The notes under the pieces are model-generated. The model did no database searches and was not told where the DNA came from. It saw nothing but the letters and a program-made list of their open reading frames with translations. 32,565 bases of DNA from the NCBI GenBank assembly GCA_029211065.1, contig JARGFK010000050.1, positions 1 through 32,565 of the forward strand, given 5' to 3'. The translations under genes were made by a program, and so were the position numbers. Source of the DNA: Desulfobacterales bacterium (GTDB lineage Bacteria > Desulfobacterota > Desulfobacteria > Desulfobacterales > JARGFK01). Below are positions 1 through 32,565 of this stretch, in pieces (the first letter of the stretch is position 1; each line of letters opens with the position of its first letter).

Positions 1-190
1 AGCAACAGGGTGTCTTGGCTCCTCCATAACCGCATACTACACCATGTGGTCGGTTGAGTAAAGTGCATACCCACTTTAAATTTAAAGAAAAAGAAACCAC
101 AAGGGGTCCGCACATGCCGATACAGTGGCCAAAGCCGACGGTAAATCCGCTCGTAAAGAATATCAGATACAGTGCGTCAATAGATAACAT
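1..190 (-). CDS. Partial SafE/TauE-like (UreH-type) membrane protein, 3' end outside window
   Basis: A minus-strand frame is open from an ATG at 190 to the window edge, giving 63 residues. It begins MLSIDALYLIFFTSGF and contains GHCIGMCGP around residues 22-30, the first-helix signature of the sulfite exporter TauE/SafE and UreH-like membrane family. Its ATG overlaps the stop region of the upstream YtkA-like gene by 14 nt, which indicates translational coupling. Members of this family next to FixH/YtkA-like proteins are common in copper-handling and cbb3 oxidase assembly loci, so a metal transport role is inferred. After about residue 40 the frame becomes polar and cysteine-rich and no longer looks like a membrane helix. 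That could be a frameshift, decay or an end-of-contig error. The family call rests on one motif. Confidence 0.5.
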   Translation of the reverse strand, partial: MLSIDALYLIFFTSGFTVGFGHCIGMCGPLVVSFSLNLKWVCTLLNRPHGVVCGYGGAKTPCC

Positions 191-665
191 CAAAAATAAA
201 ATCCGCTTTTCCCCTGCCCGGGACCGTGACCGTCGTCTGCCAGGTGCGGCGGCCGCTGGGGCAGCGCACAATAACGCCTTTTCCGCTATACTCAGTCCGG
301 GATGTTTTTTCTAAAATTACCCGGTTCGGACCCATTTTCATCCCGGGCATTCCCAGATCGATATACGGCGTCTGGTCCGGGCCTTCGCCTGCAAGCGAGA
401 CCTTGAATACCAGATCCTGCATGGCTTTGACCGGTTTCGGGCGGATGTCCAGCGTAACGTCGAGTCCCGGCAGGCTCCGGGTACAGGCCCCATCGTGGAT
501 ACGGCAATTGATTTGGCTTTCAGCCGCATCCGCAGCAGGAACATGTATTCCCGGCAGGGCTATCGTAAGCAGTAGAAAAAAAAAGGACGCCTTCAAGATA
601 AAATGAAATTGTTCGCGGCCGGCTGTTTGACATTGCAACGCAAGATCAACTCTTAAAAGGTTCAT
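177..665 (-). CDS. YtkA/FixH-like secreted protein
   Basis: 162 residues from the ATG at 665. An in-frame ATG at 707 exists, but the 665 start has an AGAGG ribosome site a few bases upstream and is preferred. A hydrophobic stretch (FILKASFFFLLLTIALPGI, about residues 24-42) followed by AADAAES looks like a signal peptide or anchor. The remainder is a small beta-rich domain. Its second half (IDLGMPGMKMG, then a GKG...W...V motif, ending FIFDV) resembles the YtkA-like/FixH domain. Methionines in GMPGMKMG and cysteines in the mature part would suit copper binding, but this is inference. It is coupled to the SafE-like gene downstream, consistent with a role outside the membrane in metal or oxidase assembly. 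Confidence 0.55.
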   Translation of the reverse strand: MNLLRVDLALQCQTAGREQFHFILKASFFFLLLTIALPGIHVPAADAAESQINCRIHDGACTRSLPGLDVTLDIRPKPVKAMQDLVFKVSLAGEGPDQTPYIDLGMPGMKMGPNRVILEKTSRTEYSGKGVIVRCPSGRRTWQTTVTVPGRGKADFIFDVIY

Positions 666-868
666 ATGGACCTCTTTCCTTTCAAGCGTTTGATACCCGT
701 CATCCAACGCATATTCAAAATCTGGACATGAAATAATTTAGTACCATTTAGGTTGATATGAGGGAAATAATCAAGAATTTTATTTCATATCGTTATTATT
801 AAAGCCTTCTGGCAATTTGGCTCACGTTTTGATATACAATTTAACGCTACCGGCAACAAAAGGATCAC

Positions 869-1684
869 ATGATGCTTTCAAAAAAAACCACCTGGCTGGA
901 CGAGCAAAGCAAAATCGGCCGCTCCGGGGAGCAGACGGACCGGAACGATCTCGTCTATTTTGGATACCAGAAAGTTCCCCGGGAAGAAAAAGTCCATCGG
1001 ACCTGTCTTCATTTTGAAACCGTGGCCAAGCGCTATGATTTTATGAATACGCTTTTGAGTTTCGGCATCCATTATCTCTGGAAGCGTTCGGCCATCCGGA
1101 TGATGAAATTAAAGCCCGGCGACCGGGTTCTGGATGTTTGCGGCGGGACCGGCGATCTTTCGATCCTGGCACACCGATCAGTCGGAACGGCCGGCCGGGT
1201 GGTGCTGTTTGATATCAACCGCGCCATGATCCAAGCCGGTAAAACCAAACCGACCCATGCCTCCGTCAGGCGCCAGATTCAACACGTTCAGGGAAACGCG
1301 GAGGCACTTTCTTTTCCCGACAACTATTTTGATGCTGCCATGGTGGGGTTCGGCATCCGTAACGTGACTCGGATGGAACAGGGATTTACAGAGATGCACC
1401 GGATCTTGAAGCCCGGCGGCACACTGATGTGCCTGGAATTCTCCAAGCCCACAGCCCCCTTGTTCCGCTTTCTGTATGATTTTTATTCATTTAAAATCAT
1501 GCCGCTTCTGGGTGAACTGCTGGCCGGCTCCCGCAGAGCCTACACCCTCCTGCCGGAATCCATCCGGACGTTTCCGTTGCCGGGCGAATTGGCCGATATA
1601 CTGAAACGTATCGGATTTAGGCGGGTCGTCTTTCGCCGGCTGACTAACGGCATCGCTGTCGTGCATCTCGGTAAAAAGCAATAG
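869..1684 (+). CDS. ubiE: UbiE/MenG-type demethylmenaquinone methyltransferase
   Basis: 271 residues. It is predicted to transfer a methyl group from S-adenosylmethionine to a demethylated quinone precursor, the last step of menaquinone synthesis; in an anaerobe the substrate is more likely menaquinone than ubiquinone. Motif I is VLDVCGGTGDLS (about residues 87-98). The UbiE-specific block GFGIRNVTRMEQGF...ILKPGG (160-184) leads into LEFSKP (189-194). The N-terminus carries about 40 extra residues before F..VAKRYDFMN, the usual family beginning. AAAAGGATCAC precedes two adjacent ATGs at 869 and 872, so either may start the protein. A second methyltransferase follows after 11 nt, so the two are probably co-transcribed. 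The family call is firm; the exact quinone substrate is not shown by the sequence. Confidence 0.85.
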   Translation: MMLSKKTTWLDEQSKIGRSGEQTDRNDLVYFGYQKVPREEKVHRTCLHFETVAKRYDFMNTLLSFGIHYLWKRSAIRMMKLKPGDRVLDVCGGTGDLSILAHRSVGTAGRVVLFDINRAMIQAGKTKPTHASVRRQIQHVQGNAEALSFPDNYFDAAMVGFGIRNVTRMEQGFTEMHRILKPGGTLMCLEFSKPTAPLFRFLYDFYSFKIMPLLGELLAGSRRAYTLLPESIRTFPLPGELADILKRIGFRRVVFRRLTNGIAVVHLGKKQ

Positions 1685-1695
1685 GGGTCTAAAAT

Positions 1696-2304
1696 ATGAA
1701 ACTGAACTGGGCCGAACGCTGGGTCGTCAACAATCCTTCCCGGGTAATTCAGCAACGTATTGAAATCGGCTGGCTGAAAAAGAAAATGCCTTTAAAACCG
1801 GGGGCCGCCGTTCTTGAAATCGGCTGCGGCCGCGGCGCCGGCGCCAGGCTCATCCGCCAGGCCTTTAATCCCGCCCTGATGCACGCCCAGGACCTGGATA
1901 TCGAAATGATCCAAAAAGCCCGCCGCTACCTGGGAAGCGAATTCGTTAAAGACATTACGCTTTCGGTGGCGGACTCAATTCGAATTCCATTTAAGGACCG
2001 GTCTTTTAACGCCGTGTTTGATTTCGGGGTGCTGCATCATGTGCCTGACTGGCAGGCGGCCTTGTCTGAAATCGAACGGGTATTAAAACCGGGCGGGATA
2101 TTTTATGTGGAAGAACTTTATCCGGCCTTGTACGGGAATTTTATCACCCGCCATATCCTTCTGCATCCCACCGAAAATCGATTCCGCGGCAGTGACTTTT
2201 GCAGCGCATTGGCGGATCGGGGAATGCCGCTGCAGGCGTCCTTTGAAGTCCCCGGCATGTGGCTGCTGGGGGTGGCGGTTAAAACGAACCGGGTTTCCGC
2301 CTGA
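1696..2304 (+). CDS. Class I SAM-dependent methyltransferase
   Basis: 202 residues with the Rossmann-type methyltransferase fold. Motif I is VLEIGCGRGAG (about residues 39-49), an acidic residue follows in DLDIEM, and the C-terminal core is FDFGVLHHVPDW...ERVLKPGG. AGGGG lies just before the ATG. It begins 11 nt after the UbiE-like gene, so the two probably form an operon. It lacks the UbiE-specific GFGIRN block, so it is not simply a duplicate. Substrate unknown; a lipid or quinone-related methylation is suggested only by its neighbour. It converges on the gntR-type gene with a 10-nt gap and no obvious terminator between them. Confidence 0.8.
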   Translation: MKLNWAERWVVNNPSRVIQQRIEIGWLKKKMPLKPGAAVLEIGCGRGAGARLIRQAFNPALMHAQDLDIEMIQKARRYLGSEFVKDITLSVADSIRIPFKDRSFNAVFDFGVLHHVPDWQAALSEIERVLKPGGIFYVEELYPALYGNFITRHILLHPTENRFRGSDFCSALADRGMPLQASFEVPGMWLLGVAVKTNRVSA

Positions 2305-2314
2305 ACCGCTTAAC

Positions 2315-2980
2315 TCAATTCGTTTTCTCTTCCTTGAACTTTTTTTCAAAAACCTGGATATTCCCCAGTATGCTTTCTTTCCTTAGCCTTTCCGCTTTTT
2401 CAGCGTCCCTATCCTCAAATGACCGTATGATCTTTTCATGCGCTTCCATGGAACGCTTGAGCCTTTCCGGGCTCTGCAGAATATCGGTCCGATAGCGTTT
2501 GGTCTGTTTGACAAAGGTCTGGATCATGTTGATTAGCCGTTTATTCCGGCAGGCATTGATAAGGATTTCATGAAATTTAAGGTTTAGTTCAAAATAAGCT
2601 TTTACGTTTTTTTTGCTGACCTCAAGACGCATCTGTTTCTGTAAATTTTTTAGTTGAGCCAGCACTTCAGGGTCATATCTCTTTACGGCCCAATAATGTG
2701 CCAGACTTTCCAGGCTGGCCCTTATATGATAGATTTCTTCAATATCGTTCAGGGTAATTTGGGTGACGCTAACCCCCTTGCGCGGTTCATGTACCAGATA
2801 CCCCTGGCTCTCTAAAATTCTAAGGGATTCCCGCAAAGGGGTCTGACTGACCCCGTATGTTTTGCAGAGGTCTGATTCAATCAGCCGCTGACCCGGTTTG
2901 AGTTTTCCCTCTAATATTTTTTCTTCCAGGTCTTCGGTGATAAATGTAACCAGGCTTTTCGGCCTATCTGTTTTCTTCAT
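2315..2980 (-). CDS. GntR family transcriptional regulator (FCD/FadR-C subfamily)
   Basis: 221 residues. The N-terminal winged helix (about residues 8-75) has the typical GntR pattern: ILEGKLKPGQRLIESDL, then GVSQTPLRESLRILESQG. The C-terminal helical half (about 85-215) is the FCD ligand domain, with histidines such as those in NLKFHEILI that usually bind a metal and a carboxylate effector. It lies 47 nt downstream of the amidohydrolase on the same strand and is probably co-transcribed from the promoter near 4390. FCD regulators typically repress catabolic operons and release on binding a small organic acid. Candidate operators are the palindromes at 4387-4399 and 30465-30477. The ribosome site is weak. 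Family assignment is firm; target genes are inferred. Confidence 0.88.
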   Translation of the reverse strand: MKKTDRPKSLVTFITEDLEEKILEGKLKPGQRLIESDLCKTYGVSQTPLRESLRILESQGYLVHEPRKGVSVTQITLNDIEEIYHIRASLESLAHYWAVKRYDPEVLAQLKNLQKQMRLEVSKKNVKAYFELNLKFHEILINACRNKRLINMIQTFVKQTKRYRTDILQSPERLKRSMEAHEKIIRSFEDRDAEKAERLRKESILGNIQVFEKKFKEEKTN

Positions 2981-3027
2981 TGCTTTTTCAAGCCCCTAAG
3001 TTTGAGTATAAAGTAAAATATTCAAAT

Positions 3028-4191
3028 CTAAATAAGTCCATACAAGCGGGCGGCATTGTCATGCAGAATCATGCGCCCTGCCATTTCAGCATCTTTCTTT
3101 TCTATTAACCCGAGGCGCACCGCATCCCCCAGAACCTCCGCCAAGGCTATCTTAGCCGTTTTAGCAGACAACCATGCAATTTCAGGCGTCCCATGGCCGC
3201 CGCTGCCGACAACGATTTTGGAAAGCGGCGCCCAGGCCATCACATCCCGGTAACATTCAGCGATGCGCAGAGAGGCCCAGGGCGTCATCTGCCCCATATC
3301 CACCCAGACATGGGGAAAGCCATGGGCCATCTGGCCGGCCTGCTTGGTCCAGGGAAAACCGGCATGGAGTAAAACAATTTTAGTTTTTAAAAACTCGGTG
3401 TGCTTTAAAAAGGGGGCCAATAAGAACGGGTCCGCATTGTGGATCGGTCCGTTCCAGGTGCCGCCGGTAAAACCACTGTGAAGATGAACCGGCACGTCCA
3501 ATTCCTGGCATTGAAGTAAAATGGCGGTGAAAACAGCGGTATATATTTTTTTATAAGCTGCGGCGTCTCCCGCTTTAGCCTTGGGAAAGACGGCTGCCGC
3601 CTCTTTCTCCCAGACCGGCAGGACGTCGAAGCTGACCTTTTCCGCCAGGTGGACCTTGACCCCGATAAATCCGTCCTTTTTAATTGAATTTTCCAAGCTT
3701 TCCTGGAAATTGCCAAGCAGCTCTCCATAGGATTCGACCGTTTTCAGGAATTTATCCAGAGGCGGTTCAAACTGGAACAGCCTCAGTTTTTTCCCCGGCA
3801 TCAGCTCCAGCAGAGGATCATTGATGGGAAGACCGGTATCTAAAACGGTCCTTACAATACCGGCATCTTTATAGAGCAGCTTGATATAGTCGGCAAAGCT
3901 TTTAGATGAAATCCGGTTGCGCGCCTGGCCGACGGCCTCCAGTTCCGCCGGACAATCAAGAACCTTGGACAGCTGGCAGATCAGGGTCTGGACAACCCCC
4001 ATAAAGGGAAAGTGGAAACGAAGCGCATCGGTGGCCCCCCACATCCGCGCCTTGGCAGCCTTCGGGTCGGGAATATCACCCATGCCATGAAAAAACTCAC
4101 GGGCCAGAAATTCCGGTTCCAAGGTTGCCTTTTTGGGATCATAGGGATGGCAGTGATGATCAATAAATGGCAGATCATTAAAGTTCAGCAT
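3028..4191 (-). CDS. Amidohydrolase-superfamily protein with an altered metal-ligand motif
   Basis: 387 residues, a TIM-barrel metal-dependent hydrolase of the amidohydrolase-2/FluG-like type. Visible active-site elements are H-C-H at residues 13-15 (FIDHHCHPYD), K179 in GVKVH, H236/H238 in VHLHSGF and H276 in LLHAGFP. At the end of the last barrel strand, where the family normally has S-D-(A/G)-H with the Asp as metal ligand and general base, this protein reads GSGGHGTPE (residues 329-337), so the Asp appears to be Gly331. The activity may be altered or lost, or another residue may substitute. GGAAAGG precedes the ATG. It heads an apparent operon with the GntR regulator. Superfamily members include hydrolases, lactonases and decarboxylases; the substrate is unknown. 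Confidence 0.78.
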   Translation of the reverse strand: MLNFNDLPFIDHHCHPYDPKKATLEPEFLAREFFHGMGDIPDPKAAKARMWGATDALRFHFPFMGVVQTLICQLSKVLDCPAELEAVGQARNRISSKSFADYIKLLYKDAGIVRTVLDTGLPINDPLLELMPGKKLRLFQFEPPLDKFLKTVESYGELLGNFQESLENSIKKDGFIGVKVHLAEKVSFDVLPVWEKEAAAVFPKAKAGDAAAYKKIYTAVFTAILLQCQELDVPVHLHSGFTGGTWNGPIHNADPFLLAPFLKHTEFLKTKIVLLHAGFPWTKQAGQMAHGFPHVWVDMGQMTPWASLRIAECYRDVMAWAPLSKIVVGSGGHGTPEIAWLSAKTAKIALAEVLGDAVRLGLIEKKDAEMAGRMILHDNAARLYGLI

Positions 4192-4376
4192 GGTCTTTAC
4201 CTTTCCTGAAAAATTTAAAAATTGTTATACTTTTAAAATGATTCGTAGCCTGGAGCGCAGTTTTTTTATTATAAAAATAAATTTGATGGGCAGTTCGCGT
4301 GAAAAAAAAATCGTTAAATCCCCGATAGGTTGCTGAAAGCATCGTCATTTTAATAACAGCAGGGATTAATAATTTT

Positions 4377-4405
4377 TTATTAGTTTATCGATTATCGATT
4401 GTCAA
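4377..4405 (-). promoter_or_regulatory. Near-consensus sigma70-type promoter with palindrome in spacer
   Basis: On the minus strand, TTGACA (4400-4405) is followed after exactly 17 nt by TAATAA (4377-4382), pointing at the amidohydrolase-gntR pair. The spacer contains the perfect palindrome ATCGAT-T-ATCGAT (4387-4399), well placed to be an operator, perhaps for the GntR protein itself. The predicted leader to the ATG at 4191 is about 180 nt, A/T-rich, with nothing else I recognise. The rest of the 4192-4497 gap also shows no gene. Confidence 0.6.
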
Positions 4406-4497
4406 TAAATAATTTATATTTTTTTCAATTTATCTATAATAAGGCAGCGGATCGGAAAACCTGCGGGTTGTTGGTAATGGACGAAAGAAGAGAAAGT

Positions 4498-5460
4498 TCA
4501 GAGCAAAGTTTTTTTTAAGCCTGCAAATCGATATGCAGCCCAGACTGCGCCTGTGCCCGCCAGCCCCAGGGTGCTGAACGCCCATCCCCACGACGCGTAC
4601 GCTACGCTCCCCGCTTCTCCGGGATTGGTCCAATCCAGCACAGCGCCGAACACCAGCGGTGCAAGTGCGCCGGCGCCAAACCCGATTAAAGACCTCAACC
4701 CGAAAGCCGCCCCCAGGTATGAGGGCTCCATCGCTTCGGTCAGGGCTGCCGATAGCACCGGTGAGTCCCCCAGGGTGGTAAATGCGTAAATCAGGCCTAT
4801 GGCAACGACCACCAGTATGTGCCACGCCACTATCCATCCCAGAACGAACGAACAGATGGTGCTCATGGCTGCAAGCGTAAAGAGCACACGGTCGCGCCCG
4901 AGGCGATCCGACAGGGATCCCATGGAATAGGATGCCAGCAGTGCCGTCAGGTGGAACCCCGCCGTGATATAGGCCCCGAAGCCGGCGGCATTAAGGTTGT
5001 CTATACCGCGCAGGGCCAGCGCTGAAAAAAGAAAGGCCGGTATCCAGGATCGCATGCCCTGCAATTCCCAGTTATGGCAGGTATAGCCGTTAATCAGCAG
5101 CATGGCAGGCTTGTTCCCCAGCACCTCTTTGGTGAATTTTTGCTCTTTTTTCCGGGGTGCTATGGATACCGGGGTGTTTGCCAGGGTAATCCAAATTACG
5201 ACCGCTGCAATCAGCGGCCCTGAACCTGTCACCATAAATGCAAGCCGGTAACCGCCAATCGGCATGGCAATGCCGCTTAATATGAGCGAGAGGGCAAAGC
5301 CGAACGAAGTGCTCGCCACAAAAAGACCGGAAACCATCCCCCTGCGTTCCCTGGGATAGCGTTCGGAAAGTATCATCAATCCGGTGGTATAGGTGCCGGC
5401 CAGGGAGATTCCGACAAGCGTATAAAGGATCAGGCCGGAAAGATAGCCCCGGGCCAGCAA
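4498..5460 (-). pseudogene. MFS transporter lacking its N-terminal helices (probable 5' truncation)
   Basis: 320 residues if translation begins at the TTG at 5460. It has the major facilitator pattern: LVGISLAGTYTTGLMIL, then LSERYPRERRG between helices 4 and 5, a central polar loop (IAPRKKEQKF), and a second half with SLSDRLGRDRV, the family loop-8/9 signature. Intact MFS proteins have about 400 residues and three further helices before this point. Upstream in frame only about 20 non-hydrophobic residues remain before a stop at 5521-5523, and no ribosome site precedes the TTG. Helices 1-3, including the loop-2/3 signature, are therefore absent. Deletion or decay is the simplest reading; an assembly error is possible. 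The original substrate is unknown. Confidence 0.65.
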
Positions 5461-5614
5461 GGCAAATAGCAGACGCCTTGCATGGCCGGACCGTATTGCC
5501 GGTGAATCGCAATGTATAATTTATAGAGAGATGAGTTTGGGGTGTGGACGGAACAAGGCTTTATTCACTTTGATAAGACGTCGGGCAATGGTAACCGTGG
5601 TATTCCATTTTTTT

Positions 5615-5652
5615 AAAAAAAGCCCGGCAAAATTACTTTTGTCGGGCTTTTC
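5615..5652 (-). terminator. Strong hairpin terminator after the small CxxC gene
   Basis: AAAAGCCCGGCAAAA and TTTTGTCGGGCTTTT pair around a five-base loop, with one G-T pair, and are flanked by A/T tracts on both sides. It lies about 40 nt beyond the stop of the 5689-5856 gene, so it should end that transcript. It also isolates the truncated MFS gene from upstream transcription. The symmetry of the flanking tracts could let it work in both directions. Confidence 0.75.
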
Positions 5653-5688
5653 AATGATTCGGAATTAAAGATCAGCGATTAATGTCCG

Positions 5689-5856
5689 TCAGGCTTTCTT
5701 ATTGGAATAACAGTCTTTGCAGTAGACCGGACGATCACCGCTTGGTTTGAACGGAACTTCGCATTCCTTTTTACATTCCGAGCAAATCGCCTTATGAAAT
5801 TCCCTCGGACGTCCGCCACCGTATCCACCCTTGCCGCCACCTTGATTGAAACCCAT
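5689..5856 (-). CDS. Small CxxC-x17-CxxC zinc-ribbon protein
   Basis: 55 residues. It starts MGFNQGGGKGGYGGGRPREF, a glycine-rich basic tail, followed by CSEC (residues 25-28) and CKDC (46-49), separated by 17 residues including VPFKPSGDRPVYC. This exact spacing defines the family described as the CxxC-x17-CxxC domain, found in many anaerobes and archaea. The four cysteines probably bind one zinc, and the Gly/Arg tail suggests nucleic-acid or ribosome contact, but no function is established here. AAGGAG lies 6 nt before the ATG. It has its own candidate promoter (5936-5964) and a strong terminator, so it is a single-gene unit. The gene is clear; the function is not. Confidence 0.82.
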   Translation of the reverse strand: MGFNQGGGKGGYGGGRPREFHKAICSECKKECEVPFKPSGDRPVYCKDCYSNKKA

Positions 5857-5935
5857 ATTTTCTCCTTAGTCTTTGAATCTGGTTAGGCCTGCACACCTGT
5901 ACAGCCATATGTATCAGATCCTATTAATTGAGTGA

Positions 5936-5964
5936 ATGATATAAGTACGCTTCCCGGAATGCAA
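5936..5964 (-). promoter_or_regulatory. Sigma70-type promoter for the small CxxC gene
   Basis: On the minus strand, TTGCAT (5959-5964) and TATCAT (5936-5941) are separated by 17 nt. The predicted transcript starts near 5929 and has a leader of about 70 nt before the ATG at 5856. The leader contains an imperfect GC-rich inverted repeat near 5885-5908. The rest of the 5857-6059 gap shows nothing else I recognise. Confidence 0.5.
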
Positions 5965-6059
5965 GGTAAATAAATTCATTTTAAAAATCACCTGAATATT
6001 GCAGGGAAATTGATGAAAATTGAAGCATACCCATGGCAGGAGTGTTAAATAGGGTTGCT

Positions 6060-7607
6060 TCATTCCTGGACCGGATGGATCCATTCTACCCTGTACAGGT
6101 CCTTGCGTCTGCTGTCCAGGTTCCGGACGCTGCCGTGTTTTCGAAGTGCCTTAAGCAGGTCCAGATCCACGTCGGCAATCAGGGTCATTTCCGTGTTGGG
6201 CGTTGTTTCAGCCGCAATGGCGTCATGGGGAAAGGCAAAATCCGATGGTGTGAAAATGGCTGACTGGGAGTATTGGATTTCCATGTTTTCCACCTTGGGC
6301 AGGTTGCCGACACTGCCGGAGATTGCAACATAGCATTCATTCTCGATGGCCCGGGCCTGGGCGCACCTGCGGATTCTAAGATACCCGTTTTTGGTGTCGG
6401 TCCAGAACGGGACCAGCAGGATTTTCATGCCTTTTTCTGCCAGCAGTCGCGGCAGCTCTGGAAATTCGACATCATAGCAGATCAGTATCCCGATTTTTCC
6501 AACGTCCGTATCAAATACGGTGAGCCTGTCCCCGCCCTTCAGTCCCCAGTATTCAGCTTCATCCGGTGTGATGTGCAGTTTCTTCTGGGCATCCCAGGTG
6601 CCGTCACGCCGGCACAGGAACGAGACGTTATACAGTTTCTGATCAACGGTCTGAGGCAGGCTGCCGGCAACGATGTTGATGTTGTAACTGATTGCCATCT
6701 GCAGCAGTGCGTCCCGCAAGGGTTCTGTATGTTCAGCCAGGCGGCGCATGGCCTGGGGCGGGTCTTCCTGGTTGTAACGGGCAAGGAGCGGGGCGTTAAA
6801 AAGCTCCGGCAGCAGGAGCAGGTCGGCATTGTACCCGGACACGGTGTCCACGAAGAATTCCACTTGGTGAAGCACTTCATCCAGGGACTGGAACTGCCGC
6901 ATTTGCCACTGGGCTGTACCCAGGCGGACGTTGGATTTCCTGCCCCACACTTGTTTTTTGGTTCTCTGGTAAAAGATGTTATCCCAGACAAGAAAAACAG
7001 CATTGCTCATGGAGGCCTTGTCCGCAGGAATGTAATTACGGATGGCCCGTTTGGGATGGAAATCGTTGGCCAGCTGAAAGGTCAGAACCCTGTCGATGAT
7101 CTCCCGGCTTTTTACCTTCTGGATATATTCACCCGGGGTCATGGTTTTGTGATAAGCGGCATAACCGGGTATTCTGCCGCCGATGATGATTCCCTTTAAA
7201 TTCAGGGTGACGCACAGTTCCTTGCATGCATCATAAAGACGCCTCCCCAGGCGCATTCCCCGGTATTGGCTGTGAACAAACAGATCGATGCCGTACAGGT
7301 AGTCGCCGTCATCATCGTGGCTCTCGAATTTCCCGCTGGAAACGATATCTTCGTAGGAGTGGTCGTCTTCAAGGCTGTCATAATCGATGATCAGCGTGAG
7401 GGCTACCGATACTACCCTGCCCTTGTCTTCGATGCAGATCTGTCCCTGGGGAAAAAGGGCCAGGAGTGTTTCAAACTCCGTTTTGGTCCACGCGCCACCC
7501 ATTAGCGAGTAGGCTTCATCCATGATGTCCTTGCAGTCATCGTAATCCGACCGGACAAGGTTCCTGAGTGAGAGTTTATGGCTCTGATTGTCGGATTCGG
7601 TATTCAT
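6060..7607 (-). CDS. GNAT acetyltransferase-nitrilase fusion protein
   Basis: 515 residues from the ATG at 7607. GGAGA sits 7 nt upstream, so this start is preferred over the in-frame ATG at 7628. Residues about 10-170 form a GNAT domain with the acetyl-CoA loop QYRGMRLGRRL (114-124). Residues about 225-510 form a carbon-nitrogen hydrolase domain with the Glu-Lys-Cys triad: E268 in LLLPELF, K343 in DAQKKLHI and C377 in ILICYDVEFPE. This two-domain arrangement is known in bacteria, but its substrate is unsettled. Hydrolysis of an amide followed by acyl transfer is a plausible inference. It is followed by a 200-nt gap and preceded by 160 nt, so it may be a single-gene unit or co-transcribed with the upstream cytochrome b5 gene. 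Confidence 0.85.
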   Translation of the reverse strand: MNTESDNQSHKLSLRNLVRSDYDDCKDIMDEAYSLMGGAWTKTEFETLLALFPQGQICIEDKGRVVSVALTLIIDYDSLEDDHSYEDIVSSGKFESHDDDGDYLYGIDLFVHSQYRGMRLGRRLYDACKELCVTLNLKGIIIGGRIPGYAAYHKTMTPGEYIQKVKSREIIDRVLTFQLANDFHPKRAIRNYIPADKASMSNAVFLVWDNIFYQRTKKQVWGRKSNVRLGTAQWQMRQFQSLDEVLHQVEFFVDTVSGYNADLLLLPELFNAPLLARYNQEDPPQAMRRLAEHTEPLRDALLQMAISYNINIVAGSLPQTVDQKLYNVSFLCRRDGTWDAQKKLHITPDEAEYWGLKGGDRLTVFDTDVGKIGILICYDVEFPELPRLLAEKGMKILLVPFWTDTKNGYLRIRRCAQARAIENECYVAISGSVGNLPKVENMEIQYSQSAIFTPSDFAFPHDAIAAETTPNTEMTLIADVDLDLLKALRKHGSVRNLDSRRKDLYRVEWIHPVQE

Positions 7608-7767
7608 GTGAGCTTCTCCATGGTTCATGTTTCAATGTGGATGGTTTTCCGGGTCGGCTGTTTGGGGAATCCTGCGATGGACCCCATATCCTTCCTGTCT
7701 CTCTGGAATGTGGGCAGGCTCAGGCTGTACTTGAGAATCAGGTGAGCAACGATGGAGTTTAAATTTT

Positions 7768-8490
7768 TTATTCATTTTCAATGGGAAAGGTCAATTGCGC
7801 GCCGAACCAGCCGATCACCGTCACCATGGGCAGAAAAGATAGGACCAGCAGCAGATATATATACCCGATCCCGCCAAGATTATCCAAAACATCCGGTACC
7901 CTAAGCCGCCATATAAACGCAATGACGGCCAGGACAAGCATCACCGGCGAAAGCCGTTTTTTAATGAGCACGGCCCGAACCGGACGGAAGAGGTAGTTCA
8001 GCCACCAGGTATACAGTCCCGTCAGGATAGTGACGATGGTAAAAAAGATGCCGGCCCCCAGCGAATGCAGGGCCGTCAGTTCAAAGGACTTTACGCCGGT
8101 AATGAGGTAAAGCACATTAAACACAGTGGTGGAAAACATAAAGACAATCGGAAAGTGTACCGTCATGGGATGGGGATGCCGCCGCAGCATGGGGTAGCGC
8201 GCCAGCAGCCATGACAATACGGCCGGCATCTCAACCTCGGACGCCTTTTGTTTTTTGAGAATGCCTACTTGCGAAAACTTTTCAAACACTTCCGGGCCAT
8301 GGGGTGCGGCCTTGATATCCGTGCTGAGATCGGCTCCGGCGCGGTGGCGCTTCATATGCATGCCGGCCTTCCAGCGTTTGCTTTCGCTGATGTCGTAGAC
8401 CTTTCCCTGGTGGGCAATATAAATGGGACTTCCATTTTCTCCGTTGTATTTCGCCAGCTCTTCAGAATCGAATTCTTTCATCATTTTCAC
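7768..8490 (-). CDS. Cytochrome b5-like heme domain fused to a DUF2231-type membrane domain
   Basis: 240 residues from a GTG at 8490. ATGs at 8484 and 8481 are also in frame, and a GGTGA site fits the 8481 start best (237 residues). Residues about 5-78 form a short bacterial cytochrome b5-like domain (YNGENGSPIYIAHQGKVYDI), with likely heme-ligand histidines H49 (KRHRAG) and H64 (AAPHG). Residues about 98-235 contain four hydrophobic segments beginning RRHPHPMTVHFPIV, the pattern of the DUF2231 membrane domain. It probably carries electrons at the membrane; partner unknown. It lies next to the UbiA gene on the same strand with a 92-nt gap, so a link to a quinone is conceivable but unproven. 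Confidence 0.8.
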   Translation of the reverse strand: MKMMKEFDSEELAKYNGENGSPIYIAHQGKVYDISESKRWKAGMHMKRHRAGADLSTDIKAAPHGPEVFEKFSQVGILKKQKASEVEMPAVLSWLLARYPMLRRHPHPMTVHFPIVFMFSTTVFNVLYLITGVKSFELTALHSLGAGIFFTIVTILTGLYTWWLNYLFRPVRAVLIKKRLSPVMLVLAVIAFIWRLRVPDVLDNLGGIGYIYLLLVLSFLPMVTVIGWFGAQLTFPIENE

Positions 8491-8582
8491 CCGTTTCTAT
8501 TCAGTTTTTCAGAAGCCGTTTCGAAATCCCCCAAGAAAGTTCATCATAAAAAAATACCCGACCAGATTTACGCAATAGTGTA

Positions 8583-9533
8583 CTAAGGAACGATAACGGA
8601 AACAACCAGTTTAACCACCACCACCATCAGCAGCGCCAGCGGGTAATAACTGGCCCGGTTGAAAAGGGCCATGGCGTTTTTGCGCTCTTTTATCTTATAT
8701 AACCGCAGGGCCGGAACAATTATAAAATAAATCCCCACAATCAAAAAAACGATGACAACTAACAGTTCAAAAACAGCCTGAGAAAAATGAACAACCGCAA
8801 TATTCAGCATCACGGCGGCGATCAGTGTATAGAGTATCAGGGCCGTGGCCCGTTCGGCGCCGAACCGCACGGGAACCGTTTGGGCTTCAAGCCGCCGGTC
8901 CTCCTCGATGTCGGCCCAGTCATGGGGTATGTTCTGGCCGCCGATTTCCCAGCAGAATATCCATACAAACAACGACAGCATGAATGCCAACGAAGGATCG
9001 GGGTCCACCGCGAATACGGCGGCAACAGCACCGGACGTTTTGACCGCACCGCTCACGAGGGTTCTCAAAGAACTGACCTTCAGCATCAGGCAATAAACCG
9101 CTTCAAGAGCGCAGCCGGCCACGAAAACAACGACGCACACCGGGTTCAGGAGATAGGCGCCCAGCATCGCCAGCCCCCCCCAGGCCAAGACCCAGGTCAA
9201 GCCTTCTCTGTAACTCAGCAGCCCGTAGGCCATGGGATGGCGAACCATGACATCATCCAGGTAGGATTCCGCCGCCGGCAGTTCGCCGCTTTTCACCCTT
9301 TCCCGGTCCACGCGGTAATCGATCACATCATTTAAGGCATATACGGCTGTATAGCCGGCAAAGGCGGTCAAAAGGCCCAGCAGAATCACTTTCAGGGGGG
9401 GGAAGGCTCCCAGCCAAAGCAATGCAGCCAGCGCAGGCGTGCTGATGTCCAGAACGGCATGGGGGGTCCGTGAAAGCGCCCAGAAAAGCTTTATGCGGGA
9501 CAGGCCGTGATGATCGGAAATTGCTGTGTTCAA
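8583..9533 (-). CDS. UbiA-family prenyltransferase
   Basis: 316 residues, an integral membrane enzyme that transfers a prenyl chain from a diphosphate to an acceptor. Both Mg-binding Asp motifs are present: NDVIDYRVD (residues 68-76) and DWADIEED (205-212). Eight or nine hydrophobic segments follow the family pattern, and the length is normal. The start is a TTG at 9533 with GGAAGGA nine nt upstream; no better ATG is seen. The family covers quinone (UbiA/MenA), heme O, chlorophyll and archaeal-type lipid enzymes, and the acceptor cannot be told from sequence. The UbiE-like gene elsewhere in the window makes a quinone-related role possible, but they are not linked. Confidence 0.82.
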   Translation of the reverse strand: MNTAISDHHGLSRIKLFWALSRTPHAVLDISTPALAALLWLGAFPPLKVILLGLLTAFAGYTAVYALNDVIDYRVDRERVKSGELPAAESYLDDVMVRHPMAYGLLSYREGLTWVLAWGGLAMLGAYLLNPVCVVVFVAGCALEAVYCLMLKVSSLRTLVSGAVKTSGAVAAVFAVDPDPSLAFMLSLFVWIFCWEIGGQNIPHDWADIEEDRRLEAQTVPVRFGAERATALILYTLIAAVMLNIAVVHFSQAVFELLVVIVFLIVGIYFIIVPALRLYKIKERKNAMALFNRASYYPLALLMVVVVKLVVSVIVP

Positions 9534-9645
9534 ATCAATTGATCCTTCCTTATGCTCATGCCCGAGGAGGCCGTATTGTTTGTCATCTCGGGCAGGCTGT
9601 TTTTAATAATCGCTCAGGTGTTTAGGCTGAAGGCTGAAGTATTAA

Positions 9646-9790
9646 TAGAACCTATCTCAAAAAAAAGATTTTTGTTTCAGATCAAGGCGAAGCAAGCATA
9701 AACCCGCAGGAATACTTGAGTATTTCGAGGAGTTGATGCGCGGCTTCAACGCCGATATGGGACAAAAAGACTTTTTTGAGATTGGTTCTA
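9646..9790. repeat. 145-bp palindromic MITE-like element
   Basis: The ends TAGAACCTATCTCAAAAAA (9646-9664) and, as reverse complement, TAGAACCAATCTCAAAAAA (9772-9790) match at 18 of 19 positions. Inverted similarity continues inward (…TTTTTGT…/…CTTTTTGT…) to a central AATACT-TG-AGTATT (9711-9724), so the whole unit is one imperfect palindrome. The TA at each tip could be a target duplication of the IS630/mariner type. No coding frame is seen inside. The right tip supplies the TAG stop codon of fumC. As RNA it would fold into a long hairpin after fumC and may act as a terminator or stabiliser. Confidence 0.7.
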
Positions 9791-11167
9791 ATCTTTTTCA
9801 AGCGGCCCCAACAGCCGATTCAATTCCGCCTCGCTTAAAACCTTTTCATCCAGCGCCACTTCCCGGACGGTTTTACCCGTATCATAGGCTTTATTGGCGA
9901 TCCCTGCGGCCCTGTCGTAACCGATCAGCGGGACCAGGGCCGTCACCAGGGCCAGGCTCTGCTCGATATTTGAAAAACATTTCCGGCGGTTGGCCGTAAT
10001 ACCCTTGATGCATTTATGTGCGAACACTTCGGCTGCGGCCGACAACAGGCTGATGGATTGCAGCAGATTATAAGCCATCACCGGCAGCATGACGTTCAAT
10101 TCAAAATTGCCGGACTGCCCCCCCAGGGTAATGGTGGCGTCGTTGCCCATCACCTGGGCTGCTGCCTGGACCACAACCTCCGGAATGACCGGATTTACTT
10201 TTCCCGGCATGATGGAAGAACCGGGTTGGAGTGACGGAAGGGTGATTTCGCCGATCCCGCAACGGGGGCCGCTTCCCATCCAGCGAATATCGTTGGCGAT
10301 TTTAGTCAAGCTGACCGCAAGGGTTTTCAGGGCTCCGCTGGTTTCAACAGCTGCATCCTGGGCGGCCTGGGCCTCAAAGTGATTGACCGCCTCCCGGAAC
10401 GGCGCCCGGGTATGCTCGGCAATCAGCGCAATAACCCGCGGGGCAAACTCCGGATGGGTATTGACGCCGGTGCCCACCGCGGTGCCCCCCAGCGCCAGTT
10501 CGACCAGCCGCACTTCGGCAGCTTTGATTCTGTCCGTCCCCAGTTCAATCTGACGTACATATCCGGAAAATTCCTGGCCCAGGGTGACGGGAACGGCATC
10601 CTGCAAATGGGTTCGGCCGATTTTCTCGATATCGGCAAAGGCGGCCGCCTTGTCCGACAGGGAGCTGTGGAGCACCTGCAGCGACGGAAGCAGGCGATTG
10701 CGGATGGCAGTCACCGCTGCAACATGAAGGGTCGTCGGAATGACATCGTTGCTGGACTGCCCCAGGTTCACGTGGTCATTGGGATGCACCGGCGACTTTC
10801 CGCCTTTTTGCCCGGTAATGATTTCATTGGCCCGTGAAGACAGAACCTCATTCATATTCATGTTGGTTGAAGTGCCGGAGCCGGTCTGAAAGATATCCAC
10901 CGGAAATTGATCGGCATGCTTTGCCGCCAGCACTTCCCGGGCGGCCGCAATAACGGCATCGGCTATTTCCGGCGGCAGAAGCCCCAGTTCTTTGTTCACC
11001 CTGGCGCTGCACTGTTTGATCAGCGCCAGGGCATGGATGAATTCCTGCGGAAACGTCAGCCCGCTGATGGGGAAGTTTTCCACTGCCCGCTGGGTTTGCG
11101 CCCCGTAGTAGGCATTTTCAGGGACACTGATTGTTCCCATGGTGTCTTTTTCCTCCCTGAATTCCAT
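9788..11167 (-). CDS. fumC: Class II fumarate hydratase
   Basis: 459 residues, the usual FumC length. It catalyses reversible hydration of fumarate to malate in the cytoplasm, as an iron-sulfur-free homotetramer. Family signatures are TGSGTSTNMNMNEV (residues 95-108), HPNDHVN (128-134), the catalytic His in GRTHLQDA (H187) and the signature GSSIMPGKVNP (316-326) with the catalytic Ser. GGGGGAAGG precedes the ATG at 11167. It lies 19 nt after korB on the same strand, so it is the last gene of a korA-korB-fumC operon that supplies two steps of the TCA cycle. Its stop codon lies in the tip of the palindromic element at 9646-9790, which may have replaced the original last codons. Confidence 0.96.
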   Translation of the reverse strand: MEFREEKDTMGTISVPENAYYGAQTQRAVENFPISGLTFPQEFIHALALIKQCSARVNKELGLLPPEIADAVIAAAREVLAAKHADQFPVDIFQTGSGTSTNMNMNEVLSSRANEIITGQKGGKSPVHPNDHVNLGQSSNDVIPTTLHVAAVTAIRNRLLPSLQVLHSSLSDKAAAFADIEKIGRTHLQDAVPVTLGQEFSGYVRQIELGTDRIKAAEVRLVELALGGTAVGTGVNTHPEFAPRVIALIAEHTRAPFREAVNHFEAQAAQDAAVETSGALKTLAVSLTKIANDIRWMGSGPRCGIGEITLPSLQPGSSIMPGKVNPVIPEVVVQAAAQVMGNDATITLGGQSGNFELNVMLPVMAYNLLQSISLLSAAAEVFAHKCIKGITANRRKCFSNIEQSLALVTALVPLIGYDRAAGIANKAYDTGKTVREVALDEKVLSEAELNRLLGPLEKD

Positions 11168-11186
11168 TTTGCCTTCCCCCTTTTAC

Positions 11187-12044
11187 TTACTGCTCTGAAA
11201 GTAATGCCTGAAGCCGTTTCTGGCTGTACACTTTCGCAATCAAAGGCCTTTTTTTCAGCGCCGGTATTTGATCCGTGAATGTGGGTATTTCTTTCCGGTA
11301 AAAGATGCCGATGGGAATTTTGTCCCCCCACACCCGGGCCGCGGTGATGGCCGCGGTAAAATCCTCGGTCCGGTGTTTTGCTTTGGCATTCAGGTCATAG
11401 ACCCTTTTTTTATACCAGTCGTAGGTATTGACGCTGTTAAAAGAAACACACGGCTGCAGGATATCGATCAGGCTAAAACCTTTGTGCCGGAAGCCGGCCT
11501 GGATCAGATTGCTGAGATGTTCGGTGTTGCCGGCAAAACCGCGCGCCACAAATCCGGCGCCCAGGGATATGGCAACGGCCAGGGGGTTGAACGATTCGCT
11601 GGTGACCCCCGCCTGCTGCTGTTTGGTCACCATCCCCAGATCGGCCGTGGGGGAGGCCTGCCCCTTGGTCAGCCCGTAGACCTTGTTGTTGTGGGCCAGC
11701 AGGGTAATGTCAAGGTTGCGCCGAATGGCGTGCATGAAATGATTGCCGCCTTCGCCGTAACAATCCCCGTCTCCTGAATTCACCAGTATGTTCAACCGAT
11801 GATTGGCCATCTTGGCGCCGGTGGCCACCGGCAGCGCGCGGCCGTGCAGCCCGTGAAAGGTATTGCATTTCAGGAAATGCGGCGTCTTGGCCGCCTGCCC
11901 GATGCCGGAAATGATCAGGACCTTATCCGGCGTCAAGTCCAGTTTAACCAGGGCGTCTTTGATGGCGGATAAAATCCCGAAATTGCCGCATCCCGGGCAC
12001 CACTGGTTTTCATAATCGGATTCATAGGTTTTAATGCTGACCAT
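11187..12044 (-). CDS. korB: 2-oxoacid:ferredoxin oxidoreductase, beta subunit (2-oxoglutarate type)
   Basis: 285 residues. The subunit holds thiamine diphosphate and passes electrons from 2-oxoglutarate decarboxylation to ferredoxin, forming succinyl-CoA, or runs in reverse as a CO2-fixing step. Visible elements are WCPGCGNFG (residues 15-23) with the Cys pair, and the ThDP motif GDGDCYGEGG...NN (91-120). GLTKGQASPT (124-133) is typical of Kor/2-oxoacid beta subunits. It begins 9 nt after korA ends, with GAGGTG before the ATG. No separate ferredoxin-like delta subunit is encoded here, so this is a two-subunit enzyme. The 2-oxoglutarate call is supported by fumC and sucAB nearby, but other 2-oxoacids are not excluded. 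Confidence 0.88.
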   Translation of the reverse strand: MVSIKTYESDYENQWCPGCGNFGILSAIKDALVKLDLTPDKVLIISGIGQAAKTPHFLKCNTFHGLHGRALPVATGAKMANHRLNILVNSGDGDCYGEGGNHFMHAIRRNLDITLLAHNNKVYGLTKGQASPTADLGMVTKQQQAGVTSESFNPLAVAISLGAGFVARGFAGNTEHLSNLIQAGFRHKGFSLIDILQPCVSFNSVNTYDWYKKRVYDLNAKAKHRTEDFTAAITAARVWGDKIPIGIFYRKEIPTFTDQIPALKKRPLIAKVYSQKRLQALLSEQ

Positions 12045-12053
12045 ATGGACACC

Positions 12054-13745
12054 TCACATCTTTTTTTGAACGCCCTCAATAATCTCTTTCGGATAAAAGG
12101 GCCGGCCGTCATATTTCAGTATCGCGCCGCTAAAATCCAGCCCGGTCTGCTGCCGGATCAACTGGCCAAGCTGGGCCGTGGTGTTCTGCTCCACCATAAT
12201 GATCTTTTTTTTCTTCTGCAGCGCAGTCTTAACCGCACTATCCGGAAACGGCCACAGGTCGGTAAAATGCAAGCTGCCGGCATCGAGGCCCTTTTCTCTC
12301 AGCCCATCCACCGCCTCCTGGATGGCGCCCTTGGTGGATCCCCAGCCGATGAGCAGGATATCGCTGTCCCCATGGTAACCCTGAGGCGGCCGCATTTCCG
12401 AAAGCATGGCCGGCCATTTGGCCTGACGCTTGTCGACCATCCGGACCCGGTCGCTTATGGTTTCGCTGATGTGTCCGTCTTCACGGTGCTCGTCGCTGGA
12501 CACCACCACCAGGGCCTTGCCTTTACAGGGAAGTGCCCGGGGCGATACGCCCGACGGCGTTATGGCAAAGCGCTGGTAGGCCCCTGGGTCTTTCATGTCT
12601 TTATCCCCCACAATAGACCGTTCAATGTTGCGGGGAGCTGCCAGGGGCTTTTCGATTGTAAAAAGGGAATCATTAAAATACTGGTCCACCAGAACAATGG
12701 CCGGCACCTGATATTTTTCAGAAAGGTTAAATGCCCGGGCGGTCATGTCATAGGCCTCCTCCGGGGTGCCCGGCGCAAATACGAACCGGGGAAACTCGTC
12801 CTGGGATGCCCGGATCACAAAATGAAGATCGGCCTGGGCCGTGCGGGTCGGCAGCCCGGTGGCCGGGCCCGGTCGCTGGGCGTTGACGATCACAATCGGC
12901 GTTTCCGTGATGGCGGCAAGTCCCAGCCCTTCCACCATCAGCGAAAAACCGCCGCCGGATGTGGCTGTCATGGCCCGGGCGCCCGCAAAGGCTGCGCCGA
13001 TGACCATGTTGACTGCCGCGATTTCATCTTCAGCCTGCTCCACAACCACGGGGCACTGCCCAGCAAACGACGCCAGATGGGCCATGATGCTGGTGGCGGG
13101 CGACATGGGATAAAAGGCCCCCACCCGGCAGTCTCCAGCCATAGCCCCCAGGGCGACCGCTTTGGACCCCTCCATCAGGATACCCCTGGGTCGGGTCTTT
13201 TTCCAGCTGAAGGCCCACTTGAACGACGTTCCCTTTACCGCGCCAAACCCCAGTTCCGCCGCCTTGATATTTTTTTCCAGGATGTCCCTGCTCTTTTGGC
13301 TGAACTGCTCGGAAAGAATCCGTTTCATTATGCTAAACGGCGCTCCCAGGAGCGCCAGACAGGCGCCGACGGCAACGGTGTTGGAGGTAATCCTGGCCCC
13401 CGCCTGTTTGGCCAGTTCGATAAAGGGAACCGAAACCGCCTTTTTATTTGGACCGGCTCCCTTTTCCATTAAGATGATTCCGCCGGGAACCATTTCCGCG
13501 GCGTGGGTCTGGACGGTTTTATCGTCCATCGCCACCAGCAGGTGAATGCGATGGTCGGGGGCCTGAACCGGCCGGTCGCTGATCCGCACCTGGAAAAAGC
13601 TGCGACCGCCCCGGATTCTTGACTCAAAATCGTTTACGGCCATTACATACATGCCGGCCTGACACACCAGGGCCAGCAGCTGGCCGACGGTCTGGATGCC
13701 TTGGCCGGCTTCTCCTCCGATTTTAATGGAAATATCGATCTTCAT
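12054..13745 (-). CDS. korA: 2-oxoacid:ferredoxin oxidoreductase, fused gamma-alpha subunit (2-oxoglutarate type)
   Basis: 563 residues. The first about 180 form the gamma domain (IGGEAGQGIQTVGQLLAL; SRIRGGRSFFQVR). From about 190 comes the alpha (pyrimidine-binding) domain, beginning GSKAVALGAMAGDCRVGAFYPM, with EDEIAAVNMVIGA and TSGGGFSLMVEGLG typical of KorA. The fusion of gamma and alpha is the normal KorA arrangement. It works with KorB in the cytoplasm. GGGAGGT precedes the ATG. It is the first gene of a korA-korB-fumC operon reading away from the divergent sucAB-lpd operon. The upstream gap must hold its promoter; I find no convincing minus-strand -35/-10 pair there. Confidence 0.9.
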   Translation of the reverse strand: MKIDISIKIGGEAGQGIQTVGQLLALVCQAGMYVMAVNDFESRIRGGRSFFQVRISDRPVQAPDHRIHLLVAMDDKTVQTHAAEMVPGGIILMEKGAGPNKKAVSVPFIELAKQAGARITSNTVAVGACLALLGAPFSIMKRILSEQFSQKSRDILEKNIKAAELGFGAVKGTSFKWAFSWKKTRPRGILMEGSKAVALGAMAGDCRVGAFYPMSPATSIMAHLASFAGQCPVVVEQAEDEIAAVNMVIGAAFAGARAMTATSGGGFSLMVEGLGLAAITETPIVIVNAQRPGPATGLPTRTAQADLHFVIRASQDEFPRFVFAPGTPEEAYDMTARAFNLSEKYQVPAIVLVDQYFNDSLFTIEKPLAAPRNIERSIVGDKDMKDPGAYQRFAITPSGVSPRALPCKGKALVVVSSDEHREDGHISETISDRVRMVDKRQAKWPAMLSEMRPPQGYHGDSDILLIGWGSTKGAIQEAVDGLREKGLDAGSLHFTDLWPFPDSAVKTALQKKKKIIMVEQNTTAQLGQLIRQQTGLDFSGAILKYDGRPFYPKEIIEGVQKKM

Positions 13746-13997
13746 GGGTCTTTACCTCCCGGACAGCCTGGAAACAAACTGCCGTTGATGGGACAAATAG
13801 TGACGCACCACCGGCTTGCGCGCGGGTAATCCTTATATGGCCGACGAGTTTAAAAATCCCACAAAAACCCTAACCCGTCAAGTTAAACCCTATGGGTACA
13901 AAAAACCCGCCGCCTGTTTCCGGAAAAACCATAATATATATGCGATCAACCGAATGAAAACTGAAAGCGATGCCACCGGTCATTCAACAATATCTAT

Positions 13998-14026
13998 TTG
14001 ACACGCCTTCTGTTTTTTCTTATTAT
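13998..14026 (+). promoter_or_regulatory. Strong sigma70-type promoter for the hydrolase-sucA-sucB-lpd operon
   Basis: TTGACA (13998-14003), a 17-nt spacer and TATTAT (14021-14026) form a near-consensus promoter. The transcript should start near 14033, leaving a leader of about 97 nt before the ATG at 14130. The leader contains two CTTATCA copies but no convincing hairpin. The rest of the 384-nt gap (13746-13997) holds short palindromes such as ACCC-TAT-GGGT near 13887-13897 and presumably the korA promoter. No gene is seen in it. Confidence 0.65.
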
Positions 14027-14129
14027 TTCTGCAAATCTTTAATGGCCGCGGTCTATCTTATCAGGCACCATCTCATAATCATAAACCTTATCATTTTTTA
14101 GAACGATTCAAGATTTACAAAAAAAATAG

Positions 14130-14909
14130 ATGGAAAAACAGGTTCATTTTAAAAATCATCTGGGTGAAAAACTCACCGGAACCCTGCACCAACCGGGAAA
14201 GCCCTCCGACGGGGGTATCATTATCGGGCACTGCTTCACCTGCTCCCGTCATACCCGCGTGCTTCAACAAATGGGACGCGAGCTGGCCGCGGCCCGATTC
14301 ACGGTCCTGCGCTTTGATTTTTCCGGAAACGGTCAGAGTGAAGGCGCATTCATCGATTCGAGTTACGCCAAGCATATCGCCGAAATGAAAACCGCCGCAG
14401 CCTTTTTGTCCGCCAACAGCGGCGTTCGATGGATCGGGCTGGCCGGCCATAGTACGGGAGGCAATATCGCGCTGCTGGCCGGCGCCCGCTTGAAAAGCGT
14501 TCGGGCGTTTTGTTTGCTGGCCTCCCGTATATCCGGCATGAAGGCAACCCATTTCCTCAGCACAGCGCAGCAGACCGAAATAGAGAGGTCCGGCCGGGTT
14601 TTCTTTACCAGCCGGGGCCGTTCCCTGGAGATTTCAAAAGATTTTTTTGCTGATGCAGGCAACTATGATATGTTGAAAGTGATCGGTTCCCTCAAAAGAC
14701 CGCTGCTGGTAATCCACGGCGACAGGGACGAAATTGTTCCCATGGACGAAGCCCTCCAGGCACATAAGCTAAATCCGGCTGCGATTACCCTGAAAGTCAT
14801 TCCGGGGGCGGACCATATGTTCAGCCAAGAAGACCATCGCAGTCAGGTGGCCGAAGTGGTGGCCGACTGGTTTACCCGACAGCTGCATAAAAAACATGAC
14901 AAGGCATAG
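14130..14909 (+). CDS. Alpha/beta hydrolase, first gene of the sucAB-lpd operon
   Basis: 259 residues with the serine hydrolase fold. Candidate triad: S108 in GHSTGGN (the nucleophile elbow), D200 in HGDRDEIVP and H229 in GADHMF. The oxyanion region is IIGHCFTCSRHT, where a Cys-rich GHCF replaces the usual HGF. It resembles small esterase-like proteins that occur alone or fused to OsmC domains. The substrate is unknown. It lies only 5 nt before sucA, so it is clearly co-transcribed. A role tied to acyl-CoA or lipoate chemistry would be a guess. The ATG at 14130 fits the family start, but the preceding ATTTACAAAAAAAATAG has no Shine-Dalgarno match, so translation may be weak or leader-dependent. 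Confidence 0.78.
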   Translation: MEKQVHFKNHLGEKLTGTLHQPGKPSDGGIIIGHCFTCSRHTRVLQQMGRELAAARFTVLRFDFSGNGQSEGAFIDSSYAKHIAEMKTAAAFLSANSGVRWIGLAGHSTGGNIALLAGARLKSVRAFCLLASRISGMKATHFLSTAQQTEIERSGRVFFTSRGRSLEISKDFFADAGNYDMLKVIGSLKRPLLVIHGDRDEIVPMDEALQAHKLNPAAITLKVIPGADHMFSQEDHRSQVAEVVADWFTRQLHKKHDKA

Positions 14910-14914
14910 AAACT

Positions 14915-17644
14915 ATGGATATATCTGAGACTTGGAACGCAGACTACATTGACGCCCAGTATCGATTGTGGAAATCAGACCCCGATGCGCTGTCACAGGA
15001 CTGGCAGTTTTTTTTCGAAGGCTTTGCATTGGCCGCTTCAGGCAAATTTGCCGCTGATGGACCCGAAGATGAACATGCCGTTTTAAAACAGGCCCGTGTG
15101 GAAGCGCTCATCTACCGATATCGGGATGTTGGACACCTGCTGGCCTGTCTGGACCCCCTTTCGGCCTGCCCGACCCAACATCCTCTCCTGGAGCTGAACG
15201 CCTTCGGTCTGTCGGAAAAAGACCTGGACAGAACTTTTTTTGCCAGGCATTTTTCAAAAACCCGACACGCCCCCCTGGGCGAGATCCTCCAGGCCCTGCG
15301 TGAGACCTACTGCCGTTCCATCGGGGTGGAATTCATGCATCTCCAGGACCCGGACGAACGGCGCTGGCTGCAGGACCGCATGGAATCGGTCCGCAATCAG
15401 CCGCAATTCGACAGTGCGTCCAGGGGCCAGATTTTGCACAAACTCCACCAGGCTACGCTCTTTGAAGCGTTTCTTCACAAAAAATATATCGGCCAGACCC
15501 GTTTTTCCCTGGAAGGCGCCGACGTCGTTATCCCCATGCTGGACCTTCTGGTCCGGCACCTGGCCCATAACGGGTGCCGCGAAATTATTCTCGGCATGTC
15601 CCACCGGGGCCGTTTGAATGTTCAGGCCCATATTTTAGACAAGACCTATGAGGAAATTTTTACTGAATTCGAACACTGCCATGACCCGGAAAGTCTTTTC
15701 GGCGCCGGCGACGTCAAATATCACAACGGCTATCTGGCTGATGTCAAGATCGGCCAGGATCGACAGATTCAGATTTTTCTGGTGAACAACCCCAGCCATC
15801 TGGAATCTGTAAATCCGGTGGTGGAGGGAGTTGCCAGGTCCCGCCAGGATTTAACCGGCGATATTGAACGCAACCGGGTCCTGCCGCTGCTGATCCATGG
15901 CGACGCCGCCTTTGCCGGGCAGGGAATCGTTGCCGAGACCCTGAACATGTCCCAACTCGAAGGGTATCACACCGGCGGGACGGTTCATCTGGTCATTAAC
16001 AACCAGATCGGTTATACCACGCTCCCTGAAAATGCCCGCTCCACCCGCTACAGCACCGATATTGCTAAAATGCTGTCGGTACCGATTTTTCACGTTCACG
16101 GTGAAAATCCCGAGGCGGCCGTTCATGCCGTTCAACTGGCCTGCGACTACCGCATGGCGTTTAAAAAGGATGTGGTCATCGATCTGGTCTGCTACCGACG
16201 CTACGGTCACAACGAAGGGGATGAACCGTATTTTACCCAGCCGCTCATGTACGAACAAATCAAGCAGCGGCCGCCGCTCTATCAGCTTTACACCCAAAAA
16301 CTGATGGCGGAAAACGTGATCACGGAAAAACAGACTCAAAAAATTGAAGCCACCATAACCCAAACCATCGAAGCCGCTTTTAAAGCGGTTCAGAGCGGCA
16401 CTTGCCCGTTGCCCGCATCCCGTCGATACGACGACTGGAAGGAATATCTCGGAAATTATTCCCACAAACCCCTGCAAACCGGCGTGGACAAAAAGAAACT
16501 GGTTCAATATGCCCGCAGCTTAAACACCGTTTCGTCTGAATTTTCACTCTATCCCAAGCTGCAGCGGTTATTGCAGCGGCGGCTTGAAGCGGTTGAACAG
16601 GGCAAAGGGATCGACTGGGCCTGCGCCGAAGCCCTGGCCTTTGGGTCCATTCTGGCCGAAGGACATCCCATCCGGTTAAGCGGTCAAGACAGCGGCCGCG
16701 GCACCTTCAGTCAGCGCCACAGTGCGCTGATCGACACCCAAACGGGCAAGCGCCTGATTCCTTTGAACGGAATTTCAAAAAAACAGGCCTCTTTTACCGT
16801 CTATGACAGCATGCTTTCCGAAGCCGGCATTCTGGGGTTTGAATACGGTTATTCCCTGGCCCGACCCCGGGGATTAATCCTCTGGGAGGCGCAATTCGGC
16901 GATTTTGCCAACAATGCCCAGTCCATCATTGACCTTTATATCAGTTCCGGAGAAACCAAGTGGCAGCGCCAGAGCGGCCTGGTGCTGCTCTTGCCGCACG
17001 GATATGAAGGCCTTGGGCCGGAGCATTCCAGCGCCCGTCTGGAACGCTTTCTGCAGCTTTGCGCCGAGGACAACCTCCAGGTCTGCAACGCCACCACGCC
17101 GGCCCAGTATTTTCATTTGCTGCGACGCCAGGTGCATCAGCCTTTTCGCAAGCCGCTGATCCTGATGACGCCTAAAAGTCTGTTGCGCCATCCCCTGGCG
17201 ATATCCGACCTCAGGGACCTGTCAACCGGATCCTTTCTTGAGGTCCTTGGGGATCCGGATGGCATAAAATCGCCCCGCACCCTCCTTTTTTGCAGCGGCA
17301 AAATTTTCTATGAGCTGTTGCAGCAGCGCCGGGACAAAAAACTGAAAGACTTCGCCATCATTAGGATAGAGCAGTTTTACCCGTTTCCGCTGGCGCAGTT
17401 AAAGAAAAGTCTTCAACGGTACAAAACCGTTAAAAAATGGCGCTGGGTTCAGGAGGAACCCCGGAATATGGGCGGCTGGAGCTTTATAGCCCCCCGGCTG
17501 GAGGTTCTGCTGAAACAGCCGCCGGAATATGTCGGCCGCAAGGCCTCGGCCAGCACTGCCACCGGTTATCCCAACTTATATAAACAGGAGCAGGCCGAAA
17601 TCCTTGTAAATGCATTTAGATCGTCCAAGCGCCGAAAAGGATAA
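14915..17644 (+). CDS. sucA: 2-oxoglutarate dehydrogenase E1 component
   Basis: 909 residues, normal for SucA. It decarboxylates 2-oxoglutarate with thiamine diphosphate and passes the succinyl group to lipoate on E2. The N-terminal DAQYRLWKSDPDALSQDWQ (about 13-31) is the E2/E3 docking helix. Then come GMSHRGRLNV (227-236), HGDAAFAGQG (328-337) and NNQIGYTT (362-369), all typical, with the C-terminal transketolase half around SEAGILGFEYGYS and HGYEGLGPEHSSARLERFLQ region. It is co-transcribed with the hydrolase (5 nt) and sucB (9 nt). It is striking next to the ferredoxin-dependent enzyme for the same reaction on the opposite strand. Confidence 0.95.
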   Translation: MDISETWNADYIDAQYRLWKSDPDALSQDWQFFFEGFALAASGKFAADGPEDEHAVLKQARVEALIYRYRDVGHLLACLDPLSACPTQHPLLELNAFGLSEKDLDRTFFARHFSKTRHAPLGEILQALRETYCRSIGVEFMHLQDPDERRWLQDRMESVRNQPQFDSASRGQILHKLHQATLFEAFLHKKYIGQTRFSLEGADVVIPMLDLLVRHLAHNGCREIILGMSHRGRLNVQAHILDKTYEEIFTEFEHCHDPESLFGAGDVKYHNGYLADVKIGQDRQIQIFLVNNPSHLESVNPVVEGVARSRQDLTGDIERNRVLPLLIHGDAAFAGQGIVAETLNMSQLEGYHTGGTVHLVINNQIGYTTLPENARSTRYSTDIAKMLSVPIFHVHGENPEAAVHAVQLACDYRMAFKKDVVIDLVCYRRYGHNEGDEPYFTQPLMYEQIKQRPPLYQLYTQKLMAENVITEKQTQKIEATITQTIEAAFKAVQSGTCPLPASRRYDDWKEYLGNYSHKPLQTGVDKKKLVQYARSLNTVSSEFSLYPKLQRLLQRRLEAVEQGKGIDWACAEALAFGSILAEGHPIRLSGQDSGRGTFSQRHSALIDTQTGKRLIPLNGISKKQASFTVYDSMLSEAGILGFEYGYSLARPRGLILWEAQFGDFANNAQSIIDLYISSGETKWQRQSGLVLLLPHGYEGLGPEHSSARLERFLQLCAEDNLQVCNATTPAQYFHLLRRQVHQPFRKPLILMTPKSLLRHPLAISDLRDLSTGSFLEVLGDPDGIKSPRTLLFCSGKIFYELLQQRRDKKLKDFAIIRIEQFYPFPLAQLKKSLQRYKTVKKWRWVQEEPRNMGGWSFIAPRLEVLLKQPPEYVGRKASASTATGYPNLYKQEQAEILVNAFRSSKRRKG

Positions 17645-17653
17645 GGAGTTACG

Positions 17654-19048
17654 ATGAAAATTGAAATCAAGATACCCAGTGTGGGGGAGTCCGTAAAAGA
17701 AGCGGTTCTGGTTGAGTGGTTTAAAAAAAACGGCGACTCCGTCCAGAAGGACGAACCGCTTTTCTTGATCGAAACCGATAAGGTTACCCTGGAGGTTGCG
17801 GCCGAAGCCGATGGTGTGTTGGAGATTAAGGTTTCCGAGGGTAAAACCGTCGCAATCGGCGCGGTGGTGGGAACCATCGATACCCAGGCTGCGGCTGCCA
17901 AGGGCAAAAAAGCGGCAGCCGCCGAAAAAGCGAAACCGATTGACAAAGCCCCCGAAACAGAACCCGACGAACCCGCCCCCAAACCGGCGGTAAAACAGGA
18001 AACGCCGGCGCCCGAAAAAAAAGCTGCTAAACAGCCGGAACCGCCACCGGAAGAGAGCGCTGCTAAACAGCCGGAATCGCCGGAACCTCCTCCGGCCCCG
18101 GTTGAGGATCGTGCCGAAGCAGCCCCGGCCTTGCCCCCGTCGGTGCGCCGGCTGGTAGCCGAAAAAAACATTGACGTTGCCCGCATCAGCGGAACCGGGC
18201 CCGGCGCAAGAATTACCAAGGGAGATGTGCTGCTGTATCTGGAAAGGGCCGAAAGCGGAGGTGCTGCAAAAACAGTGGACGCGACCCCGTCCCAAAAAGC
18301 TGCGACGCCCGAAACAAAACCTGCGCCGGCAGCCTCCGGCGGGGCTGAAGAAGCCGTCAGCCGCAAACCCATGAGCCCGATCCGCCGGCGCATTGCCGCC
18401 CGATTGCTGGAAGCCAAGCAGGGTACGGCCATGCTGACCACTTTCAACGATATCGACATGACCCGGGTCATGCAGGTCCGGGCGCTGCTGAAGGAAAAAT
18501 TCAAAGAAAAATACGGCGTGCCCCTGGGATTCATGTCTTTTTTCATCAAGGCGACCCTCGAAGCATTAAAAGATTTCCCGGAAATTAACGCCGCCATCGA
18601 CGGCGACGATATTGTGTATCATCATTACCATCATATCGGTATTGCCATCGGCTCCGACAGGGGCCTGGTGGTGCCGGTGATCCGTCATGCCGACCGGCTC
18701 GGCTTTGCCGAACTGGAGGGCGCCATTGTCGAATTCGTCAAAAAAATCAACGAAAAACGCCTGGAACTGGCCGATCTGGAAGGCGGCACATTCACCATCA
18801 GCAACGGCGGCATATACGGATCCCTGCTGAGCACCCCCATTTTGAACATGCCCCAGAGCGGGATCCTGGGCATGCACCGGATCGAGGACCGGCCGGTTGC
18901 CCGTGACGGCAAGGTGGAGAACCGCCCCATGATGTATGTTGCCCTGAGCTATGACCACCGCATTGTTGACGGCCGGGAAGCCGTCATCTTCTTAAAACGC
19001 ATCAAGGAATGCGTTGAAAACCCGGAACTGATCATGATGGAGATTTAA
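17654..19048 (+). CDS. sucB: Dihydrolipoyl succinyltransferase, E2 of 2-oxoglutarate dehydrogenase
   Basis: 464 residues, longer than the usual about 400 because of an extended linker. The lipoyl domain (1-75) has the lipoylation site K43 in ETDKVTLEV. A long Ala/Pro/Lys/Glu linker (about 78-155) contains an exact 18-bp direct repeat (18023-18040 and 18059-18076) encoding AAKQPE. The E1/E3-binding domain is PPSVRRLVAEKNIDVARISG (about 158-177). The catalytic domain includes HHIGIAIGSDRGLVVPVI and the active-site SYDHRIVDG (H435, D439). A second low-complexity linker separates these two domains. It starts 9 nt after sucA, with AAGGAG before the ATG, and lpd follows after 2 nt. Confidence 0.95.
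   Translation: MKIEIKIPSVGESVKEAVLVEWFKKNGDSVQKDEPLFLIETDKVTLEVAAEADGVLEIKVSEGKTVAIGAVVGTIDTQAAAAKGKKAAAAEKAKPIDKAPETEPDEPAPKPAVKQETPAPEKKAAKQPEPPPEESAAKQPESPEPPPAPVEDRAEAAPALPPSVRRLVAEKNIDVARISGTGPGARITKGDVLLYLERAESGGAAKTVDATPSQKAATPETKPAPAASGGAEEAVSRKPMSPIRRRIAARLLEAKQGTAMLTTFNDIDMTRVMQVRALLKEKFKEKYGVPLGFMSFFIKATLEALKDFPEINAAIDGDDIVYHHYHHIGIAIGSDRGLVVPVIRHADRLGFAELEGAIVEFVKKINEKRLELADLEGGTFTISNGGIYGSLLSTPILNMPQSGILGMHRIEDRPVARDGKVENRPMMYVALSYDHRIVDGREAVIFLKRIKECVENPELIMMEI
18023..18076 (+). repeat. In-frame 18-bp direct repeat in the sucB linker
   Basis: GCTGCTAAACAGCCGGAA occurs at 18023-18040 and again at 18059-18076, offset by 36 nt (12 codons), so the linker peptide gains or loses a whole unit without a frameshift. 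This is a typical source of length variation in flexible E2 linkers. Confidence 0.8.
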
Positions 19049-19050
19049 AA

Positions 19051-20475
19051 ATGGCTCAAAAAACGACCTATGATCTCATTGTTATCGGCAGCGGACCCGG
19101 CGGCTACGTGGCGGCCGTGCGGGCGGCCCAGCTCGGATTGAAAGTCGCCTGCGTTGAAAAGGAACCCCGCCTGGGCGGCGTCTGCCTGAACGTCGGGTGT
19201 ATCCCCAGCAAAGCGCTGCTGGACTCCAGTGAATACTTTCACCTGGCCGGCAGTCACTTTGCCGACCACGGCATCAAAACCGGAAAACTGACCCTCGATC
19301 TTGCCGCCATGATGGCGCGCAAAGACCGGGTGGTAAAAGAGCTGACGGATAACATCCGCAAGCTGCTGGAGGGAAACAGCATCCCCATCATTCGCGGCAC
19401 GGCCCGGCTGGCGGGTAAGGACAAGGTGGCAATCGCCCCGGCATCCGCCAAGGGAAAATCCAGGGGCCAGACCCTGCAGGCAACGCATATCCTGCTGGCC
19501 ACCGGCAGCGAGCCCATCGCTCCCACCGGCTTAAAATTTGACGGAAAACGCATCGTCACCTCCACCGAAGCCCTTGCATTTAAAGAAGTGCCGAAACATC
19601 TCGGCATTGTCGGCGGGGGGTATATCGGCCTGGAACTCGGGTCGATCTGGCGGCGGCTGGGAAGCAAGGTGACCGTAATCGAAATGCTGTCGAAACCGGC
19701 CGCCGGCCTGGACGGACAGGTGGGGCGAACCCTCCAGCGCGTTCTGACCGCCCAGGGGCTCCACTTTCGTCTTAAAACCAAAGTGGCCGCAGCCAAAGCA
19801 GGCGCCAAGGGCGTAACCCTGACCCTTCAAACGGATGAAAAAAAAGAAACCCTCACGTGTGACCGGCTGCTGGTGGCGGTGGGCCGCCGTCCCCTGACCC
19901 GGGATCTCGGCCTGGAAGCGGCCGGCGTTAAAACCGATCCCAAAAGCGGCCACGTTATGGTGGATGCCTCCTGCCGCACCAGCATCCCTTCCATCTATGC
20001 CATCGGCGACCTGATCCCGGGGCCGATGCTGGCGCACAAGGCTTCGGCTGAAGGAATTGCCGCCGTTGAATGCATGGCCGGACGGGCCGGAGAAGTCAAC
20101 TACGATACGATCCCGGCCGTGATATACACCTGGCCGGAAGTGGCCAGCGTGGGGCTCACGGAAGAGCAGGTGAAATCGCGCGACATTCCCTACAGCACCG
20201 GATCGTATCCCTTTTCAGGGGCCGGCAGGGCCCGGGCCATGGGAGAATCCGAAGGGTTTGTCAAGCTCATCGCCCATGCCAAAACCGACCGGGTGCTGGG
20301 GGTGCACATCATCGGACCGCGTGCTGCCGACATGATTGCGGAATGCGTCCTGGCCATGGAATTCGGCGCCTCATCCGAAGATATCGCCCGCACCGTGCAC
20401 GGCCACCCCACCTTTGCCGAAGCCCTTCAGGAGGCGGCCATGGCCGTTCGCAAGTGTTCGATTTACGCGTCCTGA
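19051..20475 (+). CDS. lpdA: Dihydrolipoyl dehydrogenase (E3)
   Basis: 474 residues, the usual length. It reoxidises dihydrolipoamide on E2 and reduces NAD, using FAD and a disulfide. Elements in order: FAD-binding IGSGPGGYVAA (about residues 12-22), the redox-active disulfide GGVCLNVGCIPSK (C45, C50), the NAD-binding GGGYIGLELGSIW, the second FAD motif with AIGDLIPGPMLAHKA, and the C-terminal interface HGHPTFAEALQEA with the catalytic His-Glu pair. It is the last gene of the hydrolase-sucA-sucB-lpd operon. The 62-nt gap to the convergent bicupin gene shows no convincing terminator. Confidence 0.95.
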   Translation: MAQKTTYDLIVIGSGPGGYVAAVRAAQLGLKVACVEKEPRLGGVCLNVGCIPSKALLDSSEYFHLAGSHFADHGIKTGKLTLDLAAMMARKDRVVKELTDNIRKLLEGNSIPIIRGTARLAGKDKVAIAPASAKGKSRGQTLQATHILLATGSEPIAPTGLKFDGKRIVTSTEALAFKEVPKHLGIVGGGYIGLELGSIWRRLGSKVTVIEMLSKPAAGLDGQVGRTLQRVLTAQGLHFRLKTKVAAAKAGAKGVTLTLQTDEKKETLTCDRLLVAVGRRPLTRDLGLEAAGVKTDPKSGHVMVDASCRTSIPSIYAIGDLIPGPMLAHKASAEGIAAVECMAGRAGEVNYDTIPAVIYTWPEVASVGLTEEQVKSRDIPYSTGSYPFSGAGRARAMGESEGFVKLIAHAKTDRVLGVHIIGPRAADMIAECVLAMEFGASSEDIARTVHGHPTFAEALQEAAMAVRKCSIYAS

Positions 20476-20537
20476 ATTTTCAAAGCAAAATTGGCGAGAT
20501 TAACGAACGGGAAGGCAGATAGCCCTTTTCTCTCCTG

Positions 20538-21488
20538 CTATCGCCCGACGATATTCGCATAGGTGCTTCCGATTGTCGGAAACGTTCTTTTGGCAATGTC
20601 CTCAAAGAATTTCGATCGCATTCCGAATTCGATTCGCAGCATCACAGACTCACTGCTGCCGGTATTGAAGTGCTGGTGCATGGTGACGGGGCCCTGGACG
20701 TGCAATAGCGTACCCTTTTTCCAGGGCACTTTGACCTCGTCCACGATGGAATGCCCTTCTCCTTCGAGGATATAGACATGCGCTTCCATGTGGGCGTGTC
20801 GTTCCGGAGACTCCTGCGGTTCGTCGCACATGAGGGTGGTGATCTGGGCCTCGGTGGCCTCAAAGCCGACCCCCGGATAACCCATCAAATTGACCCTGCG
20901 CGCGTGAAAGTGATCCTTCTTGCGGTCTTCATCTGTAGCCAGCCGCTGGGGGGCATCCTTCATATGCAGCACCAGTCTGCCGAGTTTATTCGTGCTGATA
21001 CCGGATATCGGCCGGGGGTCCTTGGGCTCTCCCGGCTTTATCTGGGCCGCGTCTTCATACTGAACCAGCTTGGCAAGTCCCACGAATCGTTCCAGATGAA
21101 TGGCGTTGGCTGCAATGTACCGCACAGTTCCGCTGCCCGTATTGAAATGCTGGTGCACGGCGCCGAAGGGCATGAAAAGCGTGGATCCCTTTTCCCAGTC
21201 AAATCGCTCGCCGTCAATGACCGTGCACCCATTGCCTTCGATGATGAACATGACCTCCTCGCCATGGCTGTGTTTTCCCGTTTTCCACCCTTCCGGAATT
21301 TCCACCAGCATGGTTTGGCCCCCTTGGGTAACAAAACCATTGTCCGGCGAAGCCAATAAGGCGGTCCGTTTGTCCTGCCGGGTCTCGATCCATTCGAGCT
21401 CCTCCTCGTGAATCACCTTTGGCGCTTTGGCGCGCTCTGCTTCCGTTTCGTCCCAGAATTTAAGCCAGCGATCATAGAAATTTTCCAT
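20538..21488 (-). CDS. Bicupin protein at the end of the UbiD/TTT cluster
   Basis: 316 residues from the ATG at 21488, which has GAGGAG just upstream; a longer frame to 21572 lacks a site. Two cupin domains are visible. The first has GKHSHGEEVMFIIEGNG and later MPFGAVHQHFN. The second has ERHAHMEAHVYILEGEG and VTMHQHFNTGS. Both keep the His-rich metal-binding pattern. The fold resembles the gentisate-dioxygenase-type bicupins, but the neighbouring genes look anaerobic, so isomerase, lyase or sensing roles are equally possible. The ERFDWEKG segment resembles ERYDWEQG in the single cupin at 28050-28619, which suggests shared ancestry. It lies 194 nt downstream of tctB-1; I see no clear promoter in that gap. 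Fold firm, reaction unknown. Confidence 0.75.
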   Translation of the reverse strand: MENFYDRWLKFWDETEAERAKAPKVIHEEELEWIETRQDKRTALLASPDNGFVTQGGQTMLVEIPEGWKTGKHSHGEEVMFIIEGNGCTVIDGERFDWEKGSTLFMPFGAVHQHFNTGSGTVRYIAANAIHLERFVGLAKLVQYEDAAQIKPGEPKDPRPISGISTNKLGRLVLHMKDAPQRLATDEDRKKDHFHARRVNLMGYPGVGFEATEAQITTLMCDEPQESPERHAHMEAHVYILEGEGHSIVDEVKVPWKKGTLLHVQGPVTMHQHFNTGSSESVMLRIEFGMRSKFFEDIAKRTFPTIGSTYANIVGR

Positions 21489-21682
21489 CGTTTTCTCCTC
21501 TTCTAAGTCATTGAATGTTCTTGTTCTTGAATTTGGTTTTATCTGTAATATTAAGATGTCCGGCTCATACAAATTTCAATGCATAACAGCAAACATATTC
21601 TCTATAATCCTTATACTGACAAGCTTTTGCGGCGGCAGAGAGTTATCGGTGCGGGTATAAACCAAAATTTAGCATTTATTCT

Positions 21683-22186
21683 TTAACCACTTAAAAAAAA
21701 TCCTTTATATAGCGGAATGGATAGCACTTTTATGAAGATGATGTACATTACCAGCATGGTTCCCAATGGCAGACTCAGGGATAATTTCCACCCTTGTGCA
21801 TATCTGAATTTCAGGAAAATAAAAATAAACAGAGGCAGGCCCACCATGATGCCCGCCAGCATAATCAACATCACTGCGACACCCAGCCATAAAAATATTT
21901 CGAGTTCCTTACGGCTTCTTTCGGCATCGTCCGATTCGATATTCTTCTTAGCCTTCCGGCCCCTACTTGAAATATTTTCTGCATCAAGGCCGCCCAATTC
22001 TGAATATTTCCTTGATAGGTTCGGAAAAAAATCCAGCAGCGCTTGAAATCCCGTAAGCAGAACCATCGGAATCCCGACTATCAGGGGGAAAATTCTAGGC
22101 GTTCGGCTGTAGTTCATTCCGATCAGGACATAGCCGACTGTTATGATGAATAAAAAAATATTTAATAACCTTCCGCCGTATTTCAT
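21683..22186 (-). CDS. TTT transporter small membrane subunit, TctB type (copy 1)
   Basis: 167 residues from the ATG at 22186, preferred over the TTG at 22192 because GAGGT lies 9 nt upstream of the ATG. Four hydrophobic segments are visible: near the N-terminus (LLNIFLFIITVGYVLIG), residues about 30-50 (PLIVGIPMVLLTGF), 100-130 and the C-terminus. A charged loop (SRGRKAKKNIESDDAERS) sits in the middle, the usual TctB layout. It partners the TctA directly upstream (6 nt gap) and the TctC beyond that. Sequence conservation in TctB is low, so the call relies on topology, length and position. Confidence 0.8.
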   Translation of the reverse strand: MKYGGRLLNIFLFIITVGYVLIGMNYSRTPRIFPLIVGIPMVLLTGFQALLDFFPNLSRKYSELGGLDAENISSRGRKAKKNIESDDAERSRKELEIFLWLGVAVMLIMLAGIMVGLPLFIFIFLKFRYAQGWKLSLSLPLGTMLVMYIIFIKVLSIPLYKGFFLSG

Positions 22187-22192
22187 GGTCAA

Positions 22193-23668
22193 TTACCTCG
22201 TTTTCATCTTTCGGAATAAGACCGGCGCGATCATGGTCAACATAATGATAATAATCAATATCATACAGATCGGGCGCATAAAAAATAACCACCCATAGAG
22301 TTTGATGGACATATGCAGGTATCTCTCAACGATGGTTCCAAGAACGATTCCGATGATCAGCGGCGCCCGGGAATAACCGTTTCTTTTCAACATATAACCC
22401 AGAAATCCAAATCCCACCGCCAGAAAAATATTTTCAATCTCATTGCCGTCCACATACGAACCGACCAGACAAACCGTGGTGATCATGGGCACCAGGATAT
22501 ACACCGGCAGAAATGTAAGCCGGGCAATGGGGCCGCAAAACGCCAGGCCGATGAGGGTGGTCAGCACATTTGAAATCGCCAGGACACTTGCCAGGGCAAA
22601 GGTATAATTCAGCTTAGTGGTCAGCATTTCAGGACCGGGCACCAAGCCCAGCATAACAAAAACGCCGAGCAGGATAGCCATGCCGGCGCTACCGGGGATC
22701 CCAAAGGCAACCGTTGGAATCAAAGCGCCGCCTTCTTTTGAATTGTTGGCGCTTTCCGGCGCCAGGATGCCGTCTACCGCACCCTGGCCGAACATGTCTT
22801 TTTCTTTCGAAGTCTTGGCGGCAAGACCGTAAGCTGCCAGGTTGGAAACCGTCCCTCCCAAGCCCGGTACAATCCCGATCAGTGTTCCCAGTGCACTGCA
22901 CTGCAACAGCACCGGCCAGTGACTAACAGTATCTTTGATTCCCTGCCAGATCAGGCGCCATTGTGAATCGCCCATTTCCACATCTGAAATGCTTGAACCC
23001 TTTGCCATGAGCATGGCAAGCTCGGGAAAGGCAAAAAGTCCCACAACAACCGGAATTAACGGAACACCATCCCAGAGGACCAGTTGCCCGAAAGTATAAC
23101 GGGGAATGCTGGTGATGGGATCAAGTCCCACAAGGGACAGCATCAATCCCAGCCCCCCCGCAATTAACGCTTTAATGAGTGAGCCTCCTCCTAAAACGAC
23201 AATAAAGGCAAGTCCCACAAATGCCATAATAAAATATTCCGGAGAAGACAGCGCCATGAGCAGGATTCGCATAACCGGAATCGATGCCACCAGTACCACG
23301 AAACCAAAGAGGCCGCCAACGGCGGAGCTGGTGGCGGCGATGCTCAGTGCCCGGGCGGCCTCTCCTCTTTTGGCCATCGGGTACCCGTCCCAGCAGGTAG
23401 CGATGGCCTGTCCGGTTCCCGGTGTATTGATAAGAATGGCGCTGATGGAACCGCCATATTCGACGGCAACGTGTGCGCCTAACAACAGACTCATGGCCGT
23501 TGCTGGATTCATACCGATAACAAACGGAATTAAGACAGCCAGGGAGGTCTGCCCTGAAAGACCGGGTATGGAGCCAAAAACAATTCCGACCAATATTCCC
23601 ATAGTCATAAACAGCATGTTTTTCATGGTGAGTATCATCATCAGCCCGTCAAAGGCAGCATCTATCAT
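22193..23668 (-). CDS. TTT transporter large membrane subunit, TctA type (copy 1)
   Basis: 491 residues, the normal size, with about 11-12 hydrophobic segments. The family signature GGSISAILINTPGTGQ is near residues 73-88, and AYGLAAKTSKEKDMFGQG with PESANNSKEGGALIPT lies in the middle of the protein, both typical of TctA. It forms the ion-driven permease for a carboxylate delivered by TctC. AAGGAGAGG precedes the ATG at 23668. It sits between tctC-1 (67-nt gap) and tctB-1. It is clearly paralogous to the TctA at 25411-26880, yet not a recent duplicate, since many positions differ. Confidence 0.92.
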   Translation of the reverse strand: MIDAAFDGLMMILTMKNMLFMTMGILVGIVFGSIPGLSGQTSLAVLIPFVIGMNPATAMSLLLGAHVAVEYGGSISAILINTPGTGQAIATCWDGYPMAKRGEAARALSIAATSSAVGGLFGFVVLVASIPVMRILLMALSSPEYFIMAFVGLAFIVVLGGGSLIKALIAGGLGLMLSLVGLDPITSIPRYTFGQLVLWDGVPLIPVVVGLFAFPELAMLMAKGSSISDVEMGDSQWRLIWQGIKDTVSHWPVLLQCSALGTLIGIVPGLGGTVSNLAAYGLAAKTSKEKDMFGQGAVDGILAPESANNSKEGGALIPTVAFGIPGSAGMAILLGVFVMLGLVPGPEMLTTKLNYTFALASVLAISNVLTTLIGLAFCGPIARLTFLPVYILVPMITTVCLVGSYVDGNEIENIFLAVGFGFLGYMLKRNGYSRAPLIIGIVLGTIVERYLHMSIKLYGWLFFMRPICMILIIIIMLTMIAPVLFRKMKTR

Positions 23669-23735
23669 GAACCCTCTCCTTTACATCGCCTAAACGGTTT
23701 CCAGTCCCAACCGCAAGAGGTATAGATATGGTATA

Positions 23736-24761
23736 TTATTTTGATATTTTGCGTAATTCACGTACTTTTGGCGCAAGTAACCCTTCTGTTGAAAAGATGT
23801 CATTTACCAATTTTTCCAGCTTTTCCCCGCCCAAATAATTTATAGTCCGCTTATTTTTTTCAAGCATTTTTTGAAAATCGGGATCATTGACCGTTTTTTG
23901 ATAGGCCTCCCGGAGAACAGCCAGTCGCTCCGCCGGAACACCCGGCGGCGCAAAAATAACCCGGTCAATCTCAAATGAATAGGATAGCGCTTTTGCGATA
24001 TCCTTTGCTTCTTGAGATGTTGCAAGTTCCAGGGCCGTCGGCACATCCGGCATTTCAGGGCTGCGGGTATCTCCCACAACCATAATCGGCTTCAAATCTC
24101 CTGATTTGAATAAAGGCAGGATGGAACCGACGCTGACCTGAACCCCGTCGACCTCACCCTTGACAGCGGCAAGATTTGCCTCGCGGGAACCGGTATAGCC
24201 CGTCACCGGATCAATTTCCAGTCCCAATAATTTTCCCATTATTAGAGAAGCAAAATAGTCATCGCTGCCGACACCTGAAAAACCGAGTGTTATCGCCCTG
24301 CCGGCATTTTTTAAATCGTCAAGACTCTTAAAGGGTTTTGTACCACTTGTAGCCATAACATGTTCTTCAAATGCGACTCTTCCGACCCAGGTCAGTTTGG
24401 AAATATCGTATTTAACCCCCTCGATCCCGCTCCACTGGGCAAACAACATCCCCGAGCCGGTCGTAAGGCAGATCGTCCGACCGTCAGGCTTTGAAGCCCA
24501 CAATTGATTGCGTCCCCTGAGGCCACCGGCGCCGGTCACATTGTTGATGACCACGTTTATTCCCGGGATGTGTTTTTTAAAATACGGCGCGAACATCCGG
24601 GCATAGGTATCAAATCCACCGCCGGGACCGTGGGGAACGATTATTTCAACGGTCTTGCCATTGAAAAACGCATAATCCGGGGCTGCTGCCAATGCAGCCG
24701 CCACACTAAAAACAACCCATACAAAAATGAGTGCCGATATACCAGTGATTCGCTTTTTCAT
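23736..24761 (-). CDS. TTT substrate-binding protein, TctC/Bug family (copy 1)
   Basis: 341 residues. It has a signal peptide (KKRITGISALIFVWVV, ending near AALAAAPD). The mature domain starts with FFNGKTVEIIVPHGPGGGFD, the Bug/TctC carboxylate-pinning loop. Further on are NNVTGAGGLRG and FSGVGSDDYFA, typical of the two-lobed periplasmic binding fold. It binds the substrate outside the membrane and delivers it to TctA/B. GAGGGACA precedes the ATG. It lies 110 nt after tctB-2. Bug proteins bind mono-, di- and tricarboxylates, aromatic acids and others; the ligand cannot be read from sequence. Confidence 0.9.
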   Translation of the reverse strand: MKKRITGISALIFVWVVFSVAAALAAAPDYAFFNGKTVEIIVPHGPGGGFDTYARMFAPYFKKHIPGINVVINNVTGAGGLRGRNQLWASKPDGRTICLTTGSGMLFAQWSGIEGVKYDISKLTWVGRVAFEEHVMATSGTKPFKSLDDLKNAGRAITLGFSGVGSDDYFASLIMGKLLGLEIDPVTGYTGSREANLAAVKGEVDGVQVSVGSILPLFKSGDLKPIMVVGDTRSPEMPDVPTALELATSQEAKDIAKALSYSFEIDRVIFAPPGVPAERLAVLREAYQKTVNDPDFQKMLEKNKRTINYLGGEKLEKLVNDIFSTEGLLAPKVRELRKISK

Positions 24762-24871
24762 TGTCCCTCCTTCTTAAAAATAAGTATAGCTCCGTCCAAT
24801 ATAGGCACCGAGACCTTTGTAAAAAATCATTTTGCTCATTTGTAGTGCCGGGCTTAAAATTTAATCTCAAA

Positions 24872-25414
24872 CTATCGGCCCAGAATTAAAATAAAAAGAT
24901 ACCCCTTATACAAAAACACATTCAATAAAACTTCAAACCCGAAATGCATGACAACCGCGATGCCTGCGGCTGAAAGCAGTGAAAAACGCCAGCCGGCCAT
25001 GGCCCGATATTTAAGAAAAATCCCGACCAGTAGCGAGAGCGACAATAAAAAGCCAAATAAAAAAATAGTCCCGCTGAAAAGGAGGACCCAAAGAAACATC
25101 TCCTGAACAGACAGGGCCCCAACGGTCCGGGCGGCATCTTTTTCGCTGTCGTCTTTTTTTTCAGACAAACCGGTTTTTTTTTGTTTGATTAAATCGGCGC
25201 TGAAGAACTCTCTTTTTTTGTTTAGAAATGAAAATTTGGCTGCAAATCTCGGCAAGCTGCTGATTAACTGCAAACCGATAAAAATCATCCCGGCGATGCC
25301 GACCATGAGCGGAACCAGACGGGCCGTTGGACTGTATGGCAGGCTCAGCGCCACAAACCCGGCAATAATCAGCAAGATGAAGCATCCAAAAATAAATTCG
25401 CCCCTATTCTTCAT
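24872..25414 (-). CDS. TTT transporter small membrane subunit, TctB type (copy 2)
   Basis: 180 residues from the ATG at 25414, which overlaps the TctA stop as ATGA and has AGGAGG upstream. A longer frame to 25513 is not needed. Four membrane segments are visible (FIFGCFILLIIAGFVALSL; LVPLMVGIAGMIFIGL; about 107-145; the C-terminus). A long charged loop, KREFFSADLIKQKKTG and following, sits in the middle. The overlap shows coupled translation with its TctA. Confidence 0.8.
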   Translation of the reverse strand: MKNRGEFIFGCFILLIIAGFVALSLPYSPTARLVPLMVGIAGMIFIGLQLISSLPRFAAKFSFLNKKREFFSADLIKQKKTGLSEKKDDSEKDAARTVGALSVQEMFLWVLLFSGTIFLFGFLLSLSLLVGIFLKYRAMAGWRFSLLSAAGIAVVMHFGFEVLLNVFLYKGYLFILILGR

Positions 25415-26880
25415 GCCGGCCTCCTGTTTGATTTTCGGATAAAGGGAAGGACGGCGACGGCCGCGAGCAGCACAAGTAAGACCATGGTCAGCGGCCGGGT
25501 GAGAAAATCCCAACCGAAAAGCTGAATGGCCAGATGAAAATTTTTCTCAACGATATTTCCCAAAACCAGACCGATGATGAGAGGGCCCCGGGGATACCCG
25601 TATATTTTCATGCCATAGCCAAAAAAACCCATGATAACCGTCATCAAAACATCCAGCATGAGGCCGTTGCTGCTGTATGATCCCAGCAGCGCCACGGCAA
25701 TGATAAAAGGCGCCATCAGCGAAAATCGCACCATGGTCAGCCGGGTCAGTTTTCTGGCAATCGACAGACCGATCACGGCGCCCATGATACCGCCCAGCAC
25801 GATCATCCAGACCAGCGAAAAGAGAAACGGCAACTGCTCATTGAGCATTTTGGGGCCCGGTTGCATCCCCTGAATTAAAAAGGCGCCCAGTAAAATGGCC
25901 ATGGTCTCGCTGCCCGGAACGCCAAAAGCGATGGTTGGGATAAGGGCGCCGCCGTCTTTGGCGTCATTGGCGGTTTCAGCCGCAATGACGCCCTCGATTA
26001 CACCGGTGCCGAACTTTTCGGGATGTTTGGAAGTTGAAACAGCATGCGAGTATGAAACGATATTGGCAACAGCGCCGCCGGCCCCGGGGATGACACCAAT
26101 GACTGTGCCGATGACGGCGCAGCGAACCATGAGAAACCAGTGCGTAAAAACAGCTCTAACCCCTTTTAAAACCCCGGTAGCCGTTTTGGGAATTTCTTTT
26201 TCCGAAATCGCGCCGCCCTGGCTGGCAAGATGGATGACTTCCCCGATGGCGAACAGTCCGACGATCATCGGAATCAGGTCCACCCCTTCCCACAGATAGA
26301 GTGTGCCCAGGGTATATCTTAAATCGCCGGAAACCGGATCAAATCCCACAAAAGAAAGCAAAAGCCCCAGAATTCCGGCGGTCAGCCCCTTTAGAAAAGA
26401 GCCTTTGCTGATGGAGGCAATCGATGTCAATCCGAATATGCACACTACAAACAGTTCGGGAGGACCGAACAGCATCACGACCCTGCGCATCACCGGTATC
26501 AGCAACGCCAGAATAAACGCGCCGACAATGCTGCCCATGGCCGAAGATGCGGCCGAAGCCCCCAGCGCTTCGCCGGCGCGTCCTTGCTGGGTCAGCGGGT
26601 ACCCGTCAAATGTGGTTGCAACATTCTGACCGGTGCCGGGAGTGTTAATCAGAATGGCGCTGATGGACCCGCCGAACATCACTGCGCTGTGACCGCCCAC
26701 TAGAAGGGCAAATGCCGAAACCGGATCCATGGTATAGGTTAAAGGGATCAGAATGGCATAGGCCACCGGCCCGCTTAGCCCCGGCATGGCGCCAAAGCCC
26801 AGAAACAGCATCACCCCGGCCGCCAGATAAAAAAGGCTGGTGGGATTCATTAATAAAAGGAACCCCTCTATCAGTGCCAT
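25411..26880 (-). CDS. TTT transporter large membrane subunit, TctA type (copy 2)
   Basis: 489 residues with the full TctA layout. The signature GGSISAILINTPGTGQ appears near residues 70-85 and AYAILIPLTYTMDPVSAFAL in the first helix region. VIPGAGGAVANIVSYSHAVS and ETANDAKDGGALIPTIAFG lie in the second half. AGGAG lies 8 nt before the ATG at 26880. It follows tctC-2 after a 108-nt gap that contains TTGTCAATA (26956-26964), and overlaps tctB-2 by 4 nt. It is a paralogue of the copy at 22193-23668. Confidence 0.92.
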   Translation of the reverse strand: MALIEGFLLLMNPTSLFYLAAGVMLFLGFGAMPGLSGPVAYAILIPLTYTMDPVSAFALLVGGHSAVMFGGSISAILINTPGTGQNVATTFDGYPLTQQGRAGEALGASAASSAMGSIVGAFILALLIPVMRRVVMLFGPPELFVVCIFGLTSIASISKGSFLKGLTAGILGLLLSFVGFDPVSGDLRYTLGTLYLWEGVDLIPMIVGLFAIGEVIHLASQGGAISEKEIPKTATGVLKGVRAVFTHWFLMVRCAVIGTVIGVIPGAGGAVANIVSYSHAVSTSKHPEKFGTGVIEGVIAAETANDAKDGGALIPTIAFGVPGSETMAILLGAFLIQGMQPGPKMLNEQLPFLFSLVWMIVLGGIMGAVIGLSIARKLTRLTMVRFSLMAPFIIAVALLGSYSSNGLMLDVLMTVIMGFFGYGMKIYGYPRGPLIIGLVLGNIVEKNFHLAIQLFGWDFLTRPLTMVLLVLLAAVAVLPFIRKSNRRPA

Positions 26881-26988
26881 CTGTCAACTCCTGTCCGTTA
26901 TTGAATCCAACGAAAATCCGTAAGCGAAAACAACCGTGAATGAATCCGCTCTATCTTGTCAATAGGGTCTGTAGGAATCTGAACGCTT

Positions 26989-28011
26989 TTACTTGGCGGC
27001 TTCCTTCAGAACAGGCTTGATTTTTTCCGCTGCGGTCATGCATGTCTGCATCAGGGCGGTCATCTGTTCACCCTTCATGGCATTGACCGGCCGGCCCCGC
27101 TTTTCCAGTTCTTGAATGATGTCTTTATCGGAGAATACTCCCCATACGGCTTCCCTGAGCAGTTTGACCCTGTCGGCAGAAACACCCGGCGGCGTACAGA
27201 ATGCACGGCCGAACTCAAACGTATTGGTGATCGCCGTCATAATATCTTTTTTATCCGGCGGAGCAATCTCGATTGCCAGGGGGACATCTTTAAACCGCGG
27301 GTCTCTTTCCAGGGCAACCTGCAGGATCGGTATAACATCGCCGGAATCAATCAGGTTCAGCAGGCTGCCGACTGTTGACTGGGTACCGTCCACATCCCCT
27401 TTGACGACAACCAGATTGGTTTCACTGGTGCCGCCGAACCCCACCACCTGACGCAACTTGAATCCCAGGGCATCGGCAATAACGGCCGCCGCCAGAAAAT
27501 CGTCACTTCCTTTGCCAGTTGCAGAAAAGACCACCGTGCGGTTTGCTTCCATCAGATCCTTAATCGATCGGAATGGAGATTTCTTGCCGACGGCAATGAT
27601 ATGCGGTTCGGCGTCTGAGCGTCCCAGCCATTCGATTTTACCCAGGTCGTATTTTACGCCCGGGGTTTCCATGACCTGATTGAATATCATCCCGCCGCCG
27701 TTGATAATGCCGATGGTCAACCCATCGGTGGGAGCCACATAGAGCGAATTCGTGCCGGTCATCCCGCCCGCCCCTTTGATATTTTTAACAATCGCCGTTT
27801 TAATCGGCAGAAAGCGGGAAATATGCTGGGCAAGGCTTCTGGCATAAACATCAAAGCCGCCCCCGACACCGTATGGGCAGTAAATTTCGAGAACCTTGTT
27901 ATTATAAAATTCTCTGGCATCTTCTGCATATCCTGCGGTTAAAGAAATAAACACCCAGGAAATTGCCAACAGGACAAACAACAGTCTTTTCGTTATTTTC
28001 GCTTGTTTCAT
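26989..28011 (-). CDS. TTT substrate-binding protein, TctC/Bug family (copy 2)
   Basis: 340 residues. It has a signal peptide (MKQAKITKRLLFVLLAISWV, ending near TAGYAED). The mature part begins FYNNKVLEIYCPYGVGGGFD, which differs from the VPHGPGGGFD of copy 1 in the ligand loop, so the two may bind different acids. NIKGAGGMTGTNSLY and FSATGKGSDDFLAA follow the family pattern. AAAGGAGG lies 6 nt before the ATG. It follows the single cupin after 38 nt and is probably co-transcribed with the ubiD group. Confidence 0.9.
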   Translation of the reverse strand: MKQAKITKRLLFVLLAISWVFISLTAGYAEDAREFYNNKVLEIYCPYGVGGGFDVYARSLAQHISRFLPIKTAIVKNIKGAGGMTGTNSLYVAPTDGLTIGIINGGGMIFNQVMETPGVKYDLGKIEWLGRSDAEPHIIAVGKKSPFRSIKDLMEANRTVVFSATGKGSDDFLAAAVIADALGFKLRQVVGFGGTSETNLVVVKGDVDGTQSTVGSLLNLIDSGDVIPILQVALERDPRFKDVPLAIEIAPPDKKDIMTAITNTFEFGRAFCTPPGVSADRVKLLREAVWGVFSDKDIIQELEKRGRPVNAMKGEQMTALMQTCMTAAEKIKPVLKEAAK

Positions 28012-28049
28012 CTCAACCTCCTTTGGTTATCTATAATTTGGAACAACTT

Positions 28050-28619
28050 CTAAAGGTACTTAAATCCCTCTCCGTTCTTCACCCCCCCCTCCGGCGTAAT
28101 TGAAACCCAGGAGTACGGGGACGGCTCAATGGTTTTGAGCTCTTTTTCATATTCTTCCTGGGTGACGTTTTTACCCACCTCAATCCAGCGGTCCAAGCCC
28201 AGAAAGTTCAGCAGCCGCTTATTGGTAATCCCCAGATAAATGACCCGGTCCGGTCCTTCATTCACGTGGGAATGCCAGTTCATGGTCGGCATGTAAAGGG
28301 CGTCACCCTGCTCCCAGTCATAACGCTCGCCCTGAACAATGGAATAGCCTTTCCCCTCCAGAATAAATACCAGCGCTTCGTTGTGGTGCTTATGCATCCG
28401 GGAGCTTTTTCCGGGGACCAGTTCCGACAGATGAATATTAATGGTGCGCATGGGCAGATCGATATCCCGGCTGCGGTGCTTGCGCTCCTTGCAGTCGTAC
28501 ATGTCCTTTAAGGGGCTTTTCTGAACAATATTCTTGACCAGTATCGGCCGGACAACTTCTTCATGGCGATGAATCTTGCCGGTTTCCCGCGGATTGATAT
28601 CATTTTTGTCTTCCGTCAT
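28050..28619 (-). CDS. Single-domain cupin protein next to ubiD
   Basis: 189 residues with one cupin core. Motif 1 is HKHHNEALVFILEGKGYSIV (residues about 77-96) and motif 2 is MPTMNWHSHVNEG (about 109-121). The metal-binding His pattern is kept. An N-terminal polar region of about 60 residues, including MYDCKERKHRSRD, precedes the core, and a C-terminal tail follows. GGAGGGA precedes the ATG. It lies between the small zinc-ribbon gene and tctC-2. The segment ERYDWEQGDALYMP resembles ERFDWEKGSTLFMP of the bicupin at 20538-21488. Function unknown; such cupins often accompany decarboxylase loci, which is inference. Confidence 0.75.
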   Translation of the reverse strand: MTEDKNDINPRETGKIHRHEEVVRPILVKNIVQKSPLKDMYDCKERKHRSRDIDLPMRTINIHLSELVPGKSSRMHKHHNEALVFILEGKGYSIVQGERYDWEQGDALYMPTMNWHSHVNEGPDRVIYLGITNKRLLNFLGLDRWIEVGKNVTQEEYEKELKTIEPSPYSWVSITPEGGVKNGEGFKYL

Positions 28620-28694
28620 AAATCCCTCCGGATCTGCTAAGTAGTTAAAATAAAATATGAATCCTTAGAGCCGCCTTGATGCTGCGTCCCTTGC

Positions 28695-28850
28695 TTACTC
28701 GCTGTCTATGACTTCTTTTGCTTCCTTGTCCAGAAACCTGGCCCCGCAAAAGGGGCATAACAATTTCCGTTCTTTTAATCTAAAATCATCTTTTGACGCA
28801 TAAAACTTCCGCCCGCATTCGGGGCATGCAATCCAAAATATTTTGGCCAT
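28695..28850 (-). CDS. 51-residue zinc-ribbon protein encoded next to ubiD
   Basis: 51 residues: two CxxC knuckles, CPEC (9-12) and CPFC (32-35), separated by 19 residues rich in Lys/Arg/Asp, and an acidic tail ending KEVIDSE. It starts at the ATG at 28850 with AGGAG about 10 nt upstream, 13 nt after the ubiD stop, and is followed by the cupin after 75 nt. Known hydroxyarylic acid decarboxylases of the UbiD type have a small third subunit, BsdD/VdcD (about 75 residues), that also carries cysteine pairs; position and size suggest this could be an analogous partner. That is inference: a general zinc-ribbon regulatory protein is also possible. The coding status is good given the knuckles, the start site and the tight spacing. 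Confidence 0.75.
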   Translation of the reverse strand: MAKIFWIACPECGRKFYASKDDFRLKERKLLCPFCGARFLDKEAKEVIDSE

Positions 28851-28863
28851 AATTTCTTCACTC

Positions 28864-30261
28864 CTATGGTAGATAGTCTTTAAGATCGATGCGCTTCATA
28901 ATCTCTGCCGGAATATTGATTCGTTCCGAAAACGGGCGGGTCACCGGTCGGGTGGCATCGACAATCATCTTGCCGCCCACGGCATGCTTAACCGCGGAAG
29001 GATCCAGTGTCCCTCCCCGGGCATTTTTGATAATGTTGATATCCAGGTCCGGCTGAACGCGGGTTGCCATCGCCCACATCACTTCACGCTCATTAAACGG
29101 GTCGACATCGTCGTCTACCACGATAACATGTTTCAGTTCATCATGATGCGGAAAGGCCGCCATGCCGGCAACGATCCCTTCACCATCAACTCTCTGCTGA
29201 AGGGAAATATAGGCGTGAAATCGACAGCATCCGGAAATGGGGAAATGAACCCCTTTGACACCGGGCACGGCCCGCTTGATTTCTTCATAAATGCCGGCCT
29301 CCTTGGGAATACCTCCCAAAATGGCCGTATCGGCGTGCCCAACCAGAATGTTCAGATAAATGGGATTTTTTCGGTGGGTAATGGCGGTTATCTTTACCGA
29401 CGGCGACCAGCGCTGTGGTCCGTAATAGCCTGTAAACTCCCCAAAGGGACCTTCGGCGTCCCGCTGGTTGGGTAAAATCTCCCCTTCAACGATCACTTCG
29501 GCATCGGCCGGCACCAGTAACCGTTCGCCGTATGTTTCGGAAGGGACCAGTCTTAAGGGTTCTCCGATGATGCCGCCGATGGTCTCATACTCGTCAATCT
29601 CCATGGAACTGATGGCTTCCGAACCCAGATAAAACCCGGGATGGTGTCCCAGGACATGGGCGATCGGCAAAGCCTCGCCTTTTTCCTGGGCCCGCATGTA
29701 GTAGTTCCATAAATGTCGCGGCGACATCCATATCCGCGATTCGGTCTTGCCGGCAACGATCATGCGATGATGCGATGAGTTATAGTTTTTCCCGGTATCC
29801 GGGTCCGCCGCCACCACGGCATCGGGCAAATAGGGGTAGCCGTCCATCTCATGGTGCGTTACCACCGGCAGGTCCCTTAAATCGACGGCATCTCCAGTGA
29901 TAATCACCTCTTTTACGGGGGCATCGGCCCGGCCGACCATGACCGGTTTAATCGGCTTTAAGGACCTTTCTGCAAACTTAAAGCTGGTCTCCATGCGCCA
30001 CTGGTCCTTGTCCAGTCCCAGCGCAACAGCACAAAACTGGCGCATGGCAAAAATATTTGTTGCCACCTTAAATCCACTCTTCTTCCCCTTAACGTTTTTA
30101 ACATTTTCAAAAACGAGAAGGGGAAACCGGCCTTCATTTTCAAGTTTTTGTTGAATCGCCGTTATTTCAAATTTTGGATTAACCTCCTTTTTTATAACGA
30201 CACACTCTTCCGGCATTGCCGCCTGCAGCTCATGAATGAAAGTTCGCAAATCCTTTGCCAT
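28864..30261 (-). CDS. UbiD-family prenylated-FMN decarboxylase
   Basis: 465 residues. It non-oxidatively decarboxylates, or in some members carboxylates, an aromatic or unsaturated acid using prenylated FMN. Aligned by eye to the family, N161, H183 and E234 would bind the metal and cofactor phosphate. R166 (in SSHHRMIV), E270 and E275 (in EGPFGEFTGYYG) match the catalytic Arg-Glu-Glu. The N-terminus DLRTFIHEL is typical. It heads the ten-gene minus-strand run, from a candidate promoter at 30445-30474. The prFMN synthase UbiX is not in the window and must be supplied from elsewhere. The substrate is unknown, and the two TTT transporters suggest an imported carboxylate. Confidence 0.9.
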   Translation of the reverse strand: MAKDLRTFIHELQAAMPEECVVIKKEVNPKFEITAIQQKLENEGRFPLLVFENVKNVKGKKSGFKVATNIFAMRQFCAVALGLDKDQWRMETSFKFAERSLKPIKPVMVGRADAPVKEVIITGDAVDLRDLPVVTHHEMDGYPYLPDAVVAADPDTGKNYNSSHHRMIVAGKTESRIWMSPRHLWNYYMRAQEKGEALPIAHVLGHHPGFYLGSEAISSMEIDEYETIGGIIGEPLRLVPSETYGERLLVPADAEVIVEGEILPNQRDAEGPFGEFTGYYGPQRWSPSVKITAITHRKNPIYLNILVGHADTAILGGIPKEAGIYEEIKRAVPGVKGVHFPISGCCRFHAYISLQQRVDGEGIVAGMAAFPHHDELKHVIVVDDDVDPFNEREVMWAMATRVQPDLDINIIKNARGGTLDPSAVKHAVGGKMIVDATRPVTRPFSERINIPAEIMKRIDLKDYLP

Positions 30262-30340
30262 AAAGCGTTCCTTTCTAATATAAACAGAATATTGCCGAAT
30301 CTAGTATCCGGTTTGCCCCAGCGAATTAATTTCCGCGCAT

Positions 30341-30358
30341 GGCGTCAGTGACGACGCC
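30341..30358. repeat. Perfect inverted repeat in the ubiD upstream region
   Basis: GGCGTC and GACGCC flank AGTGAC. It lies in the 5' leader expected for ubiD, about 80 nt before its ATG, and could be a small hairpin or operator. Nothing else shows between 30262 and 30425. Confidence 0.35.
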
Positions 30359-30425
30359 TAATTCTAATTGGCGGCAATAAACCGGAACTGACATAATTGC
30401 CTGTTGAACATTGCGCATAAACTTT

Positions 30426-30454
30426 TTGCCAATGTTTTTTTGACTTTCTACGAT
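30426..30454 (+). promoter_or_regulatory. Candidate promoter for the ThDP-enzyme operon
   Basis: TTGCCA (30426-30431), a 17-nt spacer and TACGAT (30449-30454) point at the ThDP enzyme gene. Predicted start near 30461, so the palindrome CTATTG-T-CAATAG (30465-30477) would begin about five bases into the transcript, a normal repressor position. Leader to the ATG at 30606 about 145 nt. Confidence 0.45.
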
Positions 30455-30474
30455 TAGAACGGAGCTATTGTCAA
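30445..30474 (-). promoter_or_regulatory. Candidate promoter for the ubiD operon, overlapping the divergent one
   Basis: On the minus strand, TTGACA (30469-30474) and TAGAAA (30445-30450) are separated by 18 nt. The -35 lies inside the palindrome, and the two -10 boxes overlap, so one regulator could switch both operons. The predicted leader to the ubiD ATG at 30261 is about 175 nt. Confidence 0.45.
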
Positions 30475-30477
30475 TAG
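30465..30477. promoter_or_regulatory. 13-bp palindromic operator candidate
   Basis: CTATTG-T-CAATAG is perfectly symmetric. Its core TTGTCAATA recurs at 4399-4407 in the amidohydrolase-gntR promoter and at 26956-26964 before tctA-2, all at catabolic genes. A GntR/FCD-type site is possible. Confidence 0.45.
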
Positions 30478-30605
30478 TTGTGTATAAAAGGTTGCATGCT
30501 GTTGACCATGATCGAATGCAGGCATCGTAAAAGATTCCTGTATATTTGTGATTTCGGATGATGTATATAAAAAATTTATTTGCAATGGAAGATAAGGGAA
30601 TAATA

Positions 30606-32324
30606 ATGAACGGCGCAGAGGTTATTATACAGCTATTTAAGGAATATCAGGTTGATGTGATCTTCGGGGTTCCCGGAGATACCAGCATCAAACTTTACGA
30701 AGCGCTATACAATGCCGGCTCCGCAATCCGCCATGTCATGGCCAGGGATGAGCGTTCAGCTTCTTTTATGGCGGATGTTTACGCACGCCTTTCGCATAAA
30801 CCCGGTATTTGTGAATGCCCCAGCGGCGCCGGCGCCCTCTATTCCGTGCCGGGTGTGGCCGAGGCAAATGCGAGTTCAATACCCGTTATTCTGATTACCT
30901 CTGACATCCCACTGTCCGGCGAAGGGAAAAAAACGATCACGGAACTGGATACCCAAAGCCTTTTCGAGTCTATCACCAAATGGTCCAGTATCGTTAAACA
31001 ATCGGAAAAAATTCCGGAAACGCTTCGGCGCGCTTTTAGAATCGCCACCACCGGGCGTCCGGGCGCAGTGCATCTTGCCTTCCCGCAGGAGGTGCTTAAC
31101 GGAGTATTTTCCGGTAAGGCCGAAACCATATATAGTGAAAAAGAATGCCGCGGTTATCCGGCATACCGCAGCCGCGGGAGTCGGAAGGTTTTGGAAGAAT
31201 TAACCCTGCACCTGCAAGGTGCCTTACGCCCGGTTATAGTTGTCGGCGGCGGCGCAAATCATTCCCAGGCCGGCAAAGAGATTATCAGCCTTTCGGAATG
31301 GCTTCAAGCCCCGGTGGTAACAACGATATCCGGGCAGGGAATTATGCCCGACGATCATCCCCTGGCGTTAGGGGTTATCGGCGATAATGGATTCCATCCC
31401 CATGCCAACCGGGCGGTGGAAGAAGGCGATGTGCTGCTCTATATCGGTTGTAAAATGGGGTCGGTATCAACCATCAAATGGACACTGCCCTCATATAAAG
31501 CTGATCGAAAAATATTGCAGATCGATCTGGATCCGGAATTATTATCCAATAATTTCAAGAACACCTTGAGTGTGGCCGGGGATGCACGTCTGGTTTTGGA
31601 AGACCTGTTGACGCTGCTTCAGGCCCACGTAGGAATCCGAAAACCTACCTCTTGGGTAAATGATCTTAACCGTTCACGGGCCCAATTCTGGAAAGAGTCT
31701 GAACAATTATTCCACTCCGAGGCTTTACCCATCAAACCGCACAGGGTTATTGCCGCTCTGAACAAAAGGCTGCCGTCGCCCGCCATTGTCATCGCCGACG
31801 CAGGCACGCCGACCCCTTATATTACCCGCTTTTTGAAATTGGGCGGAAATGGCTCCCGGTTTATTATTCCCCGGGCCTATGGTGGTCTTGGCTATGCCAT
31901 TCCGGCCATGGTGGGAGCGCATATGGCCCGGCCGGAAGCAAGCCTGGTGGGGCTGTTCGGCGACGGGAGCCTGGGAATGTCTGCGGGCGAGCTGGAAACA
32001 CTGGTGCGGCTGAAAACGCCGGCGGTACTGATTCATTTTAATAATGGCTCTTTTGGCTGGATAAAGGCGCTGCAGGCCCTTCACGCCGACAGCAAGTTTT
32101 TTTCCGTTGACTTTACGGCCGGACAACCGAGCCGGGTGGCGGAAGGATTCGGCATGAAAGCCTTTCATGTAAACACCCCTGCAGAACTGGACGATAAACT
32201 CGACGCCGCGTTTAGCAGCGACGGGCCTGTTTTTCTTGACGTTGTAACGGAATCAGAAGTAAAAGAACTGCCGCCGGTGCATTCCTGGAACCAGGCCGCT
32301 ATAAAATTCGGCAAATCGATATGA
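30606..32324 (+). CDS. ThDP-dependent enzyme of the acetolactate synthase/benzoylformate decarboxylase superfamily
   Basis: 572 residues from the ATG at 30606, with AAGGG 7 nt upstream; the in-frame ATG at 30558 has no site. Three domains are expected. The N-terminal pyrimidine domain has FGVPGDTSIKLYEAL and the cofactor Glu E49 in RDERSASFMAD. The central domain has VGGGANHSQAGKE. The C-terminal pyrophosphate domain has GDGSLGM...NN (about 452-480). It may decarboxylate or ligate a 2-oxoacid, or cleave a C-C bond; acetolactate synthase itself usually has a small regulatory subunit, which is absent here, so a catabolic role is more likely. It is divergent from ubiD and precedes an FAD oxidoreductase by 32 nt. 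Confidence 0.82.
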   Translation: MNGAEVIIQLFKEYQVDVIFGVPGDTSIKLYEALYNAGSAIRHVMARDERSASFMADVYARLSHKPGICECPSGAGALYSVPGVAEANASSIPVILITSDIPLSGEGKKTITELDTQSLFESITKWSSIVKQSEKIPETLRRAFRIATTGRPGAVHLAFPQEVLNGVFSGKAETIYSEKECRGYPAYRSRGSRKVLEELTLHLQGALRPVIVVGGGANHSQAGKEIISLSEWLQAPVVTTISGQGIMPDDHPLALGVIGDNGFHPHANRAVEEGDVLLYIGCKMGSVSTIKWTLPSYKADRKILQIDLDPELLSNNFKNTLSVAGDARLVLEDLLTLLQAHVGIRKPTSWVNDLNRSRAQFWKESEQLFHSEALPIKPHRVIAALNKRLPSPAIVIADAGTPTPYITRFLKLGGNGSRFIIPRAYGGLGYAIPAMVGAHMARPEASLVGLFGDGSLGMSAGELETLVRLKTPAVLIHFNNGSFGWIKALQALHADSKFFSVDFTAGQPSRVAEGFGMKAFHVNTPAELDDKLDAAFSSDGPVFLDVVTESEVKELPPVHSWNQAAIKFGKSI

Positions 32325-32356
32325 CAGGTCTTTTTTAAACAAGGAGAATGAATTCA

Positions 32357-32565
32357 ATGAAAGTCATCATCGTGGGCGGGGGGTGGGCCGGCTGTGCGGC
32401 AGCCCTTTCAGCCCAAAAGCAAGGGGCCCGGGTTGTTTTGATCGAACGGACCGACATGCTGCTGGGGACCGGCCTTGTGGGCGGCATCATGCGCAACAAC
32501 GGCCGCTACACGGCCGCAGAGGAAATGATCGCCATGGGCGGCGGCGAGATCTTTCAACTGACCGA
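32357..32565 (+). CDS. FAD-dependent oxidoreductase, N-terminal fragment (continues beyond window)
   Basis: 69 residues are present before the window ends. It opens MKVIIVGGGWAGCAAALSA, an FAD-binding Rossmann motif of the GxGxxG type (GGGWAGCAA), then VVLIERTDMLLGTG and VGGIMRNNGRYTA. The pattern resembles the fumarate-reductase-like and GidA/TrmFO-related flavoproteins. AAGGAG lies 10 nt before the ATG. It follows the ThDP enzyme by 32 nt, so the two form a divergent operon opposite ubiD. Too little is visible to name a substrate. Confidence 0.75.
   Translation, partial: MKVIIVGGGWAGCAAALSAQKQGARVVLIERTDMLLGTGLVGGIMRNNGRYTAAEEMIAMGGGEIFQLT

Follow-up and report, generated by a model that had tools for sequence, protein, structure and literature searches.

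A UbiD-family decarboxylase gene and a small zinc-ribbon gene form a conserved pair beside two tripartite tricarboxylate transporter sets in a Desulfobacterales bacterium

Small proteins that assist UbiD-family decarboxylases are known from several systems. The closest parallel to the locus described here is the vanillate/4-hydroxybenzoate decarboxylase VdcC-VdcD of Sedimentibacter and Bacillus, which likewise combines a UbiD with a small zinc ribbon carrying two CXXC pairs. According to the available part of the source, VdcD is essential for VdcC activity, touches the VdcC loops that bear the E-R-E residues, and is without sequence similarity to LpdD (PMC8379154). LpdD, a prFMNH2 chaperone, and PhdC, a maturase, are further small proteins that are described as aiding UbiD enzymes (PMC10865409, PMC13040415), and an active holo-enzyme is reported to be difficult to obtain for some UbiDs (PMC10865409). 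HmfF, the 2,5-furandicarboxylate decarboxylase (6h6v/6h6x), is active, and the accessible portions of its description mention no ribbon-like subunit. In anaerobic phthalate clusters, a UbiD-type decarboxylase (phthaloyl-CoA decarboxylase, Pcd) also lies near an acid importer, together with UbiX and TAXI-TRAP genes, and the sections available name four classes of phthalate importer, i.e. MFS, TTT (tripartite tricarboxylate transporter), ABC and TAXI-TRAP (PMC13040137).

The window, by which we mean the whole stretch of 32,565 bases analysed here, makes up the entire contig C50. Ten genes run along its minus strand from ubiD to the two-domain cupin, in the order that an earlier note on this DNA had given, as coordinates and Pfam assignments confirm, with intergenic gaps of 13, 75, 38, 108, -4, 110, 67, 0 and 194 bases. 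Both genes that the note had placed opposite them, one for a ThDP enzyme and one for an FAD protein, are present on the plus strand; since the window ends where the contig ends, the FAD gene is truncated.

28864..30261, minus strand: UbiD-family prFMN decarboxylase, 465 aa (Pfam UbiD, UbiD_N, UbiD_C)
28695..28850, minus strand: 51-aa zinc ribbon, CPxC-X19-CPxC, conserved partner of the window UbiD (by adjacency and cysteines)
28050..28619, minus strand: single-domain cupin (Cupin_2)
26989..28011, minus strand: TctC solute-binding protein 1 (PF03401)
25411..26880, minus strand: TctA membrane protein 1 (PF01970)
24872..25414, minus strand: TctB membrane protein 1 (PF07331)
23736..24761, minus strand: TctC solute-binding protein 2, 40% to TctC 1 (PF03401)
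22193..23668, minus strand: TctA membrane protein 2, 43% to TctA 1 (PF01970)
21683..22192, minus strand: TctB membrane protein 2, 33% to TctB 1 (PF07331)
20538..21488, minus strand: two-domain cupin, or bicupin (Cupin_2, two stretches)
30558..32324, plus strand: ThDP enzyme, acetolactate synthase-like superfamily (TPP_enzyme N, M, C)
32357..32565, plus strand: start of a GidA-like FAD oxidoreductase, first 69 codons (by similarity to a copy on contig C3)

The bidirectional promoter proposed between the two gene groups is not supported by our promoter scan: promoter-like matches numbered 16 in 20400-32565 against 13.8 +/- 3.6 in shuffled sequence, and the two lying wholly inside the ubiD/ThDP intergenic space are both on the plus strand. 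A terminator scan, with 24 matches against 16.2 +/- 3.8, was likewise of little help. Unlike the phthalate clusters, the window cluster yielded no CoA ligase or CoA transferase, and neither a regulator nor a UbiX was found within it.

The UbiD assignment is clear, as all three Pfam domains score above the curated cut-off (182.5, 127.3 and 56.3 bits) and the alignment retains the catalytic E-R-E residues. Among UbiDs of at least 44.5% identity the R is kept in 43 of 44 sequences (one gap) and each E in all 44. In a PDB sequence search the closest solved structure is 6h6x (E 1.2e-90), which we take to be HmfF. The available part of PMC8988006 supports this identification. The next structure is VdcC (7ae4, E 1.6e-61), and Pcd (8oz5, E 2.9e-27) is only remotely related. 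The window UbiD is thus nearer to HmfF than to VdcC, and it falls far below the VdcC family NF041204, scoring 307.9 bits where 650 are required. An HmfF-type furandicarboxylate pocket was nevertheless rejected, because the furan-specificity histidine of HmfF aligns to T, and R304, the neighbouring arginine of the pocket, aligns to K. That histidine is given as H297 (PMC7976604, in the part available), which we counted as H296 on the HmfF chain and took to be the same residue.

The zinc ribbon starts 13 bases downstream of ubiD. Its two CPxC pairs are invariant in an alignment of 21 rows at C9, C12, C32 and C35, compared with positions 3, 6, 28 and 31 in ShVdcD, and it lacks the proline-rich tail of VdcD. 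No sequence link to VdcD appeared among the best 60 of 91 PDB sequences or among the first 25 of 61 families. An AlphaFold model built from 18 sequences (pLDDT 78.6, pTM 0.54) found no Foldseek match at E <= 0.001, the best having E 0.15, a signal too faint to decide on kinship with VdcD. We met no description of this ribbon in the literature searched, a search that lay outside most subscription journals, and the family seems to be as yet unnamed.

The ubiD gene and the gene for the 51-residue zinc ribbon are a conserved pair. A ribbon search of 395 genomes of the same phylum gave 13 matches in seven genomes, and every one of them adjoins a ubiD. All seven genomes fall among the 12 that hold a UbiD at E <= 1e-90; a ribbon lies beside 18 of these 22 UbiDs and is absent at four, the window genome itself contributing two to each count (13 ribbons, 22 UbiDs). 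At loci from other genome records the ribbon was found in 34/41 cases where UbiD identity was at least 44.5%, in 7/31 at 36-44.5% and in 1/39 below 36%. When only UbiDs with 700 downstream bases are considered, these fractions become 31/38, 6/30 and 1/39, so that seven close UbiDs with a sufficiently long flank have no adjoining ribbon. Within the window genome, two of 15 UbiDs have a ribbon beside them and the other 13 do not. No UbiD at E <= 1e-120 occurs in 57 other genomes of the same order, each from another family, and a synteny comparison between close relatives was therefore impossible.

In a tree of 130 UbiDs, 42 of them ribbon-bearing, the best ribbon clade under midpoint rooting comprises 24 sequences with a ribbon, five without and two undecided (support 0.975), and it leaves out the remaining 18 that have a ribbon. 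A wider clade takes in 41 ribbon-bearing sequences together with 27 that have no ribbon (support 0.387). With VdcC as root, it takes a clade of at least 94 tips, HmfF among them, to cover all 42; the ribbon is therefore no marker of one tidy clade, and the tree does not establish that it was gained just once. HmfF lies within the wide span of ribbon-bearing UbiDs, its nearest tip 1.79 away, and outside a 12-tip group of the window and Firmicute-type UbiDs (support 0.999).

Based on these data we favour, with a probability of about 0.58, a VdcCD-like UbiD-ribbon decarboxylase core that is fed by TTT importers, receives its cofactor through a UbiX encoded elsewhere, and probably shares its pathway with the cupins. 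By analogy with VdcC-VdcD, the ribbon would be a dedicated activating subunit of a UbiD with bound prFMN. The substrate would enter through one or both TTT systems and is probably an aromatic or heteroaromatic acid with at least one carboxylate, which UbiD would take off without oxygen or CoA; the ThDP and FAD enzymes may act further down the pathway, on a 2-oxo acid or a reduced product. The prFMN would be made by the UbiX of contig C16. The window genome has two PF02441 matches, and the one at C16:12380-12886, in a 198-aa frame among UbiDs, was read as UbiX by size and place; by the same measures C1:142831, in a frame of 399 aa, was set aside. The helper family PF21758, which we read as LpdD-like, is absent from the window genome and was found near three Firmicute-type UbiD homologues. 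Several observations count against our reading: most close loci showed no TTT or cupin gene, neither the sequence matches listed nor the fold search linked the ribbon to VdcD, some close UbiDs have no adjoining ribbon (the seven above, and 4/22 in the phylum), HmfF sits inside the ribbon-bearing span, and CoA ligase, regulator and UbiX were not found in the cluster.

The most serious alternative, which we consider unlikely, is that ubiD and the ribbon alone form the unit, and that cupins, TTTs, ThDP and FAD genes were separately acquired and are adjacent by chance. The earlier note had suggested that the genes may act together, and had named freely varying neighbours as grounds against a single system. 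Neighbours do vary, and one fixed system is supported only in part: the UbiD-ribbon pair is conserved and recurs, the importer changes, and it is rare for a cupin, ThDP or FAD gene to be kept with the pair. In BLAST searches with the window proteins across 43 close loci (UbiD of at least 44.5% identity, flanks short in some), TctC was found in three, TctA in one, the single cupin in one and the bicupin in none. A large-subunit match to MoCo hydroxylase, a gene type of the Hmf pathway, occurred in 12 of them. Varied neighbours of this sort favour chance adjacency, as does a second UbiD of the window genome, 89% identical to the first, which lies on another contig, where its neighbours are a zinc ribbon, an MFS protein and a protein with an isochorismatase domain, with no cupin or TTT match within the 20 kb examined. 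Near copies of ubiD, cupin and FAD gene each lie on a different contig, and the genome is rich in such genes, with 28 TctA matches. On the other hand, the ten genes share one strand with short gaps, and a UbiD-ribbon pair followed by TTT genes recurs in two other genomes (loci L023 and L168).

Both window TTT sets are complete, their TctA, TctB and TctC families all exceeding the Pfam cut-off. The window TctA proteins are 49-50% identical to that of L023 and 42-47% identical to two UbiD-linked TctA proteins of the same genome. Importers beside the UbiD-ribbon pair are of TTT, TAXI-TRAP, two ABC and MFS types, and all four phthalate importer classes are thus seen beside this UbiD group. Our literature search found nothing on UbiD together with a tripartite tricarboxylate transporter and a cupin.

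The cupins also speak against mere chance. Outside C50, three of the four similar cupins in the window genome lie within 5 kb of a UbiD, where 0.08 would be expected; a 98% identical copy of the single cupin adjoins another UbiD on contig C20, and one such cupin-UbiD place is directly associated with TTT genes. Because their relatives adjoin other UbiDs in this genome, the cupins probably belong to the UbiD pathway, a membership that the note had suggested and that recurrence at home favours and rarity in the 43 close loci disfavours. The bicupin has an HxH motif in both domains and weakly resembles gentisate dioxygenase 3bu7 (E 9.6e-10). Gentisate 1,2-dioxygenase was rejected for both proteins (bicupin 22.0 and cupin 46.9 bits against an NCBIfam equivalog cut-off of 442.1). 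Should the cell be an anaerobe, the cupins are unlikely to act as oxygenases. Only one other genome of the 395 has bicupin matches, five in number, and at four of the five places no window-type TTT protein was found within the stretches examined. Judged by eye, their neighbours there include aldolase- and MoCo-like genes, which gave no hint of a function for the bicupin.

That the imported acids are handled in sequence by UbiD, the ThDP enzyme and the FAD protein, as the note had envisaged, is improbable. Single parallels exist, i.e. an FAD homologue upstream of ubiD in locus L026 and, in locus L029, a ThDP enzyme in split subunits close to the ubiD and ribbon genes; yet FAD protein and ThDP enzyme (24% identity) were each found in one of the 43 close loci. 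Of nine ThDP matches over the Pfam cut-off in the window genome, three have a UbiD no more than 10 kb away, but outside C50 this closeness (2/8) comes from contig C16 alone. NCBIfam and PDB searches place the ThDP enzyme in a broad superfamily, with unspecific PDB neighbours and no NCBIfam cut-off reached among 25 of 54 rows listed. The FAD fragment matches the start of an intact paralogue on contig C3 (93% over 69 aa), and the start of contig C40, 91% identical to the same paralogue over 296 residues, is probably the rest of the window gene. Whether the two genes are part of the system is uncertain.

Quite improbable, in our view, is a ribbon that acts as a regulator or RNA/DNA-binding protein instead of an enzyme subunit. 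Its profile matches general zinc ribbons and fingers, and its fold matches, all non-significant, are mainly ribosomal ribbons; against this stand its position next to ubiD in many lineages and the precedent of VdcD. That the UbiD runs in the carboxylating direction, using CO2 to activate an aromatic compound in the way suggested for naphthalene, is very improbable given the acid-type importers and a nearest solved relative, HmfF, that is a decarboxylase, even though UbiD chemistry is reversible and the six UbiDs plus UbiX on C16 recall the naphthalene carboxylase cluster. The latter has four UbiD-like subunits according to the accessible part of PMC12016498.

Returning to the activating-subunit reading, we propose tentatively, at slightly less than even odds, that many UbiDs from multiple phyla, which are not VdcC by cut-off and have a pocket unlike that of HmfF, possess a dedicated family of ribbon subunits with no recognisable likeness to VdcD, and jointly that cupins are a further recurrent UbiD partner in some anaerobes. 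As this ribbon family is not recognisably VdcD, zinc ribbons would, if this is true, have been recruited to UbiD more than once. An unnamed conserved partner gene beside many uncharacterised UbiDs is a candidate for co-expression, and the varied importers beside one enzyme pair offer a route to substrate guesses. If the ribbon activates its UbiD, zinc-ribbon activation as known from VdcD would be a wider solution.

The ten minus-strand genes of the locus (ubiD, zinc ribbon, cupin, two tctC-tctA-tctB sets and bicupin) and the divergent pair encoding a ThDP enzyme and a GidA-like FAD protein are present as the earlier note described, according to gene frames and family searches. Its proposal that the whole locus forms one fixed system does not hold, since the neighbours of close UbiD homologues differ between genomes. 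Only the conserved pair of UbiD and the 51-residue zinc-ribbon protein encoded directly downstream is a firm finding.

Within the window genome, the window UbiD has one paralogue of 89% identity, located on contig C9, and a 51-residue ribbon adjoins both. The 13 remaining UbiDs are 30–34% identical to the window UbiD; no ribbon lies within 700 bases of any of them, and the surrounding stretches gave no ribbon match at E <0.01. A ribbon profile, seeded with 19 ribbons mostly drawn from the searched loci themselves, was run against 80 loci with related UbiDs from other genome records. UbiDs were counted when 700 downstream bases or a ribbon were in view, and a ribbon had to lie on the same strand within 700 bases. 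It was found for 34 of 41 UbiDs with at least 44.5% identity, 7 of 31 at 36–44.5%, and 1 of 39 below 36%; restricting the count to UbiDs with 700 downstream bases gave 31/38, 6/30 and 1/39. Several UbiDs of the intermediate class have one ribbon in common with a tandem UbiD. At locus L023 (10001-13309), tandem UbiDs, 71% and 38% identical to the window UbiD, are each followed by their own zinc ribbon, the second being longer (72 aa).

The seven close UbiDs lacking a ribbon belong to L029, L035, L039, L044 (two), L046 and L060. At L029, from Candidatus Formimonas warabiya DCMF, a ribbon gene lies 3.9 kb upstream of ubiD in the same gene run. Three MoCo hydroxylase-type genes are located between the two (L029:4815-11398), and split ThDP subunits adjoin the ribbon. 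DCMF is a named strain whose chromosome is complete, which makes it a good setting for functional tests.

Because the 80 loci were picked by UbiD similarity, they cannot reveal ribbons without UbiD; a search of 395 same-phylum genomes, scoring at most 17 ribbon and 4 UbiD candidates per genome, is able to do so. It returned 13 ribbon matches (E <= 1e-9), every one of them next to a UbiD of 36–100% identity. They come from seven genomes, all of which belong to the 12 that encode a UbiD matching at E <= 1e-90. Conversely, a ribbon lies near 18 of 22 UbiD matches. These counts include the window genome's own two ribbons and two UbiDs, and the set may overlap with the records behind the 80 loci.

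Four cysteines of the ribbon, arranged as two CPxC pairs, are invariant, consistent with zinc binding. In PMC8379154, VdcD of the vanillate/4-hydroxybenzoate decarboxylase VdcC-VdcD is described as a small zinc-ribbon subunit with two CXXC pairs that touches the VdcC loops bearing the catalytic E-R-E residues, and VdcC without VdcD as having little or no activity. The shared gene pairing suggests, by analogy, the same arrangement for the window proteins. VdcD was absent among the best 60 of 91 PDB sequences and the first 25 of 61 NCBIfam families from the ribbon profile search, a fold search with the predicted structure of the ribbon gave nothing significant, and the window UbiD is closer in sequence to HmfF, the 2,5-furandicarboxylate decarboxylase, than to VdcC.

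Furan specificity in HmfF is attributed to H297 (H296 by our residue count) in PMC7976604, which also gives N at this position in the pyrrole-2-carboxylate decarboxylase PA0254. The window UbiD instead has threonine there. Among 44 UbiDs of at least 44.5% identity, 40 carry T (23) or N (17) at this position and 43 carry lysine at that of HmfF R304. The substrate is therefore unlikely to be furandicarboxylate and may be a different heteroaromatic acid.

The ten nearest UbiD homologues outside the genome (62–78%), from which very near genomes may be missing, all occur in records labelled Bacillota or its orders or families, and form with the two window-genome copies a 12-tip group (support 0.999) in the UbiD tree. 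The UbiDs of the 395 same-phylum genomes, apart from these two copies, reach at most 45% identity. Horizontal transfer would reasonably account for this pattern. Ten Firmicute-type loci include UbiX in five, an LpdD-like gene in three and an AsnC/Lrp-type regulator in seven; none of the three was found in the window cluster. The window genome gave no PF21758 (LpdD-like) match and has one UbiX-like gene, on contig C16, adjoining other UbiDs. In total, this 59-kb contig (L119, L120, L127) carries six UbiDs, two cupins, three TctA and four ThDP matches, and it resembles an extended region for anaerobic carboxylation/decarboxylation of aromatic compounds.

The window is a whole contig (C50) whose end truncates the FAD gene. 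Its 69 FAD residues are 93% identical to the N-terminal start of an intact paralogue on C3, and the first fragment of contig C40 is 91% identical to residues 128-423 of that paralogue; C40 therefore probably continues C50. Beyond this fragment, C40 carries an aldo/keto-reductase-like gene (named by eye). The near-identical FAD copies (window 32357-32565 with L105:1-891, and L106:9185-10462 on C3) probably caused the assembly break. Elsewhere in the window, an MFS-type gene recognized by eye (4430-5512) has a longest frame beginning mid-protein and overlapping same-strand frames; a break or shift may affect the 5' part of the gene. A 2-oxoacid:ferredoxin oxidoreductase near a 2-oxoglutarate dehydrogenase complex was likewise assigned by eye (11187-13745 and 14915-20475).

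Cupin-UbiD groupings recur inside the window genome. Five of its six cupins resembling the window single cupin (E <= 1e-12) have a UbiD no more than 10 kb away; with C50 left out the count is three of four (expected 0.13), the fourth being on C21, a contig without UbiD. The order is cupin, cupin, ubiD on C16, and cupin, cupin, ubiD, tctC, tctA, tctB (tctB by eye) on C113. A 98% identical copy of the window cupin lies on C20 between UbiD and MoCo-type genes (L121:9501-10079), so modules seem to have been duplicated and reshuffled within this genome. TctA is mildly enriched within 10 kb of UbiDs (5/28, expected 0.96; without C50 3/26, expected 0.83, p 0.049, and at 5 kb 2/26, p 0.1). ThDP-UbiD closeness beyond C50 comes from C16 alone. 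All these proximity tests take genes as independent and so overstate significance.

The importer type beside close UbiD homologues varies:

TAXI-TRAP, read from NMT1_3 + DctM: L022, L024, L025, L028, L029
Tripartite tricarboxylate transporter (TTT): L023
SBP_bac_5 ABC transporter: L026
NMT1-type ABC transporter: L027
MFS transporter: C9 (window genome)

Besides L023, a second UbiD-ribbon-TTT run outside the window genome occurs at L168. The window TctA proteins are 49–50% identical to the L023 TctA, versus 42–47% to two UbiD-linked TctA of their own genome. Among 43 close loci, a MoCo hydroxylase large-subunit match occurs in 12 and an AMP-ligase match in six; BLAST detected the single cupin, the FAD protein and the ThDP enzyme in one each (the threshold missing the split ThDP subunits of L029), and the bicupin in none. 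Importers, cupins and redox genes thus appear to be exchangeable parts around the UbiD-ribbon pair.
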